From NCBI GenBank assembly GCA_025928265.1, contig JAICJV010000001.1, positions 1 to 64,000 of the forward strand: 64,000 nucleotides of DNA, written 5' to 3'. A program made the position numbers and the translations under genes. The notes under the pieces are model-generated. The model searched no databases. It had not been told where the DNA came from and worked only from the letters and a program-made list of their open reading frames with translations. This document shows, piece by piece, positions 1-64,000 of this stretch. This stretch comes from Thermoleophilaceae bacterium (GTDB lineage Bacteria; Actinomycetota; Thermoleophilia; Solirubrobacterales; Thermoleophilaceae). Within the stretch, counting starts at the first letter, position 1. Every line of letters starts with the position of its first letter.

Positions 1-22
1 CGTGCGCCGCGGCGGGCAGCGG

Positions 23-937
23 CTAACCGGAGTGCTCGAAGCCCTCGAGCGGGACGTCGCCCCCGCCCGAGTCCCGGAAGACGACTCCGGAACCTTCCCC
101 GACGCCGCCTAGCCACGTCACGCGCGCCGCGGCGTCGATCGCCGCGCGACGATCGGGCGGGGCGGTGAACAGCAGCTCGTAGTCATCGCCCGCGGTGGCG
201 GCGAACCTCGCGCCGGGAACGCCGCGCGCCAGCGGCAGCTGCGCGAGCTCGATCTCGATCCGCACGCCGCTGCTGTCGGCGAGGTGGCGGGCGTCGGTCG
301 CAATCCCGTCGCTCACGTCGATCATCGCGGTGACGCCCGCGGCAGCCAGCGCGCGCCCTTCGGCGAGGCGCGGCTCCGGGCGGCGATGGCGGCGCGCGAG
401 CGCCTCGTCGTGCACACCCTCGCGGAGCGCGATGAGGCCCGCGCCGGCGCCTCCGAGCTCGCCCGTCACACCCACGAGGTCGCCCGGCCGCGCGCCGCTG
501 CGGTAGACCAGATCGTCCGGGTCGCCCGCCCACCCGGTCACGGCCACCGACACGTGGAGAGCCGGGGCCGACACCACGTCACCGCCCGCGATCACCGTGC
601 CGCTGCGCTCCGCCAGCGTGCGCATCGCGCCGACCAGCTCGACGGCCTGCTGCTCGCCGAAGCCGTCCGGCAGGGCGAGCGACACGTACGCCTCGCCGGG
701 CACCGCGCCCATCGCGGCGATGTCGGACAGCGCCGTGGCCAGCGCCTTGTGCCCGACGTCGCCGGGCGAGTGCGTCGAGCGCTCGAAGTGCACGCCGTCC
801 ACCACCGTGTCGATCGACGTGACCGCCACGCCGTCCGCGCGCACGACGGCGGCATCGTCGCCCGGCCCGGTGAGCACGCGCCCGCCCGGCTCGCCGAGCA
901 TCTCCCTCACGCGCGCAATCAGCGACAGCTCGCCCAT
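23..937 (-). CDS. thiL: Thiamine-monophosphate kinase
   Basis: [14 protein letters not shown]...GPGDDAAVV...VDGVHFE...[11 protein letters not shown] motifs of ThiL; the ORF track extends further upstream but ATG at 937 fits the family N-terminus. Confidence 0.93.
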
Positions 938-939
938 CT

Positions 940-2238
940 CTAATAGATCCCCGGGACGCCGATCGCGAGCACCCAGCCCGACAACAGCAGCGTGGCGATC
1001 GTGAGCCGCCGGTCGAAGGCGAGCGCCGCCAGCGGCAGCAGCCACAGCAGGTACCACGGCACGAGCCAGGCCGAGCACAGCAGGATCGCGAGCGTGGCCC
1101 AGCCGGCCATGCGGATCGGGTCGGCGCCGCGCCACGTCCGCCACAGCGTCCACACGGCCACGGCGACGAACGCCGCCGCGAACGCCGCCCGAACCGGATC
1201 GCGGTCCACGCCCAGCACGTGCGCGACCTTGTACGGCAGCGACAGCCGCGACGAGCGCCCCTGGTTCGAGCTGAGCAGCGAGAACGCCTGGAACACGTCG
1301 GTGCCGAAGCCGATCAGCCCGAGCACCACCAGTCCGATCGCCGCGGCCACCGCGCCCGCCACCGCGCGCGACATGCGCGGCCGCGAGGCGAGGACGAGGT
1401 ACGGGACCACGATCGCCGCCGACGCCTTGACGCCCGCCGCCAGCGTCGACCACCCGCCTGCCGCCGCAGGCCTGCGCAGCAGGAACGCGTAGACGCCGGC
1501 CATCGTCAGGAGCATCACGAGCGCCTCGTTGTGTGCGGCCGCCACCACGTGGGCGAGGACCAGCGGGCTCAGCCCCACGAGCAGCGCCGGCGCGCGCGGG
1601 TCGCGCCCGAGCCGCTCGGCACCCAGCCACACCAGCCGCACGATTCCGAGCGACGCCGCCGCGGCCACCACCTTCAGCACCCAGTACGCGCCCGCTACGC
1701 CGAGCGGCCCCAGCAGATACGTGGGCAGTGTGAAGAGCGGTCCGTAGACCGACACCGCGTCCTTGGATCCGGCGAACGCGAACACCGGGTCGGCGGGGAT
1801 GTCGAGCGGCGAGTGCGTGTACGGGTCGAGCCCGTGCTCGGTGCCGAGGCGCGCGTACGCGATGTAGGAGAACACGTCCTGCGAGAGCAGCGGCGGCGCC
1901 AGCAGGAACAGCACGTGGAGGCCCACGACCGCCCACGCGGCGGTCCGGCGGCTGAGCTCGCCCGCTCGCCACACCACCAACACGTACAGCGCGAGCGCGA
2001 CCCACAGCGCCGCGTAGAGCAACGGGCCGCTCATCCCCGTGCCGAGCACGCGCAGCGGCCCGAGCAGCCAGCCGGGGGAGCCGCCCGCGGTGGCGCCCAC
2101 CACCGCCGCACCGGGCTCCGCCGGCAGGACGGCGATAAGGAGGTAGACGACGCAGAGGGCGGCGAGCGCCGCGTGCGCGACCCGCGGCCTAGTGGCCGTT
2201 GCCGCCGCCGCCGTTCCCGCGACCGCCGCCATTGCCAT
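940..2238 (-). CDS. Integral membrane glycosyltransferase (GT87 / MptB-like polyprenol-phosphomannose-dependent mannosyltransferase family); start uncertain, overlaps the upstream PBP gene
   Basis: Multi-TM protein with [25 protein letters not shown] and [15 protein letters not shown] motifs; the ORF start lies about 50 nt inside the upstream CDS. Confidence 0.75.
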
Positions 2239-4360
2239 TGCCGTGGCCGGGGCTGTGCACGCTCGGCGGCCCCTGCGGCGGCGACGCGTAGAAGCGCGGG
2301 TCGTAGCCCTTGCCGCCGTTGCCGCCCGTACCCGTTCCGCCGCTCGTGGGCGGGGGCGGCGTGGTCGTGCCGGTCCCGGTGCCGGGCGAGCCGTAGTACT
2401 GACCGCTGCTCGACTTCTGCCCGTTCGCCGAGTGCTTGCCGTAGAACGACGACCACTGCACGGGCGTGCTCGGCGTCGGGAACGAGTTGCAGTCGGAGCC
2501 CTTGGCCTGGGTCATGTAGTCGTGCCAGATCTGCGCGGGGAAGGTGCCGCCCGCCACCTCGATGCCGTGCACGTTGCGCATCTCGACCTGCTTGTTCGGA
2601 TAGCCGACCCAGACGGCGGATGCGAGGTTGGGCGTGTAGCCCACGAACCAGGCGTCGTTGTAGTTGTCGGTCGTTCCCGTCTTGCCGGCCGCGGGGCAGC
2701 CGATGTTGGCGTGCGTGCCCGTGCCCTTCTGCACGTTCTCCTCGAGGATCTTCGTGACCTCGTACGCCTGGCCGTCGGTCAGCACCCGCTTCTGCCTGGG
2801 CTTGCCGAGGTTGTCGACCTTGCCGTCCGGGAAGACGACCTTGCGGATGGCCTGCGGCTCCGAGCGGATTCCGCCCGCGGCAAGCGTGGCGTACGCGTTC
2901 GCCATCTCGAGCGGCGAGACGCCGAGGCGCAGGCCGCCGAGACCCTCGGCCGGGACCCCGTCGAGCTTGGTCTTGATGCCGAGCAGGTGTGCCGCCTGGG
3001 CGACCTTCTTCGGCCCGACGTCGACGTCGAGCTGCGCGTACACCGAGTTGTCCGACTTGAGCGTGGCGGTCACGAGGTTCATCGTGCCGCCGTACGTGTT
3101 GTCGTAGGTCTTCACGTTCCACACGCCGTAGCCCGGCACGAGCATGTGCAGCGGCTTGGACGTGTAGTAGGTGGTGCTCGGGTTGATGCCCTGGAGGATG
3201 GCCGCGGTGAGCACCATCGGCTTGAACGAAGAGCCCGGCTGCCGGTGTCCCTGCGCCGCCAGGTTGAACGCGCGGTCCTTGTAGGTGCCGGACGACGCCA
3301 TCGCGCGGATGTAGCCGGTCTTCGGGTCGATCGAGACGATCGCGGAGCTCGGATCGGTCGAGTACGGCAGCTGGTTCTTGATCGCCTGGCGCGCGTAGTT
3401 CTGGAACTTCGGGTCGATCGTCGTGTAGACCTTGAGCCCGCCCTTGCGGTAGACGCTCGCGCCGTAGCGCTCGATGAGCAGGTCCTGCACGTAGTCGAAG
3501 AAGTACGGCTCGCGGCGCTCGGTGTAGAGGTGGCCCTGATGGAGCTTCAGCTTCCGCTCCATCGCCAGCTGTGCCTGCGCGGGTGTGATGTAGCCCGAGC
3601 TCTGCATCGCGCGGAGCACCTCGTTGCGGCGCTGGATCGCGGCCTCCGGGTTCAGCAGCGGGTTGTACTGCGATGGCGCCTGGGGCAGGCCCGCGAGCAG
3701 CGCCGACTCCGACAGCGTCAGGTCCTTGGCGTGCTTCGAGAAGTACGTCTCGGCCGCGGCCTCGATGCCGATTGCCGTGCGGCCGTTGACCGTGCCGTAG
3801 GGAACGTCGTTGAGGTACTCGCGCAGGATCCACTGCTTCGAGTGCTGGTTCTCGAGCTCGTCGGCCATCTTGGCCTCGCGGATCTTGCGCTTGAGGTCGC
3901 GCTTCGGGTCCTTGATGTAGAGCGCGCGCACGAGCTGCTGCGTGATCGTGGAGCCGCCCTGCACCGTCTTGCCCGAGGTGATGTTCTTGACGCCGGCGCG
4001 GACGATGCCCTCGAAGTCGACGCCGCCATGCTCGTAGAAGCGCTTGTCCTCGATCGCGACCGTCGCCTGTCGCACCGAGAGCGGCATGTCCCCCCACTGG
4101 ATCGGCGTGCGGATCTGGTCCGACTGGACGTAGCCGAGGCGCGATCCGTCGGCCGCGTAGATCGACGAGAGGGCGCCCTTGTCGATCGGCTTGAGGTCCT
4201 TGATATCGGGCGCCGACGCGGCCACCGCGATCACCCAGCCCACGGCTGAGAGAACGCCTACGAGAACGATCGCCAGGAGCAGCAGGAACCCAAGCCCGAC
4301 GCGCTTGCGCCCGCTGCCGCGTCCGCGGCGTTTACGTGCCTGTCGCTGGCGGTAGGTCAT
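2189..4360 (-). CDS. Class A penicillin-binding protein (transglycosylase/transpeptidase), Gly/Pro-rich C-terminus
   Basis: N-terminal TM, EDKRFYEHGGVDFEGIVRAGVKN, GGSTITQQLVR, GSSFKPMVL (SxxK), KTGTTDNYNDAWFVGYTP. Confidence 0.93.
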   Translation of the reverse strand: MTYRQRQARKRRGRGSGRKRVGLGFLLLLAIVLVGVLSAVGWVIAVAASAPDIKDLKPIDKGALSSIYAADGSRLGYVQSDQIRTPIQWGDMPLSVRQATVAIEDKRFYEHGGVDFEGIVRAGVKNITSGKTVQGGSTITQQLVRALYIKDPKRDLKRKIREAKMADELENQHSKQWILREYLNDVPYGTVNGRTAIGIEAAAETYFSKHAKDLTLSESALLAGLPQAPSQYNPLLNPEAAIQRRNEVLRAMQSSGYITPAQAQLAMERKLKLHQGHLYTERREPYFFDYVQDLLIERYGASVYRKGGLKVYTTIDPKFQNYARQAIKNQLPYSTDPSSAIVSIDPKTGYIRAMASSGTYKDRAFNLAAQGHRQPGSSFKPMVLTAAILQGINPSTTYYTSKPLHMLVPGYGVWNVKTYDNTYGGTMNLVTATLKSDNSVYAQLDVDVGPKKVAQAAHLLGIKTKLDGVPAEGLGGLRLGVSPLEMANAYATLAAGGIRSEPQAIRKVVFPDGKVDNLGKPRQKRVLTDGQAYEVTKILEENVQKGTGTHANIGCPAAGKTGTTDNYNDAWFVGYTPNLASAVWVGYPNKQVEMRNVHGIEVAGGTFPAQIWHDYMTQAKGSDCNSFPTPSTPVQWSSFYGKHSANGQKSSSGQYYGSPGTGTGTTTPPPPTSGGTGTGGNGGKGYDPRFYASPPQGPPSVHSPGHGNGNGGGRGNGGGGNGH

Positions 4361-4408
4361 CGAGAGAGCAGCGGTGCGCCGAAGGCTTCCGGCCGGCGCC
4401 GTGCGCGC

Positions 4409-5185
4409 CTACTCCGCACCGACTGAGGATAGACCAGCACTTCTCAGTCTTTCCAGGCATGATGCCCGTAGTCCTGCTGCGATAGCCCCTCTCTCAGAGG
4501 AGTCTCGCGCCCAGGTGCCGGCGAGCAGCCGCACCGCGTCCTTGTCGATCTCCGCGATCGACACGTCCACGTCGCCGTCGGCACGCAACGCCGCGAGCGC
4601 GCGCAGCGCGTCGATCTCGCGCGGGATCCACACGGATGTCTCCACGCGCACGCGCGGGTCGACGATGGTGTGGTTCTCGACCGTGTTCTGGGCGAGTCGC
4701 TCGTTCGGGATGATGATGCGGCGCCCGTCGTCGGCGCGGATGTAGGTGTAGGTGAGGCGCACGTCCTCGACCACGCCCGACTCGCCCTCGAAGGTGACGA
4801 GGTCGCCGATGCGGATCGGCTGCGTGATGGCCAGCAGCAGGCCGGCGATCGCGTTGGCGAGTGTCTGGCGCGCCGCGAAGCCGACGACGATCCCGAGCAC
4901 GGCCGACGACGCGAGCACGCCCGTGGCCACGCGCTTGGCCGACGGGAACTGCACCAGCGCGAGCATCACGCCGATCACGATGATCGCGACGTACACGAGC
5001 CGGCGCACGAGCCGCAGCCGGGTGCTCGCGGTCGGCGACAGCTGGCCGGGAATCACACCGGCGAGCTTGCTGCCGCGATGCTGGATCGCGCGGTCCACGA
5101 TCTGCGCGAGGAGGAACGCCGCGACGAGCGTGATCACCGCGGTGATGAGGTTGCGGTGATCCGACCAGAATGAGGCCACGACCAT
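4409..5185 (-). CDS. Small-conductance mechanosensitive ion channel (MscS family)
   Basis: TM segments followed by FAARQTLANAIAGLLLAITQPIRIGDLVTFEGESGVVEDVRLTYTYIRADDGRRIIIPN. Confidence 0.88.
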   Translation of the reverse strand: MVVASFWSDHRNLITAVITLVAAFLLAQIVDRAIQHRGSKLAGVIPGQLSPTASTRLRLVRRLVYVAIIVIGVMLALVQFPSAKRVATGVLASSAVLGIVVGFAARQTLANAIAGLLLAITQPIRIGDLVTFEGESGVVEDVRLTYTYIRADDGRRIIIPNERLAQNTVENHTIVDPRVRVETSVWIPREIDALRALAALRADGDVDVSIAEIDKDAVRLLAGTWARDSSERGAIAAGLRASCLERLRSAGLSSVGAE

Positions 5186-6386
5186 GGGGCGGCAGGCTAT
5201 ACAGCGACCGCGGCTCGACGCCGCCGTGCGCGATGCGCTGATCGCGTTCGTCGTCAGCCGTGCGTTCGTGTGGGTGGTGGCGGTGCTCGCCGTCGCCGTG
5301 CTCGGCGCCGATGCGAGCAGTGCGTCCGCGTTCGGCCGTCCGGAGCTCACCCATCCGTTCGGCGAGCCGCTCGACACGCTGTTCTCGCCGCTCGCCCGCT
5401 GGGATTCAGTCTGGTACCTCGGCATCGCCCATGACGGCTACGCCGGGTCGAGCACGGCGTTCTTCCCGCTCTATCCGCTGCTGGTGCGCGCGCTGGCCGT
5501 GGGCGGGACACCGTGGGCGCTGCTCCTGTCCGCGTACGCGGTGTCGCTGGCCACGTTCGCCGGCGCGCTCGTGCTCGTGCGCCGGCTCGCCGAGCTCGAG
5601 CTGGGTGCGGACGCGGCGCGGCGCTGCGTCTTCCTGCTCGCGTTCTTCCCCGGCGCGCTGTGGTTCGGAGTCCCCTACTCGGAGGGCCTCTTCCTGCTCC
5701 TGTCGGTGGGCGCGCTGTATGCGGCTCGCACCGACCGGTGGGCATGGGCGGGCGCGTGCGCGGCGCTCGCGTCGGGCACGCGGAGCGCGGGGATCGTCCT
5801 GCTGGTGCCGCTCGCGATGATGGCCTGGCACCGGCGCGAGCGGTCCGTCGCGTGGCTCGCGCTTGCTCCCGCCGGCATCGCCGCCTACTCGGGCTACCTC
5901 GCGGCCAGCCACGGCGACGCGTTCGCCTACCTCCACCTCCAGGACGTCTGGTTCCGCTCGTTCGCCGGCCCGTTCGGCGCGATCGTCGACGGAACACGCG
6001 CCGCCTGGGACGGCGCGCTCCAGTTGCTCTCCGGCTCGCGGGAGCACGTCTACTTCACGGCCGCGGGTGGGGATCCGTTCATCGTGGCCGCGCACAACCT
6101 TGAGCTGTTCGGCTTCCTCGTGTTCGCGGTGATCGCCGCCGCCGGCGTGCTGCGTCGGCTCGCGTGGCCGTACGGCGCCTATGTGGTGGCCGCGCTGGCG
6201 CTGCCGCTGTCGTTTCCGGTCGGGCCGCAGCCGCTTATGTCGTTGCCGCGCTTCCTCGCGGTGCTCTTCCCGCTGTTCATGTGGATCGCGATGAAGCCGC
6301 GCGCGTCACGAGTCGCGTTCGGCATCTTCGTGCTGCTGCTCGGGGTCTTCACGGTCAGGTACGCCACGTGGCACTGGGTGGCATAA
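5184..6386 (+). CDS. Membrane mannosyltransferase-like protein (PIG-V / GT-C type)
   Basis: Multi-TM; RWDSVWYLGIAHDGYAGSSTAFFPLYPLLVR, GVPYSEGLFLLLSVGALYAAR. Confidence 0.78.
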   Translation: MGRQAIQRPRLDAAVRDALIAFVVSRAFVWVVAVLAVAVLGADASSASAFGRPELTHPFGEPLDTLFSPLARWDSVWYLGIAHDGYAGSSTAFFPLYPLLVRALAVGGTPWALLLSAYAVSLATFAGALVLVRRLAELELGADAARRCVFLLAFFPGALWFGVPYSEGLFLLLSVGALYAARTDRWAWAGACAALASGTRSAGIVLLVPLAMMAWHRRERSVAWLALAPAGIAAYSGYLAASHGDAFAYLHLQDVWFRSFAGPFGAIVDGTRAAWDGALQLLSGSREHVYFTAAGGDPFIVAAHNLELFGFLVFAVIAAAGVLRRLAWPYGAYVVAALALPLSFPVGPQPLMSLPRFLAVLFPLFMWIAMKPRASRVAFGIFVLLLGVFTVRYATWHWVA

Positions 6387-7078
6387 CGGCCGTTCTAATC
6401 GATTCCTTCGGGACGCTGGTGGCGATGGAGCCGCCGGGGCCGCGGCTGCGCGACGAGCTCGCGCGGCGTGGGTTCGAGGTCTCGCCCGAGGTGGCCGAAG
6501 CCGGGTTTCGCGCCGAGATCGCCTATTACCTCGAGCATCACGTCGAGGGCCGCGACCAGGCGTCGCTCGACGAGCTGCGCGACCGCTGCGCCCGCGTGAT
6601 GAGCGAGGCGCTCGGCAATCCGGCGGTCGACGTGCGCGCCGCCATGCTGTCCGCGATCCACTTCGAGCCGTTCCCGGACGCAGCGGGCGCACTCGGGCGG
6701 TTGCGCGCGGCCGGCCTGCGCCTGGTGGTGGCCTCGAACTGGGATTGCTCGCTCGGCGAGGTCCTGCGCGAGGCGGGGCTGCGCCACCTGGTCGACGGCG
6801 TCGCGACCTCCGCGGAGGCCGGCGCGCCGAAGCCGGACCGCCGGCTGTTCGACGCCGCACTCGAACTCGCCGGCGTGGCCGCCGACCGCGCGGTCTATGT
6901 GGGGGACTCCCCGGCGAACGACGTGGGCGGCGCCACAGCCGCCGGAATCCGCGCCGTGCTGCTGCGCCGCCACGGCCCGCGGCCCGACCGCGTGCCCGCC
7001 GACTCGGCTCCGGGACCCGAGCCGGCGGCGACGATCGCGACGCTCGACGAGCTGCCGCCCCTAGTCTTGGACGGGTGA
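6368..7078 (+). CDS. HAD-superfamily hydrolase
   Basis: ITAVLIDSFGTLVAME (motif I), VVASNWD, GAPKPDRRLFDAAL, VYVGDSPANDVGGATAAGIRAVLL. GTG start at 6368 overlaps the end of the preceding gene. Confidence 0.88.
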   Translation: MALGGITAVLIDSFGTLVAMEPPGPRLRDELARRGFEVSPEVAEAGFRAEIAYYLEHHVEGRDQASLDELRDRCARVMSEALGNPAVDVRAAMLSAIHFEPFPDAAGALGRLRAAGLRLVVASNWDCSLGEVLREAGLRHLVDGVATSAEAGAPKPDRRLFDAALELAGVAADRAVYVGDSPANDVGGATAAGIRAVLLRRHGPRPDRVPADSAPGPEPAATIATLDELPPLVLDG

Positions 7079-7881
7079 GCTCGGACGCCGATACGCCGCG
7101 CCGGGAGTGGCCGCAGTGGCCGCTCTGGGCGCCGATCGCGGGGGCGCTGTTCGGGGTGAGCGCGGCGATCCTGATCATGGGCGTGGTGGCGGGCATCCTG
7201 CGCAGCTCCGGCGTTCACGTGACCGACAACTCGCCGGGATTCACGGCGGCATTCACATTCGTGCAGGACGTGAGCGTCGTGATCGCGAGCCTCGGCGTCG
7301 CCGCCATGACGATCCGGCCGCGCGCGTGGCAGTTCGGCTTTCGGCCGGCTCCGCTGCGTTTCGCGGCCGGCGTCGTCTTCATGGGGCTCGCCGCCTTCTA
7401 CCTGTTCGCGCTCGTCTACAGCGCGATCGTGCAGCCCCACAACCCGCAGAAGATCGTCCAGGACCTCGGGGCCGATCGCAGCACGCTCCTGCTCGTGACG
7501 GGGGCGCTGATCGTCATCGCGGTCGCACCGGTCTGCGAGGAGCTCTTCTTCCGCGGCTTCGTGTTCCGCGTGCTGCGCATGCGCATGGGCTTCTGGGCCG
7601 CGGCGTTGATCGACGGCGTGCTGTTCGGGCTCGTGCACGGCGTGAACATCGTGCTGCCGGTGCTCGCGGTGCTGGGCGTGGTGCTGTGCTGGGTCTACGA
7701 GCGCACCGGCAGCCTGTTCGCGTCGATAGCGATCCACGCCTTCAACAACATGGTGTCCTACGGGGCCAGCACCGACCACGGCTGGGCGGCCGCTCTACCG
7801 GTCGGTCTCGCCGTGCTCGCGGGCTGTGTGCTGGTGCCGCGGCTGATGTCCACGCGCGCGCGCCCGCCCGCGCACGTGTAA
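7075..7881 (+). CDS. CPBP family intramembrane metalloprotease
   Basis: EELFFRGFVFRVLR and FGLVHGVNIVLPV, ASIAIHAFNN motifs; GTGA 4-nt overlap with the upstream HAD gene. Confidence 0.88.
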   Translation: MSSDADTPRREWPQWPLWAPIAGALFGVSAAILIMGVVAGILRSSGVHVTDNSPGFTAAFTFVQDVSVVIASLGVAAMTIRPRAWQFGFRPAPLRFAAGVVFMGLAAFYLFALVYSAIVQPHNPQKIVQDLGADRSTLLLVTGALIVIAVAPVCEELFFRGFVFRVLRMRMGFWAAALIDGVLFGLVHGVNIVLPVLAVLGVVLCWVYERTGSLFASIAIHAFNNMVSYGASTDHGWAAALPVGLAVLAGCVLVPRLMSTRARPPAHV

Positions 7882-7920
7882 GAACGGTAAGAACGCCGAC
7901 ATACGAGTCATAATGTCCTG

Positions 7921-8976
7921 GTGCCGGTGCGGACGTCCCGCGCCAGCCGAGAGATCGAAAGGATCCCCGACTTGCGCCGAATCGCCCCGCTGACCGCCGC
8001 TGCCCTCCTCGTCATGGCCCCGGCTGCCATGGCTCAGGTGCCGACGCCCACACAACCCGCGCCGCAGCTGCAGCGCGCCAAGCTCACGATCGGCGTGGTC
8101 GGCCTGCGCTACAAGCAGCGCACCTACGTCGTCGCGGGCACGAACGTCCGCGTGGCCGGCACGATGAACGCCGCCGGCGCGGGCGACGGCGTGACCATCG
8201 ACCTGTTCCGCGGCAAGAAGCGCATCAGGAGCGCCAAGGCCGGCGTCAACAAGCAGGGCAAGTACAACGCCAAGCTGAAGGTGACGCACACCGGCCGCTA
8301 TTCGGTGCGCGTGCGCCACAAGCAGGGCGTGAACGTCGCGGCCGGCTCATCGTCGCGGGCGCACTTCTCCGCCGTCACCTCGAAGCTGCACGAGGGTTCC
8401 CGCGGGCCGGTCGTGAAGCTGCTCCAGCGGCAGCTGCGGCGCCTTGCGTACGTGACCACGACCCGCGGCACCTACGACGCCTCGACGTCGCGCGCGGTGC
8501 TCGCCTACCGCAAGGTCAACCACATGTCGCGGATCACGAGTGTGAACCGCGCGATGATGGCCAAGCTGCTCACCGGGCGCGGCGGCTACCGGCTCCGCCA
8601 CCCGAGCGCCGGCAAGCACGTCGAGGCCGACCTCTCGCGCCAGGTGCTCGTGCTGGCCGACCACGGCAGGCCCGAGCGGATCTACCCGATCTCCTCCGGC
8701 AAGCCGTCCACCCCGACGGTCGTGGGCTCGTTCCGGTTCTACCGCAAGGACCCGGGCTACAACTCCGAGGGGATGTACTACTCGAGCTACTTCATCCGCG
8801 GCTATGCCGTGCACGGCTACGCGTCGGTGCCGACGTATGCGGCGTCGCACGGCTGCCTGCGCACACCCATCGCGGTGGCGGTGTCGATCTACAACTGGAT
8901 CGACGTCGGCGACCGGATCTTCGTCTACACGAAGGGCAAGGGCTCGACGCGGGTGATGCCGAACGCCGGGCCGTAG
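7921..8976 (+). CDS. Secreted L,D-transpeptidase (YkuD) with peptidoglycan-binding domain
   Basis: Signal-like N-terminus, PG-binding-like GPVVKLLQRQLRRL, YkuD signature YAVHGYASVPTYAASHGCLRTP. Confidence 0.9.
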   Translation: MPVRTSRASREIERIPDLRRIAPLTAAALLVMAPAAMAQVPTPTQPAPQLQRAKLTIGVVGLRYKQRTYVVAGTNVRVAGTMNAAGAGDGVTIDLFRGKKRIRSAKAGVNKQGKYNAKLKVTHTGRYSVRVRHKQGVNVAAGSSSRAHFSAVTSKLHEGSRGPVVKLLQRQLRRLAYVTTTRGTYDASTSRAVLAYRKVNHMSRITSVNRAMMAKLLTGRGGYRLRHPSAGKHVEADLSRQVLVLADHGRPERIYPISSGKPSTPTVVGSFRFYRKDPGYNSEGMYYSSYFIRGYAVHGYASVPTYAASHGCLRTPIAVAVSIYNWIDVGDRIFVYTKGKGSTRVMPNAGP

Positions 8977-8980
8977 CCCG

Positions 8981-9334
8981 CTATAGGCCGCGCGTCGCGG
9001 CGTAGCGCGCCGCGAAGCCGATTCCCACGCCGAAGACGAGGAAGCCCAGCACCAGCAGCGCGATGTGGCGGCTCCAGCCGCTGTTGCCCGCGACCACGCC
9101 GTCGAACGGCGACACGAGCTTGTCGTTCGCACCGTCCACGGCACGACGGAACTCGCCGTGCTTGGGCTTGGCCGGCGCCTGGCGGGAGGCGGGGGCGGTC
9201 GTGTCGTCACCGGCAGCGATCCGCGCGACGGTGGTCTTCGACCCGTGGCGCGCCTGGTCGGCCGCGAACATGGCGAACGACAGCAGCAGAATCAGCGAGC
9301 AGACAACCGAGATGAGGCGGAGAAGTGCGGACAT
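8981..9334 (-). CDS. Small two-TM hypothetical protein
   Basis: 117 aa; TM at both ends (LISVVCSLILLLSFAMFA; IALLVLGFLVFGVGIGFAARYA). Confidence 0.6.
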   Translation of the reverse strand: MSALLRLISVVCSLILLLSFAMFAADQARHGSKTTVARIAAGDDTTAPASRQAPAKPKHGEFRRAVDGANDKLVSPFDGVVAGNSGWSRHIALLVLGFLVFGVGIGFAARYAATRGL

Positions 9335-9411
9335 GGCTGACTCCTGTCCCTGGTTATCGGCAGCCCGCGCGTGATCTTCACCTCTGACAGCGCGGATATG
9401 GTTCGCGCCCG

Positions 9412-9765
9412 ATGTCGCTGCTGGCCGATCCGCCCATGCTCTTCGCCGACGGAGAGGGGTATGCGCGGGCGCTGCCCGAGTCGGCGCAGGGCCGGATGGC
9501 GACGCTAGCCGGGGTGCTCACGATCGGAGTCTTCTGGGCTGCGGGTGCGGCGCTGTGGTTCGATCACCCGAGCGTCCGGCCGCTGCGACGGTCGCTCGGC
9601 TACCGCAGCGGGCGCGAGTTCATGCTGCGCTTCCCGCTGCCCGACCGCGGCCGTCGCGGGCGCCGCGGCGACCGGCGCGAGGACGCCCTCGCCATCGCCG
9701 GCCTCGCCCTCTACCCGTTCTGGTGGTGGCTCGGCTGGGATCACGGGCGGCGCGCGCGGCCGTGA
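9412..9765 (+). CDS. Small hypothetical membrane protein upstream of pyrE
   Basis: 117 aa, one clear TM; stop overlaps the pyrE GTG start (GTGA). Confidence 0.55.
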   Translation: MSLLADPPMLFADGEGYARALPESAQGRMATLAGVLTIGVFWAAGAALWFDHPSVRPLRRSLGYRSGREFMLRFPLPDRGRRGRRGDRREDALAIAGLALYPFWWWLGWDHGRRARP

Positions 9766-10313
9766 GCGCGCGCGACGACCTCATCCGCGAGCTGCGCGAG
9801 CACGCTCTCGTGATCGGCGAGGTCACGCTCACGAGCGGCAAGAAGGCCCAGTACCTGATCGACGCCAAGCGCGCGATCCTGCTCCCTGAGGGGTTCGCGG
9901 CGCTCGGTGCGCTGGTCGCCGAAGAGGCGCGCCGCGTGGGCGCCACGGCCGTCGGCGGGATCACGATGGGCGCGGACCCGATCGCCTGCTCCGCCCTCGC
10001 CGGCGGCGCCCACGTGAAGGCCTTCTTCGTGCGCAAGGAGCGCAAGGAGCACGGGCTCGCGCGCTGGATCGAGGGCCCGCCACTCGAGCCGGGCGAGCGC
10101 TGCCTGGTGGTCGAGGACGTGGTCACTACCGGCGGCTCCACCATCAAGGCCATCGACCGCGTGCGTGAGGAGGGCCACGAGGTGGTGGGAGTGCTGGCGA
10201 TCCTCGACCGGCTCGAGGGCGGGTCGGACGCGGTGCAGAAGGCCGCTGGGGACGCCCCGTACGTCGCGCTCACGACGATCGAGGACATCTATCCCGACCG
10301 TCCGAGGGATTAG
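9762..10313 (+). CDS. pyrE: Orotate phosphoribosyltransferase
   Basis: LTSGKKAQYLIDAKRAIL, VGGITMGADPIA, FFVRKERKEHG, CLVVEDVVTTGGST. Confidence 0.94.
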   Translation: MSARDDLIRELREHALVIGEVTLTSGKKAQYLIDAKRAILLPEGFAALGALVAEEARRVGATAVGGITMGADPIACSALAGGAHVKAFFVRKERKEHGLARWIEGPPLEPGERCLVVEDVVTTGGSTIKAIDRVREEGHEVVGVLAILDRLEGGSDAVQKAAGDAPYVALTTIEDIYPDRPRD

Positions 10314-10332
10314 GGATAAGGGATCAGGGATT
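10305..10332 (+). repeat. Four tandem AGGGATN heptads (four G3 tracts, potential G-quadruplex) overlapping the pyrE stop codon
   Basis: AGGGATT AGGGATA AGGGATC AGGGATT read directly. Confidence 0.9.
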
Positions 10333-10351
10333 TGCCGCCGATCAGGTATCG

Positions 10352-10945
10352 GTGCGCAAGTTCGGTCTACAGCACGTCGGGATCCTCATCGTGGCGCTGG
10401 TGGTCGCTGTCGTACTGCCGTCGTACCGGTCGTCTGGCCGGACGGCGCCGGCGCAGCCGACCCATGTCTATGACGTCGCCGGGTGCGGGCCGGTCAGGAC
10501 GGACGTGACCAGGCTCTCGCAGCCGCAGGTGAACAGGATGATCGTGTGCCTGCTCAATTTCGAGCGCAGCCGCCACGGGCTGACCGCGTTCACCGAGGTG
10601 CCGACGCTCGACGTCTCGTCCCGGCGGCAGTCCGACGACATGGTCCGCCGCCGCTACTTCGAGCACGTCTCACCCGACGGCGCGACGCCCGAGGCGCGCA
10701 TAGTGGCCGCGGGCTACTCGGTGCGGCCTGGCGGGATGACCGGCGAGAACATCGCCTGGGGCGAGGGGATCAAGGGAACGGCCGCGGAGATCGTCGACGC
10801 CTGGATGCACTCACCCGGCCACCGCGAAAACATCCTGCGCCCACAGTTCAGCGAGGTGGGCGTGGGCCTCACGGTCGGCAACCCACCGGGCGACATCAAG
10901 GTCCACCACAGCTCCGCGACGTACACGACCGACTTCGGAGGCTGA
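10352..10945 (+). CDS. CAP-domain (SCP/PR-1-like) secreted protein
   Basis: N-terminal hydrophobic segment, NFERSRHGLTAF, RYFEHVSPDG, GENIAWG, AWMHSPGHRENIL. Confidence 0.9.
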   Translation: MRKFGLQHVGILIVALVVAVVLPSYRSSGRTAPAQPTHVYDVAGCGPVRTDVTRLSQPQVNRMIVCLLNFERSRHGLTAFTEVPTLDVSSRRQSDDMVRRRYFEHVSPDGATPEARIVAAGYSVRPGGMTGENIAWGEGIKGTAAEIVDAWMHSPGHRENILRPQFSEVGVGLTVGNPPGDIKVHHSSATYTTDFGG

Positions 10946-10954
10946 ATCTGATCC

Positions 10955-12061
10955 CTAATCGCCCTCGCCGCGGCGAACGCGGTAGAGCGGCAACTGCTCG
11001 GACACTCCCTTGAGCTTCCGCCGCCCGGCAAACGACCAGCGGAACGAATCGCCGGCCTCCTCCTTCACGCCCTTGGTCGTGAGCACCGCACCCGGGCGCG
11101 CGACACCTGTCACCCGGCTCGCCACGTTCACCGGCCGCCCGTACCAGTCGCCGGCGCGGCCGATCGCCTCGCCGCGCGCGATGCCGGCGCGCAGCTGAGG
11201 GAAGTCCTCGCCCTCGTCGTCGGCCGCGCGGATCAGGTCGATCATCGCGTTCACGAGCGGCTCGGTCTCCTCTGACACGAGCATCGCGGCGTCACCGATC
11301 GTCTTCACGAGCTGCACGGGCGGCTCGGCGATGTCGGACGCGATCCGCTCGAGCCGGCCCGCCACACGACCGACCTCGTCGGGCGGCACGTTCTCGCCCA
11401 TCTTCGTGAAGTCCACGAGGTCGGCGAACGCGACGGTGATCGTGTCCGAGCCGGGCAGCTCGCCGGACACCACCTGCGCGCGGTCCACAACCTCGCTTCG
11501 CACGATTTCGCGCAGCTGTGTGCGGAACACGTAGTCGAACTGCTTGCCCAGCAGCGGCGCCAGCTCGCGCGCGGCCGTGGCGAAGCGCAGGCCGAGGTCG
11601 CGCTCGTTGTCGCCGGGCTTCAGCAGCGACTCCGCGGCCAGCGCCGCCACGGCGCGGGCGATGCGCTGCATGCCCTGGCCGATGATCCGCGCGACCTCCT
11701 CGACGCCCTCCGGCTCGAGCCCCGCGTCGATGAACACCTTCAGGTCCTTGGCCGCCTCGATGTCGGCCTCGCTGAACATCTTCGCGTCCTCCTGCGGCTG
11801 CGGCAGGCCGAGCGCGCGCCACTGCTGGCGCAGGAACTCGACCGGCACGTCGACCTTCTCGATCACGTCCCGCTCGGTGTACTCGCAGTCGCCGCCGAGC
11901 TCGTGCTCCACGGGCACGAGTGCCAGACGATCCTCCTTGACCGCCTCACGCAGCGTGTCGGGCTCGACGCCGGCCTCGTGAAGCTGGTCGAGCAGGTCCT
12001 TGCGCGCGTCGCGCTCCTCGCCGTCTAGCCCCTCGAGGAGGCCCTCCTTCTCCCAGTCCAT
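10955..12061 (-). CDS. Class III adenylate/guanylate cyclase with N-terminal Rv1264-like regulatory domain
   Basis: N-terminal LDQLHEAGVEPDTLREAVKEDRLALVPVE; cyclase core VAFADLVDFTKMGE, KTIGDAAMLVSEE, GRPVNVASRVTGVARPG. Confidence 0.87.
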   Translation of the reverse strand: MDWEKEGLLEGLDGEERDARKDLLDQLHEAGVEPDTLREAVKEDRLALVPVEHELGGDCEYTERDVIEKVDVPVEFLRQQWRALGLPQPQEDAKMFSEADIEAAKDLKVFIDAGLEPEGVEEVARIIGQGMQRIARAVAALAAESLLKPGDNERDLGLRFATAARELAPLLGKQFDYVFRTQLREIVRSEVVDRAQVVSGELPGSDTITVAFADLVDFTKMGENVPPDEVGRVAGRLERIASDIAEPPVQLVKTIGDAAMLVSEETEPLVNAMIDLIRAADDEGEDFPQLRAGIARGEAIGRAGDWYGRPVNVASRVTGVARPGAVLTTKGVKEEAGDSFRWSFAGRRKLKGVSEQLPLYRVRRGEGD

Positions 12062-12951
12062 CAGCCGTCTCCGCGCAGGAGGTCGCGAAAGTCCGCGTCG
12101 GTCACGTCGGCAGGCTCGGTGGTGTCGATGAAGTCGGACAGGGTCTTGACGAACAGGCGGGGATCGTCGCGGTGCGGGAAGTGGCCCGCTCCGGGGAACA
12201 CCTCGAAGCGGCTTCCCGGGATCATTTCGTGTGCGGCGCGTCCGTGCTCCACCGGGATGATGCGGTCGCGCTCGCCCCACATGAGCATGACCGGCATGCG
12301 CTCGGCGAGGTAGAGGCGGTCGCTCGCGTTCACGCGTTGCCCGCTCGGCTCGATGACGCTGCGCAGCGAGTGCACGAACGCCCCGCGCGCCTCGCGGTCG
12401 CCGAGCGACGAGAAGCCGCGCCACAGCTCGTCGATGTCGGGACCGGCGCGCATGCCGAGGCGGCGCAGCAGGCCGCCGAGCGACGCCCCGGTGTCGATCA
12501 CCCGATTTGCCGCCAGGACCGGTAGCACCCACTCGGACCCGGGCAGCGTCGCGGCGCGCAACAGGAGGTGCACCTCGCGGCCGAGCCCGCCGCTCGACTC
12601 CAGGACCAGGCGGTCGCAACGCTCGGGGAACTGGTACGCCATCTGCATCGCGACGCCGCCGCCGAGCGAGTGGCCGACGATCGTGCCCTTGCCGTGCCCG
12701 AGCGCGGTCAGTAGGTCGCGGACGCCGCTCGCGTACGCGCCGAGCGAATAGTCGCCGCGCGGCTTCGCGGACTCACCGTGCCCGAGCAGGTCCGGCGCGA
12801 CGACGGTGTAGCGCTCGGCCAGCTGCTCGATAACGTCGTTCCAGGTGTCCGAACTGCCCGCTATGCCATGCAGCAGAACGAGCAGTGGGCCCCAGCCCGC
12901 CTGCTGGTAGCTGACCGAGTGGCCGTGGAGGGTGATCTCCTCGTGTTCCAT
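12061..12951 (-). CDS. Alpha/beta-fold hydrolase
   Basis: LLVLLHGIAGSSDTW, VVAPDLLGHGES, GHSLGGGVAMQ, GAGHFPHRDDP; ATGA overlap with the cyclase gene. Confidence 0.9.
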   Translation of the reverse strand: MEHEEITLHGHSVSYQQAGWGPLLVLLHGIAGSSDTWNDVIEQLAERYTVVAPDLLGHGESAKPRGDYSLGAYASGVRDLLTALGHGKGTIVGHSLGGGVAMQMAYQFPERCDRLVLESSGGLGREVHLLLRAATLPGSEWVLPVLAANRVIDTGASLGGLLRRLGMRAGPDIDELWRGFSSLGDREARGAFVHSLRSVIEPSGQRVNASDRLYLAERMPVMLMWGERDRIIPVEHGRAAHEMIPGSRFEVFPGAGHFPHRDDPRLFVKTLSDFIDTTEPADVTDADFRDLLRGDG

Positions 12952-12993
12952 GGTCTCTCAGGTACTCGCGACCCGTAGGGTATTAACCGACTG

Positions 12994-13007
12994 ACTGATC
13001 GTTCAGT
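12994..13007. promoter_or_regulatory. Putative TetR operator, inverted repeat ACTGA-TCGT-TCAGT immediately upstream of a TetR ATG
   Basis: Perfect 5-bp arms, 4-bp spacer, ending 1 nt before the ATG at 13009. Confidence 0.65.
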
Positions 13008-13008
13008 A

Positions 13009-13644
13009 ATGGCCACAGCGCCGAAATCACAGCCAACGCGCAAGCGCCTGAGCGCCGAGGATCGCCGCGCCGCGATTCTCGATGCGGCGCTCGAGGTGTT
13101 CTCGCGGCGCGGCTACAACGGCTCATCGATCGACGAGATCGCGGGCGCGGCGGGGATCTCGAAAGCGCTCATATACGAGCACTTCCCCTCCAAGCGAGAA
13201 CTTCATGTGTCGCTCCTCGAGCGCCACACGCAGGACATCTTCATGCGTCTCGCGCAGACCGCCGACACCAAGGATCCCGGCGAGGTGCGGCTGCGCAACG
13301 GCGTGAACGCGTTCCTCGAATGGGCCGAGACGCACCGCGACGCGTTCCGGCTGCTGTTCCGCGACACGTTCGAGCCGGAGGTCGCCGGCGTGCTCGACCG
13401 GCTCCAGAACCAGGCGACCGGCGCGATCGCCGCGCTGATGGCGTCGGAGCCCGCGCTCCGGTCGGGCGGCAACGACGCCGAGATGGCGCTGGCGATCGAG
13501 GCGATGGCGCAGCAGCTTTCCGGCGGCGTGCAGTCGCTCGCGATCTGGTGGCAGGCGCACCCGGACATCGAGCGCGCCTGGCTCGTGGATCGCGTGATGG
13601 ATTACGCGTGGGTCGGGCTGAAACGCGTACGCAACGCCATGTAG
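13009..13644 (+). CDS. TetR/AcrR family regulator
   Basis: RRAAILDAALEVFSRRGYNGSSIDEIAGAAGISKALIYEHFPSKRELHVSLL. Confidence 0.93.
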   Translation: MATAPKSQPTRKRLSAEDRRAAILDAALEVFSRRGYNGSSIDEIAGAAGISKALIYEHFPSKRELHVSLLERHTQDIFMRLAQTADTKDPGEVRLRNGVNAFLEWAETHRDAFRLLFRDTFEPEVAGVLDRLQNQATGAIAALMASEPALRSGGNDAEMALAIEAMAQQLSGGVQSLAIWWQAHPDIERAWLVDRVMDYAWVGLKRVRNAM

Positions 13645-13656
13645 GCGACCCGCGGC

Positions 13657-14034
13657 TCAGCGCTGGTGGAACTCGAACAGCTCTACGAGGTTTCCGGACG
13701 GGTCCTCGGCCAGCGCCTGGTCGCCGCCGACGCCCTCGATGATCTCGCTGCGGAAGCTGACGCCGGCCGCGCGCAGGCGCTCGACCTCCGCCTTCAGGTC
13801 GCCGACCGGTAGCGAGATGCGGTTCCAGCCGCCGGGCTCGGGCGAGCTGCCGTCGGCCAGAATCTGACCGCCGCCGCCTCGTCCGCTGGGCGCGCTCAGC
13901 ATCAGGCGCAGGTCGTCGCGCCGGAGCATCGCGAAGGTGGGTGCGGGGTGCATCTCCACCTCGAAGCCGAGCAGGCCGCCGTAGAACGCGATCGCATCGT
14001 CGACGTCGGTGACGATGTAGCGCACGTTCGCCAC
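13657..14034 (-). CDS. VOC/glyoxalase-family protein
   Basis: VANVRYIVTDVDDAIAFYGGLLGFEVEM...AEDPSGNLVELFEF; GTG start. Confidence 0.86.
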   Translation of the reverse strand: MANVRYIVTDVDDAIAFYGGLLGFEVEMHPAPTFAMLRRDDLRLMLSAPSGRGGGGQILADGSSPEPGGWNRISLPVGDLKAEVERLRAAGVSFRSEIIEGVGGDQALAEDPSGNLVELFEFHQR

Positions 14035-14082
14035 GGGCGCAGCGTACTCCGTTGGCCGCTGCCGCACCGTAACCTCCCCAAC

Positions 14083-14739
14083 ATGCAACGCGCCGGAACT
14101 CCTCCGCGTTCGCTGCCGCGGGGGCCGCACAAGCTGCCGCGCGACGACGTGCTCGCATCGCAGCGCCAGCGGATGATCGATGCGATGGCCGAGGTCGTGG
14201 CGGACAAGGGCTACGCGGCCACGACGGTCGGCGACGTGGTGGCCGGCGCGGGCGTGTCGCGCAAGACGTTCTACGAGCACTTCCGCGACAAGGAGGACTG
14301 CTTCCTCGCCGCGTTCGACAGCGGCGTGGACGCGCTGCTCGAAGCGATCGCCGCCGCGCAGCCGGACGAGCCCACGCGCATGAGCCTCGTCCGCGCCCGC
14401 GTGCGCGCGTACCTCGTCACGCTCGCGGCGCGGCCGGAGTTCGCGTGCGCGTTCCTGATCGAGGTGTTCGCCGCGGGTCCCCGCGCGCTCGAGCGGCGCC
14501 AGCGCGTGCATGCGCGTTTCGAGCAGTTCCTCTCGAGCCTGCACGCCGAGGCGCGTCGCGAGTTCCCGGGACTCGAGCCGGTCGGGAACACGGTGTGGGT
14601 CGCGGCGGTCGGCGCGCTGAACGAGGTGGTCACGCAGCACGTGCGCGACGGTCGCGCCGCTCAGCTGCCGGAGCTCGAGGACCAGCTCGTGGAGATCCAG
14701 GCGGCGCTGCTCGGCGTGCCGCGGGACGGGGATCGGTGA
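14083..14739 (+). CDS. TetR/AcrR family regulator
   Basis: RMIDAMAEVVADKGYAATTVGDVVAGAGVSRKTFYEHFRDKEDCFLAAF. Confidence 0.92.
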   Translation: MQRAGTPPRSLPRGPHKLPRDDVLASQRQRMIDAMAEVVADKGYAATTVGDVVAGAGVSRKTFYEHFRDKEDCFLAAFDSGVDALLEAIAAAQPDEPTRMSLVRARVRAYLVTLAARPEFACAFLIEVFAAGPRALERRQRVHARFEQFLSSLHAEARREFPGLEPVGNTVWVAAVGALNEVVTQHVRDGRAAQLPELEDQLVEIQAALLGVPRDGDR

Positions 14740-15596
14740 GCAGAAGCCGCTTCATGCCGGAGCCGCCGGTGGAGCTCCCGCCCGGGCGGATCGTGCACGT
14801 TCCGGGCCGCGGCGAGTTCTTCGTCCGCGACAGCGGCGGCCAGGGCCCGCCGATCCTGCTGCTGCACGGCTGGATGTTCCAGAGCGACCTGAACTGGTTC
14901 CGGATCTACGCGCCGCTGATCGACGCCGGCTACCGCGTGCTGGCGATCGACCATCGCGGCCACGGTCGCGGCCTCCGCACGCCGGCGCCGTTTCGCCTGA
15001 CCGACTGCGCCGCCGACGCTGCCGCGCTTATCGAACGGCTGGGCTGCGGCCCGCTCACCGTGGTCGGCTACTCGATGGGAGGGCCGATCGCGCAGCTCAT
15101 GACGCGCGACCACCCGGACACCGTCCGCGCGCTCGTGCTGTGCGCGACCGCGCCCGACTGGACCGAGCGTCACATGCGCCGCCTGTGGAGATCGATGGCG
15201 GCGCTCCGCCTCGCGCTCAACCTGTTCCCCACGAGCGCGTGGCGCGGAGTGCTTCGCGCCGCCGGCCTGAAGGACAGCCCGACGACCACGTGGATCGCCG
15301 CGGAGCTCTCGCGCGGCAGCTCGCGCGACATCGCCGAGGCAGGACGCGAGCTCGGTCGCTTCGACAGCAGGCCGTGGGTGGCCGCACTGGACGCACCCGC
15401 CGCGGTGGTCGTCACCGCCCACGATCGCTCGGTGCCGCCGCGCAAGCAGCGCGAGCTCGCCGGCCTGCTCGGCGCCCGCCGCTTCGAGGACGCGGGCGAC
15501 CACGATGCCGTCGTCGCGCACGGACCCCGGTTCGCAGCGATCCTGCTCGAAGCGCTCGCCGCCGTATCGCAGGAAACGGCCGCACGCGCCGCCTGA
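14736..15596 (+). CDS. Alpha/beta-fold hydrolase
   Basis: ILLLHGWMFQSDLNW, LAIDHRGHGRG, VVGYSMGGPIAQL; GTGA overlap with the TetR gene. Confidence 0.88.
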   Translation: MSRSRFMPEPPVELPPGRIVHVPGRGEFFVRDSGGQGPPILLLHGWMFQSDLNWFRIYAPLIDAGYRVLAIDHRGHGRGLRTPAPFRLTDCAADAAALIERLGCGPLTVVGYSMGGPIAQLMTRDHPDTVRALVLCATAPDWTERHMRRLWRSMAALRLALNLFPTSAWRGVLRAAGLKDSPTTTWIAAELSRGSSRDIAEAGRELGRFDSRPWVAALDAPAAVVVTAHDRSVPPRKQRELAGLLGARRFEDAGDHDAVVAHGPRFAAILLEALAAVSQETAARAA

Positions 15597-15614
15597 CGGC
15601 CTTAGAGTCCGCGC

Positions 15615-17813
15615 ATGTCCACCACGAACCGCCACCCCGTGATGGACCCCGAGAGCGCACTCGGCTTCCTCGCCCAGGCGAGCGGAGTGCTCGCGGGCTC
15701 GCTGCACTACGAAGACACGCTGACCGAGGTCGTGAGCATGGCGGTCCCGGATGTGGCCGACTGGTGCGCGATCGACATCGTCGAGCCGGACGGATCGCTG
15801 CGGCAGATCACGAGCACGCATCCGGACGCCGAGCAGGAGGAGCTGCTCATGGAGCTCCGGCGGCGCTATCGCGAGGAGAAGGGCGGAACGGCCGGCGCCG
15901 CCTACTCGATCCTCACCGGCGAGGCGACGCTCGCCGAGGACGTGCGCGACCAGGCCGAGATCGCGCTGGCCCCGGGCGAGCAGGAGCGCTACCGCCGGCT
16001 CGGCCCGCAGTCGTACATGATCGTTCCGCTCGTCGCGCGCGGCCGGACCATCGGCGCGCTCACGCTGCTGTCGACTCGCCCCGGCCGTCACTACACCGAG
16101 ATCGACCTCGACTTCGCTCAGCACCTCGGCCGGCGCTTCGCGCTCGCGATCGACAACGCGCGTCTCTACGACGAGGCCGAGAGCTCGCGCGCCATCCTCG
16201 ACACGCTGTTCAGTTCGGTGCCGGTCGGGCTCGCGATCCTGGACAACGAGCTGCGCTGCGTGCGTGCCAATGCCGCGCTCAGCGCCGTCGCTCGCCGCGA
16301 CCCGACCGAGTGCGTCGGCTGTCCGCTCGACGTCCTCCTCGGTGAGCGCGGCGCCGAGCTCGAGCCCCTCTGCCGCCGCGTGCTCGAGACGGGCGAGCCG
16401 CTCCTCGATCACGACGTTGCCTGGAGTCCGCGTCACTACGTCGTCTCGTGCACTCCCGTCCGCACGAGCGACGAGGCCCCCATCGCGGGCGTCGGGCTCG
16501 TGACGATCGACGTGACCGAGCGGCGGCGGCTGCTCGAACGCGAGCGCACGGCCGCGCGGCGCTCCGCGTTCCTCGCGCGCGCGGGCGAGATCCTGGAGTC
16601 GACGCTCGACCTCGACATCACGCTGCGCAACGTCGCACGGATCGCCGTGCCGGACATCGCCGACTGGTGCGCGATCCACCTGCTCGAGGACAACGGGCAG
16701 ATCCGGCTCGCCGCCATCGCGCACGCCGAGCCCGCGCGCGAGCAGTTCGCGTGGGAGATCGACGAGCGCTGGCCGGCCCAGCCGGATGCCCGCGGTGGCG
16801 TGCCCGGAGTGATCCGCACGGGCCAGGGCCAGGCCGGCTCGACGGTGACCGACGCGCAGCTCCAGCATGCGGCGATCGACGACGACCACCTCGAGCACCT
16901 GCGCGCACTCGGCGCCGGGTCGTACGTGATCGCGCCGCTGCGCGCCGCCGGGCGCATCTTCGGCGCCGTCACGTTCGTCGCGGACGCGACGCATCGAGCG
17001 CTGAATCCCGAGGACGTCGACCTGGCCGAGGAGATCGCGCGCCGCGCCGGCCTCGCGATCGAGAACGCGCGGCTCTACACCGAGCGCACCCGGATCGCGC
17101 ACACGCTTCAGGCCGAGCTGCTGCCCACGCGCCTGCCCGACCTTCCCGGCGCGTCCGTGGCCGTCCGCTACCGCGCGGCCGGCGAGCTCAACGAGGTGGG
17201 CGGCGACTTCTATGACGTCTTCGAGCGAAGCGACGGCACCTGGGCGTTGGTGATCGGCGACGTGTCGGGCAAGGGCGCCGAGGCGGCCGCGGTCACCGCG
17301 CTGGCGCGTCACACCGTACGGACCGCGTCGCTGCAGCCGGCCACGGCGAGGGGCCTGCTCGAGACGCTCAACGATGCCCTCCTCACGCAGCGCGCCGGCT
17401 CCGAGTTCTGCACGGTCTGCATCGCGACGCTCGACCCGCCCGGCCCCGGTGGCGCCACGCTGCGACTGGCACTCGGCGGTCATCCGCCCGCGCTGGTGCT
17501 CCGCGCCTCGGGCGAGGTCGAGCCACACGGAGCGCCGGGCACGCTGATCGGCGTGTTCGGTGACCCGAGCCTCGAGGAGACGGCGGTGGAGCTCGGCCCG
17601 GGCGACGTGTTGCTGCTCTACACGGACGGCGTGACGGAGGCCGGCCCGGCGGGCGCCGAGATCGGCGAAGAGGGCCTGGAGCGGCTTCTCGCCGAGGGCC
17701 GCGGGCACACGCCCGAGCAGATCGTGGCGGCGGTGGAACGCGCGGCCGTCGAGATCCAGGACGGCCAGCCGCGCGACGACATCGCGCTGATCGCCCTGCG
17801 CATCGACGACTGA
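15615..17813 (+). CDS. GAF-PAS-GAF-PP2C/SpoIIE serine phosphatase
   Basis: Two GAF domains (VPDVADWCAIDIVE; VPDIADWCAIHLLED), central PAS-like region, SpoIIE core EVGGDFYDVFERSDGTWALVIGDVSGKGAEAA...LLLYTDGVTEA. Confidence 0.9.
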   Translation: MSTTNRHPVMDPESALGFLAQASGVLAGSLHYEDTLTEVVSMAVPDVADWCAIDIVEPDGSLRQITSTHPDAEQEELLMELRRRYREEKGGTAGAAYSILTGEATLAEDVRDQAEIALAPGEQERYRRLGPQSYMIVPLVARGRTIGALTLLSTRPGRHYTEIDLDFAQHLGRRFALAIDNARLYDEAESSRAILDTLFSSVPVGLAILDNELRCVRANAALSAVARRDPTECVGCPLDVLLGERGAELEPLCRRVLETGEPLLDHDVAWSPRHYVVSCTPVRTSDEAPIAGVGLVTIDVTERRRLLERERTAARRSAFLARAGEILESTLDLDITLRNVARIAVPDIADWCAIHLLEDNGQIRLAAIAHAEPAREQFAWEIDERWPAQPDARGGVPGVIRTGQGQAGSTVTDAQLQHAAIDDDHLEHLRALGAGSYVIAPLRAAGRIFGAVTFVADATHRALNPEDVDLAEEIARRAGLAIENARLYTERTRIAHTLQAELLPTRLPDLPGASVAVRYRAAGELNEVGGDFYDVFERSDGTWALVIGDVSGKGAEAAAVTALARHTVRTASLQPATARGLLETLNDALLTQRAGSEFCTVCIATLDPPGPGGATLRLALGGHPPALVLRASGEVEPHGAPGTLIGVFGDPSLEETAVELGPGDVLLLYTDGVTEAGPAGAEIGEEGLERLLAEGRGHTPEQIVAAVERAAVEIQDGQPRDDIALIALRIDD

Positions 17814-17852
17814 CGCTAAAGGCGCCTTCCGGGCGCGCCGAGTAGGGGAGGG

Positions 17853-19178
17853 ATGCCGGACGCCCTCCACGCGCAGGCACTCGACCTGTTCTCGTCGGGC
17901 CAGACCGCCGATGCGGTGACGCTGCTGCGGCGCTCGATCGGTGAGACCGTGGACCTCGACGCGTTCAACGACCTGGCCGTGATGCTGGCGGGCAGTGGCG
18001 ACGGGGACGCCGCGCGCGAGCTGCTGATGGCGCTCCGGCACGTCGACCCGGATCACGACGGGGCGGTCGAGAACCTGGCCGCGCTACGCGTCGAGGCCGC
18101 ACCGCCGGCCGGTGCGATGGACGACGCGCGTGCGCGCTTCCTCCAGGTCCTCGCCGACGCTCAGCAGGTGCGGCTCGCGGACAACCTCGACCATCTCTTC
18201 CATCCCAGCGGGCACCCGATCCCCGACCCGAGCGAGGCAGGCGCTCGCATCGCCGAGCAGCTCGCCGTGCTCGACCGCTGCGGCGCGGTCTGGCGCGGGC
18301 TCGGCGACGACAACAGCCGTGAGCTCCTGCTGCGCTACCTCGCCTACCGCGCGCTCGGCCCCGTGCACGTGCGGCTCGAGCTCGATCCGGTCGAGTACCG
18401 CGGAGCAGTGATCCAGCTCACCGTCCGGTGCCAGGCGCAGGCCGACGTGCTGTCGATGCGCGGGATGCCGCTCGAATGGCAGCTGCACCTCTACGACCTG
18501 TCGGCCGCCGGCTATCCGATGCAGGTGATCGGGAACCCGCTGCCGCTCGCCTCCACCTTCCTCTTCTCCCAGTACGCCTATCGCGACGAGCAGGTCCTCG
18601 CGCGGCCGAGGCCCGGCGACGTCGCGCTCGACGTGGGCGGCTGCTGGGGCGAGACGGCGCTGTGGCTGTCGCACGTCGTCGGGCCCGGCGGTCGCGTCCA
18701 CGCGTTCGAGCCGACGCCGTCGAACCGCAAGGTGTTCGCCAAGAACCTCGAGCTGAACCCGATGCCGGCGTCGCGCGTGACGATCTGGGACGCGCCCCTC
18801 TCGGACAGCGCCGGCGAGCGCCTCTTCGTGCGCGACGAGATCGCTGCCGGGGCGACGATGCGGACCGAGACGAGCGCCGAGACGTCGTGCGAGCTCGTGA
18901 CCGACACGATCGACGCGATGGTGGGGCGCGGCGACCTTCCGCGCGTGGACTTCATCAAGATCGACGTGGAGGGCGCCGACCTCGGCGTGCTCCAGGGCGC
19001 GGCGGAGACAATCAGGTCGTTCCGCCCGCGACTGGCGCTCGCCGCATACCACCGGCCCGAGGACCTGGCGACGCTGCCGGGCTACGTCGAGTCGCTGGGC
19101 GTGCCGTACCGCTGGTACATGCAGTGCTCGACCATGACCGAGGTCGACACCGTGCTGTTCGGCGTGCCCGTCGAATAG
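17853..19178 (+). CDS. FkbM-family methyltransferase with N-terminal TPR-like segment
   Basis: ALDVGGCWGETALWLSHVVGPGGRVHAFEPTPSNRKVFAKN...VDFIKIDVEGADLGVLQGAAETI. Confidence 0.86.
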   Translation: MPDALHAQALDLFSSGQTADAVTLLRRSIGETVDLDAFNDLAVMLAGSGDGDAARELLMALRHVDPDHDGAVENLAALRVEAAPPAGAMDDARARFLQVLADAQQVRLADNLDHLFHPSGHPIPDPSEAGARIAEQLAVLDRCGAVWRGLGDDNSRELLLRYLAYRALGPVHVRLELDPVEYRGAVIQLTVRCQAQADVLSMRGMPLEWQLHLYDLSAAGYPMQVIGNPLPLASTFLFSQYAYRDEQVLARPRPGDVALDVGGCWGETALWLSHVVGPGGRVHAFEPTPSNRKVFAKNLELNPMPASRVTIWDAPLSDSAGERLFVRDEIAAGATMRTETSAETSCELVTDTIDAMVGRGDLPRVDFIKIDVEGADLGVLQGAAETIRSFRPRLALAAYHRPEDLATLPGYVESLGVPYRWYMQCSTMTEVDTVLFGVPVE

Positions 19179-19188
19179 GTTGCGGGCC

Positions 19189-19944
19189 ATGGCCGCGCGC
19201 CGTGGCATCTTCGTAGCACCGTTCGACGAGCTCAGCGAACCCGCGCTCGTGGCCGAGCTCGCGGCCGCCGCGGAGGCACGCGGCTGGGACGGCTTCTTCG
19301 TCTGGGACCACATTCGCTACTCGGCCCCCACGCGCGCGGTCGCGGATCCGTGGGTCACGCTCGCGGCAATCGCGACGGCCACGCAGCGCGTGAAGATCGG
19401 TCCGCTCGTCACGCCGCTGGCGCGCCGCCGTGTGCACAAGCTCGCGCGCGAGACCGTCACGCTCGACCGCCTCTCGCGCGGCCGGCTCGTGTTCGGCGCC
19501 GGGCTCGGCAGCGACCGCCACGGCGAGCTCGGACCGTTCGGCGAGGTGGAGGACCCGCGCGAGCGGGCGCGCCTGCTCGACGACGGCCTCGACCAGCTGG
19601 CGGCGTACTGGGGCGGCGAGTTCGAGCCTTCGCCCGTGCAGCGGCCGCGGATCCCGGTGTGGGTTGCCGCGCGCTACCCCAACCGCCGCCCGGTGCGGCG
19701 CGCCGCGCGCTGGGATGGGCTGTTCCCGATCGACCTCACCGGCCCCGACGCGCTCGCCGAGCTGGTGGGCGAGGTGCGCGAGCTGCGCCGCGACGAGAGC
19801 GGCCCGTTCGACTTCGTCGTCGACCACGACCCGGGCGAGGATGCCGCGCCGTGGGAGCAGGCCGGTGCCACGTGGTGCCTGACGCAGTTCGGCCAGTCGC
19901 CGCGCGAGGCCGACGTGCGCGCGGCGATCGACGCGGGCCCGTAG
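19189..19944 (+). CDS. LLM-class flavin-dependent oxidoreductase
   Basis: MAARRGIFVAPFDE...GFFVWDHIRYS...TQRVKIGPLVTPLARRRVHKLARETVTLDRLSRGRLVFGAGLG; start moved from TTG 19180 to ATG 19189. Confidence 0.86.
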   Translation: MAARRGIFVAPFDELSEPALVAELAAAAEARGWDGFFVWDHIRYSAPTRAVADPWVTLAAIATATQRVKIGPLVTPLARRRVHKLARETVTLDRLSRGRLVFGAGLGSDRHGELGPFGEVEDPRERARLLDDGLDQLAAYWGGEFEPSPVQRPRIPVWVAARYPNRRPVRRAARWDGLFPIDLTGPDALAELVGEVRELRRDESGPFDFVVDHDPGEDAAPWEQAGATWCLTQFGQSPREADVRAAIDAGP

Positions 19945-20001
19945 GTCCCAGGTCGCTAAGAGGACGCCGGTGGCAAGCCCGCTGGCCATGGGATACCGTC
20001 A

Positions 20002-20415
20002 ATGAGGATGGCGGCGGATGACCCCCTGACGACCGTGATCCAGGCGTTCGAGGAGTTCGAGTTCGGCCAGACGGACCTCGAGGACTACTTCAACCGCTGG
20101 TGGCACCCCGACGCCGTGATCGAGTCGGCCGACGGCGTCCCGATCGCCGGTCGCTACGAGGGCCTGGAGGGCTACCGCCGCTGGTTCGAGGACTCCTACG
20201 GCCCGTACTACGACGTCCGCCGCCACGTGGACTCGGTCAAGACCGAGGGCAGCACCGTGGTCATGCTGCTCACTATCAGCGGGCGCTCGCGCGAGGACGG
20301 CCTCGAGCTGGAGGTGCGGATCGGCAGCACATACGAGGTCGAGGACGGCCGCATCAAGCGGTTGAACGTGTACGTCGGCCACGAGCGAGCGCTCCTGGCC
20401 GGCGGGACCGCGTAG
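20002..20415 (+). CDS. SnoaL/NTF2-like protein
   Basis: 137 aa; DYFNRWWHPDAVIESADGVPIAGRYEGLEGYRRWFEDSYGPYYDVRRHV. Confidence 0.75.
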   Translation: MRMAADDPLTTVIQAFEEFEFGQTDLEDYFNRWWHPDAVIESADGVPIAGRYEGLEGYRRWFEDSYGPYYDVRRHVDSVKTEGSTVVMLLTISGRSREDGLELEVRIGSTYEVEDGRIKRLNVYVGHERALLAGGTA

Positions 20416-20427
20416 CGCCCGCCGGCG

Positions 20428-21612
20428 TCAGGCGAACGCCCGCACGCCGGTGACCGCGTGCCCGATCACGAGTGTGTGCACCTCGCTGGTGCCCTCGTAC
20501 GTGAGCACCGACTCGAGGTTGTTGGCGTGGCGCATGACGGGGTACTCGGAGCTGATCCCGTTGGCGCCGAGAATGGTTCGCGCCTCGCGGGCGATGGTCA
20601 GCGCCTCGCGGACGTTGTTGAGCTTGCCGAAGCTCACCTGCTCCGGAGTGATCTCGCCCGCGTCCTTCAGCCGGCCGAGCTGCAACGCGACGAGCGCGGC
20701 CTTGTTCAGCTCGAGCGTCATGTTCGCCAGCTTCTCCTGGGTGAGCTGGAAGCCGGCGATCGGCTTGCCGAAGGCGACGCGCGACTTCGCGTACTCGATC
20801 GCGGTCTCGAGGCAGGTGCGCGCCGCGCCGACCGCGCCCCAGACGATCCCGTAGCGCGCCTCGCTGAGGCACGACAGCGGGCCGCCGAGGCCGCGCGCCC
20901 CTGGGAGCATGGCCGACTCCGGCAGCCGGCAGTCCTCGAGGATCAGCTCGGAGGTGATCGACGCACGCAGCGAGAGCTTGCGGTGGATGTCCTGCGTCGA
21001 GAAGCCGGGCGTGCCGCGCGGGACGACGAAGCCGCGCACGCCGTCGTCGGTGCGCGCCCACACGACCGCCACGTCGGCCAGGCCGCCGTTCGTGATCCAC
21101 ATCTTGGTGCCGTTCAGGATCCAGTCGCCGCCGTCGCGGCGCGCGGCTGTCTTCATCGCCGCCGGGTCGCTGCCGGCATCCGGCTCGGTGAGGCCGAAGC
21201 AGCCGATCGCGTCGCCCGCGGCCATCCGCGGCAGCCACTCCTGCTTCTGCTCCTCCGACCCGTACTTCCAGATCGGGAACATCGCCAGCGAGCCCTGCAC
21301 CGAGACGAAGCTGCGCAGGCCGCTGTCGACGGCCTCGAGCTCGCGGCACGCGACGCCGTAGCTCACGGCGCTGGCGCCGGCGCAGCCGTAGCCCTCGAGG
21401 TGCATCCCCAGGAGGCCGAGCCGCCCGAGCTCCGGGCCCAGCTCGCGCGGCAGGTAGCCCTCCATGTACCACTCCTCGATCTCGGGGAGCACACGGTCGG
21501 CGGCGAAGCGCTGGATCGTCTCGGCGAGCATGAGCTGCTCGTGGTCGAGCATCCGGTTGACGCCGAGGAAGTCGGCGGCGCTGACGGCGGGCGCGGCCGT
21601 TGTCGCGGTCAT
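20428..21612 (-). CDS. Acyl-CoA dehydrogenase, glutaryl-CoA dehydrogenase-like
   Basis: IGCFGLTEPDAGSDPAAMKT, WILNGTKMWITNG, RVAFGKPIAGFQLTQEKLANM, YEGTSEVHTLVIGHAVTGVRAF. Confidence 0.9.
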   Translation of the reverse strand: MTATTAAPAVSAADFLGVNRMLDHEQLMLAETIQRFAADRVLPEIEEWYMEGYLPRELGPELGRLGLLGMHLEGYGCAGASAVSYGVACRELEAVDSGLRSFVSVQGSLAMFPIWKYGSEEQKQEWLPRMAAGDAIGCFGLTEPDAGSDPAAMKTAARRDGGDWILNGTKMWITNGGLADVAVVWARTDDGVRGFVVPRGTPGFSTQDIHRKLSLRASITSELILEDCRLPESAMLPGARGLGGPLSCLSEARYGIVWGAVGAARTCLETAIEYAKSRVAFGKPIAGFQLTQEKLANMTLELNKAALVALQLGRLKDAGEITPEQVSFGKLNNVREALTIAREARTILGANGISSEYPVMRHANNLESVLTYEGTSEVHTLVIGHAVTGVRAFA

Positions 21613-22487
21613 GGGAAGGCCTCCTGCTTCGACTTTTGAGCGGCGGGCCGCAGCGATAGGTCGTACACGTCGGTCCGGCGGTCGGCACGCGGGCGGATCA
21701 GCGGGTCGCGGACCTGCGCCGCCTGGGCGGCCGCGAGGTCGATCGTGGCCACGTCGAGCGCCGGCTGGCTGCCGGGCAGCGGGCCCGTGGCAACCTTGCC
21801 GAACGGGTCGGCGATGAGCGACGACCCGAGGAACTCCAGGTCGCCGTTCGACCCGGCCTGCGACGCGCACGCGATGAAGACCTGGCTCAGGTTGGCCTGC
21901 ACGACAGCGCCGAGCGCCTGCGGCGCGAGCCCGTGGGCGTCCCAGCGCTCGCGGTCGAATCCGGTCACCCACGCGGTGGGAACGCAGATCAGCTCGGCGC
22001 CCTCGAGCGCGAGCAGGCGGACGGTCTCGACGAAGCGCAGGTCGTAGCAGACGCACAGCCCCACGGTGCCGAACGGCAGCTCCGCCACCGGCAGCCCGAG
22101 GTCGCCGGGCTCGAAAGCGAGCTTCTCCTGGCGGAAGAGGTGCAGCTTGCGGTAGTGGAGCAGCGGCCCGTCGGGACCCACGATCACGGCGGTGTTGTAG
22201 AGCCGGTCGCCGTCGCGCTCGCAGAACCCGCCCGCCACGTAGCCGCCGGCGTCGGCGGCCACGTCCGTCCACGCCTCGACCGTCGGCCCGTCGAGCGGCT
22301 CCGCCACGTCCGGCAGCCGCTCGCGGCCGGCGACGTAACCCGGCACGATCAGCTCGGGGAGTACCACCAGCTGCGCGCCGCGGCCGAACGCCTCGCGCGC
22401 GGTCGCCACGCTGAGCGCGCGATTCTCCTCCGCGGCGTACGGCCGCCCGGTGACCTGCGCCAGCGCGATCGCGAGCTCGCGCGTCAC
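21609..22487 (-). CDS. Carbon-nitrogen hydrolase (nitrilase superfamily)
   Basis: VVLPELIVPGY, HYRKLHLF, VGLCVCYDLRFVETVRLLALEGAELI (Glu-Lys-Cys triad context). Confidence 0.9.
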   Translation of the reverse strand: MTRELAIALAQVTGRPYAAEENRALSVATAREAFGRGAQLVVLPELIVPGYVAGRERLPDVAEPLDGPTVEAWTDVAADAGGYVAGGFCERDGDRLYNTAVIVGPDGPLLHYRKLHLFRQEKLAFEPGDLGLPVAELPFGTVGLCVCYDLRFVETVRLLALEGAELICVPTAWVTGFDRERWDAHGLAPQALGAVVQANLSQVFIACASQAGSNGDLEFLGSSLIADPFGKVATGPLPGSQPALDVATIDLAAAQAAQVRDPLIRPRADRRTDVYDLSLRPAAQKSKQEAFP

Positions 22488-23251
22488 GACTCGCCTGCGG
22501 GCAGCACGCCCGCGATCTCGAGCATCCGCACGTCGGCCGGGCACGGGCCGCCGACGCTGACGATCGCCTCGCCGCGGTCCGCCCTCACGCGGTGTTCCAC
22601 GGCCGGCGGCACCTGGATCGCCTGGCCGGCCTCGAACTCGCGGATGAACCCGTGCGTGAGGTCCTCGACGGTCCCTCGCCCGGAGAGGATGTAGATCGTG
22701 TCCTCGGACTCCATGTGCGCGTGGGGCACGTTCTCCTCACCCGGCTGCATGCTCACGTAGTTCATGTTCGCGTTGCGGGCCCCGGCGCCGAGCCAGACGA
22801 CGAGCCGCGCGTCGCTCGCGATCATCGGCAGCATGACGTCCGGGCGGTCGCGGTGGAAGAGCCTGATGCCGGTGTCGTCGCCGGCGGGAGCGCCGGCGGG
22901 CGCGCCGTCGTACAGCGCGGGGTCCGGTGGCGACGGGCCCCCGATCAGCTCGAGCCCCTGGGGCCCGGCCTCGAAGACGTACTCGCTGCCCGGCGCGACG
23001 TGCACCATCGCGCCCTCGGTGAGGTCGTGCCGGGCGACGCGCCCGCCGCCGGCGATGACGTAGTAGACGGCCTCGCCGGCATGGTGCTGAGGTCGCGTGC
23101 GCGCGCCCGCGCCGAGTGAGACGAGGTGCATCGAGCGCATCTGCGCGCCCACGCCCGGCCAGACGAGCGCCCGGGCGCTGCCGTGACCATCGACGAGATC
23201 GAGCACGCGGCCCTCCGGGCCCAGGACCTGGATGCCCTCGGCGGCGTTCAT
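22484..23251 (-). CDS. Bicupin protein
   Basis: Two cupin cores: HHAGEAVYYVIAGGGRV and HAHMESEDTIYILSGRGTVED. Confidence 0.82.
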   Translation of the reverse strand: MNAAEGIQVLGPEGRVLDLVDGHGSARALVWPGVGAQMRSMHLVSLGAGARTRPQHHAGEAVYYVIAGGGRVARHDLTEGAMVHVAPGSEYVFEAGPQGLELIGGPSPPDPALYDGAPAGAPAGDDTGIRLFHRDRPDVMLPMIASDARLVVWLGAGARNANMNYVSMQPGEENVPHAHMESEDTIYILSGRGTVEDLTHGFIREFEAGQAIQVPPAVEHRVRADRGEAIVSVGGPCPADVRMLEIAGVLPAGES

Positions 23252-23601
23252 CGCGGCCCCCGCTTCATGACGGTGTACGCATCGCCGCTCTCGCGGCGCG
23301 GCACGATGATCGCGAGGAAGCGCGCGCCCGCGGGTCCCGCGCGCAGGCCGTGCGCGACGTTGGGCGCGACCACCGACCACTCGCCCGGGCCGAGGCGCTC
23401 GGTCCGCCCGTCGACGGTGAACTCGACCTGTCCGGCGTCGATCAGCGTGATCTGCTCCTGGGGATGGTTGTGGGTCGGGAAGACCGCGCCCGGCTCGAAC
23501 TCGTAGCGGGTGACGGTCGCGCCCTCGCTGTCGAACGCGCGCCGCCGCACGCCCGGCCACGGCTCGTCTGCGGCGATCGCGTCGAAGCGTCCCGTGCTCA
23601 T
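23248..23601 (-). CDS. Single-domain cupin
   Basis: FPTHNHPQEQITLIDAGQVEFTVDGRTERLGPGEWSVVAPNVAHGL. Confidence 0.88.
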   Translation of the reverse strand: MSTGRFDAIAADEPWPGVRRRAFDSEGATVTRYEFEPGAVFPTHNHPQEQITLIDAGQVEFTVDGRTERLGPGEWSVVAPNVAHGLRAGPAGARFLAIIVPRRESGDAYTVMKRGPR

Positions 23602-24350
23602 TCGTCGAGGAACGCGACCACGCGGCAGGGCGACGCCTCGCCGCCCTCGATCGGGATCGGGAAGGCGCCGATGAGGCAGCGCCGGTTGAGTGCCTGCTCG
23701 ATGTCGCCGCCCATGTTCTCCACGTGCGTGACGCCCGCCCGGAACGGCACCTTGTGCATCACGAAGATGTCCTCGGGCGGAAACTCGTCGTCGACGCTGC
23801 GGCCGATCTTCTTCTCGTAGGCGCGCGCGGCGTCGGCGCGCTTGTAGCGGATGCTTGTGTTCATCGGGTGGTCGCCCGAGGCGCAGTCGAAGCCGGTCCA
23901 GGCGAACTGCATCTCCGCGACCCACTCGGCGAACTCGCGGTCGCCGCCGGGGTGGCGCAGGAAGTAGCGCTCCTCGTCCTCCTCCGGGCGGCCATTGAAG
24001 AAGCGGTGGTAGCCAGTGTGGTAGATCAGGATGTCGCCCTTCTGCACCTCCATGCGGTCGGTGATGTGGTGCGGCTTGATCACCGACCAGTCCTCGACCT
24101 CGTCCGAGATGTCGACGATCACGCCCGGGCGGCAGAGCTGGTCGATCGGAACCGAGGCGATGTCGGCTCCGCCCGAGATGATGTGCATCTCGCCGTCGTA
24201 GTGGGTGCCCGCGTGAAGCGGCGTCTCGAGGTACTGCGAGACGATCCCGTTGGTGGCGTGGCGCTGGAAGTACGACAGCTTCGGCGACGGGTAACCGACC
24301 CATCCCGGCGTGTGGATCGAGAACTTGTGCGTCAGGTCGATGGGCTTCAT
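23598..24350 (-). CDS. Cyclase / kynurenine-formamidase-like hydrolase
   Basis: LETPLHAGTHYDGEMHI, GDILIYHTGYHRF, VENMGG; cyclase-family HxGTHxD motif. Confidence 0.85.
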   Translation of the reverse strand: MKPIDLTHKFSIHTPGWVGYPSPKLSYFQRHATNGIVSQYLETPLHAGTHYDGEMHIISGGADIASVPIDQLCRPGVIVDISDEVEDWSVIKPHHITDRMEVQKGDILIYHTGYHRFFNGRPEEDEERYFLRHPGGDREFAEWVAEMQFAWTGFDCASGDHPMNTSIRYKRADAARAYEKKIGRSVDDEFPPEDIFVMHKVPFRAGVTHVENMGGDIEQALNRRCLIGAFPIPIEGGEASPCRVVAFLDE

Positions 24351-26692
24351 CCGGTTCTCTCGAGCTCCTTTGGGTGTTCGGCGGCCCCCGCCATCCGAAG
24401 GACCCGCTCCGGGGTGAGCGGTAGTGCGGTGGCGTCGCTGCCCAGCGCGTCCGACAGGGCGTTGGCGATGACGGCGCCCGCCGCTGCGGTTCCGCCCTCG
24501 CCCGCGCCCTTCACGCCGAGCGGGTTGAGCGGCGTGGGGGCGTCCTCGGTCACGAGGACCCGCACGGGTGGCACCTCGCCGGCGGTGGGCAGCAGATAGT
24601 CCATGAACGAGCCGGCCACGAGCTGCCCGCTCGCGTCGTAGGCGAACTCCTCGAGCAGCGCTCCTCCCAGCCCCTGCGCGACGCCACCCACGATCTGGCC
24701 CTCGACCAGCTTCGGATTGATCGCGCGGCCCACGTCGTAGGTGACGGCGTAGCGGTGGATCTCCATGCCGCCCGTGTCGGTGTCGACCTCGAGCGCCACG
24801 CAGTGCAGGCCGTACGGGAACGCCATGTCCGGCGAGTCGAAGTGAGCCTCCTCCTCGAGGTCCGGCTCGCCCGCCAGATCGGCGAGCGGGACGCCGACCG
24901 CGGGCGCGCCGCGGGCGACCACGCGGTCGCCGCTGATGGTGAGATCGTCCGGCGACACCTCGAGCCGCTCCGCCGCGAGCTCGAGCAGCCGCCCTCGCAG
25001 CACGTCCGCGGCGCGCGCCACCGCGCTGCCGCCGAGCATCGACGCGCGGCTGCCGAACGAGCCCATCCCCTCCGGCACCGTGTCGGTGTCGCCGTGCCGG
25101 ACCGTGACGTCGTCGTAGCTCACGCCCAGCGTCTCGGCGCACACCTGCGCCAGGACCGTGTCCACCCCCTGGCCGACGGAAGCGGATCCGACATGCACCA
25201 CCGTCTCACCGTCAGCGTCGAGGCCCACGCGCGCGTACTCCCAGCGCGCGATACCGCTCTTCTCGACGAAGTAGCCGACTCCCAGCCCACGCCGGCGCCC
25301 GTGACTCGCCCCCTCGGCGCGCCAGCGCAGCATCTCGTCGTAGCCGAACGTGCGCAGGCCCTTGTCGAGGAGCAGCCCGTAGTCGCCGCTGTCGAACACG
25401 ACCGGGTGGCCGTCGGTGTGCGTGCCGACCTCGTACGGCATGGCGTCGGCGGCGATCAGGTTCTGCCGGCGCAGGTCGGCGGGGTCGCGCCCGAGCCGGC
25501 GCGCCGCGATGTCGATCATGCGCTCGCGCACGAAGTTGGCCTCGTAGCGCCCCGGGGCGCGGTAGGTGCCCGCCGGTGTCTTGTTGGTGAGCACCTGGCG
25601 CGCGGTGCAGTCGTAGGCGTCCCAGCGGTAGGGACCGGGGAGCAGCGCGGCGGTCATGCCGGGAACGACCGAGCCGTGGGTGCGGACGTACGCGCCGGTG
25701 TTCATCACGAAGCGGTCGCGCATGGCGAGCAGCGTGCCGTCGGCGCGCAGCGCGACCTCCACGTCGTGGACCTGCTCGCGCGAGTGGTTGAGCGCGCGCA
25801 GGTTCTCCTCGCGGTCCTCCGTCCACGCGACGGGCCGGCGCAGGCGCGCGGCGCACCACGGCACGATGAAGTCCTCGGGGTAGAACTCGCCGCGGCCGCC
25901 GAAGCCGCCGCCCACGTCGAGCTCGATGAACCGGACCTGCTCCTCGCCGAGGCCGAGCATGCGGGCGAGTATCCGGCGGTTGGTGTGGACGACCTTGGCC
26001 GCGCCCCACACCGTCAGCCGGCCGCTGCCCGGATCGAGCTCGGCGAGCAGGCCGCGCGGCTCGAGCGGCACGGCCCCGTGGCGCTGGCAGCTCAACCGCT
26101 CGCGTACGACCACGTCGGCCTCGGCGAACGCCGCATCGGCGTCGCCCCAGGCGATGTGGATCTCGCCCGCGAGGTTGGATTCGAGCGTGTCGTGCAGGCG
26201 GGTGGTGTCCGCATCGGCCGCCGTCCACGGATCGAGCACGGGCTCGAGCGGCTCGTACTCGACGTCGATCGACGACAGCGCGTCCTCGGCCGCGTAGCGC
26301 GAGCTGGCGATCACGGCGGCGACCGGCTCGCCGGAGTAGCGCACGACGCCGTCGGCGAACGGCGGCTGTAGCGCGAGCTCCATTCCCGGCAGCGGATACA
26401 TGCGCATCGGGATGCGCGGGAGCGGCTGCGGGAGGTCGCGGCTCGTGACCACGTCCACCACGTGCGGATCCGCCTGAGCCGTGCTCGCGTCGATCGCCGT
26501 GATGCGCGCGTGCGCGTGCGGGCTCCTCAATACGGCGAGGTGCAGCGCGTCCGGTCGCTGCAGGTCGTCCACGAAGCAGCTCCGGCCGGTGAGCAGCGGC
26601 AGATCCTCCTTGCGCGGCAGCGAGCGCCCGATGACAGCGGCGCCGTCCGCCGGCGCGTCCCGCGCCACGGCGTGCGTGGCGCGAGCTACCAC
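24347..26692 (-). CDS. Molybdenum hydroxylase large subunit #1 (xanthine dehydrogenase/CoxL superfamily)
   Basis: GRSLPRKEDLPLLTGRSCFVDD, DVGGGFGGRGEFYPED, loop TYRAPGRYEANFVRERM, LGVKGAGEGGTAAAGAVIANAL. Confidence 0.93.
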   Translation of the reverse strand: MVARATHAVARDAPADGAAVIGRSLPRKEDLPLLTGRSCFVDDLQRPDALHLAVLRSPHAHARITAIDASTAQADPHVVDVVTSRDLPQPLPRIPMRMYPLPGMELALQPPFADGVVRYSGEPVAAVIASSRYAAEDALSSIDVEYEPLEPVLDPWTAADADTTRLHDTLESNLAGEIHIAWGDADAAFAEADVVVRERLSCQRHGAVPLEPRGLLAELDPGSGRLTVWGAAKVVHTNRRILARMLGLGEEQVRFIELDVGGGFGGRGEFYPEDFIVPWCAARLRRPVAWTEDREENLRALNHSREQVHDVEVALRADGTLLAMRDRFVMNTGAYVRTHGSVVPGMTAALLPGPYRWDAYDCTARQVLTNKTPAGTYRAPGRYEANFVRERMIDIAARRLGRDPADLRRQNLIAADAMPYEVGTHTDGHPVVFDSGDYGLLLDKGLRTFGYDEMLRWRAEGASHGRRRGLGVGYFVEKSGIARWEYARVGLDADGETVVHVGSASVGQGVDTVLAQVCAETLGVSYDDVTVRHGDTDTVPEGMGSFGSRASMLGGSAVARAADVLRGRLLELAAERLEVSPDDLTISGDRVVARGAPAVGVPLADLAGEPDLEEEAHFDSPDMAFPYGLHCVALEVDTDTGGMEIHRYAVTYDVGRAINPKLVEGQIVGGVAQGLGGALLEEFAYDASGQLVAGSFMDYLLPTAGEVPPVRVLVTEDAPTPLNPLGVKGAGEGGTAAAGAVIANALSDALGSDATALPLTPERVLRMAGAAEHPKELERTG

Positions 26693-27360
26693 TTGTACCT
26701 GATCTCGAACCGCACCCCCCGGCGGCGCCGCCTGCCGGCCGCGACCAGGCCGAGCACGACCGCCGCTGCAGCCACGCCGGCGCCCGCCGCCGCCGGAACG
26801 CGGCTCGTGGCGGCGTCCGGCTCGGCGGCGGGGCTCGGAGCAGCCTTGCGCGGCGGCGAGGAGGGTCGCGACGCCGGTTCGGGCTCCGGATGGGCAGAGG
26901 AGGGCGCCGGGCGCGACGCGCGCTCGGCGAGGCTCTTCTCGAGAGTCTGGGCGAGGTCGCGCAGGAGTCGCTCCGCCTCCGGCCGCGCGGACTCCTCCGA
27001 CACGCCGGGTGCTGCGACGCGGCCGTCGAGCGAGACGGCGACCTCGGCCGAGTCGCCCGAGCCGGAGACGCTGCCGCGCAGCGTCCCGGTGGCAAAGCCC
27101 GGGCCGGCGGCCTCACGCACGCGCAGCCGGCAGCTGGCGCGGCGGCCGTCCTCGTCGATGTCGAGCGGCTTGAGGACACCGATGCAGTCGATCGCGCCAG
27201 CGCCGATCTGCGGCCGCAGCGCGCCCTGCAGAGTCGCGTCGCCGTTGACGCGCTCGAGCGCGGACCCGGGGAGGCACGCGGCCAGCGCGCCCAGGTCGGT
27301 CAGCTCCGCCCACACGCGATCGGCCGGCGCGGCGACCCTGAAGTTCGTCTCGACGATCAT
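26686..27360 (-). CDS. CoxG-like SRPBCC protein with Pro-rich linker and C-terminal TM anchor
   Basis: AELTDLGALAACLPGSALERV CoxG signature; C-terminal AAAGAGVAAAAVVLGLVAAGRRRRRGVRFEIRYKW. Confidence 0.85.
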   Translation of the reverse strand: MIVETNFRVAAPADRVWAELTDLGALAACLPGSALERVNGDATLQGALRPQIGAGAIDCIGVLKPLDIDEDGRRASCRLRVREAAGPGFATGTLRGSVSGSGDSAEVAVSLDGRVAAPGVSEESARPEAERLLRDLAQTLEKSLAERASRPAPSSAHPEPEPASRPSSPPRKAAPSPAAEPDAATSRVPAAAGAGVAAAAVVLGLVAAGRRRRRGVRFEIRYKW

Positions 27361-27384
27361 TCGCTCACTCCCCCGGTGCCAAAA

Positions 27385-27398
27385 GTATAATGTTGGAC
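27385..27398 (-). promoter_or_regulatory. Island operator motif, site a (plus strand GTATAATGTTGGAC)
   Basis: Matches GGTCNAACGTNATAC consensus on the minus strand; sits between two divergent coxG-like genes. Confidence 0.6.
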
Positions 27399-27430
27399 TT
27401 TAGCGCGTAGGGCGACTTCCGGGGAGAGAA

Positions 27431-28123
27431 ATGAAGCTTCAGAACGAGTTCACCGTTCACGTCCCGCTCGAGCGGGCCTGGGAGACGCTCCTCGACATCG
27501 AACGCGTCGCCGGATTCCTCCCCGGCGCGAAGATCGAGCCGGCCTCCGACGACGGCGTCTTCCACGGCTCGATGAAGGTCAAGGTCGGCCCGATGACCGT
27601 CAACTACCAGGGCACCGCGAAGCTGGCGTCCGTCGACGAGCAGGCGCACGTGGCCGACATCGAGGTCCGCGCGAAGGAGGCGAAGGGCCAGGGCACGGCC
27701 GCCGCGGTCATCCGCAACAGCCTGGTGCACGAGAACGGCGCCACGCGCGTGATCGCGGAGACCGACCTCCAGGTGACGGGCCGCCAGGCGCAGTTCGGCC
27801 GGGCGATCATGCAGGACGTTGCCAGCCGGATGCTGGGCGACTTCGCGAAGCGCTTCGAGGCATACCTGGCCGAGGGCGACGGCGCTGCGGCGCCGGCTGC
27901 CGCAAACGGATCGCCAGGCACCGGGGCGCCCGCCGCGCCGGGCCCGGCTCCCAGCGCCCCGGAGCCGGAGGACGCCCTCGACCTCGGGAACGTGCTCGGC
28001 CAGACCCCGATCGTGCGCTACGGCATCCCCGTGGCCGCCGCGCTCGTGCTGCTGCTCGTATTCGCGCTCGCCGCACGCGGCCGCCGCCGCGGGCTCAGCG
28101 TGAACTTCGGGATTCAGCTCTAG
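27431..28123 (+). CDS. CoxG-like SRPBCC protein with C-terminal TM anchor
   Basis: MKLQNEFTVHVPLERAWETLLDIERVAGFLPGAKIE...C-terminal IPVAAALVLLLVFALAARGRRRGLSVNFGIQL; SD GGGGAGAG. Confidence 0.88.
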   Translation: MKLQNEFTVHVPLERAWETLLDIERVAGFLPGAKIEPASDDGVFHGSMKVKVGPMTVNYQGTAKLASVDEQAHVADIEVRAKEAKGQGTAAAVIRNSLVHENGATRVIAETDLQVTGRQAQFGRAIMQDVASRMLGDFAKRFEAYLAEGDGAAAPAAANGSPGTGAPAAPGPAPSAPEPEDALDLGNVLGQTPIVRYGIPVAAALVLLLVFALAARGRRRGLSVNFGIQL

Positions 28124-29388
28124 CGCGGGCCGCACATCGCCAGCGCCGTGAGGGCGTAGACGCGCGACGCGCGCAGCAGGTCCGCCTTGCGGACCGCGAA
28201 CGTGCCGGCGCCCGCGACCCCCGGCGGGCCGTAGGTCAGCGACGGGATTCCCGCCTCGTTGAACACGTTGTGATCGCGCCACATGCTGCACTCCGGCGGC
28301 GTAGCGATCTCCGTGTCGGCGTCGAACTCGAAGCGATGCGCGGCGTCGAGCGCGTCCGAGAGCGGCTCGATGCCCTCGGCCTCCCAGCCGGGCCGGTCGA
28401 CGAACTGCTCGACCGTGCCCTCGAGCCCGAGCTCGTCGAGCAGCGCGCGAAGCTCGTGCCGGATCGCGCCGCCGTCCTGTCCCGGAACGGTGCGGATGTC
28501 GAGGTAGAGCATGCAGACCTCGGGGTTCTGGAGGACGAGCCACGGCTGACCGGCGCGGATCGCCGAGACGTTCACCCGCGGCACCACGGTCCCGCCCGGC
28601 GACTCGTAGGTGTGGCGCCGCTCGTACTCGAGCGCCCAGTCCTCGAGCCGGGCGATGAGCGGCATCGCTCGGACGATCGCGTTCGGGTGCTCCCCCGGCG
28701 CGTAGGGCCGGCTGACGTACGGCGTGTAGAGCACCGGCCCGCCGTACACCGTGATCTTGTAGAAGGCCTTGCCCGCCTCGATCCAGCCCTTGCGGAAGGC
28801 CGTGGCCTCGGCGCACACGCAGAAGCCGGCGCGCGGGCTGTGGTTCACGAGGTAGCGCGCGCCCACCTCCTTGCTCAGGTAGCGCTTGCCCTGGAACTCG
28901 TCGACCGGCTCCTGGCCGATCTCGCCCGCGACCATCGTCAGGTAGATGCTCCCGTCGAGCTTCACGCCCGCGTCGCGGATCGCCTTCGCCGCCAGCATCC
29001 ACGCCGCCATCGGGCCCTTGTCGTTCACCACCGGGTTGCCGATCAGGAGGTCGCCGTCCTCGCGCCCGAGGTGGTAGTCGCGGTTCCCGGGGTCGCGCCA
29101 GATCAGGTGGTCGTCGCGGCGCATCCAGGTGTCGATATGGCTGTTGAAGGCCAGCGCCGGCCCGGTGCCGGAGCCGGGGACCTCCGCGAACACGTTGAAG
29201 CGGTCCTCGAACATCCCCACGCGGCGCGGCGCGAAGCCCTCGTCGGCCAGCCACCGGTAGATGAGCTCGGCGCTCTCGCCCTCCCCGCCGGGCGGCGCCT
29301 CGACGCTCGTCACATGCAGCGCCAGCTCGACGAGATCACGCTCCTCGATCCGCGCGAGGACGGCGTCCGCTGCGGCCTGGTCGATCAT
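28120..29388 (-). CDS. M20-family metallohydrolase (423 aa)
   Basis: LAFNSHIDTWM, NPVVNDKGPMAAWM, VAGEIGQEPVDEF, CSMWRDHNVFNEAGIPSLTYGP. Confidence 0.87.
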   Translation of the reverse strand: MIDQAAADAVLARIEERDLVELALHVTSVEAPPGGEGESAELIYRWLADEGFAPRRVGMFEDRFNVFAEVPGSGTGPALAFNSHIDTWMRRDDHLIWRDPGNRDYHLGREDGDLLIGNPVVNDKGPMAAWMLAAKAIRDAGVKLDGSIYLTMVAGEIGQEPVDEFQGKRYLSKEVGARYLVNHSPRAGFCVCAEATAFRKGWIEAGKAFYKITVYGGPVLYTPYVSRPYAPGEHPNAIVRAMPLIARLEDWALEYERRHTYESPGGTVVPRVNVSAIRAGQPWLVLQNPEVCMLYLDIRTVPGQDGGAIRHELRALLDELGLEGTVEQFVDRPGWEAEGIEPLSDALDAAHRFEFDADTEIATPPECSMWRDHNVFNEAGIPSLTYGPPGVAGAGTFAVRKADLLRASRVYALTALAMCGPR

Positions 29389-30842
29389 GCCGTGGCTCCC
29401 CTCTCGAAGACGTGCGGCCGCGTGTGGTCGTCGGGCCAGAAGCGCGCGTCCCATTCCCGCGAGAGCTCGACGAAGCGCGGCGCCTCGCGCTGCATCGCGC
29501 GCAGGACCTCCGCCTCGTCGAGCGTGAGCACCTCGCCACCGCGCACCACGACCCGGCCATCCACGACCACCGTGTGCACGAGATTGCCGGTGCCGGAGTA
29601 GACGAGGTTCGCCACGATGTTGTCCTCGTGCCACGGGATCATCTCGGGGCGCATCAGGTCGAGCACGATCAGGTCCGCGCGCTTGCCCTCCTCGAGCGAT
29701 CCGATCTCGTCCTCGAGCAGCATCGCGCGCGCCGATCCGATCGTGGCGAGCTCGAGCGCCTGGTAGGGCGAGACGAGCGTCCAGTCGAGCCGCGCCTCCT
29801 TGTGCCCCGTGGCCGCCAGGTGGACCTCGCGGAACATGTCGAGGAAGCAGGCCGCGGCCGGTCCGTCGGTGCCGAGGCCGACCGTCGCGCCCGCGCCGAT
29901 CAGCTCCGGGAAGCGGCCCTTGGAGAACGCACCGTAGGCGCCCTTCATGCTCGCGCTGGGACAGTGGATGGCCGCGGCGCCAGTGTCCATCAGGAGCTGC
30001 ACCTCGTCGTCCGACAGCCACGCCATGTGGGTGCCGACGAAGCGGCGCCCGAGGATGCCGAGCGAGGCGAAGCGCTCGATCGGCCGCGAGCCGAACCGCA
30101 GCCCGTGGGCCTCGATGTCCTCGCGGTCCACGTTCGAGTGCGTGACGATGCCGACGCCGAAGCGCTCGGCGAGCTCCATCGCCCCCACGCACAGCTCGTC
30201 GGAGGACGAGGTCACCTGGATCGGGCACGGCCAGGCGCGCACCCGGCCGCCGGCCGCGCCGTCGAAGCGCGCCATGAACGCCTCGGCGTGCTCGAGGTTC
30301 TCACGCGTGACGCGGTCCGAGCGGCTCAGGAACTCCGCGAGGTCGTCCTGCACGTCGGCCATCGCGCGCGCCAGCACCGCGCGCATCCCCGACGCCTCCA
30401 CGCCCGCGACGGCGGCCTCCTCCAGCTCCTGGTAGGTGCCGCAGTCGAGGAACGCGGTGGTCCCCGTCTTGAGCATCTCGATGCTCGTGAACTGCGTGCC
30501 GAGGTAGTAGTTGTCCGGGTTGAGGCCGCGCGAGGTCACGTAGAACTTCTTCTGGATCCAGGGCGTGAACGACAGGTCGTTCACGAGCCCGCGCGCGAAG
30601 GCGCCGAACAGGTGCATGTGCGTGTTCACGAGGCCCGGCATCACGAGCTGCTCGCGCGCGTCGATCGTCTCGCGCGGGGCGAAGCGCGCACGCAGCTCGG
30701 CCGTCGGGCCGACGGCGGCGATGCGTCCCCCGTCGATCGCCACCGCGCCGTCCATCAGCAGGTCGTCCGGCCCCGTCATCGGGAGCACGACCGCGTTCTC
30801 CACGAGCAGCTCGACCGCCGTGCGTTCCGCCGTGTCAGCCAC
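29385..30842 (-). CDS. Amidohydrolase, ATZ/TRZ - MTA/SAH deaminase-like family
   Basis: LVMPGLVNTHMHLFGAFARGLVND, FVGTHMAWLSDDEV, HCPSASMKGAYG, VGLGTDGPAAACFLDMFREVHLAA. Confidence 0.88.
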   Translation of the reverse strand: MADTAERTAVELLVENAVVLPMTGPDDLLMDGAVAIDGGRIAAVGPTAELRARFAPRETIDAREQLVMPGLVNTHMHLFGAFARGLVNDLSFTPWIQKKFYVTSRGLNPDNYYLGTQFTSIEMLKTGTTAFLDCGTYQELEEAAVAGVEASGMRAVLARAMADVQDDLAEFLSRSDRVTRENLEHAEAFMARFDGAAGGRVRAWPCPIQVTSSSDELCVGAMELAERFGVGIVTHSNVDREDIEAHGLRFGSRPIERFASLGILGRRFVGTHMAWLSDDEVQLLMDTGAAAIHCPSASMKGAYGAFSKGRFPELIGAGATVGLGTDGPAAACFLDMFREVHLAATGHKEARLDWTLVSPYQALELATIGSARAMLLEDEIGSLEEGKRADLIVLDLMRPEMIPWHEDNIVANLVYSGTGNLVHTVVVDGRVVVRGGEVLTLDEAEVLRAMQREAPRFVELSREWDARFWPDDHTRPHVFERGATA

Positions 30843-32091
30843 CGCTCACCTCCGCGCCGGTGTGAAGGGTCGACTCGAGCCGGCTCTCGGCCATCAGCCG
30901 CCCGCCGTAGAACACGAGCCTGCGCGGCGGCACGAGCCGCAGCGCCTCGCGCACGGTGGGCGCGTCGATGACCACGAGGTCGGCGCGGTCGCCCGGCTCG
31001 ACGCCGTAGCCGTCGAGCCTCATCGCGCGCGCCGCGTTGTAGGTGATCATGTCGAACACCGTCTCGAGCTCGGGCAGGTAGGTGAGCTGCGCGACGTGCG
31101 CCGTGTACTGCCCCACCTCGATCTGGTCGGGCTTGCCGAACGGGTAGTACGGGTCGTTCACGTCGTCCTGGGCGGAGAGCACGTTGACGCCCGCGTCGAG
31201 CAGCTCGCGCACGCGCGTGATCCCGCGGCGGACCAGGCCGCGGTCGCCGCGCCCGTCGAGGACCAGGCTGATCTGCGTGTTCGACATGATCGAGATCCCG
31301 GCGTCGCGCACGTAGCCGATGACGCGCGCAGCATGGTTGTCGTCGTAGGCCGCGAGCGCGCCGCAGTGGCTGGCGCTGACGCGGCCCTGGTAGCCCTCCT
31401 CGATCGTGCGCACCGCGAGGTACTCGAGGCTGCGCGAGTACGGGTCGTCGGTGTCGTCCGCGAGCATGTGGACGTCCCTGCCCGTGCGCTTGGCGAGGTC
31501 GAAGCAGAAGTCGATGTGCTCCTCGACGTGGCGGTCGAGCCGCTCGTACCAGGGCAGGCCGCCGACCACGTCGCAGCCCAGGTCCATCGCCTCCTCCATG
31601 AGCTTGTCGCAGCCGGGATCGCGAATGATCGCCTCCTGCGGGAACGCGACGACCTCGAAGGTGATCATGCCCTCGAAGCGGCGCTTGAGCTCGAGCAGGC
31701 CCTGCACCGGCACGAGCCCGCCCACGGTGTCGACGTCCGCGAACCCGCGGATGGCCGTGGTGCCGTTCACGATCGCGGCCTCCACGACGGGCGCCGCGCG
31801 GTCGGCGATCTCCTCGACGGTGTAGGACCGCTTGTGGTCCCAGGTGATCTCGATCGCCTCCTGGAGCGTCTGCGACTCGTTCTGGCGCATGACGTCGCCG
31901 AGCATGCACTTGTCGAGGTGCTGGTGGGCGTTCACGAGGCCCGGCACGAGCAGCCCTCCGCCGCCGTCGTGCTCGCGGTCGGCCGAGTCGGCGATCTCGG
32001 GCTCGACTGCGGCGATGCGGTCACCGTCGACGGCGACGTCGAACGAGCCCTCGCGGCCGCGCAGGCGGACGTTACGGATGATCTGCTTCAA
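30835..32091 (-). CDS. Cytosine deaminase (CodA)-like amidohydrolase
   Basis: LLVPGLVNAHQHLDKCML, DVHMLADDTDD, VSASHCGALAAYDD, VNVLSAQDDVNDPYYPFG; TTG start overlapping the upstream stop (TTGA). Confidence 0.84.
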   Translation of the reverse strand: MKQIIRNVRLRGREGSFDVAVDGDRIAAVEPEIADSADREHDGGGGLLVPGLVNAHQHLDKCMLGDVMRQNESQTLQEAIEITWDHKRSYTVEEIADRAAPVVEAAIVNGTTAIRGFADVDTVGGLVPVQGLLELKRRFEGMITFEVVAFPQEAIIRDPGCDKLMEEAMDLGCDVVGGLPWYERLDRHVEEHIDFCFDLAKRTGRDVHMLADDTDDPYSRSLEYLAVRTIEEGYQGRVSASHCGALAAYDDNHAARVIGYVRDAGISIMSNTQISLVLDGRGDRGLVRRGITRVRELLDAGVNVLSAQDDVNDPYYPFGKPDQIEVGQYTAHVAQLTYLPELETVFDMITYNAARAMRLDGYGVEPGDRADLVVIDAPTVREALRLVPPRRLVFYGGRLMAESRLESTLHTGAEVSGG

Positions 32092-34376
32092 GAGCTGCTC
32101 ACTCCTTGTGGTCGGTCGATGACTTCGAGGATCGCGTCGGGGCGCAGCGGCAGGCGCGACAGCACGGCGTCGTCGCCGAGCGCGTCCGCGACGGCGTTCG
32201 CGATCGCCGCGCCGGAGCCGACGATCCCGCCCTCCCCGGCGGCCTTTGCTCCGAGCGGATTGCCGGTCGAGTGATCCCAGTGCGGCAGGTTGAGCTGGAT
32301 GGTCTGGACGCGCGGCACCTCGGTCGCGGTCGGCATCAGGTAGTCCATGAACGACGTGGCGAGCGGCTGGCCCTGGGGGTCGTAGGCGAGCTCCTCGAAG
32401 AGCGTCCCGCCCACGCCCTGTGCCGCGCCGCCCACGAGCTGGCCGTCCACCAGCTGCGGGTTCACCGCCTGGCCGATGTCCTGGCACACGACCATGCGGA
32501 GGACCGCCACCGCGCCGGTCTCCGCGTCGACCTCGACCTCGGCCAGGCATGCGCCCATGTCGAACGTCGGCAGCGGCTTCTCGAAGCGGTGCTCGCCGGT
32601 GCACCCCAGCTCCCGGATCGGGATGCCGCGCCCGGGGTTGCCGCGCGGCTGCACGACCGCACCGGGGGCGACCTCGAGGTCGTCCTCGGCGATCTCGAGC
32701 CGCTCGGCCGCGGCGGTCAGCGCCTTGCGCTTGAGGTCCTCGACCGCGCCCACCACCGCGCCGCCGCCGACGATCGTGGTGCGGCTGGCGTACGCGCCGA
32801 ACCCCTGCGGCACGAGATCGGTGTCGCGGTGGCTTATCTCGACCTCGTCGAGCCGCACGCCGAGCGCGTCGGCCACAACCTGCGCCAGCGCCGTGCGCAC
32901 GCCCTGGCCGAGCGAGGCGATGCCCACGTGCGCGACCCAGCCCGCCGCCTCGCGGGGCTCGACCCACGCGTACTCGTACTTGCCGAACGCGGTCTCCTCG
33001 ACGTACGCGGCGGTTCCCACACCCGCGAGGCGGCCGTGCTCGCGGCGGGTGCGCGCATCATCGCGGAGGCGCGCGTAGGCGGCGCCATCGACGAGCGCGT
33101 CCACGACCTGCGGGAAGTCGCCGTTGTCGTAGACGACCGCCGGCGAGACGCCGGTCAGCTCCATCCGGTAGGGCATCGCGTCGACCTGCACCAGGTTGCG
33201 GCGGCGGAGCTCCGCCGGGTCGCTCCCGAGCGCCTGTGCCAGGCGGTCCACCATCCGCTCGCGGAAGAACGCCGCCTCGTACTGGCACGGCGCGCGGTAG
33301 GTCCCGGACGGGGTCTTGTTCGTCAGGACGCTGCGCGCCTCGATCTGGAAGCCCTCCCACACGTACGGCCCGGCAAGGTGGTGGACCAGCACCCACGGGA
33401 GGAGGAGCGTGCCGTGGGTGCGGGCGTAGGAACCCTGGTCCACCAGACACGACGCGCGGAAGCCCAGCAGGCGACCGTCCGCCGTCGCGCCGATCTCGAA
33501 GTCGCACCACGTCTCGCGCGAGTGGTTGATCGCCACGAAGTGCTCGCGCCTGTCCTCGACCCACTTGACGGGCCGTCCCAGCTGCATGGCCAGCCACGGG
33601 ATCAGGAAGTCCTCCGGGTAGAACTCGCCGCGCGCGCCGAAGCCGCCGCCCACGTCCGGCTCGACGAAGCGGATCCGCTCCTCGGGAATCCCGAGGAAGC
33701 CGGCGAGCAGCGTCCGGTTGAAGTGCTTGACCTTCGTCGGCCCCCACACCGTGAGGCGGCCGCCGGCGGCGTCGTAGTCGGCCAGCAGGCCGCGCGTCTC
33801 GATCGGGATCGCCGCATGGCGCTGCACGCGCAGGCGGTCGCGCACGACCGTGTCGGCCTCGCCAAGCAGCTCGCCGGCGTCGCGCCCCCACGTCGAATGG
33901 AGCACGTTGACCACGTTGCCGGTGAGCGCGCCGTCGTGCAGCGCGGGGGCGCCGGGCTCGGCGGCCGCGGGCCCGTCCATCAGCGGCGGCAGCTCCTCGA
34001 GCTCCACCTCCACCTCGGCGGCGGCGTCCTCGGCCGCGTACGGGTCGTCCGCGAGCACCACGGCGATCGGCTCGCCCACATAGCGGACGCGGTCGCGCGC
34101 GAGCGGCGGCTGGGTGACGGGCACCGCCTCGTCGGTGGGCATCATCCGCACGGGGATGCGCAGATCCGGGATGTCGGCGGCGGTGATGACCGCGGCCACG
34201 CCCGGGCGGCGCGCCGCGCCGGCGCGCACGGCCACGATCCGGCCGTGGGCCACCTCGCTGCGCACGATGCGCGCCACGAGCTGGCGGCCGCGGCCGAGGT
34301 CGTCCACGAACCGGCCGGTGCCGGTCAGGAACGGGCCGTCCTCGACCCGCGGCACCGACTCGCCGACGTAGGTCAC
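32088..34376 (-). CDS. Molybdenum hydroxylase large subunit #2
   Basis: VTYVGESVPRVEDGPFLTGTGRFVDD, DVGGGFGARGEFYPED, loop TYRAPCQYEAAFFRERM, LGAKAAGEGGIVGSGAAIANAV; GTG start. Confidence 0.93.
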   Translation of the reverse strand: MTYVGESVPRVEDGPFLTGTGRFVDDLGRGRQLVARIVRSEVAHGRIVAVRAGAARRPGVAAVITAADIPDLRIPVRMMPTDEAVPVTQPPLARDRVRYVGEPIAVVLADDPYAAEDAAAEVEVELEELPPLMDGPAAAEPGAPALHDGALTGNVVNVLHSTWGRDAGELLGEADTVVRDRLRVQRHAAIPIETRGLLADYDAAGGRLTVWGPTKVKHFNRTLLAGFLGIPEERIRFVEPDVGGGFGARGEFYPEDFLIPWLAMQLGRPVKWVEDRREHFVAINHSRETWCDFEIGATADGRLLGFRASCLVDQGSYARTHGTLLLPWVLVHHLAGPYVWEGFQIEARSVLTNKTPSGTYRAPCQYEAAFFRERMVDRLAQALGSDPAELRRRNLVQVDAMPYRMELTGVSPAVVYDNGDFPQVVDALVDGAAYARLRDDARTRREHGRLAGVGTAAYVEETAFGKYEYAWVEPREAAGWVAHVGIASLGQGVRTALAQVVADALGVRLDEVEISHRDTDLVPQGFGAYASRTTIVGGGAVVGAVEDLKRKALTAAAERLEIAEDDLEVAPGAVVQPRGNPGRGIPIRELGCTGEHRFEKPLPTFDMGACLAEVEVDAETGAVAVLRMVVCQDIGQAVNPQLVDGQLVGGAAQGVGGTLFEELAYDPQGQPLATSFMDYLMPTATEVPRVQTIQLNLPHWDHSTGNPLGAKAAGEGGIVGSGAAIANAVADALGDDAVLSRLPLRPDAILEVIDRPQGVSSS

Positions 34377-36667
34377 GCCTCTCCCGCCGCCAGTGCCTGG
34401 ATCGTCTCCGGCATGATCGGCAGCGCCGCGATCTCGCGCCCGGGGGCGCCGAGCGCGTCGGCCACCGCGTTCGCGACAGTCCCGGCCGTGGCGATGATGC
34501 CGCCCTCGCCGCCACCCTTGACCCCGGCCAGCGGGTCCTCGCGGCTGGTGGTGCCGAGCTCGACGAGCTGGACCTCCATTGGCGGCATCTCGGCAGCGGT
34601 CGGCATCGCGTAGTCCATGAAGCTGGTGGACAGCGGCTGGCCGTCCGGGCCGTACGAGAACTCCTCGAAGAGCGCGCCCGCGAGGCCCTGGACCGCCGCG
34701 CCCTGCACCTGGCCCTCCAGCGTCTGCGGGTTGACCGCCTTGCCGACCTCGTAGGCGATCGCGTAGCGCTCGAGCGCGACTCCGCCGGACTCGCGATCGA
34801 CGGCGACGACGCCCACGTTGGCGCCCGCGAGGATGTGCGAGCCGCCCTCGGGCTCGTAGCGGTAGTGGCCCTCCACGCCGAGCTCGCCGAGCGGCACCTC
34901 GAGCTTCCGGCGGCCCTCGCGCACGCGCGCCACGCCGCCCTCGATCTTCACGAGCTCGGGCGGCGCCTCGAAGTGGTCGGCGGCCGCCGTGCGCGCGGCC
35001 TCGTGCAGCTCGCGGATCGCGCCCGTGATCGCATACCCGCCCCACACGGTGGCCCGGCTCGAGAATGCGCCCTGGCCCTCCGGCACGGTGGCGGTGTCCT
35101 GGTAGCGCACCGCCACGCGCTCGATCGGCACCTCGAGCAGATCGGCCGCCACCTGGGAGAGCACGGTCTCCACGCCCTGCCCCACCGACGCGACGCCGAC
35201 ATGGGCGGTGAACGTGCCGTCGGCCTCGGCCACGATGCGCGCCTGCTCGAAGACCCCCGGGTTGCCCATCTCGATGAAGGCGGACACACCCAGGCCGGCA
35301 CATTCGCCGCGTCCCCGGCGGGCGTCCACCTCGGCGCGGAGCTTCTTGTAGCCCACGCGCCGGAGCAGCCCCTCGAAGACGCGCGGGAAGTCGCCCTCGT
35401 CGTAGAGCACCGGCTTGCCCGTGTCGACGTCGGGCAGGCCGCTGTCGTACGGCATGTCCTTCGGCGTCACCAGGTTGCGGCGGCGCATCTCCGCGGGGTC
35501 GAGGCCGATCTCCCGCGCGACGAGGTCGACCATCCGCTCGCGCACGAACGTCGGCTCGTACTGCCCCGGGCCGCGGTAGGTGCCGGACGGCGTCTTGTTG
35601 CTGAGCACGGTCCCCGCCTCCGCGTAGTACGCCTTCCAGCGGTAGGGGCCGGGGATGTGGTTGAGCATCAGCATCGGCAACAGGACGCTGCCGTGCGTGC
35701 GCGCGTACGCGCCCTGGTTCCACCACGCGCGCGCCCGGAACCCCAGCAGCTCGCCGTCGTCGGCGGCGCCGTACTCGACCTCCCACTCCTGCTCGCGCGA
35801 GTGGTTGAGGGCGAGCAGGTTCTCGCGGCGGTCCTCGACCCACTTCACGGGGCGGCGCAGCTCGATCGCGAGCCACGGGATCACGTAGTCCTCCGGGTAG
35901 AACTCGCCGCGGGCGCCGAAGCCCCCGCCCACGTCGCCCTCGATGCAGCGGATCCGCTCCTCCGGCATCTCGAGCATGCCCGCGAGGATCTTGCGGTTGA
36001 AGTGCTTGACCTTCGCCGCCCCCCACACCGTGAGGCCGGCCTCGTCGTCCCACTCCGCGAGCAGGCAGCGCATCTCCATCGGCACCGCGCCGTGCCGCGC
36101 GACGCGGAAGCGCTGCTTGACGCGCACCGGCGCGGCCTGGAGCAGCCCGTCGAGGTCGTCGCCGTGGCTCACCTCGACGCGGTCGATGACGTTGGTCCCG
36201 ACCTCGGGAATCAGCAGCGACGCATCCGGCTCGGCGGCGTCGAGCGCGTCGAGGACGGGGGGAAGCGGCTCGATGTCGAGCAGGACGTCGTCGGCGGCGT
36301 CCTCGGCCAGGTACGCGCTCGTGGCCACCACCACGGCCACGGGGTCGCCCACGTAGCGCACGCGATCGCGGGCGAGCGGCGCCTGGAGCGCCCGCTCGGC
36401 GTTAGGAGTCGGGAACAGGCGGATCGGCACGTCCACCTCCGGCAGGTCGGCGGCGGTGATCACCCGGACCACGCCCGGGCGCGCCTCGGCAGCGGAGGTA
36501 TCCACCCCGCGCACGATTCCGTGGCTCACGTGGCTGCGAACGACGTGGGCGTGGAGCTGGCCCGCCCGGTCGAGGTCGTCGGCGTACCTGCCGGTCCCGG
36601 TCAGCAGCCTTCGGTCCTCGACTCGCGGGACCGACCGGCCCACGTAAGCCTGCGTCCGCGTCGCCAC
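34373..36667 (-). CDS. Molybdenum hydroxylase large subunit #3
   Basis: YVGRSVPRVEDRRLLTGTGRYADD, DVGGGFGARGEFYPED, loop TYRGPGQYEPTFVRERM, AGVKGGGEGGIIATAGTVANAV. Confidence 0.93.
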   Translation of the reverse strand: MATRTQAYVGRSVPRVEDRRLLTGTGRYADDLDRAGQLHAHVVRSHVSHGIVRGVDTSAAEARPGVVRVITAADLPEVDVPIRLFPTPNAERALQAPLARDRVRYVGDPVAVVVATSAYLAEDAADDVLLDIEPLPPVLDALDAAEPDASLLIPEVGTNVIDRVEVSHGDDLDGLLQAAPVRVKQRFRVARHGAVPMEMRCLLAEWDDEAGLTVWGAAKVKHFNRKILAGMLEMPEERIRCIEGDVGGGFGARGEFYPEDYVIPWLAIELRRPVKWVEDRRENLLALNHSREQEWEVEYGAADDGELLGFRARAWWNQGAYARTHGSVLLPMLMLNHIPGPYRWKAYYAEAGTVLSNKTPSGTYRGPGQYEPTFVRERMVDLVAREIGLDPAEMRRRNLVTPKDMPYDSGLPDVDTGKPVLYDEGDFPRVFEGLLRRVGYKKLRAEVDARRGRGECAGLGVSAFIEMGNPGVFEQARIVAEADGTFTAHVGVASVGQGVETVLSQVAADLLEVPIERVAVRYQDTATVPEGQGAFSSRATVWGGYAITGAIRELHEAARTAAADHFEAPPELVKIEGGVARVREGRRKLEVPLGELGVEGHYRYEPEGGSHILAGANVGVVAVDRESGGVALERYAIAYEVGKAVNPQTLEGQVQGAAVQGLAGALFEEFSYGPDGQPLSTSFMDYAMPTAAEMPPMEVQLVELGTTSREDPLAGVKGGGEGGIIATAGTVANAVADALGAPGREIAALPIMPETIQALAAGEA

Positions 36668-36716
36668 CGGCTACCACCTCTCCTTCGCGTCCCTCAAAGG
36701 CGCCGACTTGGTGATT

Positions 36717-36731
36717 GGTCAATCGTAATAC
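36717..36731 (+). promoter_or_regulatory. Island operator motif, site c (GGTCAATCGTAATAC)
   Basis: About 50 nt upstream of the large subunit #3 start; part of palindrome CAAtCGTA-A-TACGtTTG. Confidence 0.65.
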
Positions 36732-36744
36732 GTTTGCGGAGTGC

Positions 36745-36780
36745 GGGCGCCCGAGCGCTCGGGCCTGCCCGGGCGCACGC
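36745..36780 (-). terminator. Strong hairpin region downstream of large subunit #4 (perfect 16-bp palindrome GCCCGAGCGCTCGGGC at 36749-36764)
   Basis: Palindrome in the gap after the #4 stop and before site c; no U-tract. Confidence 0.45.
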
Positions 36781-36839
36781 CCCCCGGGCGCAGTATCGAA
36801 GGCGCGCCCCGAGTGATCATCGGGAGAACGCGCCAGTCG

Positions 36840-39164
36840 CTAGCGGGTTTTCCCGTCCTCCAGCGCCCGCCGCACGACCTCCGGCGTCACCGGCAGCTCG
36901 TTCAGCTCGACGCCCAGAGCGTCCGCCACCGCGTTGGCGATCGCCGCCGGCGGACCCAGCGTGCCCCCTTCGCCCACGCCCTTGGCGCCGTTCACCGAGT
37001 CGGGCGACGGGATCTCGAGGTGCTCGAGTTCGACCGCGGGAAGGTCCGTGGCCGTCGGGACGAGGTAGTCCATCAGCGACGCCGTCACGAGCTGGCCCTG
37101 CGGGTCGTAGACGAGCGACTCGAACAGGGCGCCGCCGATGCCCTGCGCGATCGCACCGTGTGCCTGACCGTCGACGATCGCGGGATTGATGATCGTCCCG
37201 CAGTCCTCCGCCACCACGTAGCGCAGCACCCGCACGTCGCCCGTGTCGGGCGTGACCTCGACCTTGCAGACGTGCGTGGCGTAGGGATAGACCGTCCGAG
37301 GCGGGTCGAACGACGCGTTCACGTCGAAGCGCGCGGTGTCGCCGGCGGCCAGCTCGGCGATCGCGACGCCGCGGCTGGGCGAGCCGCGGACGCTCACCCG
37401 CCCGGGGACGATCTCGAGATCGCCAGCCGCCGCCTCGAGCCGGTCGGCCGCGGCCTGCAGCAACCTGGCCCGGAGCTCGTCCGCCGCCGCCGCGACTGCG
37501 CCGCCGCCGCTCACCGCGCTGCGGCTGGCGAACGTCCCCGTGCCGTCGCCGGGCCCCGCACTCGTGTCGGAGCGCGCCACGGTCACCTCCTCGACGTCCA
37601 CACCCAGGGCCGCCGCCGCGAGCTGCGCGAAGGTGGTGGCCACGCCCTGGCCGATCGCGGGCAGCGTCGTCCAGACGGTGACCCGCCCCTCGTCGTCGAG
37701 CCGCATCCAGGCGCTGTCGTGCCCCGCGATGCCCACCATGCCGCGGCCGTGGAACACCTGCGAGCCCATGCCGGTGTACTCGACGTAGCACGCGATGCCG
37801 AGCCCGAGCACGCGCCCGTCGGCGCGCGCCGCGCGCTGCTCCTCGCGAAAGCCGTCGTAGCCGATCGCGGCCAGGGCGCGCTCGAGCGCCTGTCCGTAGT
37901 CGCCGCTGTCGTAGCGCTGGTGGGAGACCGTCGTGTAGGGAAGCTCGTCGGGCGTGAGGAGGTTGCGCCGCCGGACCTCGCCGCGGTCGATCGTGAGCTC
38001 GGCTGCGATCAGGTCCATGAGCCGCTCGTGCACGAACGCCGACACGGGCAGGCCGACACCGCGGTAGGCACCCTCGGGCCCCTTGGTCGTGCAGACCGCG
38101 CGCGTGCGCGCGCGGTAGTTCTCCAGGCGGTACGGGCCGGGGATCATCGCGGGGGTGCCGAGTGCCTCGAGGATGTGGCCGTGCGGGTAGACGCCGTACG
38201 CCCCCATGTCGCACACCACGTCGGCGTCGATCGCCAGGAGACGCCCCTCGGCATCGGCGGCCGCGCGCACGCTCACCACCTGGTTGCGCGCGTGGCTCGA
38301 GGCCAGCAGGTTCTCGCTGCGGTCCTCGAGCCACTTGACGGGACGGCCGAGCTCGAGCGCGAGCCACGCCGTGAGGATCTCCTCCGGGTAGGCGTGCGCC
38401 TTCTGGCCGAACCCGCCGCCCACGTCCATCGTGGCCACGCTCACGCGCTCGCGCGGGAGGCCCAGCAGCTCGGCGACGACGCCCGCCAGCCGGTGCGGGA
38501 TCTGCGTGGAGGCCCAGACGCGCACGCCGCCGTCGCCGTCGGGCGCGGCGACCGCGCCGCGGTTCTCCATCGGCGTGGCCGAGTAGCGCGGCGAGCGGAA
38601 CGTGCGCTCCACGACGGCCGCGGCGCGGTCGAACGCAGCGTCAACGTCACCCGCCGCCAGGGTCGAGTCGAACAGCACGTTCGTGCTGTGGTCGTGCAGC
38701 GGCTCGGCGTCGACCGCCTCGAGCACGTCCACGACCGCCGGCAGCGCTTCGAGGTCGGCGTCCACGAGGTCGGCGCCGTCCTCGGCGGCGTAGGGGCTCT
38801 CACCGACGACCACCGCCAGCGGCTCGCCGACGAAGCGGACGGCCGCGCCCGCGAGCAGGGGCCGCGGCGGCGACCAGGCCTCCGGGTTCTCGATCGGCGG
38901 ATGGAGCGGGCCCAGCGGGATGTCGGCGGCGCCGAACGCCGCCACCACTCCCGGCGTCGCGCGTGCCGCGCTCAGGTCGACCCCGCGCACGCTCGCGTGC
39001 GCCAGCGCGCTGCGGAAGAATCGCGCGTGCACCATCCGGTCGAGCTCGATGTCGTCCACGAACTCGGCGCGACCGGTCAGGAGCGGCCGGTCCTCGACGC
39101 GCAGCATGCGCCGGCCGATTGGGCCCGCGTCGGACGTCGCGTTTCCCGAGCTGCGCATGCTCAT
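36840..39164 (-). CDS. Molybdenum hydroxylase large subunit #4 (likely start ATG 39158, leaderless)
   Basis: IGRRMLRVEDRPLLTGRAEFVDD, DVGGGFGQKAHAYPEE, loop AYRGVGLPVSAFVHERLMD, NGAKGVGEGGTLGPPAAIANAV. Confidence 0.92.
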   Translation of the reverse strand: MSMRSSGNATSDAGPIGRRMLRVEDRPLLTGRAEFVDDIELDRMVHARFFRSALAHASVRGVDLSAARATPGVVAAFGAADIPLGPLHPPIENPEAWSPPRPLLAGAAVRFVGEPLAVVVGESPYAAEDGADLVDADLEALPAVVDVLEAVDAEPLHDHSTNVLFDSTLAAGDVDAAFDRAAAVVERTFRSPRYSATPMENRGAVAAPDGDGGVRVWASTQIPHRLAGVVAELLGLPRERVSVATMDVGGGFGQKAHAYPEEILTAWLALELGRPVKWLEDRSENLLASSHARNQVVSVRAAADAEGRLLAIDADVVCDMGAYGVYPHGHILEALGTPAMIPGPYRLENYRARTRAVCTTKGPEGAYRGVGLPVSAFVHERLMDLIAAELTIDRGEVRRRNLLTPDELPYTTVSHQRYDSGDYGQALERALAAIGYDGFREEQRAARADGRVLGLGIACYVEYTGMGSQVFHGRGMVGIAGHDSAWMRLDDEGRVTVWTTLPAIGQGVATTFAQLAAAALGVDVEEVTVARSDTSAGPGDGTGTFASRSAVSGGGAVAAAADELRARLLQAAADRLEAAAGDLEIVPGRVSVRGSPSRGVAIAELAAGDTARFDVNASFDPPRTVYPYATHVCKVEVTPDTGDVRVLRYVVAEDCGTIINPAIVDGQAHGAIAQGIGGALFESLVYDPQGQLVTASLMDYLVPTATDLPAVELEHLEIPSPDSVNGAKGVGEGGTLGPPAAIANAVADALGVELNELPVTPEVVRRALEDGKTR

Positions 39165-39166
39165 AG

Positions 39167-39181
39167 GTATAATGTCGGACC
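39167..39181 (-). promoter_or_regulatory. Island operator motif, site b (plus strand GTATAATGTCGGACC)
   Basis: Between divergent large subunits #4 and #5; near-identical to site a. Confidence 0.65.
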
Positions 39182-39284
39182 TTACTCCGCCCGTCGAGGC
39201 TCAGCGCAGATTCCCACACCGCGCCGAAAAGATCACGAGACGCCCCCACCTGCGGACACGCTTCCCCGGCAGATCGGGCGCCGC

Positions 39285-41546
39285 GTGCCGCGAGTCGAGG
39301 ACGACGCACTCCTTCGCGGCGCCGCGCGCTTCCTCGACGACCTGACGCCGGACGGGACGCTGCACCTGGCGTTCGCCCGCAGTTCGTACGCGCACGCGCA
39401 GATAGACGGCGTCGACGTGAGCGGGGCGGCCGCCATGCCCGGCGTGGAGCTCGCGTTCGGGCCGGACGACCTCGGCGGCGTCCCGCCGCTCGTGCCCGAG
39501 CTTGCGCGACCCGGCGCGGCGCGCGTGGAGCGGCCGGTGCTGGCGGGCCGGCGCGCGCGCTTCGTGGGTGAGCCGCTGGCCGCGGCGGTCGCGACCACGC
39601 CGTACCTCGCCGAGGATGCCGCCGAGGCGATCACCGTCGACTACCGGCCGCTTGCGGCGATCGCGACCATCGACGACGCGCTCGACGACGCGCTGCCGGC
39701 GCTGCACGGCGAGGACAACGTCATCTTCCGCGAAGAGCGCGAGGAGGGCGACGTGGACGCCGCGTGCGCCGAGGCCGCGGTGGTGGTGGAGCGCACGTTC
39801 CGCAACCCGCGCTACAGCGCCGCCCCGATGGAGAATCGCGGCGTGCTGGGCGTCCCCGACGGCGACGGGCTCGTGCTGTGGTCGGGGACCCAGATCCCGC
39901 ACATCCTCGAGGAGACGCTCGCCGCGCTGCTCGGGCTCAAGGGCCGCGTGCGCGTGCGCTGCCCCGACATCGGCGGTGGCTTCGGCCAGAAGGCGCACGT
40001 CTTCCCCGAGGAGATCGCCGTCGCCTGGGCCGCGCTGCGGCTCGGCCGGCCCGTGAAGTGGGTCGAGGACCGGCGCGAGAACCTGATCGGCTCTGCGCAC
40101 GCCCGCGAGCAGCGCGTGCGCGCACGCGCCGCGGCCGACCGCGACGGCCGGCTGCTCGCGCTGGACGCCGACGTCTACTGCGACGTGGGCGCGTACGGGA
40201 TCTTCCCGTGGGGCCAGCTGCTCGAGTCGCTCGGCACGCCGGCCATCCTGCCCGGCCCGTATGACCTGCGCAACTACCGCTACTCGACCCACTCGCTCGC
40301 CACCAACAAGGCGCCGCAGGGCGCCTACCGCGGCGTCGGGCTGCCGGTGGCGGCCTTCGTCCACGAGCGGATGATGGACGTGCTGGCCGCCGAGCTCGGC
40401 ATCGACCGCGCGGAGATCCGGCGCCGCAACTACGTGCCGCGCGAGAGCTTCCCCTACGGGACCGTGAGCGGCCTGCGCTACGACAGCGGCAACTACGCAG
40501 GCGCGCTCGACGCCGCGCTCGAGGCGGTCGGCTACGACGGCTTCGCAGCCGAGCGCGAACGCGCGAGGAGCGAGGGCCGGCGACTCGGCATCGGGATCGC
40601 CTCCTACGTGGAATGGACCGGCACGAACTCCGAGACCTACCGCCTGCGCGGGATGACGAACGTCCGCGGCTTCGACGCCGGCCGCGTCGCCGTGAACGCC
40701 GACGGCAGCGTCTCGGTGTGGACGAGCTGTCCCGCGATCGGCCAGGGCGTGGCCACCACCTTCGCGCAGGTCGTCGCCGAGCATCTCGGCGTCCCGTTCG
40801 AGACCGTGCGGACCCAGCTCGTGGACACGGCGGAGTCGCCACCGGGCAGCGGCAGCTTCGCGAGCCGCAGCGCGATCAGTGCGGGCGGCGCGCTGATCTC
40901 CGTCTCCACGCAGCTGCGCGAACGCATCCTCGCCACCGCGGCAGGCGTCCTCGAGGCCAATCCGCGCGACGTGACGATCGAGGACGGCCGCGTGGGCGTG
41001 CGCGGATCGCCGGCAGCATCGCTGTCGCTGGCGGAGGTGGCTGCCGCCGCCGAACCCGGGCACCTCGACATCGGCGAGCCCTACGACCCGCCCGAGACGG
41101 CCTACCCGTACGCGACCCACGCGTGCGTGGTCGAGGTCGACGACGACACGGGCGACGTGCGCATCGTGCGCTACGTCGTGGCCGAGGACTGCGGCCCCGA
41201 GATCAACCCGATCGTGGTCGACGGCCAGGTTCACGGCGCCACGGCCCAGGGCATCGGCGGCGCGCTGTATGAGGCGCTGCGCTACGGCGACGACGGCCAG
41301 GCCGTCACCGCGAGCTTCATGGACTACCTGGTCCCGACCGCGTGCGAGATGCCGGCGATGACCGTGCGCCACCTGGAGACACCCGCGCCCGACGTGCGCG
41401 GCGGCGTGAAGGGAGTCGGCGAGGGCGGGACGCTGGCACCACCCGGCGCGCTGGCGAACGCCGTGTCCGATGCGCTCGGCACCGAGATCAACGAGCTGCC
41501 GATCCAGCCCGGGCTGGTGCTCGGCGCGCGCCGCGGTCGGCGCTAG
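39285..41546 (+). CDS. Molybdenum hydroxylase large subunit #5; true start unclear, GTG 39285 is the first canonical in-frame start after the promoter
   Basis: RRVPRVEDDALLRGAARFLDD, DIGGGFGQKAHVFPEE, loop AYRGVGLPVAAFVHERMMD, GGVKGVGEGGTLAPPGALANAV. Confidence 0.85.
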   Translation: MPRVEDDALLRGAARFLDDLTPDGTLHLAFARSSYAHAQIDGVDVSGAAAMPGVELAFGPDDLGGVPPLVPELARPGAARVERPVLAGRRARFVGEPLAAAVATTPYLAEDAAEAITVDYRPLAAIATIDDALDDALPALHGEDNVIFREEREEGDVDAACAEAAVVVERTFRNPRYSAAPMENRGVLGVPDGDGLVLWSGTQIPHILEETLAALLGLKGRVRVRCPDIGGGFGQKAHVFPEEIAVAWAALRLGRPVKWVEDRRENLIGSAHAREQRVRARAAADRDGRLLALDADVYCDVGAYGIFPWGQLLESLGTPAILPGPYDLRNYRYSTHSLATNKAPQGAYRGVGLPVAAFVHERMMDVLAAELGIDRAEIRRRNYVPRESFPYGTVSGLRYDSGNYAGALDAALEAVGYDGFAAERERARSEGRRLGIGIASYVEWTGTNSETYRLRGMTNVRGFDAGRVAVNADGSVSVWTSCPAIGQGVATTFAQVVAEHLGVPFETVRTQLVDTAESPPGSGSFASRSAISAGGALISVSTQLRERILATAAGVLEANPRDVTIEDGRVGVRGSPAASLSLAEVAAAAEPGHLDIGEPYDPPETAYPYATHACVVEVDDDTGDVRIVRYVVAEDCGPEINPIVVDGQVHGATAQGIGGALYEALRYGDDGQAVTASFMDYLVPTACEMPAMTVRHLETPAPDVRGGVKGVGEGGTLAPPGALANAVSDALGTEINELPIQPGLVLGARRGRR

Positions 41547-41573
41547 TGCCGTGGTTCCTTGATTCGCGCGCAC

Positions 41574-41610
41574 CTTCTCGGTGTCTGGACGCGCCCGGCC
41601 ACTCGAGAAG
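41574..41610. terminator. Possible bidirectional terminator between convergent large subunits #5 and #6
   Basis: CTTCTCG (41574-41580) / CGAGAAG (41604-41610) arms with partly paired interior. Confidence 0.35.
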
Positions 41611-41637
41611 CTGAAGCCGAATTAATGACTCACGACA

Positions 41638-43998
41638 CTAGGCGCCGGCCAGCGCGCCGATCACCCACGAGGGCGTGATCGGCGTGTGGTTCGCCGACAC
41701 GCCGAGCGGCCGCAGCGCGTCGTTCACGGCCGCGACGATCGCGGCGGGCGAGTTCACGGCGCCGCCCTCGCCCATCCCCTTGAACCCGCCCGGCACGTAG
41801 GGGCTCGGCGACTCGAGGTGGCGTACCTCCACGGGCGGCAGCTCCGCCGCGGTGGGCACCAGGTAGTCCATGAAGCTGCCGGCCACGAGGTTGCCAGCGT
41901 CGTCGTAGGCGAGGTGCTCGAAGAGCGCGCCGCCGATGCCCTGGGCCACCCCGCCCGTCACCTGGCCCTCGACGATCATCGGGTTGACGACGGTTCCGCA
42001 GTCCTCGGACACGACGTAGCGCAACACGTGCACCGCCCCGGTCTCGGCATCCAGCTCGACCAGCGCGGCGTGCGCCGAGCTGGCGAACGTGCCGGGGTCG
42101 GGCGGCATGAACCGCCGCGTGACCTCGAGGCCCGGCTCCTCGCCGTCGGGAAGCAGGTCGGGCTCGAACGCGGCGCGGCGCGCCACTTCGCGGAAGCCCA
42201 CGCCGCGCGACGGAGTGCCGCGGACGCTGACGCGGCCGCCCGACAGCTCGAGGTCGCCCGCGTCCGCCTCCAGCATGTCGGCCGCCAGGCGCAGCACCTT
42301 CGCGCGGATGTCCCGCGCAGCCATGATCGTGGCGCCACCCGAGCAGATCGTGCTGCGGCTGGCCCAGGTCCCCAGGCCGTACGGCACGACCGACGTGTCG
42401 CCCCAGACCACCTGCACGTCGGCCGGATCGATGCCGAGCTCGTCGGCGGCGATCTGCGCGAACGTGGTCTCGTGGCCCTGGCCGTGGTTGTGCAGCCCCA
42501 CCGCCACGCGCACGCGCCCGTCCGGCTCGACGCGCATCGACGCGCTGTCGTAGCCGAGCGTGATCTCGAGCTTGCGTGAGGCGAGCGCCTGCGGCCCGTA
42601 CGCGGACTGCTCGATCGCCAGCGCCACGCCCACTCCCCGGTGCACGCCGCGGGCGCGCAGCTCCTCGTTCTCGGCGCGCGCCCGCTTCCAGTCGATCGCC
42701 TCCTCGAGCAGGTCGAGCATGCGGGCGTAGTCGCCGCTCTCGAGCCGCAGCCCGACCGCGGTCGTGTGCGGGAACTCGCGGATCAGGTTGCGCCGCCGGA
42801 TCTCGATCGGGTCGATCCCGAGCCGCGCCGCCAGCTCGTCCATCGCGCGCTCCATGCCCATGCACGCGATCACCCGCCCGACGCCCCGGTACGGGCCCAT
42901 CGGAGCTTTGTTCGTGACCACCGCGCGCACGCGGCGCGCATACGCGGGGATGTCGTACGGCCCGGTCACGTTCTCCGACGCCTGGCCCGAGTCGAGCGAC
43001 GCGCTGTACGGCCACGGCGCATAGGCGCCGTTCGCCGCCGCGATCTCGCTTGCCACCGCGTGCACGCGCCCGTCGGCATCGGCGGCCACGCGGATGCGGT
43101 GGAGCTGCTCGCGCCCGTGCGTGGTGGCGTGCAGGTCCTCGCCGCGGTCGCAGATCCAGCGGACCGGGCGCCGCACCAGCCGCGAGGCGGCGGCGATCGC
43201 GACGTCCTCGGGATAGAGGACGACCTTCGAGCCGAAGCCGCCGCCCATGTCGGGCGACACCACGCGCACCTTCGTCTCGGCCAGGCCCAGGTGCTTGGCA
43301 AGGCCGGTACGCGCGATGTGCGGAACCTGCGTCGAGAGCCACGCGGTGAGCTCCCCGGTGGCCTGGTCGAAGCTGGCCACCGCCACGCGCGTCTCCATCG
43401 CCACCGCGCAGTAGCGCTGCTGGCGGATCTCCAGCTCCACGATCTCGTGCGCGCCCGCGAACGCGCCGTCCACGTCGCCGGTCGTGGTCTCGAACTTGTT
43501 GAAGAGGTTGTCCGGCACCTCGTCGTGCACGACGGGCGCGCCGTCGGCCAGCGCGTCGTCGATCGACAGGACCGGCGGCAGGTCGCGGTAGTGCACGTCC
43601 ACGAGCTGCGCGGCGTCCTCCGCGCGGTAGCGGCTGTCCGCCACGACCAGCGCAACCGCCTCACCGGCGAGCCGCACCTTTCCCGTCGCGAGCACCGGCA
43701 TGTCGCACTCGGAGTAGCCCGGTCCTCCGTTTCGCGCGCGGATCGGCGACGCGATGCCCTCGAGGTCCGAGGCCACGATCACCGCCACCACGCCCGGCAT
43801 CGCGCGCGCGGCCTCCACGTCGATCGCCTCGATCTCCGCGTGCGCGCGTGTGCTGCGCGCGAACGCGGCCTCGAGCAGGCCGGCGGGGCGGACGTCGCTC
43901 ACGTAGCGCCCGCGACCTGTGAGCAGGCGCGCATCCTCGCTGCGCAGCACGCGAGCGCCCAGCGCTCGCGGCGCCGCGGTGCCCGGTGCGTGCTGCAT
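41638..43998 (-). CDS. Molybdenum hydroxylase large subunit #6, coupled to an ABC importer
   Basis: LGARVLRSEDARLLTGRGRYVSD, DMGGGFGSKVVLYPED, loop PYRGVGRVIACMGMERAMD, GGFKGMGEGGAVNSPAAIVAAVND; ATGA overlap with the permease gene. Confidence 0.92.
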   Translation of the reverse strand: MQHAPGTAAPRALGARVLRSEDARLLTGRGRYVSDVRPAGLLEAAFARSTRAHAEIEAIDVEAARAMPGVVAVIVASDLEGIASPIRARNGGPGYSECDMPVLATGKVRLAGEAVALVVADSRYRAEDAAQLVDVHYRDLPPVLSIDDALADGAPVVHDEVPDNLFNKFETTTGDVDGAFAGAHEIVELEIRQQRYCAVAMETRVAVASFDQATGELTAWLSTQVPHIARTGLAKHLGLAETKVRVVSPDMGGGFGSKVVLYPEDVAIAAASRLVRRPVRWICDRGEDLHATTHGREQLHRIRVAADADGRVHAVASEIAAANGAYAPWPYSASLDSGQASENVTGPYDIPAYARRVRAVVTNKAPMGPYRGVGRVIACMGMERAMDELAARLGIDPIEIRRRNLIREFPHTTAVGLRLESGDYARMLDLLEEAIDWKRARAENEELRARGVHRGVGVALAIEQSAYGPQALASRKLEITLGYDSASMRVEPDGRVRVAVGLHNHGQGHETTFAQIAADELGIDPADVQVVWGDTSVVPYGLGTWASRSTICSGGATIMAARDIRAKVLRLAADMLEADAGDLELSGGRVSVRGTPSRGVGFREVARRAAFEPDLLPDGEEPGLEVTRRFMPPDPGTFASSAHAALVELDAETGAVHVLRYVVSEDCGTVVNPMIVEGQVTGGVAQGIGGALFEHLAYDDAGNLVAGSFMDYLVPTAAELPPVEVRHLESPSPYVPGGFKGMGEGGAVNSPAAIVAAVNDALRPLGVSANHTPITPSWVIGALAGA

Positions 43999-45110
43999 CA
44001 GCCTTCGCCCCGGCTGTACGGCAGCGTCAGCTTGGTGGGCATGTGCGCTCGCGTGATGGCGCCGGCCAGCACCACGAGCGCGAGCAGGTACGGGAGCGAG
44101 CGCCACAGCTGGTCGGGCAGGTCGATGTGCGGCGACGCCGCGGCCAGAACGACGCCGCACAGCGCCACGGCTCCGGAGAGTGCAATGGCCACCGGTCGTG
44201 GCCGGCCCTGGCGCCAGCGCGTGACCTGGTAGATCGCGATTGCCGCAGCGATCCCAGCCAGCACCGCCCAGACCTGCGACGGCACCTGGCTCTCGTCGGC
44301 CAGCCGGAGCTGAAGCGCGTCGGCGCCACCGAGCGCGAAGCATGCGCCGAGCACGCCGAGCGGGCGCCAGCGCCCGAAGATGACCGCCACGAGCGCGAGG
44401 AAGCCGCGGCCCGCCGTCATCTCCTGGTGGAAGATGCCCACCTGGACGATCGCCAGGTTCGCTCCGCCGAGGCCGGACATCCCGCCCGCGGCGAGGACGC
44501 CCATCCAGCGCACCCGCTTGACGCTGATGCCCGCCGTGTCGACGGCGGCGGGAAGCTCGCCTGCCGCGCGGACCGCCAGCCCCCACTTCGTCCGGTACAG
44601 GAGGAACCACACCACGAAGACCGAGACGAACGCCAGGTACAGGATCCAGTCGTGATTGAACAGCGCCGACCCGAACCCGCCGGGGATACTCGAAAGGCCC
44701 GGGATCGAGAGGGACCCGACCGTGGGCACGACGATCTGGGCCTTGTTGCCGAAGATCTGGTCGAAGAGGTAGCTCGTCAGCCCGATCGCAGCCAGGTTGA
44801 TACCGACTCCCGTGACGATCTGGTCGGCCTTCGCCTCGACCGTGAGCAGCGCCATGATCGCCGCGAACAAGAGCCCCGCGGCAACCGAGGCGAGGACGCC
44901 GAGGAACAGGCTGTCGGCCTTCCAGGTGACGTAGTAGGAGAAGAAGGCGCCCGCGAGCATGTAGCCCTCGAGGCCGACGTTCAGCACGCCCACCCGCTCG
45001 GAGATCAGCTCGCCGACTGCCGCGAGGAGGATGGGCGTGGTGAGCACCAGTGCGGCCGCGAGCCACGCGGTGTCGAAGGGCCCGATGCCGACGGTCGCGA
45101 TCGCGCTCAT
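43998..45110 (-). CDS. ABC transporter permease (BMP-type nucleoside/purine-like importer)
   Basis: LISERVGVLNVGLEGYMLAGAF...VEAKADQIVTGVGINLAAIGLTSYLF. Confidence 0.88.
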   Translation of the reverse strand: MSAIATVGIGPFDTAWLAAALVLTTPILLAAVGELISERVGVLNVGLEGYMLAGAFFSYYVTWKADSLFLGVLASVAAGLLFAAIMALLTVEAKADQIVTGVGINLAAIGLTSYLFDQIFGNKAQIVVPTVGSLSIPGLSSIPGGFGSALFNHDWILYLAFVSVFVVWFLLYRTKWGLAVRAAGELPAAVDTAGISVKRVRWMGVLAAGGMSGLGGANLAIVQVGIFHQEMTAGRGFLALVAVIFGRWRPLGVLGACFALGGADALQLRLADESQVPSQVWAVLAGIAAAIAIYQVTRWRQGRPRPVAIALSGAVALCGVVLAAASPHIDLPDQLWRSLPYLLALVVLAGAITRAHMPTKLTLPYSRGEG

Positions 45111-46225
45111 CGTGCTGCCGGCTCCAGCTCAGCCTTCGGAGCGGTCTGCGAGCGTGACTTCGGGCCGCGTTTCGCGCGCCCGCGGCGGCGCACCATGTAG
45201 AGCAGCGTCGTCGCTCCGAGCACCAGGATGATCATCAGGCCCTGGATGAAGTCGACGAGCGACGACGAGATGCCGACGGTCCCCTCCATCACCCCGCCGC
45301 CCTGTTCGAGCGCCGCGAACAGGAGCGCCGCGGGCACGGCGGCGAGCGGTGAGTTGCGCGCCAGCAGCGCCACGGCGATCCCGGTGAACCCGTAGTTGGC
45401 GCCGAAGTCCTCACCCATCTGCGGCGTGCTGCCCGCGACCACGAGCGACGAGCCCGCGAGCCCCGCGAGCGCACCCGACAGGAGAATCGCGCGGGAGCCC
45501 ACGCGCTCGGGCGAGATGCCCGCGTGGCGTGCGACGCCCTCGCCGGCGCCGACCAGGCGCGAGCGGAATCCGAACAGCGTGCGGGCGAGCAGGAACGCGA
45601 TGGCCAGTGCCGCGATCGGCACCAGGACGATGTCCCAGTGCAGGTCGGTGTTCGTGATCAGCTCCGGCCAGCGCGAGGAGTCGGGCAGCGACGGCGTGAG
45701 CGGGAGCGGGGTGGTCTTGTCGTGGAACGGCTCCCGAACCCACCAGGCGAGGATCTGCGCCGCCACGAGGTTGAGCAGCAGCGTCGAGAGGATCTCGTTC
45801 ACGCCGCGCTTCGCCCACAGCCACGCGGCGATGCCCGCGTACAGCGCGCCGCCCACCATTCCCGCGATCAGCACGAGCGGCAGGTGGATCACGATCGGCA
45901 CGTGGATCTTGAGCGCGACGATCGACACGAACAGGCCGCCGACCAGGATCTGACCCGGGAAGCCGACGTGGAAGCGGCCGGCCTTGAACACGACGATCCA
46001 GCCGAGCGCCACGAGTGTGAGCGGCACCATCTTCGCGAGCGTGCCGGCGACGTTGAGGTTGCTGCCGAAGGCGCCGTCGACGAACGCCGAGGCGCCGCGG
46101 CTGAACGACACCCCGGACGCCACCACGAAGAGCATGGCCACGAGCAGCGCGGCGATCGCGACCGCCACCGACAGCAGGAAGTCCGTGCCGGTACCGGAGA
46201 GGCGGGCCCGGACGGTGTTGATCAT
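45107..46225 (-). CDS. ABC transporter permease (BMP-type importer)
   Basis: FKAGRFHVGFPGQILVGGLFVSIVAL, KRGVNEILSTLLLNLVAAQIL. Confidence 0.87.
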   Translation of the reverse strand: MINTVRARLSGTGTDFLLSVAVAIAALLVAMLFVVASGVSFSRGASAFVDGAFGSNLNVAGTLAKMVPLTLVALGWIVVFKAGRFHVGFPGQILVGGLFVSIVALKIHVPIVIHLPLVLIAGMVGGALYAGIAAWLWAKRGVNEILSTLLLNLVAAQILAWWVREPFHDKTTPLPLTPSLPDSSRWPELITNTDLHWDIVLVPIAALAIAFLLARTLFGFRSRLVGAGEGVARHAGISPERVGSRAILLSGALAGLAGSSLVVAGSTPQMGEDFGANYGFTGIAVALLARNSPLAAVPAALLFAALEQGGGVMEGTVGISSSLVDFIQGLMIILVLGATTLLYMVRRRGRAKRGPKSRSQTAPKAELEPAAR

Positions 46226-47790
46226 GGGGCGCCGTCCTCGGCGCCGCCCATGAGCAGCCCGACGCGCTCGGGGTCGGCCTGGCCGCCTTCGAGCACCTCC
46301 AGGAAGCGGCCGCCGACCATCACCGCGAAGCGGTCGGCCATGGTGAAGATCTCGTCGAGCTCGTAGGAGATGAGCAGGATGGCGGTGCCCTCCTTCTTCC
46401 GCTCGTTGAGCTGCCCGTAGACGAACTCGATCGCTCCCACGTCGAGCCCGCGGGTCGGCTGAAACGCGATCACGAGCCGCGGGTCGCGGCTCAGCTCGCG
46501 CGCGAGGACGAGCTTCTGCTGGTTGCCACCCGAGAGCTGCCGCGCCGGGAGGCTCACGCCTGCGGTGCGCACCTGGTAGTGGCGGATGAGCTCGTCGGCG
46601 TGCTTGCGCGAGGCGTTGAAGTCGATCACGCCGCGCTTGGAGTAGCGCGGGCTCTGGTACTCCTTCATCAGCAGGTTGTCGAGGACGCTGAGCTCCAGCG
46701 CGATGCCCTCGTGATGGCGATCCTCCGGGACGATCGCCCCGCCGGCCGCGGTGAACACCTGCGGGCTGCAGTCGTCGATGCGCTCGCCGTGGAGCCAGAT
46801 CTCGCCGCTGTCGGTGGTCACCAGCCCGAGCAGCGCCTGGACGAGCTCGTCCTGGCCGTTGCCCGCGACGCCCGCGACGCCGAAGACCTCGCCCGCGCGC
46901 ACCTGGAAGGCGATGTCGTCGAGCATGCGCCGCCCGTCCTCGTCGGCGACCGAGAGCCCCTTGACCTCGAGCACCGGCTTGCCGGGCTCGACGATCGGGC
47001 GCTCGACGCGCAGCGTGACCGTGCGGCCCACCATCATCTTGGCCAGGCTCGGCTTGTCGGTGTCGGCGATGTTGACGGTGTCCACGACGCGCCCGTCGCG
47101 CAGCACGGTGCAACGGTCGACGAGCCCGAACAGCTCGTCGAGCTTGTGCGTGATGAAGATGATCGAGCGGCCGTCGTCGGCCATCGAGCGCAAAAAGCGC
47201 GAGAGCTCGTGCCACTCGGTGGGGGTCAGTGCCGCGGTGGGCTCGTCGAGGATCAGGAGGTCCGCGCCGCGGTAGAGGAGCTTGACGATCTCCACCCGCT
47301 GACGCGCGCCGACGGTGAGGTCCTCCACCACCGCGCCCGGATCCACGTCGAGCCGGAACCGCCGCGAGATCTCGCCCACGTCGCGCTCGACGTCCTTCAC
47401 GCGCGAGAGGCCCGGCAGGAGCGACGGCGCCAGCGCAATGTTCTCGGCAACCGTCATGTCCGGGACGAGCATGAAGTGCTGGTGCACCATGCCGATGCCG
47501 AGCTCGAGCGCCTGCTGCGGGCTCGAGATGTCGACGGTCGACCCGTTCACCTCGATCTCGCCGCCGTCCGGCTTGTAGAGGCCGTAGACGATGTTCATCA
47601 GCGTCGACTTGCCGGCGCCGTTCTCGCCGAGCAGGCCGAGGATCTCGCCCTTGCGCACGTCGAGCGAGACCGCGTCGTTGGCGAGGACGCCGGGGAAGCG
47701 CTTGGTGATGCCCGTCAGCCGCAGTGCGGCGCCGCCCTCTGGGTGCAGCGCCGCGCCGGCGGTCTCAGGCTGGACGCGCGACGGTTCCAT
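46222..47790 (-). CDS. ABC transporter ATP-binding protein with two nucleotide-binding domains
   Basis: LLGENGAGKSTLMNIVYGLYKPDGG, LILDEPTAALTP, second domain GVAGNGQDELVQALLG, LSGGNQQKLVLARELSRDPRLVIAFQPTRGLDVGA. Confidence 0.93.
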   Translation of the reverse strand: MEPSRVQPETAGAALHPEGGAALRLTGITKRFPGVLANDAVSLDVRKGEILGLLGENGAGKSTLMNIVYGLYKPDGGEIEVNGSTVDISSPQQALELGIGMVHQHFMLVPDMTVAENIALAPSLLPGLSRVKDVERDVGEISRRFRLDVDPGAVVEDLTVGARQRVEIVKLLYRGADLLILDEPTAALTPTEWHELSRFLRSMADDGRSIIFITHKLDELFGLVDRCTVLRDGRVVDTVNIADTDKPSLAKMMVGRTVTLRVERPIVEPGKPVLEVKGLSVADEDGRRMLDDIAFQVRAGEVFGVAGVAGNGQDELVQALLGLVTTDSGEIWLHGERIDDCSPQVFTAAGGAIVPEDRHHEGIALELSVLDNLLMKEYQSPRYSKRGVIDFNASRKHADELIRHYQVRTAGVSLPARQLSGGNQQKLVLARELSRDPRLVIAFQPTRGLDVGAIEFVYGQLNERKKEGTAILLISYELDEIFTMADRFAVMVGGRFLEVLEGGQADPERVGLLMGGAEDGAP

Positions 47791-47823
47791 CCTCAGCCGC
47801 CGCCGTCCGGACGGCACGAGCCG

Positions 47824-47856
47824 GAAGGCCCCGCGGAGATCATCCGCGGGACCTTC
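47824..47856 (-). terminator. Hairpin between substrate-binding protein and ATPase genes (attenuator / mRNA 3'-end stabiliser candidate)
   Basis: GAAGG-C-CCCGCGGA-gatca-TCCGCGGG-A-CCTTC: 13 bp stem with one mismatch and a 5-nt loop; no U-tract. Confidence 0.6.
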
Positions 47857-47913
47857 AACTTGCGCGATGCACTGGGACTGGCGATCACGTGGCTCGTACC
47901 TCGCGGGTCAGGC

Positions 47914-49032
47914 TCAGCCGGTCTTGCCCGCATTCTGCACGGGACCGTCGAAGCCCTCCTGGTACGGGTAGTCGGGACGCGGGTTGATCGCGTTGGCCGG
48001 CAGCTTGATCGCGCCGCTGTTGACCTTGTCGATCGTGTCCTTCGTGACCTTCGCGATGTCCGCCTTGGCCTGGTACTTCGGGCAGAGCTTGAGCGTCTGC
48101 AGCTTGGGATCCTGGAGGTCCAGGAACACCGCGCCCGGCTTCAGCGTGCCCTTGACGTAGCGGTCGAGCATCAGCTGCGTCGCCGCCATGTTGTTCACGA
48201 CCTCGGTGCCGACGATGTTGTCGTACGACGTGCAGTCCGGGATCGTGAGCTTGAACATCGCCGGATCCTTGCCCGACGCCTTGCCGGCCGCGTACGACCC
48301 GGCGATGCCGGCGTCGAGGAACGGGAAGATCACGTCGGCGTTGTCGGTGATCATCGCTGCCGTGGCGGCCTTCGCCTTCGCGACGTCGTTGAAGTCGCCG
48401 GTGATGTTCTTGAGCACCTTGATGCTCGGATCGACGCTCTTGACACCGGCCTCAAAGCCGTTGGCGCCGTGCACGGTCGGCGGGATCTCCGCGCCGCCCA
48501 CGTAGCCGACCACCTTCGACTTGGTCATGGTCGCCGCGATGACGCCGCCGACGTACGCCGGGGCGCCCCAGTCGTTCGCGAAGCCGGTCACGTTCTTGTG
48601 GTACTTCTGCGTGTAGCCCGCGACGTTGACGAAGTACTTGTCCGGGAACTTGTCGGCCGTGACGTCGAAGATCGGGCCGAAGCTGGCGCTGACGCCGAGC
48701 ACGACGTCGTTGATCGGCGCGAGCGTGTTCACCGCGTCCGTGCGCTGCTGGTCGGTTGCCTTGTTCTCCAGCGTCGCGGTCAGCTTCAGGTTGGGATGCT
48801 GCTTCTCCGCGGCGAGGATGCCCTCATACGCTGCCTGGTTGAACGACTTGTCGTTCTTCGGGCCGATCAGCGCGGCACCAATCTTCACCTCCTTGGTGGT
48901 GCTCCCCCCACTGGTGCTGCTGCCGTTGCTGCTGTTGTCGTTGCTGCTCCCGCATGCCGCGATGACAAGCGCAGCGGCAAGCACGAACAGGGCGACGAGC
49001 AACGAGCGTATGCGTCCCCCAGCAATCGTCAT
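47914..49032 (-). CDS. BMP-family substrate-binding lipoprotein
   Basis: Lipobox LVIAAC followed by Ser/Asn-rich linker; KIGAALIGPKNDKSFNQAAYEGI; SD GGAGAGGAC upstream of ATG. Confidence 0.9.
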   Translation of the reverse strand: MTIAGGRIRSLLVALFVLAAALVIAACGSSNDNSSNGSSTSGGSTTKEVKIGAALIGPKNDKSFNQAAYEGILAAEKQHPNLKLTATLENKATDQQRTDAVNTLAPINDVVLGVSASFGPIFDVTADKFPDKYFVNVAGYTQKYHKNVTGFANDWGAPAYVGGVIAATMTKSKVVGYVGGAEIPPTVHGANGFEAGVKSVDPSIKVLKNITGDFNDVAKAKAATAAMITDNADVIFPFLDAGIAGSYAAGKASGKDPAMFKLTIPDCTSYDNIVGTEVVNNMAATQLMLDRYVKGTLKPGAVFLDLQDPKLQTLKLCPKYQAKADIAKVTKDTIDKVNSGAIKLPANAINPRPDYPYQEGFDGPVQNAGKTG

Positions 49033-49208
49033 GAGTCCTCTCCTCGCGTCGATCCCCGCGGCACGGGAAGCCCCCACTGGGCGTCCGTCGGGCCGTCAGG
49101 GAAGCTGTACCACGAAAGTCCTACAAATGCCAAATTGCGATTCTTTAAGCGGGTCGTAGCCGACCTCCAGCCCCCGCATCGAGTATCCCGACGCCCCGCG
49201 TGCACTGT

Positions 49209-50234
49209 CTACGGGGCACTCCCGCTAGCGGGGAGGGTTTTCCCGCTGTGGCCCACCGACGCGTCGCCCAGCCCGAAGAGTCGCGCGGCGTTGCGGCTGC
49301 GGATGAGCTCGAGCACCTCGTCCGGCAGATCGGCCTCCGCGAGCGTGTCGACGGTGCGCAGCGGGTCCCAGAAGGGGTAGTCGGAGCCGAACATGACGTG
49401 ATCGGGCCCGAGGAACTCGAGCGCCGATCGAAGCGCCGGCGGCCAGACGCAGACGCAGTCGGTGTACACCCGCGCGAGCGCCTCGCTCGGGGCCTCGCTG
49501 AGCCGCCCCGTCCCGCCCGGCGCCCGCTCCGCCTCGTAGTCGATCCGCCCCACGAGCTGCGGGAGCAGGCTGCCGGTGTGGCTGAGCACCAGCTTGAGAT
49601 CCGGCAGCCGCTCGAACACGCCGCCGAGGACGAGCCGGAGGATCGCCGACGTGGTGTCCACGAGGAAGCCCAGCGTCGGGATGAGCGCGTAGGCGTCGAG
49701 CTGCCGCGCGACGAGCGGGTAGGTGGGGTGGATGTGGATCGGCACGCCCAGCGCCGCCGCGGCCGCGAAGACGACCTCGAAGCGCGGCTCGTCGAGCGCG
49801 GCGCCCGCGGCGTTCGAGTAGATCATCGCCCCCACCGCGCCCGCCGCGACCGCGCGCTCGAGCTCGCCGGCGGCCTGCTCGGGCGCCTGCAGCGGCAGCG
49901 CCGCCATCACCGCGAGCCGGTCCGGGTGGCTGCGCGCGAGGTCCACCAGCTCGTCGTTCACCGCTCGCGCGATCGCGGGGCCGTCGCGCTCGGGGAACCA
50001 GTCGAGCCCGGGGACGTTGGTGCCGAGCACGGCCAGGTCGATGCCCTGTGCGTCCATGTCGCGCAGGCGCAGCCCGAGGTCGCCCATCGCGGGCAGCATC
50101 GGGTGGACGTTGCCGGCGCCGTACTCGATCACGCGCTTGCCGTCGTCGCCGGATATGCGCGGCAGCTCGCTGCGCGCGGCGAGCGCGTCGGCGAGCGTCG
50201 CCGGGAAGTAGTGGGTGTGCGTGTCGATCACCAT
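49209..50234 (-). CDS. Metal-dependent amidohydrolase (amidohydrolase 2 / ACMSD-like)
   Basis: VIDTHTHYFP, IHIHPTYPL, LVLSHTGSLLPQL, MFGSDYPFWDP. Confidence 0.87.
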   Translation of the reverse strand: MVIDTHTHYFPATLADALAARSELPRISGDDGKRVIEYGAGNVHPMLPAMGDLGLRLRDMDAQGIDLAVLGTNVPGLDWFPERDGPAIARAVNDELVDLARSHPDRLAVMAALPLQAPEQAAGELERAVAAGAVGAMIYSNAAGAALDEPRFEVVFAAAAALGVPIHIHPTYPLVARQLDAYALIPTLGFLVDTTSAILRLVLGGVFERLPDLKLVLSHTGSLLPQLVGRIDYEAERAPGGTGRLSEAPSEALARVYTDCVCVWPPALRSALEFLGPDHVMFGSDYPFWDPLRTVDTLAEADLPDEVLELIRSRNAARLFGLGDASVGHSGKTLPASGSAP

Positions 50235-51367
50235 CAGCGGAACTCCACGAACGGCCTGCGGACACGCGTGAGGTGCGAGTTGCACCAGCGCATGAACGCG
50301 GCACGCAGCGCCTCGCCGGCGCTGTCGCCGTACACACCGGTCGCGACCAGTCCGTCCAGCACACGCTCCTCGTCCGCGCTGAGCTCGACCTCGACCGTGG
50401 TGGTCGCAGGAGCCGGGCGGTAGCTCGGCACGTAGTCGGGGTCGCGCTCGAGTGCGCGCGAGGCGAGCACCGGCACGTCGGCCAGCTCGTCGCTCTTCAC
50501 CTGGCTCGCCATCCGTCCCCAGCGCTCCTCTGCCGCGTCCACGAGCCGCTCGGTGTCGGGCGAGCGGGAGTAGATCTCGAGCCTGATCGGGGTGAACGTG
50601 AAGTTGTTGATGCCGACGAGGTCGCCGAGCCCGCAGATCACCGCCGCCGCGAGGACGTCGAACATCGCCACGAGGTCGATGCGGTCGCCGCGCTGGGCCG
50701 GATTCCACTTGAAGCGGCGCCGGCCGCTGTCGTCGATCGTCGTGGCCATCCAGAGGTTGAACGAGTCGTGCACGTCGTCGGGTGTGAGGCGGTACTCGCG
50801 GATGGCCTCGGCGAGCGAGTCCTGGCAGTTCGCGTGCACCGGCATGTCCCAGCCGAGCTCGTCCAGCACGCGGTTGCAGCGATGGCCGACGATGTCTAGC
50901 TCGCACGTGTCGGCGATCTCGAGGATGCCGAACATCGGGCGCCCGCGCGGCGCGTTCGTCCAGATGAACTCGCCCCTGCGCGGGTCGAACGACTGGAAGC
51001 TGCGCGTGAAGCCGCAGTCGAGGAACTCCTTGTGGTCGTGCAGGTTGAACGCGTTGAAGTCGACGCACGTGCCGCCCTCGACCTGCTCGATGCGCAGCAC
51101 CTCGCCGCGCATCACCGGAACGGCCTTGCCGGTCACCGGCTCGAGCGTGGTCTCCCAGCGCTTCTCGCCGTATGCGGGGAACGGCGACTCGAGCACGTCC
51201 AGCTCGGGAGTGCCACCGACGTACGCCGGTGCGCCCGCCAGCCGGTCGTTCACGTGCGTGAGCAGCACGCTGCGCAGAACCTCGGCGCGCGTCGAGCCGT
51301 GACCGCCGTCAGCCGCCACGCGATCGACGAAGCCGGCCTGCGTCTCGTGCAGCTCGACAAGCGCCAC
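50234..51367 (-). CDS. DUF1989 (urea-carboxylase-associated) protein with related ribbon-helix-helix-like segments at both ends
   Basis: DUF1989-like core GTCVDFNAFNLHDHKEF...CELDIVGHRCNRVL...NLWMATTIDDSGRRRF; termini FVDRVAADGGHGSTRAEVLRSVL and VLDGLVATGVYGDSAGEALRAAF. Confidence 0.78.
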   Translation of the reverse strand: MALVELHETQAGFVDRVAADGGHGSTRAEVLRSVLLTHVNDRLAGAPAYVGGTPELDVLESPFPAYGEKRWETTLEPVTGKAVPVMRGEVLRIEQVEGGTCVDFNAFNLHDHKEFLDCGFTRSFQSFDPRRGEFIWTNAPRGRPMFGILEIADTCELDIVGHRCNRVLDELGWDMPVHANCQDSLAEAIREYRLTPDDVHDSFNLWMATTIDDSGRRRFKWNPAQRGDRIDLVAMFDVLAAAVICGLGDLVGINNFTFTPIRLEIYSRSPDTERLVDAAEERWGRMASQVKSDELADVPVLASRALERDPDYVPSYRPAPATTTVEVELSADEERVLDGLVATGVYGDSAGEALRAAFMRWCNSHLTRVRRPFVEFR

Positions 51368-51371
51368 GGAC

Positions 51372-52169
51372 TCAGAGGTCCATCAGGGCCTTGCGCTGGG
51401 CGCCGTCGATCGGGATGTGCGCGCCGTTCACGAAGCTCGCGCGCGGCGACGCCACGAACGCCACCACGTTCGCGACCTCCTGCGGCTCGCAGATCCGCCC
51501 GAGCGGAATGCTGCTCACGGCCAGCTCGTGCGCGCGCGCCTGGTCAACCTTCTTGTCGCGCGCGAAGGCCTTCTCGAGCCCGTCCCAGCGGTCCGTGTTG
51601 ACCGGCCCCGGGTTCACCGTGTTCACGCGGATGCCGTAGCGGCCGTACTGCTCCGCGGCGGAGGATGCGAAGTTGATGTCAGCGGCGTTCGCCGCGCCCG
51701 CGGTCACCTCCCAGTAGCTCGGCTTGAGGCCGTCGTTGCCCACGACGAGGACGATGCTGCCGCTGCCACGCTCGCGCATGTGCGGCAGCACGGCGGTGCA
51801 GGAGCGGACGTAGCCCATGAGCTTCAGGCTGAGGCTCACGCTCCAGTGCTCCTCGGTGAGCTCCTCGATGAGGCCGCCCGGCGAGGACCCCGCGCAGGTC
51901 ACGAGGATGTCGATGTGGCCGAGCGCGTCGATCACCTCCGACACCACGCGCTCGACGTCGGCCGGGTCGCTCATGTCTCCCGCGACCGGCACCACCTTCC
52001 GGCCGGCCGCCTCCGACAGCTCGCGCGCGGCCTGCTCGAGGCCCTCGGCGTTGCGCGCGTTGATCGCGACGTCGCAGCCCTCCTCGGCGAGGGTCTGCGC
52101 GGTGGCGCGCCCGATCCCCTTGCTCGCTCCGGTCACCAGCACCGTCGACCCCTGCAAACCGAGATCCAC
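51372..52169 (-). CDS. Short-chain dehydrogenase/reductase
   Basis: STVLVTGASKGIGRATAQTLAEEG, DILVTCAGSSPGG, YGRYGIRVNTVNPGPV; GTG 52169 with SD GGAGGG. The catalytic Tyr of YxxxK is not obvious (SSAAEQYGRYG). Confidence 0.88.
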   Translation of the reverse strand: MDLGLQGSTVLVTGASKGIGRATAQTLAEEGCDVAINARNAEGLEQAARELSEAAGRKVVPVAGDMSDPADVERVVSEVIDALGHIDILVTCAGSSPGGLIEELTEEHWSVSLSLKLMGYVRSCTAVLPHMRERGSGSIVLVVGNDGLKPSYWEVTAGAANAADINFASSAAEQYGRYGIRVNTVNPGPVNTDRWDGLEKAFARDKKVDQARAHELAVSSIPLGRICEPQEVANVVAFVASPRASFVNGAHIPIDGAQRKALMDL

Positions 52170-52208
52170 CTTCGCCCTCCTCAAACGCTCGATGTCACGG
52201 CGGGAATA

Positions 52209-52223
52209 GGTCGTACGTTATAC
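52209..52223 (+). promoter_or_regulatory. Island operator motif, site d (GGTCGTACGTTATAC), overlapping the amidase stop codon
   Basis: Upstream of the SDR operon on the minus strand; TAA stop of the amidase (52218-52220) lies inside it. Confidence 0.6.
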
Positions 52224-53534
52224 GAATGGCGCCTGAGAGGCCAATTCGAGCAGCGCGTCCTCCTCGTGCGCGCGGCCGAGCAGCTGGAGCCCCACGGGCA
52301 GGCCGTCCGCGTCGCTGCCGCATGGCACCGAGATCGCCGGCTGGCCGGTGAGGGAGGCGAGCGCCGTATAGGTCGGCTGGAGCGACTCGACCGCACGCTC
52401 GCGGCCGCGGAAGAGCACCCGTTCGGCGCCGGCGGGCGACGCGGTGACGGGCACCGTCGGCAGCGCGAGGGCATCGATGCGACTCGACTCGAACAGCTCG
52501 CGCATGTGCGCACAGAGCGACGCGCGCACGCGCTTGGCATCGAGGTAGGCGTCGCGTGGCACCTCGGTTCCGGCCAGCAGCGCAGCGCGGATCGGGGGGC
52601 TGACGCCGTCGCCGCCGGCCGCCCACGCCGCGCTCGCCTCGACCACGATTGCCAGTACCGACGCCGCGACCGCCAGGGCCAGGTCGGGCGCGCGGACGTC
52701 GACGAACTCGATGCCCGGCATCCGCGCGAGAGCCTGCTCGACCGCCCCGCCCACGGCGGGATCAGCTGCAGCACAAGCTTGCCGATCGACCCCTACACGC
52801 CCGGCGACCTCTTCACGCGCGTGCGCGCGCGAGGGTCGGCGCGAGGGCGGCTTCAGCACGTCCCACGCGGCCGCCACCGTTGCGACGTCAGCCGCCATCA
52901 GGCCCACCGTGTCCTGCGTCCACGCGAGCTGCGCCACCCCGTCGCGCGTGATCGCGCCGCGCGTGGGCTTGAGACCGACGACGCCGCAGTGCGCCGCCGG
53001 GCAGCGGATCGACCCGTTCGTGTCGGTGCCGAGCGCGAGCGGCGCGATACCCGCGGCCACGGCGGCCGCCGAGCCGCCGCTCGAGCCGCCGGTGATGCGC
53101 TCCGGGTCACGCGGGTTGCGCGCCTGCGGCGTGATCATCCCGTAGGCGAGCTCGTGCGTGGCCGACTTGCCGATCACGATCGCGCCCGCTGCGCGCAGCG
53201 CATCCACCACCGGCGCGTTGCGGTCGGGCGTATGGTGGCCCGCTCGCGGTGAGCCCATGCGCGTCGGCACGCCCGCCACGTCGATCACGTCCTTCACGGC
53301 CAGCGGGAGGCCGTGCAGCCGGCTGCGGGGCCCGACGGCGCGCAGCTCGTCCTCGGCCGCGGCTGCCTGGTCGAGTGCCAGCTCGGGGGTGAGCTCGGCG
53401 AACGCGCCGATGCGGGGCTGGAGCGCCTCCGCGCGCTCGAGCGCCGCGCGCGTCAGATCGACCACGCCGACCTCGCCCGCGTCGAGCGCGCGGCGCGCGG
53501 CATGCGCGTCCGCCAGCAGCTCGGTCACGGACAC
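52218..53534 (-). CDS. Amidase-signature family amidase
   Basis: [69 protein letters not shown] start. Confidence 0.92.
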
Positions 53535-53668
53535 GGTTCGGGCGCGAGCTCCGGCTCGGTGTCGCGATCCTCATCGAGCAGCACGTCGCGCAGCGTCCGG
53601 GCGGCGCGCTCGAGCATGCGCCGGTATTGCGCCAGCGCCTGCTCGGCGGCGGCTTCGTCGTCGCTCAT
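53525..53668 (-). CDS. 47-aa small ORF between AMP-ligase and amidase, overlapping both
   Basis: [51 protein letters not shown] overlap with the ligase stop, 10-nt overlap with the amidase start. Confidence 0.6.
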   Translation of the reverse strand: MSDDEAAAEQALAQYRRMLERAARTLRDVLLDEDRDTEPELAPEPCP

Positions 53669-55236
53669 CGCTCCACCAGCCTGACCACCTCCGACCGCAG
53701 CACCTTGCCCATCTCGTTCGTCGGAAGCCGCTCGACCACCACGACGCGCTTCGGCCGCTTGTACGGGGCGAGCCGATCGCGCACGAACTCGAGCACCGCC
53801 TCCTCCACGATCTCCTCACCGCCGTTCCCGACGACCGCGGCCACCACCTCCTCGCCCCAGCGCTCGGACGGGACGCCGACGACCACCGCACGGGCGACCG
53901 GGTCGAAGTCCTCGAGCACCAGCTCGATCTCGCGCGGGTAGACGTTCATGCCGCCGCTGATGATCAGCTCCTTTGCGCGCCCGGTGATCGACACGTAGCC
54001 GTCGGCCGGATCGACGTTGCCGATGTCGCCGGTGCGGAACCAGCCGCCGGGGTAGAACGAGTCCGCGACCGCGGTCTCATCGCCCGCGTAGCCGCCGAAG
54101 ACCTGCGGGCCCCGCACCACGATCTCGCCGTCGTCTCCGTCGGGCAGCTCGTCACCGGCGTCACCCACCACGCGCATCTCGATGCCCGGCAGCGGAATGC
54201 CGACGGTGCCGGGCCGGCGCGGCCCGCCGTACGGGTTGGACACATCGAGCCCGCTCTCGGTGGTGCCATAGCGCTCGAGCGGGATCTGCCCGAGCGTCCG
54301 CTCCACCCGCGCCGCGAGCGCGGGCGACAGCGGCGCCGATCCGGACACCACGAGCCGGAGCGAGCTCAGGTCCGTGCCGCCGATCCCGTCCCAGGCGGTG
54401 AGCCGCTCGTAGATCGCGGGCACGCCGAGGAGGATCGTGCCGCCCTCGCTCGCGATCGTGCGGCAGATCCACTCGGGGTCGAACTTGCCCGCGATCACGG
54501 CGCGGCAGCCCGACAGCAGCGTCGCGTGGACGCCGCTCAGGCCGTGCTGGTGAAAGAGCGGCAGCGAGTGCACGAGCACGTCGCCGGCCGTCCAGCGCCA
54601 CGCGAACATGGCCGCGCGGATCGAGGCCAGCACGTTCGCGTGGGTGAGCGGGACCGCCTTCGGGCGGCCGGTCGTGCCCGACGTGTACGCGAGCAGCGCC
54701 GCCTGATCCCCGTCCACGGACTCGGCGGCGAGCGGCTCGAACTCGGCGGTCGCGGTCTCGACATCCACAACCCCCTGGAGGGCGGGCAGCTCGTCCGCCA
54801 GCTCCGCGAGGATCGCACGCGCCTGGCCGGCGGCGACCGCGATCACGGCGCCGCTGTCGGATGCGAGGTGGTGCAGCTCGCCGCGCGTGTAACTCGGGTT
54901 GGCGAGCACGACGGTGGCGCCCGCGCGCAGCACGCCCAGGTACGCCTCGACCATCGCGATCGAGCTGGGCGCGGAGAACAGCACCCGGTCGCCCGCCGCG
55001 ACGCCGTGCTCGCGCAGCAGCGCGGCGAAGCGGCCCGCCGCCGCGTCCAGCTCGCCATGCGTGCGCGCGCTGCCGTCCACGTCGAGCGCGGGCCGTTCCG
55101 GAGCGGCGGCAGCCATCGCGTGGAATGCCTCCGGCAGCGAGCCGCGCGAGAGGCGCGCGATCAGGTCGTGGGGCTCGACCGCGCAGCCGAGGTGGCGCCG
55201 CCAGGCCGCCACGCTGCGCTCGTGAAGGTCGCTCAC
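53665..55236 (-). CDS. AMP-dependent acyl-CoA synthetase/ligase
   Basis: LLAYTSGTTGRPKAVPLTHAN, YGTTESGLDVSNP, GGWFRTGDIG, GRAKELIISGGMNVYPREIE; GTG start. Confidence 0.94.
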   Translation of the reverse strand: MSDLHERSVAAWRRHLGCAVEPHDLIARLSRGSLPEAFHAMAAAAPERPALDVDGSARTHGELDAAAGRFAALLREHGVAAGDRVLFSAPSSIAMVEAYLGVLRAGATVVLANPSYTRGELHHLASDSGAVIAVAAGQARAILAELADELPALQGVVDVETATAEFEPLAAESVDGDQAALLAYTSGTTGRPKAVPLTHANVLASIRAAMFAWRWTAGDVLVHSLPLFHQHGLSGVHATLLSGCRAVIAGKFDPEWICRTIASEGGTILLGVPAIYERLTAWDGIGGTDLSSLRLVVSGSAPLSPALAARVERTLGQIPLERYGTTESGLDVSNPYGGPRRPGTVGIPLPGIEMRVVGDAGDELPDGDDGEIVVRGPQVFGGYAGDETAVADSFYPGGWFRTGDIGNVDPADGYVSITGRAKELIISGGMNVYPREIELVLEDFDPVARAVVVGVPSERWGEEVVAAVVGNGGEEIVEEAVLEFVRDRLAPYKRPKRVVVVERLPTNEMGKVLRSEVVRLVER

Positions 55237-55940
55237 AGGCCCACCACCGACCCCGACCACGAGTCGCGGTTCCCGCGCCGCTCCTCGTCGAGTGCGGCCA
55301 GCACGCCGCTCGCGGTGCGCACCACCGACTTCGCACGTGCGACCGCGCCCGCGTCGAGCTTCGAAAGTTCAGCCGCCAGCGCGAGCGCGGCGGCACCCGG
55401 ATCGGCCTCGACCCGGTCGAGCAGCCCGATGGCGAGCGCCTCCTCGGCCGGCACGTCGCGCATCGCGAGGCAGAGGTCGAGTGCCCTGCCGCGGCCGACG
55501 AGCGAGGGCAGTCCCCACGATCCGACGGCAAGCCCGTGGCCGGGACCGACGAAGCGGAGCCTGGCGCCCGCGCCGCCCACGCGCAGGTCGCTCGCGAGCG
55601 CCAGCTGGGCGCCGCCTCCCACGGCGGGCCCGTCGACGGCCGCGATCACCGGCGCCGGGCTCAGCAGCATCCGCTGGTAGAGGCGGTAGAGGAGGTCGCT
55701 CACCTGCGCGCGCTCGCCGTCCGCCAGCGACAGGTCCGCGCCGGCGCAGAAGATCCCCGGATGCGCGCTACCCAGGACGAAGGCGCGAGCGTCGCGGTCG
55801 CCGAAGGCGTCCGCGAGCGCCTTCACGAGCCGGCGGTCGAGCGCGTTTCGCTTGTCCGGGCGGTCGAGCCAGAGCGCGACGACGCCGTCGCCGCGGCGAT
55901 CGATCAGCAGGCCCGAGTCAGGCGAACTCGGCAACGGCAC
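55233..55940 (-). CDS. Enoyl-CoA hydratase/isomerase family protein
   Basis: LWLDRPDKRNALDRRLVKAL, GIFCAGADLSL, VIAAVDGPAVGGGAQLALASDLRV. Confidence 0.9.
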   Translation of the reverse strand: MPLPSSPDSGLLIDRRGDGVVALWLDRPDKRNALDRRLVKALADAFGDRDARAFVLGSAHPGIFCAGADLSLADGERAQVSDLLYRLYQRMLLSPAPVIAAVDGPAVGGGAQLALASDLRVGGAGARLRFVGPGHGLAVGSWGLPSLVGRGRALDLCLAMRDVPAEEALAIGLLDRVEADPGAAALALAAELSKLDAGAVARAKSVVRTASGVLAALDEERRGNRDSWSGSVVGL

Positions 55941-55942
55941 AG

Positions 55943-55957
55943 GCTGTATCGTAATAC
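55943..55957 (+). promoter_or_regulatory. Island operator motif, site e (GCTGTATCGTAATAC), with overlapping divergent -10 elements
   Basis: TATCGT (55947-55952, plus) and TACGAT (55953-55948, minus) each 7 nt from a start codon. Confidence 0.65.
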
Positions 55958-55959
55958 GA

Positions 55960-56847
55960 ATGTCCTACGCGACGGCCGACGACGGTGTCCGCCTTTACCG
56001 GGAGGAGAGTGGGTCGGGCATACCGATCCTCTTCATCCACGAGTTCGCCGGCGACCACCGCAGCTTCGACCCGCAGGTCCGGCACTTCCAGGACAGCTAC
56101 CGCTGCATCGTGTACGACGCGCGCGGCTACACGCCGTCGGACGTGCCGGACGACGAGTCGGCCTACTCGCAGGAGCGTGCGGTCGCGGACGCGGTCACCG
56201 TTCTCGACGCCGCCGGAGTCGACCGCGCGCACGTGGTCGGCGTCTCGATGGGCGGCTTCTGCGCTCTGCACCTCGCCCTGCGCCACCCCGACCGCCTCCT
56301 GTCCGCGGTGGTCGCCGGCGCCGGCTACGGCGCTCAGCCCGAGCGCCAGGAGAGCTTCCGCAGCGAGTGCGAGTCGATCGCGGCGGCGTTTCGCGACGAG
56401 GGCACGCCCGCCGTGGCGGAGCGCTACGCGGTGGGACCGGCGCGTGTCCAGTTCCAGAACAAGAACCGGCCCGGCTGGGAGACGTTCGCCGCCCAGCTTG
56501 CCGAGCACGACGCGCGCGGCGCCGAGCTCACCATGCTGGGCGTCCAGCGGCTGCGCCCGTCGCTCTACGACCTGCGCGACGAGCTGGCGGCGATGACGGT
56601 GCCCATGCTGATCGTGGCCGGCGACGAGGACGAGGGCTGCCTAGAGCCCGACCTCATGCTCAAGCGGACGATCCCCTCGGCGGGGCTCGCCATCCTCCCG
56701 CGCACAGGGCACACCTGCAACCTCGAGGAGCCGGACGTCTTCAACGGCGCCGTCGAACGCTTTCTGCGCCGCGTCGAGGACGGCAGCTGGGGGCTGCGCG
56801 ACCCGCGCTCGCTCAGCACGAGCGTCACGGGGATGGACGAGGACTGA
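55960..56847 (+). CDS. Alpha/beta-fold hydrolase
   Basis: IPILFIHEFAGDHRSFDPQ, CIVYDARGYTPSD, VVGVSMGGFCALHLAL, LPRTGHTCNLEEP. Confidence 0.9.
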   Translation: MSYATADDGVRLYREESGSGIPILFIHEFAGDHRSFDPQVRHFQDSYRCIVYDARGYTPSDVPDDESAYSQERAVADAVTVLDAAGVDRAHVVGVSMGGFCALHLALRHPDRLLSAVVAGAGYGAQPERQESFRSECESIAAAFRDEGTPAVAERYAVGPARVQFQNKNRPGWETFAAQLAEHDARGAELTMLGVQRLRPSLYDLRDELAAMTVPMLIVAGDEDEGCLEPDLMLKRTIPSAGLAILPRTGHTCNLEEPDVFNGAVERFLRRVEDGSWGLRDPRSLSTSVTGMDED

Positions 56848-56862
56848 CCGCGGCGCGGCCGG

Positions 56863-58131
56863 TCAGGCGACGCCGCAGACCTGCATGGCGATCGCCGCAT
56901 ATGCGCGCGCGGCCGTGGTGAGGTCGTCGATCTCCATCGCGAAGTTGCCGCCGCCGACGCTGGCCCCGGGCCCGTAGACGACGGTCGGGATGCCCGCCTC
57001 GATGAAGACGTTGCTGTCGCGCCACATGCTGGTGATCGCCTTGATCGGCCGCTCCGGCGTGCCCCCGATCACCTGCTCGTGCGCTGCCTCCACGTCACGC
57101 ACGAGCGGCTCCACGCCGGTCGCCTCGTAGCCGCGGCGGTAGGCGATCGGCTCGACGGTCACCGGGATCCCGGTGGGCGCGATGGCGGCCTCCAGCTCGC
57201 GCTGGACGCTGCGCGGGTCCTGCTTCGGCGTGATGCGCGCGTCCACGTAGAGCTGGCAGATCGACGGCGTCTTGGTGATCTTGTACGGCACCCCGCTGCG
57301 CACCGCGTTGACGCTCACCTTCGGCACGACGGTGCCACCCTCGCATTCGTAGGTGTGCTCGCGCTCGTACTCGTAGGCCCATTCCTCGATCGCCTGGATC
57401 ACCGCGGTGGCGCGCACGATGGCGTTGGGTGAGTCGGCGATGCCCGTCGGGCGCGGGAGGTAGGGCGTGTACAGCGGCGGCTCGTCGCCGTGCACGCCGA
57501 TCTTGAAGAACGCCTTGCCCGCCTCGACCCAGCAGAGCGCGAAGCTCGTGCCCTCGGCCACCACCGCCCAGTCCGCGGTCACGCCGCGGTTCACGACGTA
57601 GCGCGCGCCGGCCTCCTTCGCGATGTACTGCGGCGGCTGGAACTCGTCGACCGGCTCGACGCCGATCTCGCCGACCACCATCGTCATGACGACGTCGCCG
57701 CGCAGGCGCACGCCCGAGCGCTTGAGCGCGCGGCAGGCCGTCATCCAGGTGGCCATCACGCCCTTGTTGTTGACGATGCCGTTGCCGATCAGCCGCCGCC
57801 CCTCGCGCCAGGCGGTGTGGTGCTCGGGCGCCGCGGCCCGGGGCGTGGTGAGCGTCTCCTCCCGGGCGATCGTCGTATCGAGGTGGCTGTTGAACATGAG
57901 GCTCTGCCCGCCACCCGCGCCGGGCATCCGCGCGACCACGTTGGCCCGCTCCGGGAAGAGGGCGAGGCGGCGAGGCTCGAAGCCCTCCGCCGCGCACCAC
58001 TCGTAGACGTGGTCCGAGGCGGCGCCCTCGAGACCGGTCGGGCTGTCCAGGTTGCCGAGCGCGAGAGCCAGCTCGACGAGCTCGTCCTCGTCGATCTCCG
58101 CGAAGACGCGTTCCAGCGCGTCGACGCTCAA
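56863..58131 (-). CDS. M20-family metallohydrolase (423 aa), paralog of 28120-29388
   Basis: LMFNSHLDTTIAREE, NGIVNNKGVMATWM, VVGEIGVEPVDEF, TSMWRDSNVFIEAGIPTVVYGP; TTG start overlapping the FeS gene stop. Confidence 0.87.
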   Translation of the reverse strand: MSVDALERVFAEIDEDELVELALALGNLDSPTGLEGAASDHVYEWCAAEGFEPRRLALFPERANVVARMPGAGGGQSLMFNSHLDTTIAREETLTTPRAAAPEHHTAWREGRRLIGNGIVNNKGVMATWMTACRALKRSGVRLRGDVVMTMVVGEIGVEPVDEFQPPQYIAKEAGARYVVNRGVTADWAVVAEGTSFALCWVEAGKAFFKIGVHGDEPPLYTPYLPRPTGIADSPNAIVRATAVIQAIEEWAYEYEREHTYECEGGTVVPKVSVNAVRSGVPYKITKTPSICQLYVDARITPKQDPRSVQRELEAAIAPTGIPVTVEPIAYRRGYEATGVEPLVRDVEAAHEQVIGGTPERPIKAITSMWRDSNVFIEAGIPTVVYGPGASVGGGNFAMEIDDLTTAARAYAAIAMQVCGVA

Positions 58132-58619
58132 GCGGCGTCCTCGGCGCCCGCCATCCGGCGCGCCGCCAGCTGCGTGGCGGTCACGATGTTCTGATAGCCG
58201 GTGCAGCGGCAGAGGTTGCCGGCGAGCGCCTCGCGCACCTGGGTGTCGTCGAAGTCGCGCGCGTCCGCGAGCAGCGGCTCGAGCGACATCAGGAAGCCGG
58301 GCGTGCAGAAGCCGCACTGAAGCGCGTGCTCCTCGTGGAACGCCTGCTGGAGCGGATGGAGCGTGCCGTCCTCGGCGGCCAGGTCCTCCACGGTCCGCAG
58401 CGAGTGCCCCTCGGCCTGGACGGCCAGCATCAGGCACGAGCGCACCGGCTCGCCGTCCATCTGCACGGTGCACGCGCCGCAGACGCCGTGCTCGCAGCCC
58501 ACGTGGGTGCCGGTCAGGCCCGCCTCGTGCCGGATGAAGTCCGACAGGAGCAGCCGCGGCTCGATCTCGCGGTCGTATGTGGTCCCGTTGATCTCGATGC
58601 TCACGCGCCGCTCGGTCAT
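58128..58619 (-). CDS. Molybdenum hydroxylase [2Fe-2S] small subunit
   Basis: VGCEHGVCGACTVQMDGEPVRSC; LQCGFCTPGFLMS...NLCRCTGYQNIV. Confidence 0.95.
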   Translation of the reverse strand: MTERRVSIEINGTTYDREIEPRLLLSDFIRHEAGLTGTHVGCEHGVCGACTVQMDGEPVRSCLMLAVQAEGHSLRTVEDLAAEDGTLHPLQQAFHEEHALQCGFCTPGFLMSLEPLLADARDFDDTQVREALAGNLCRCTGYQNIVTATQLAARRMAGAEDAA

Positions 58620-59473
58620 GCCGCCGCCTTCACGATCGCGCGGCGGACCATTGCCTCGATCAGCCGCTTCCTGTACGAAGAGGAGCCGTGGATGTCGCCC
58701 GTCGGCTCGATGTCGCGGGTCGCCACGCGCGCGGCCTCGCGCGCGCTGTCCTCGTCGATCTTCTGGCCCGCGAGCGCCTGCTCGGCCTCGCGCGCGCGCA
58801 GCGGCGTATCGGCGGCGCCCAGGAGCGCGATGCGCGCCTCGCGGCATGCACCGTCGCCGTTTCGCATGACCAGGACGGCCGCGCCGCCGAGCGCGAAGTC
58901 GCCGTGACGGCGCGAGTACTCCTCGAACGCGTGCCCGTGGTTCGCCGGCAGCTCGGGCACCTCCACCTCCGTCAGGAGCTCGTCGGGCTCGAGTGACGTG
59001 GTGAGGTGCGTGACGAAGAAGTCGCGTGCGTCGATCACGCGCTCGCCGCGCTTCGAGCGCGCCTTGAAGCGTGCGTCGAGGCAGGCGAACGCCACCGGCA
59101 GCTCGGCGGCGGGATCGGCGTGCGCGGCCGAGCCGCCCACCGTCCCGCGGTTGCGGATCTGCTGGTGCGCCACCAGCTTGAGCGCGTCGCCCAGAAGGCC
59201 GCACGACTCCTGCGCGACCGGCGACTGCTCGAGCCGCGCCTGGCGGCAGAGCGCGCCGATCTGGAGCTTGCCCTCGCGGCGGCGCAGGTAGGCGAGCTCC
59301 GCTACGCGGTTCACGTCCACGAGCACCGCGGGCTGGGCGAGGCGGAAGTTCAGGAGCGGCACGAGGCTCTGGCCGCCGGCCAGCACCTTCCCGTCGTCGG
59401 CGCAGTCGGCCAGGACGGCGACCGCCTCGTCGAGCGAGCGCGGGTCCTTGTAGTCAAAGGGCGGCGGCTTCAA
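58616..59473 (-). CDS. Molybdenum hydroxylase FAD-binding medium subunit
   Basis: FDYKDPRSLDEAVAVL, VLAGGQSLVPLLNFRLAQP, NRGTVGGSAAHADPAAELP; TTG 59473 with SD AGGAGGAG. Confidence 0.93.
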   Translation of the reverse strand: MKPPPFDYKDPRSLDEAVAVLADCADDGKVLAGGQSLVPLLNFRLAQPAVLVDVNRVAELAYLRRREGKLQIGALCRQARLEQSPVAQESCGLLGDALKLVAHQQIRNRGTVGGSAAHADPAAELPVAFACLDARFKARSKRGERVIDARDFFVTHLTTSLEPDELLTEVEVPELPANHGHAFEEYSRRHGDFALGGAAVLVMRNGDGACREARIALLGAADTPLRAREAEQALAGQKIDEDSAREAARVATRDIEPTGDIHGSSSYRKRLIEAMVRRAIVKAAA

Positions 59474-59498
59474 GGCGAGTCTCCTCCTTCTCGCAGAG

Positions 59499-59521
59499 GC
59501 GCAATAGTAATACATTAGACC
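59499..59521. promoter_or_regulatory. Island operator motif, site f (matches on both strands)
   Basis: Plus GCGCAATAGTAATAC (59499-59513) and minus GGTCTAATGTATTAC (59521-59507). Confidence 0.55.
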
Positions 59522-59566
59522 AAGGCACAGCAATGCGTGGTCTGCGCACGGGCGAGGCGGTTGCAT

Positions 59567-59581
59567 GGTCGAACGTCATAC
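59567..59581 (+). promoter_or_regulatory. Island operator motif, site g (GGTCGAACGTCATAC) upstream of the regulator gene
   Basis: Directly upstream of -10-like TAGCAT (59585-59590), 7 nt before ATG 59598. Confidence 0.6.
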
Positions 59582-59597
59582 GAGTAGCATCGCTGCG

Positions 59598-61826
59598 ATG
59601 GGCATGGGGCCCGTACTCGATCTCGACGAGCGGATCGAGCGCCGCTACGTGGGACTCGCACGCCTTGCGCGCGGTGTGTCCTCCGCTGCGGACTTCCGCC
59701 AGCTCGCCGCCGCCATATCGGCCGCGCTGGAGGATCCGCTCGACGACGCCCTCAGCCCGTCCGTGCGGCTGTGGGTGATCACGTCCGACGGGGTCGAGGA
59801 GGTGGCCCGCCACTCGCCGGACCGCGAGCTGCCGAACCTGCATCAGCGCGAGCTCCAGCGCGCGGCGGTGCGTCCCGGCCCGAGCGAGACCGGGAGCGGC
59901 AGCCTGCTCGCGGGGCTCCACGCGAGCGGCATGAGCCTCGGCGTGCTGGAGGTGGGCGAGGAGGCAGGGGACCTCGAGCTGCTGTCGGATGCCGCGCCGA
60001 TCGTGGCCTGCGGAGTCGGGCTGCTCGCCGGGCAGGGCGTGAGCGAGGTGCTGCCCGCCCCGGTCGCCGTCCAGGGCGCGAGCGACGTGGCGGCGCTGAT
60101 GGCCACGTTCGCCGCCGAGGCGAAGCACATGCTCGACCACGACCGGCTGAGCGCCTACCTCCTGACGGCCGACGGGCGCGCGTTCGAGCGCTTCGCCGTG
60201 GCCACATCGCCGATCGTGCCGGGCGAGGGCGTGATCATCCCGTTCGAGGACGTGGGGCTGCGCCATGTCGTGGTCACCAACCGCCCGATCGTGTCGGCCG
60301 ACCTCGCCGGCGACCCGCGGATCGTGGGGCGCGAGGACCGCGTGATCGCGCGCGCGGGGTTCCACGGGCTGATCAGCGTTCCGCTGCGGCTCGAGGGCCG
60401 CCCCTTCGGGGTGCTCAACTTCGTGAGCCGCACGCCGGGCTTCTATGCCGACCACGACCTGCCGATCGCGCAACAGATCGCCGACCAGGTCGCGGCGTTC
60501 ATCGGCAACCTGCGGGCGCAGGACCGGATGCGCACACTGATCCGCCACGAGGCCGCCGAGGCGGAGCGGGCGCGCGTCGCGCGGGAGCTCTACCACGCTG
60601 TCGCGCAGACGCTGCCGGCGATCGAGGCGGCGGCGCAGTCGCTCGAGCGGCGCGTGGCCGCTACCGACGACGTGGCGCGCGACGAGGCGCGGCGCGTGCG
60701 CGAGCTGGTCCGGCTCGAGCTGGCCGACGTCCGGCGCGCCGTGGCGGATCTCGCGCCGCGCGGCCTCGAGTCGCAGTCGCTGGCGGACGCGCTCGAACGG
60801 GCCACCGCCGCTTTCGGCGACGGGCCGCCGCGCGCCCACCTGGTCGTGGAGGGCGACGCCTCCGGCCTCTCGTGCGCGGTGCGGCGCGCGACGTACCGGA
60901 TCTTCCAGGAGGCCGTGACCAACGCGCGCGTTCACGCGCACGCGAGCTCCATCACCGTGGCGCTTCGCGTCGGGCGCGACCTCGAGCTCACGGTGAGCGA
61001 CGACGGCGACGGCTTCGAACCGGCCGACGCGAAGCGTGCCGGCGGCACCGGGATCGGCTTCATGCGCGAGCGCGCGCAGGCGCTCGGCGGGACGCTCGAC
61101 ATCGAGAGTGCGAGCGGGCGCGGCACCACGGTCTGCTTCGAGCTGCTCGACGCACGGGACCCCGCCGACGAGGCCGTGCCACTCGACGAGCCGCCCGCCG
61201 CGGCGCCGGCGAAGCTGCGCGTCTTCGTCACCGAGCCGCACGGCCTCACGCGCGCGGGGATCGTCGCGCTGCTGGAACGCGCCGACGGGATCCGCGTGGT
61301 GGGCGACGCCGCGGGCGCCGAGGCCACGCGCGCCCAGGTGCGGCGCGTCCATCCCGACGTGGTGCTGCTCGACGGTCACCTCGGCGAGGCGGAGGTGGAC
61401 CGCACGCTCGAGGAGATCAAGTCGGCGCTCCCGGCCTGCGCGGTGCTCGTGCTCGCCGACTACGACACCGGCCGCGACGGCGACCTCGTGGCCCACGGCG
61501 CGAGCGGCGTGGTGCCCAAGGCGATGACCGGCGACGAGCTGGCCGAGACGGTTCGCGCGGTGGCGCGCGGCGACAAGGTCGCGCGCTTCGGCCCCGGCGA
61601 CCAGGCGGCCGGCACGGGCCTGAGTGCGCGCGAGCGAGCAGTTCTCGCGCTGATGACCGCAGGCCGCACGAACGCCGAGATCGGCGTGACGCTGTTCCTC
61701 GCCACGAAGACCGTCGAGCGCCAGGTGGCCACGATCATCCGCAAGCTGGGGGCGCGCAACCGCGCCCACGCGGGCGCCCTCGCGGTGGCCCGCCGCCTCG
61801 TGGACCCCTCCGAGCTCGACGACTGA
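59598..61826 (+). CDS. Single-chain GAF / histidine-kinase-like / receiver / LuxR-HTH regulator
   Basis: GAF (FHGLISVPLRLEGRPFGVLNFVSR), HisKA_3-like ERARVARELYHAVAQTL, HATPase YRIFQEAVTNARVHAHA...DDGDGFEP...GTGIGFMRERAQALGG, REC-like LRVFVTEPHGLTRAGI...PDVVLLDGHLG, LuxR LSARERAVLALMTAGRTNAEIGVTLFLATKTVERQVATIIRKL. Confidence 0.9.
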   Translation: MGMGPVLDLDERIERRYVGLARLARGVSSAADFRQLAAAISAALEDPLDDALSPSVRLWVITSDGVEEVARHSPDRELPNLHQRELQRAAVRPGPSETGSGSLLAGLHASGMSLGVLEVGEEAGDLELLSDAAPIVACGVGLLAGQGVSEVLPAPVAVQGASDVAALMATFAAEAKHMLDHDRLSAYLLTADGRAFERFAVATSPIVPGEGVIIPFEDVGLRHVVVTNRPIVSADLAGDPRIVGREDRVIARAGFHGLISVPLRLEGRPFGVLNFVSRTPGFYADHDLPIAQQIADQVAAFIGNLRAQDRMRTLIRHEAAEAERARVARELYHAVAQTLPAIEAAAQSLERRVAATDDVARDEARRVRELVRLELADVRRAVADLAPRGLESQSLADALERATAAFGDGPPRAHLVVEGDASGLSCAVRRATYRIFQEAVTNARVHAHASSITVALRVGRDLELTVSDDGDGFEPADAKRAGGTGIGFMRERAQALGGTLDIESASGRGTTVCFELLDARDPADEAVPLDEPPAAAPAKLRVFVTEPHGLTRAGIVALLERADGIRVVGDAAGAEATRAQVRRVHPDVVLLDGHLGEAEVDRTLEEIKSALPACAVLVLADYDTGRDGDLVAHGASGVVPKAMTGDELAETVRAVARGDKVARFGPGDQAAGTGLSARERAVLALMTAGRTNAEIGVTLFLATKTVERQVATIIRKLGARNRAHAGALAVARRLVDPSELDD

Positions 61827-61831
61827 CGGCA

Positions 61832-62848
61832 CTAGCTGCGCGCGGCCGGTTCCGCAACGCGGTACGCACGCAGCGCGTTACCGCCCAGCACCTTCTCCAC
61901 CGCCTCCGGCGGCGCGATGTGCGGCAGCGTCTCGAGCGCCGACACGTCGGCCATGTCGAACGGCAGGTCCGTCCCGAACATGACGGCGTCCGGTCCGGCC
62001 AGCTCGAGCAGGAAGCGCAGCGCGCGCTCGTCGAACACGATCGTGTCGAAGAGGAAGTTCCCCAGGTACTCGCGCGGCGGCCGCTGCGCGACAACCCGCA
62101 CATCCTCGCGCGCCCCATAAGCGTGATGGAGCCGGCCGAGCTGGTACGGGAACGAGCCGCCCGCGTGCACCAGCTGGAAGCGCAGCTTCGGGTGCCGGTC
62201 CAGCACGCCGCCGACGATCAGGCGGGCGGCCGCCACGAACGTCTCGTACGGATTGCCCACCACGTTCGAGAGGTGGTATCCGGTCAGGTCGGGGCCGGGC
62301 TTGGCCACCATGTTGAGGTACGGGTGGAGCATGACCGTCACGTCGAGCTCCTCCACGGCCGCGAAGAACGGCTCGAACTCCGGCGAGTCGAGCATCGTGT
62401 CGCCCATGCTCGGCCCGATCTCGGCGCCCGCCAGGCCGAGCTCGCCGCACGCGCGCCTGAGTTCCTCGGCGGCCGCCGCCGGGTCGTTGAGGGGCACCGT
62501 GGCGAGCACCGCGATCCGCCCGTTCGAGCGTGCGGCGTACGCGGCTCCCGCGTCGTTGATCACGCGGTGCGCCCGCAGCGTCACCTCCGGGTCGATCTCG
62601 TAGAGAAACAGCGACGGGACGATCGAGCAGAGCGACACGTCGATCCCGTCGCGATCCATCTGCGCGACCTTCTCCGCCGGGTCGTGGAACAGCGGGAACA
62701 CCGGGTAGGCGAGCCCGTTCGAATGCGAGATGAGCGGGTCGCGGCCCTCGCGGTCCACCACCTCGAGCCCCTCCGGCCCGCCGCCCTCGCGCAGGAACTC
62801 GACGAACTCGAGCGGGATGAAGTGGGTGTGCGCGTCTACGACCGTCAC
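61832..62848 (-). CDS. Metal-dependent amidohydrolase (amidohydrolase 2 / ACMSD-like)
   Basis: VVDAHTHFIPLEF, VMLHPYLNMVAKPGPDL, FQLVHAGGSFPYQLGR, MFGTDLPFDM; GTG start overlaps the DUF1989 stop. Confidence 0.88.
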   Translation of the reverse strand: MTVVDAHTHFIPLEFVEFLREGGGPEGLEVVDREGRDPLISHSNGLAYPVFPLFHDPAEKVAQMDRDGIDVSLCSIVPSLFLYEIDPEVTLRAHRVINDAGAAYAARSNGRIAVLATVPLNDPAAAAEELRRACGELGLAGAEIGPSMGDTMLDSPEFEPFFAAVEELDVTVMLHPYLNMVAKPGPDLTGYHLSNVVGNPYETFVAAARLIVGGVLDRHPKLRFQLVHAGGSFPYQLGRLHHAYGAREDVRVVAQRPPREYLGNFLFDTIVFDERALRFLLELAGPDAVMFGTDLPFDMADVSALETLPHIAPPEAVEKVLGGNALRAYRVAEPAARS

Positions 62849-63483
62849 GCGTCGAAGACCTCGATCCTCATCGGCGTGCAGTTGCGGTCGTTGCACTCGG
62901 TGAGCAGGTCCTCCGGGCAGTTCGAGAGTCCCACGAGCAGGTCCATCTCGGCGCGGAACTCGATGTAGTCGCCCGGCTTCGATACCGGACTGAGGATCTC
63001 CCAGCGGTGCTTCTCGCAGTTGTGCTGGTAGTTCATGAAGACGTCCATCGTGTCCGGGATGTCCTCCGGCTCGATCCCGTACGACGCCACGGCCTTGCTG
63101 ATGATCTCGTGGCAGCCGTCCTGCACCTCGACGCCGTGCGACTCGAACAGGAAGCGGTTGCACATGCGGTTGTGGACGTCGTGGATCCCCTTCGGCTCAG
63201 GGGTGTCCTCGACGATGGTCATCATCGGCCGGCACAGCGTGGACATCAGCGTGTCGCCCACGCTCAGGTGGTCGCGCGGGATGTACTCCTGCCCCGGCGG
63301 CGGCACGTAGCGCGTCCGCGAGTTCGACGTCGAGAGCTTCTCGCGGTAGTTGTCCGCGTTGAACAGCGCCACGTCCACCACCTGCTTGCCCTCGATGTCG
63401 GTGATCCGCAGGTGCTGCCCCTTCGACACCTCGACCGCGTGGCCGGACTTCGGGGCCATGACGTGCTCGTGGACCTGGTTCAC
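62845..63483 (-). CDS. DUF1989 (urea-carboxylase-associated) family protein
   Basis: LRITDIEGKQVVDVALFNADNYREKLSTSNSRTRY...DTLMSTLCRPMMTIVED...HDVHNRMCNRFLFE. Confidence 0.85.
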   Translation of the reverse strand: MNQVHEHVMAPKSGHAVEVSKGQHLRITDIEGKQVVDVALFNADNYREKLSTSNSRTRYVPPPGQEYIPRDHLSVGDTLMSTLCRPMMTIVEDTPEPKGIHDVHNRMCNRFLFESHGVEVQDGCHEIISKAVASYGIEPEDIPDTMDVFMNYQHNCEKHRWEILSPVSKPGDYIEFRAEMDLLVGLSNCPEDLLTECNDRNCTPMRIEVFDA

Positions 63484-63503
63484 TCCTCGTTCCTCCGTTC
63501 TCG

Positions 63504-64000
63504 CTAGCCGTTCTTCAGCGGACCCGGATCGCGCAACACGCGCATCGTCCGGCAGTGGAGCGCGCCGCCGATGCGGCTGAACTCCTCGTTCGGGACCTCG
63601 ATCACCTCGACGCCCGCCTTCCGCACGGCCGCGACCGCGCGCTTGGCCTCCTTGACCATGAAGATCACGCCCGGCTCGAGCGGGATCGTGTTGGTGGGCG
63701 TGTAGCGGATCTGCTCCTCGCGGTCCTCCACCTCGACGATCTTGTAGCCCTTGCGGCGCAGCCACTCGTGCGTGTCCGCGTCGACCGCGGAGGGGTAGAC
63801 GAGCACCTTGTCGATGTCGAGCGGGCAGATCGCGTTGGTCAGGTGCGCCGAGCAGCCGCTGTCGCGGTCGACGAAGCGATCGGTCGAGAGGTGGATCGTG
63901 TGCACCTCGAGGTCGACGTCGCCGGCGGAGCGCCGCACGACCGGCTCGAGCTGGCGGTTGCCCTCCGCGTTGTAGGCAGCCGAGATGCCGGTGACCCACA
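63504..64000 (-). CDS. Guanidine-modifying (DDAH/arginine-deiminase-like amidinotransferase) enzyme, 5' part beyond the window edge
   Basis: C-terminal half: VDLEVHTIHLSTDRFVDRDSGCSAHLTNAICPLDIDKVLVYP...EVIEVPNEEFSRIGGALHCRTMRVLRDPG. Confidence 0.68.
   Translation of the reverse strand, partial: WVTGISAAYNAEGNRQLEPVVRRSAGDVDLEVHTIHLSTDRFVDRDSGCSAHLTNAICPLDIDKVLVYPSAVDADTHEWLRRKGYKIVEVEDREEQIRYTPTNTIPLEPGVIFMVKEAKRAVAAVRKAGVEVIEVPNEEFSRIGGALHCRTMRVLRDPGPLKNG

Follow-up and report, generated by a model that had tools for sequence, protein, structure and literature searches.

The 377-aa protein encoded from a GTG start on the minus strand at 50234..51367 of the window (the whole 64,000-nt stretch of DNA analysed) carries an arm of the ribbon-helix-helix (RHH) type at each end of a DUF1989 core. 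Judging by its conserved residues, it is probably a zinc-dependent enzyme of the DUF1989 type. It seems reasonably probable that its quaternary structure is built on a heteromeric RHH clasp, in which the N-terminal arm (N-arm) pairs with the C-terminal arm (C-arm). The origin of the arm pair is the fusion of a small RHH subunit gene to the gene of an RHH-tailed enzyme.

The core (residues 74–239; 50651..51148, minus strand) is recognised by the Pfam DUF1989 model (PF09347) with 117.1 bits against a cut-off of 27 (E 8.2e-34 for the protein). Its Cys3/His/Asp metal site is intact, all five residues being invariant in the family alignment. Cys164 (50876..50878), Cys181 (50825..50827) and Cys245 (50633..50635) align with the first, second and third zinc cysteines of the TMAO demethylase Tdm, respectively, and His178 (50834..50836) aligns with Tdm H276; the site is completed by Asp103 (51059..51061; all codons on the minus strand). 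The zinc-binding residues of Tdm used for this alignment were taken from PMC12560246. Residues 49–294 of the full-chain model match the DUF1989 structure 3di4 (Z 20.6), and the fold search with this model covered the core only.

The N-arm (residues 4–43; 51239..51358) is connected to the core by a linker (residues 44–73; 51149..51238) modelled mostly with low confidence, while the C-arm occupies residues 322–366 (50270..50404; all on the minus strand). The full-chain model (pLDDT 62.5 overall, too weak for judging the packing of the arms) predicts a strand-helix-helix order at both ends: strand 2–7 followed by helices 8–20 and 27–42 in the N-arm, and strand 322–327 followed by helices 331–343 and 350–366 in the C-arm. 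Modelled alone, the C-arm reaches a pLDDT of 88.5, its strand being unassigned without a partner. The solved folds nearest to this model are those of ParD2, PrpA, ParD1, NikR and ArtA (44–50 residues, 1.9–2.9 Å, Z 4.8–5.8); plant TCP domains give similar Z values with a larger rmsd. Since the Foldseek E-values of this very short chain exceed 1, the fold evidence for the C-arm rests on the consistency of the match list and on the profile matches. The N-arm is a translated segment, because in comparison with the 76%-identical locus L033 the differences over it are in excess at third codon positions (0.53, compared with 0.21 at the first two positions).

Both arms are homologous to RHH proteins. 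Residues 4–43 and 327–366 align without gaps (12 identities in 40 positions, BLOSUM62 score 51), a score reached in none of 5000 shuffles, and the best match of the N-arm elsewhere in the protein starts at residue 327. Scanning of the window arms alone with Pfam and NCBIfam gave no RHH family over the cut-off, and profiles of the arms were therefore built. In a profile-profile comparison, the profile of the N-arm matches that of the C-arm (97.2%, E 4.7e-11). The hhalign E-values against RHH antitoxins are 1.8e-10 (N-arm) and 2.2e-8 (C-arm); these antitoxins were chosen by the arm profiles and the comparison is thus not independent, but their Pfam assignment is (RHH_1, ParD_antitoxin, RHH_8 or RHH_5 in the four antitoxin-like ORFs scanned). 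Most of the weaker genome matches to either profile are ORFs of the typical RHH antitoxin-like kind. RHH_1 is also the Pfam family most often matched by single N-arms (three of nine, best E 0.0045, sub-threshold), and the RHH matches of the arm profiles among PDB sequences are non-significant (ParD-1, E 0.71; NikR, E 0.58) and lie amid chance matches. The sequence-only reading had proposed that the two ends of the protein align with each other and resemble RHH segments flanking a DUF1989 core; this is borne out by the shuffling test, the profile homology, the predicted β-α-α order and the fold matches, and the predictions show the arms neither as a part of the DUF1989 fold nor as plain helical hairpins.

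Relatives were sought in genomes of the class (399), the phylum (396) and the order (232), and in a species-level genome collection, which was scanned once. Nine distinct loci, the window included, encode a protein related over both the core and the C-arm. They belong to Actinobacteria and one archaeal MAG (L035, whose contig bears the label of a Thaumarchaeota MAG) and come mostly from MAG-type or draft assemblies, which are incomplete (the assembly of the window is 73% complete). In a tree with 15 other DUF1989 proteins, the armed loci group together as a single clade (support 100/99). They share the core fold and the Cys3/His/Asp metal-site residues with the DUF1989 structures 3di4 and 3oru/3siy and with the DUF1989 domain of TMAO demethylase, 9q59 (PMC12560246), but the matched regions are confined to the core, and the separate clade falls below the NCBIfam cut-offs for Tdm, UAAP1 and UAAP2. 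The arms are absent from all 20 other DUF1989 loci with a located core. The second DUF1989 protein of the window (62845-63483; 212 aa, DUF1989 at residues 8–183) has no arm match, as already noticed from its sequence. No relative was found in viral contigs; 139 plasmid records have a DUF1989 match, and the two examined, from Rhodococcus and Klebsiella, are without arms.

The C-arm is present in nine of the nine members, and so is the N-arm, either fused or separate. It is fused to the enzyme in the window, L033, L045 and L048. In the remaining five loci (L034, L035, L044, L046 and L047) it is a separate ORF of 49–62 codons located directly upstream in a different frame. This ORF overlaps the start of the enzyme gene by 4 nt (ATGA) in L034, L046 and L047, by 8 nt in L044 and by 11 nt in L035; plausible ribosome sites are seen for L044, L046 and L047. 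In fused members the linker is the point at which the separate ORF is joined. A signature N-Q-Q-Q-x-x-L-L-D characterises the N-arm, one Gln and one Gly being invariant in nine of nine, and leave-one-out profiles recover every N-arm except that of L048, the most divergent one. In L033 a run of 10 N at 6960-6969, between the core and the C-arm, shifts the frame; it is an assembly gap, and the C-arm resumes in another frame.

Strongly supported branches of the tree alone demand at least two changes between the fused and split states, as one would expect of interacting subunits. Matches of either arm profile with E<1e-10 occur only at armed loci (299 genomes), so the small protein is dedicated to the DUF1989 enzyme. 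Because the N-arm is a gene of its own in most relatives, the arms of the window protein were brought together by gene fusion and not by recent internal duplication, and the internally duplicated arm suggested from the sequence gives way to this origin.

An RHH unit consists of two β-α-α halves. Since both halves are needed and each locus supplies one of each, pairing of the N-arm with the C-arm is the simplest reading. One half would be the C-terminal tail of the enzyme; the other would be a subunit of 49–62 aa, which most relatives encode in the overlapping ORF upstream and which is fused N-terminally in the window protein. The halves could pair via antiparallel strands and interlocked helices in the style of an RHH dimer. 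Such a clasp would hold enzyme protomers or ends together, the reading of DNA not being its main role, while the enzyme would most likely hydrolyse or deiminate a small N-containing intermediate of the surrounding catabolic operon.

The chances seem about even that a metal enzyme has here taken over the RHH fold, familiar as a homodimeric module for DNA binding, as a heteromeric clasp that does not bind DNA, one half of which comes from an overlooked subunit gene of ~50 aa that has been fused or split more than once. Among open papers, none joining DUF1989 with ribbon-helix-helix was found. The subfamily would have a hidden small subunit, its ORF being short enough for annotation to miss, and expression of the large gene of a split member alone would leave half of the complex missing. 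If the pairing is true, a DNA-binding fold has been turned into an enzyme-assembly module, and the natural split and fused versions allow direct testing.

Alternatively, the protein could be an enzyme and autorepressor similar to PutA, its RHH arms binding the DNA of the operon and its DUF1989 domain sensing or turning over the substrate. The homology of the arms to RHH DNA-binding proteins agrees with this, and trifunctional PutA is a precedent: the RHH domain of this catabolic enzyme mediates dimerisation and yet represses (PMC5293562). However, PutA has a single N-terminal RHH half, which self-dimerises for DNA, whereas the armed enzyme comes with two, of which one is frequently encoded by its own gene, and there is no indication of DNA binding. 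Every member has an acidic arm pair (net charge -2 to -8, the C-arm of L033 being incomplete), with means of -2.4 for the N-arm and -3.3 for the C-arm against +0.6 for antitoxin arms; this argument is drawn from sequence, and among the antitoxin arms the charge varies between -2 and +3. The basic residue that marks RHH regulators on the exposed face of the strand was likewise missing at the sequence level, the strand Arg being found in only one of 17 scorable arms versus six of seven RHH antitoxins. In the window, L034 and L046 the genes lie inside operons, and the DUF1989 gene of the window begins 4 nt downstream of an SDR gene, which leaves it no promoter space of its own. Three putative upstream regions (L044, L035 and L048) contain no common repeat. 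A main DNA-binding role is thus less likely, and the autorepressor is improbable. The earlier guess of a DNA-binding or dimerising metabolic sensor survives in its dimerising half; the DNA-binding sensor is disfavoured by the acidic arms, the missing strand Arg and the operon-internal position.

RHH proteins are homodimers as a rule. Each arm could accordingly pair with its own kind (N/N and C/C), which would give the enzyme two separate oligomerisation handles and crosslink its units into a larger complex. This arrangement also fits the gene layout, and DUF1989 enzymes can form higher oligomers, such as the Tdm hexamer (PMC12560246). It leaves unexplained, however, why one small ORF is coupled to one tailed enzyme at each locus and why fusions are repeated, and we regard it as unlikely.

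Antitoxins of the ParD type bind partners from their own operon and inhibit them, and RHH antitoxins are close relatives of the N-arm family, but a small ORF acting as an antitoxin-like activity regulator, which would dock on the C-arm and control the enzyme until fusion locks one state, is very unlikely, since regulation via free subunit levels is impossible in fused members and no toxin fold was seen. The arms share the RHH fold and sequence homology with ParD/CopG antitoxins and NikR; in contrast to these, they are tethered to or coupled with an enzyme, are acidic, have the strand Arg replaced and adjoin no toxin gene that could be seen. Assignment to a type II toxin-antitoxin system was rejected: the partner gene is a DUF1989 enzyme, and the neighbours scanned are catabolic and transport genes, with no toxin among them.

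In the window, the armed gene is flanked on the same minus strand by an Amidohydro_2 (PF04909) amidohydrolase downstream (49209..50231, 2-nt gap) and by the SDR dehydrogenase upstream (51372..52169, 4-nt gap). Xdh-type molybdenum oxidoreductases lie near the armed genes in the window and L044. Amidohydrolases are found nearby in the window, L033 and L046, isochorismatase-like hydrolases in L047 and L048, RidA-like proteins in L045 and L047, an asparaginase near L034 and an aldehyde dehydrogenase near L046. ABC importers lie near the armed genes of the window and L045 according to Pfam, and of L044, L046 and L048 as judged by inspection. Taken across the loci, these oxidoreductases, hydrolases and importers point to catabolism of an N-containing compound. 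By analogy with its family, the armed enzyme could perform deimination or hydrolysis of a small molecule; the carboxyguanidine deiminase CgdA/CgdB (UAAP1/2) is a family-level DUF1989 relative, which makes a C-N reaction on a small molecule plausible.

Two known functions were considered and rejected. For the guanidine pathway (CgdAB), the window protein scores 45 bits with the UAAP1 model (cut-off 206) and 43 bits with the UAAP2 model (cut-off 285), far too low in both cases, and a urea carboxylase linked to it is lacking: this enzyme exceeds its cut-off in only one of seven armed genomes, on another contig, and nowhere in the assembly of the window. The protein is not a TMAO demethylase either, since it scores 54.8 bits with the Tdm model against a cut-off of 1100 and its 377 aa contain no GcvT match.

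Two pairs of DUF1989 and Amidohydro_2 genes (both PF04909) are present in the window, at 49209-51367 and 61832-63483, one with RHH arms and one without. The second pair is adjoined by a 753-aa ORF on the plus strand (59565-61823), which appears to combine GAF, histidine-kinase-like and response-regulator parts in one chain. In L047, a 464-aa protein (2824-4215), whose gene lies upstream of those for the isochorismatase and for the split DUF1989 pair, seems to consist of three tandem RidA-like units (Pfam Ribonuc_L-PSP).

Follow-up and report, generated by a model that had tools for sequence, protein, structure and literature searches.

A fused GAF-kinase-receiver-LuxR protein of a Thermoleophilaceae bacterium has lost phosphotransfer residues and probably signals without a phosphorelay

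The stretch of DNA analysed here (the window) comprises 64,000 nucleotides of a Thermoleophilaceae genome (G000), a MAG that is 73% complete and 3.0 Mb in size. At 59598-61826 on the plus strand, a single uninterrupted open reading frame encodes six domains, from a GAF-like domain through to a LuxR-type helix-turn-helix (HTH). There is an alternative in-frame ATG upstream at 59565; the start at 59598, which gives 742 aa, agrees with the start of the ortholog in genome G087. Residue numbers such as Tyr332 refer to this 742-aa reading, and Pfam profile coordinates refer to a 753-aa reading. Genes beyond the listed open reading frames were called with a simple codon-usage script. The main features are as follows.

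56863..58131, minus strand: M20-family amidohydrolase/peptidase, member of the FAD/FeS operon
58128..58619, minus strand: 2Fe-2S subunit (CoxS type) of a molybdenum hydroxylase
58616..59473, minus strand: FAD subunit (CoxM type) of a molybdenum hydroxylase, divergent neighbour of the fused regulator
59598..61826, plus strand: fused regulator, 742 aa, with GAF-like, GAF, HisKA_3/DHp, HATPase_c, REC and LuxR-type HTH domains
59616..60032, plus strand: N-terminal degenerate GAF-like domain, aa 7-145, placed by modelled fold order
60090..60512, plus strand: GAF2, aa 165-305, the best-conserved sensory part (Pfam and ortholog identities)
60531..60782, plus strand: HisKA_3/DHp helices, aa 312-395 (Pfam and model)
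60591..60596, plus strand: Tyr332-His333, replacing the His-Asp of the H-box (alignment)
60885..61145, plus strand: HATPase_c/CA domain (Pfam, sequence motifs and modelled fold)
61221..61553, plus strand: REC domain, with DD2 Pro547 at 61236-61238 and Asp592 at 61371-61373
61620..61772, plus strand: LuxR/NarL-type HTH (Pfam and ortholog identities)

The original prediction, made from the sequence alone, described a soluble polypeptide that holds a whole two-component system in one chain, and proposed a profile search of its domains. Pfam matched GAF (176-311, 2e-17), HisKA_3 (334-400, 7e-9), HATPase_c (441-527, 8e-14) and GerE (686-736, 2e-13). As expected for a HisKA_3 (HPK7) kinase, HisKA_3 (36.5 bits) and HATPase_c (52.5 bits) both exceeded their cut-offs; Response_reg (553-663) reached 30.1 bits, 0.1 below its gathering cut-off of 30.2. 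Residues 7-145 had no Pfam match, and the first 150 residues or so were modelled as a second GAF-like fold. The structure model had a mean pLDDT of 70.6 and a pTM of 0.31 and was built on a four-sequence alignment, so we trusted only its domain folds. In the model the receiver is predicted to adopt a normal (beta-alpha)5 fold, and the predicted CA domain fits the VraS CA domain with ADP at 2.1 A. The best matches among solved structures were DesK/DesR, VraS/LiaS, VraR/LiaR and NarX/NarL. When solved structures were searched for hints of a GAF ligand, matches were weak (a PDE GAF at E 3e-4) and not informative. The intact frame, the Pfam matches and the model thus bear out a two-component system in one chain, and a hydropathy scan that found no clear transmembrane segment (maximum 19-residue value 1.65) agrees with a soluble protein.

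The gene is indeed divergent from the FAD/FeS operon (58616-59473 and 58128-58619), as had been predicted. The surrounding region holds several XDH/CoxL-type large subunits, a BMP-type ABC transporter and amidohydrolases. Six XDH/CoxL-type large-subunit genes lie at 24347-43950, and the pair at 58128-59473 is the sole FAD/FeS pair that we saw. Elsewhere in the window, 15615-17813 encodes a protein with two GAF matches, a PAS domain and a SpoIIE phosphatase domain. Beyond the right-hand end of the window, G000 carries an operon that we call hyuA-hyuB-RidA-BKACE, names that reflect our reading of the sequences and not profile matches.

The H-box of the fused regulator is ARELYHAVAQTL. Alignment places Tyr332 at the position of the phospho-His and His333 at that of the following Asp, which upholds the predicted replacement of His by Tyr with His as the next residue. 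A HisKA_3 kinase needs a phosphorylatable His and an acidic residue; the pair is Tyr-His here and Tyr-Gln in the closest ortholog (genome G099). The original prediction would have been undermined by a canonical His elsewhere in the protein that aligned to the H-box. No His column in DHp is common to the fused regulator and G099, which rules out such a residue elsewhere in the DHp helix. A sequencing error is ruled out as well, since G099 has the same Tyr. Among related loci, 51 of 53 distinct H-box contexts read HD and the two exceptions are the fused regulator (YH) and G099 (YQ); all alignable H-boxes of unfused related kinases (38/38) read HD. The ATP-site motifs are kept (N-box NARVHA, DDGDGF and GTGIGF). 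Gln337, which we take to be the phosphatase Gln position of HisKA_3 kinases, is retained here and in G099. In a published census, His was lost in 0.3% of HisKA_3 domains (56/16,025) and the receiver Asp in 2.0% (PMC12632262).

The receiver is also incomplete. The five residues that define a canonical receiver (PF00072; DD1, DD2, D, T/S and K) read E-P-D-A-K: Glu546, Pro547, Asp592, Ala620 at the Thr position, and Lys641. This agrees with the prediction that Asp and Lys remain and that the usual Thr position has changed. Without DD2 and Thr, the metal site and the coupling of the receiver are broken. With at least one of the five residues missing and the fold kept, the domain is a pseudo-receiver as defined in PMC12632262. 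It is not an aspartate-less receiver, as Asp592 is present; the equivalent residue in G099 is Ser. One unfused relative (L068) lacks the receiver Lys in the alignment.

Whole-genome searches found family relatives in 3 of 232 genomes of the order, including this one, and in 4 of 399 genomes sampled from the class. The four family members found in total all come from whole genomes or MAGs; a scan of named genomes returned remote relatives only. The G099 protein (50% identity) has the H-box RDLYQAV, with the Tyr common to both proteins, and its receiver has also lost Asp (Ser) and Lys (Leu). The G087 protein (47%) has the H-box RELHDTL and so keeps His, unlike the two Tyr-bearing orthologs; its receiver reads E-S-D-S-K. 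DD2 is thus lost in G000, G099 and G087. The relative in G292 (36%) lacks the N-terminal domain and an alignable H-box; its receiver is seemingly complete, with Asp and Lys kept, although its T position falls in a gap of the alignment used here. As the His is replaced, the fold retained and the replacement conserved in two orthologs at 50% identity, the kinase half fits the description of a pseudo-histidine kinase.

Conservation is uneven along the chain. Identities of the fused regulator to G099, G087 and G292 are 74, 70 and 55% for GAF2 and 66, 73 and 53% for the HTH, compared with 48, 40 and 17% for DHp, 41, 52 and 36% for CA, and 41, 35 and 27% for REC. Among the three full-length orthologs, GAF2 is 69-74% and the HTH 59-73% identical, whereas DHp, CA and REC reach only 28-52%. 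This pattern suggests that input and output are under constraint and phosphotransfer chemistry is not. Thus, selection has probably acted on the sensor and the DNA-binding output, and the transmitter that links them probably must keep its fold but not its chemistry.

In the tree, the two Tyr proteins are sisters (95/81) and G087 falls outside. By parsimony, Tyr would have arisen once and then been kept over a deep divergence, much as in DivL. Together with the G087 protein, which keeps His without DD2, this grouping points to a likely order of loss: DD2 first, then His to Tyr, then further receiver residues.

In each of the three genomes with a full-length ortholog, a hyuA-hyuB-RidA-BKACE operon is located no more than about 25 kb from the regulator gene. 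The G099 regulator adjoins an XDH-type large subunit, with the hyu operon about 23 kb away on the same contig, and that of G087 sits beside the genes for RidA and BKACE, some 7 kb from hyuA. Close hyuA homologs occur in only 6 of the 232 genomes of the order, and these include all three with a full-length ortholog. An association of the fused regulator with a hyu-type catabolic module is therefore likely. These data also bear on whether the fused protein is now functionless and on its way to becoming a pseudogene. In favour of decay are the loss of many catalytic residues and the rarity of homologs (3/232). Against it, all four divergent lineages have an open frame, GAF2 and the HTH remain strongly conserved although the proteins as a whole have diverged by about 50%, and the gene has stayed linked to catabolic genes. 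We consider such decay very improbable; that the gene is already a pseudogene is ruled out by the open frame in four lineages and the Tyr shared with G099.

Could phosphate still flow through the protein? One way would be non-canonical autophosphorylation on Tyr332 or His333, followed by transfer to Asp592. The retained ATP-site motifs and a phosphorylatable H-box residue in both close orthologs are in keeping with this. However, His333 is Gln in G099, and the acidic residue that normally follows the His is missing too. In addition, DivL of Caulobacter, which has a Tyr (Tyr550) in place of the phospho-His and keeps its DHp and CA folds, has neither autokinase nor phosphatase activity, and its Y550H variant regained no autonomous activity (PMC4211667). 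We regard this route as the least probable of the explanations considered here. The likeness to DivL has limits: DivL belongs to the PAS-domain proteins, detects DivK~P in trans and has neither a fused receiver nor a DNA-binding domain, whereas the fused regulator is of the HisKA_3 type with its own GAF, REC and HTH domains.

A second way would be that the kinase half is dead and Asp592 receives its phosphate from small phosphodonors or another histidine kinase; the protein would then be an orphan response regulator to which a sensory part is attached. In its favour, this copy has Asp592 and Lys641, Asp and Lys are also present in G087 and G292, and the genome has several separate kinase/NarL-type pairs. 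Nevertheless, G000, G099 and G087 all lack DD2, which binds the metal directly; Thr is Ala here; and G099, the closest relative, does without Asp and Lys despite its conserved GAF2 and HTH. We think this explanation unlikely. The original prediction that signalling may proceed without a canonical phosphorelay gains support instead, because the His and receiver losses recur in G099, where the receiver Asp and Lys have gone too.

The architecture itself is not unique. G553 (L082) and G326 (L112) encode canonical single-chain GAF-HisKA_3-HATPase-REC-LuxR proteins in which H-box and receiver are complete. They share with the fused regulator the one-frame architecture and the same group of the receiver/HTH tree, but differ in their HD H-box, complete receiver, different GAF and identity of about 34%. 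Another single-chain GAF-HK-REC-LuxR protein, L092 (G661), keeps the H-box His and has a degenerate receiver. The receiver/HTH tree places L082, L112 and L092 with the G000 family (91/85), a grouping left unresolved in the kinase tree. In most of the other relatives found, a stop separates kinase from regulator, which are thus adjacent genes. The canonical fused relatives and the broken receiver of L092 suggest that fusion came first and that residues were lost afterwards inside fused chains, probably in two or more lineages. The sample comprises only seven fused proteins, four of them from one clade. For that reason, and because it took unfused losses as 0 of 40 although L068 lacks the Lys, we give no weight to a Fisher test comparing losses between fused and unfused relatives.

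Further known systems resemble parts of this protein. Bacteroides HTCS also combine kinase, receiver and DNA-binding domain in one chain and control catabolic genes (PMC11253607), an architecture that the fused regulator shares. HTCS, though, have a membrane sensor and are phosphorylated, whereas the fused regulator has a soluble GAF sensor, no clear membrane segment and a LuxR-type output, and has lost phosphotransfer residues. Pseudo-receivers and atypical receivers (BldM, WhiI and aspartate-less ones) likewise place a receiver without active-site residues before a DNA-binding domain; regulators of the BldM/WhiI type stand alone without a kinase, whereas here the pseudo-receiver is covalently joined to a pseudokinase and a GAF sensor. 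DesK/DesR, VraS/LiaS with VraR/LiaR, and NarX/NarL have the same HisKA_3, HATPase and NarL-type domains but are two proteins with a canonical HD H-box and a complete receiver.

We also considered which DNA sites the protein may act on. Seven intergenic sites (a-g) match RGTCNNAYNTWWTAC with up to two mismatches; they were located with a slightly looser pattern. These sites (motif 1) and a regulator gene of the GntR/UTRA family are as follows.

27385..27399, minus strand: site a
36717..36731, plus strand: site b
39167..39181, minus strand: site c
52209..52223, plus strand: site d
55951..55965, minus strand: site e, two mismatches
59507..59521, minus strand: site f, GGTCTAATGTATTAC, in the promoter of the divergent FAD/FeS operon
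59567..59581, plus strand: site g, GGTCGAACGTCATAC, 17 bp before the ATG of the fused regulator, a probable GntR/UTRA operator
C45:76375-77103 (L080:16376-17104), minus strand: GntR/UTRA regulator, 12 kb beyond the window

As motif 1 was derived from this region, only its specificity counts as evidence. Genome-wide (3.0 Mb), this region holds 6 of the 9 matches with up to one mismatch and all four perfect ones; a reversed control pattern gave none. Sites a-g are real and cluster-specific.

The original prediction placed site g in the promoter of the fused gene, which is correct, and made the fused protein the prime candidate regulator of the motif. Besides site g in its own promoter and site f in the divergent one, this candidacy could draw on its being the sole DNA-binding regulator recognised between 27 and 63 kb, and on motif-like sites in the promoter of the G099 regulator (11.4 bits, p 0.005). 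It did not hold up. Across genomes, the motif tracks GntR/UTRA genes and not the fused regulator. Scored with a matrix from the seven sites against 200 shuffles each, the sequences in front of GntR/UTRA genes gave 23.2 bits in G141, 20.9 in G083, 12.0 and 14.3 in G049, 11.5 in G092 and 9.9 in G053, each above all 200 shuffles. In these five genomes we found no fused regulator, meaning no match at E 1e-40 to 1e-60 with limited candidates scored per genome. Conversely, the fused-regulator promoters of G087 (-1.1) and G292 (0.1) score at background level, and a GntR/UTRA gene lies on the same contig as the sites in G000, although its own promoter scores weakly (10.4, p 0.015). GntR homologs without a motif-1 site are mostly more distant ones. 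The GntR/UTRA gene of G099 (L171:749-1464, C66) is split by a frame change, which reflects decay or an assembly error. On balance, the occurrence of motif 1 before GntR/UTRA genes suggests that it is a GntR/UTRA operator; we rejected it as the operator of the fused protein, for which we now give it little chance. As for site g, its position suggests that the gene of the fused regulator is probably a target of GntR.

In the G087 and G292 loci, several promoters carry a second, palindromic motif, GCGGGWWWWCCCGC (motif 2). It recurs at many promoters across hydantoinase/XDH catabolic loci, with positions at 36843 and 49233 in the window, at C45:65822 and 67440, and in L078, L079, L172 and L208. 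Regulation by the fused protein through motif 2 is conceivable: 4 of the 16 matches in the G087 genome (up to one mismatch) cluster within 18 kb at the regulator locus, the regulator's own promoter in G087 carries the motif, and the G000, G099 and G292 loci have matches too. Against this, the hyuA promoters of G049 (perfect) and G053 (one mismatch) match although no fused regulator was found there, the fused gene's own promoter in G000 lacks a site, and control counts are high in G292. As judged from these sequence matches, the fused regulator is one candidate cognate protein for motif 2, and a doubtful one.

We propose a model in which the fused regulator is a phosphotransfer-independent, ligand-gated, single-chain regulator that descends from a canonical fused GAF-kinase-receiver-LuxR ancestor. 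We consider this reading probable. The order of the domains, the lost residues and the conservation pattern are observed, whereas we infer that a ligand gates the protein, that it binds DNA and in which direction it regulates. The first part of the model concerns the input: GAF2 would bind a small molecule that the linked hydroxylase/hydantoinase-type module probably consumes or forms as an intermediate. Next, the dimeric helices of DHp and the ATP-binding CA domains would transmit a conformational change, possibly gated by ATP. Finally, the LuxR HTH may be released or brought to dimerise by the pseudo-receiver, which would serve as a hinge.

The known proteins form a graded series: G553 and G326 are canonical, DD2 is lost in G087, His is also lost in G000, and Asp and Lys are lost as well in G099. 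We suggest, tentatively and with less confidence than the model itself, that fusion makes phosphotransfer dispensable, so that a two-component system has here been caught becoming a one-component regulator, with the pseudokinase as an ATP-gated or mechanical transmitter to the pseudo-receiver.

How pseudo-receivers switch on and off has been described as unknown (PMC12632262). Here, a pseudo-receiver is tied to its own pseudokinase and a conserved sensor, which puts input and output in one soluble, directly testable protein, and the orthologs supply a natural series of intermediates in which to trace the point at which phosphate could be dispensed with. The analysis also corrects how regulation of a large catabolic cluster is mapped, as motif 1 most likely belongs to the GntR/UTRA regulator.
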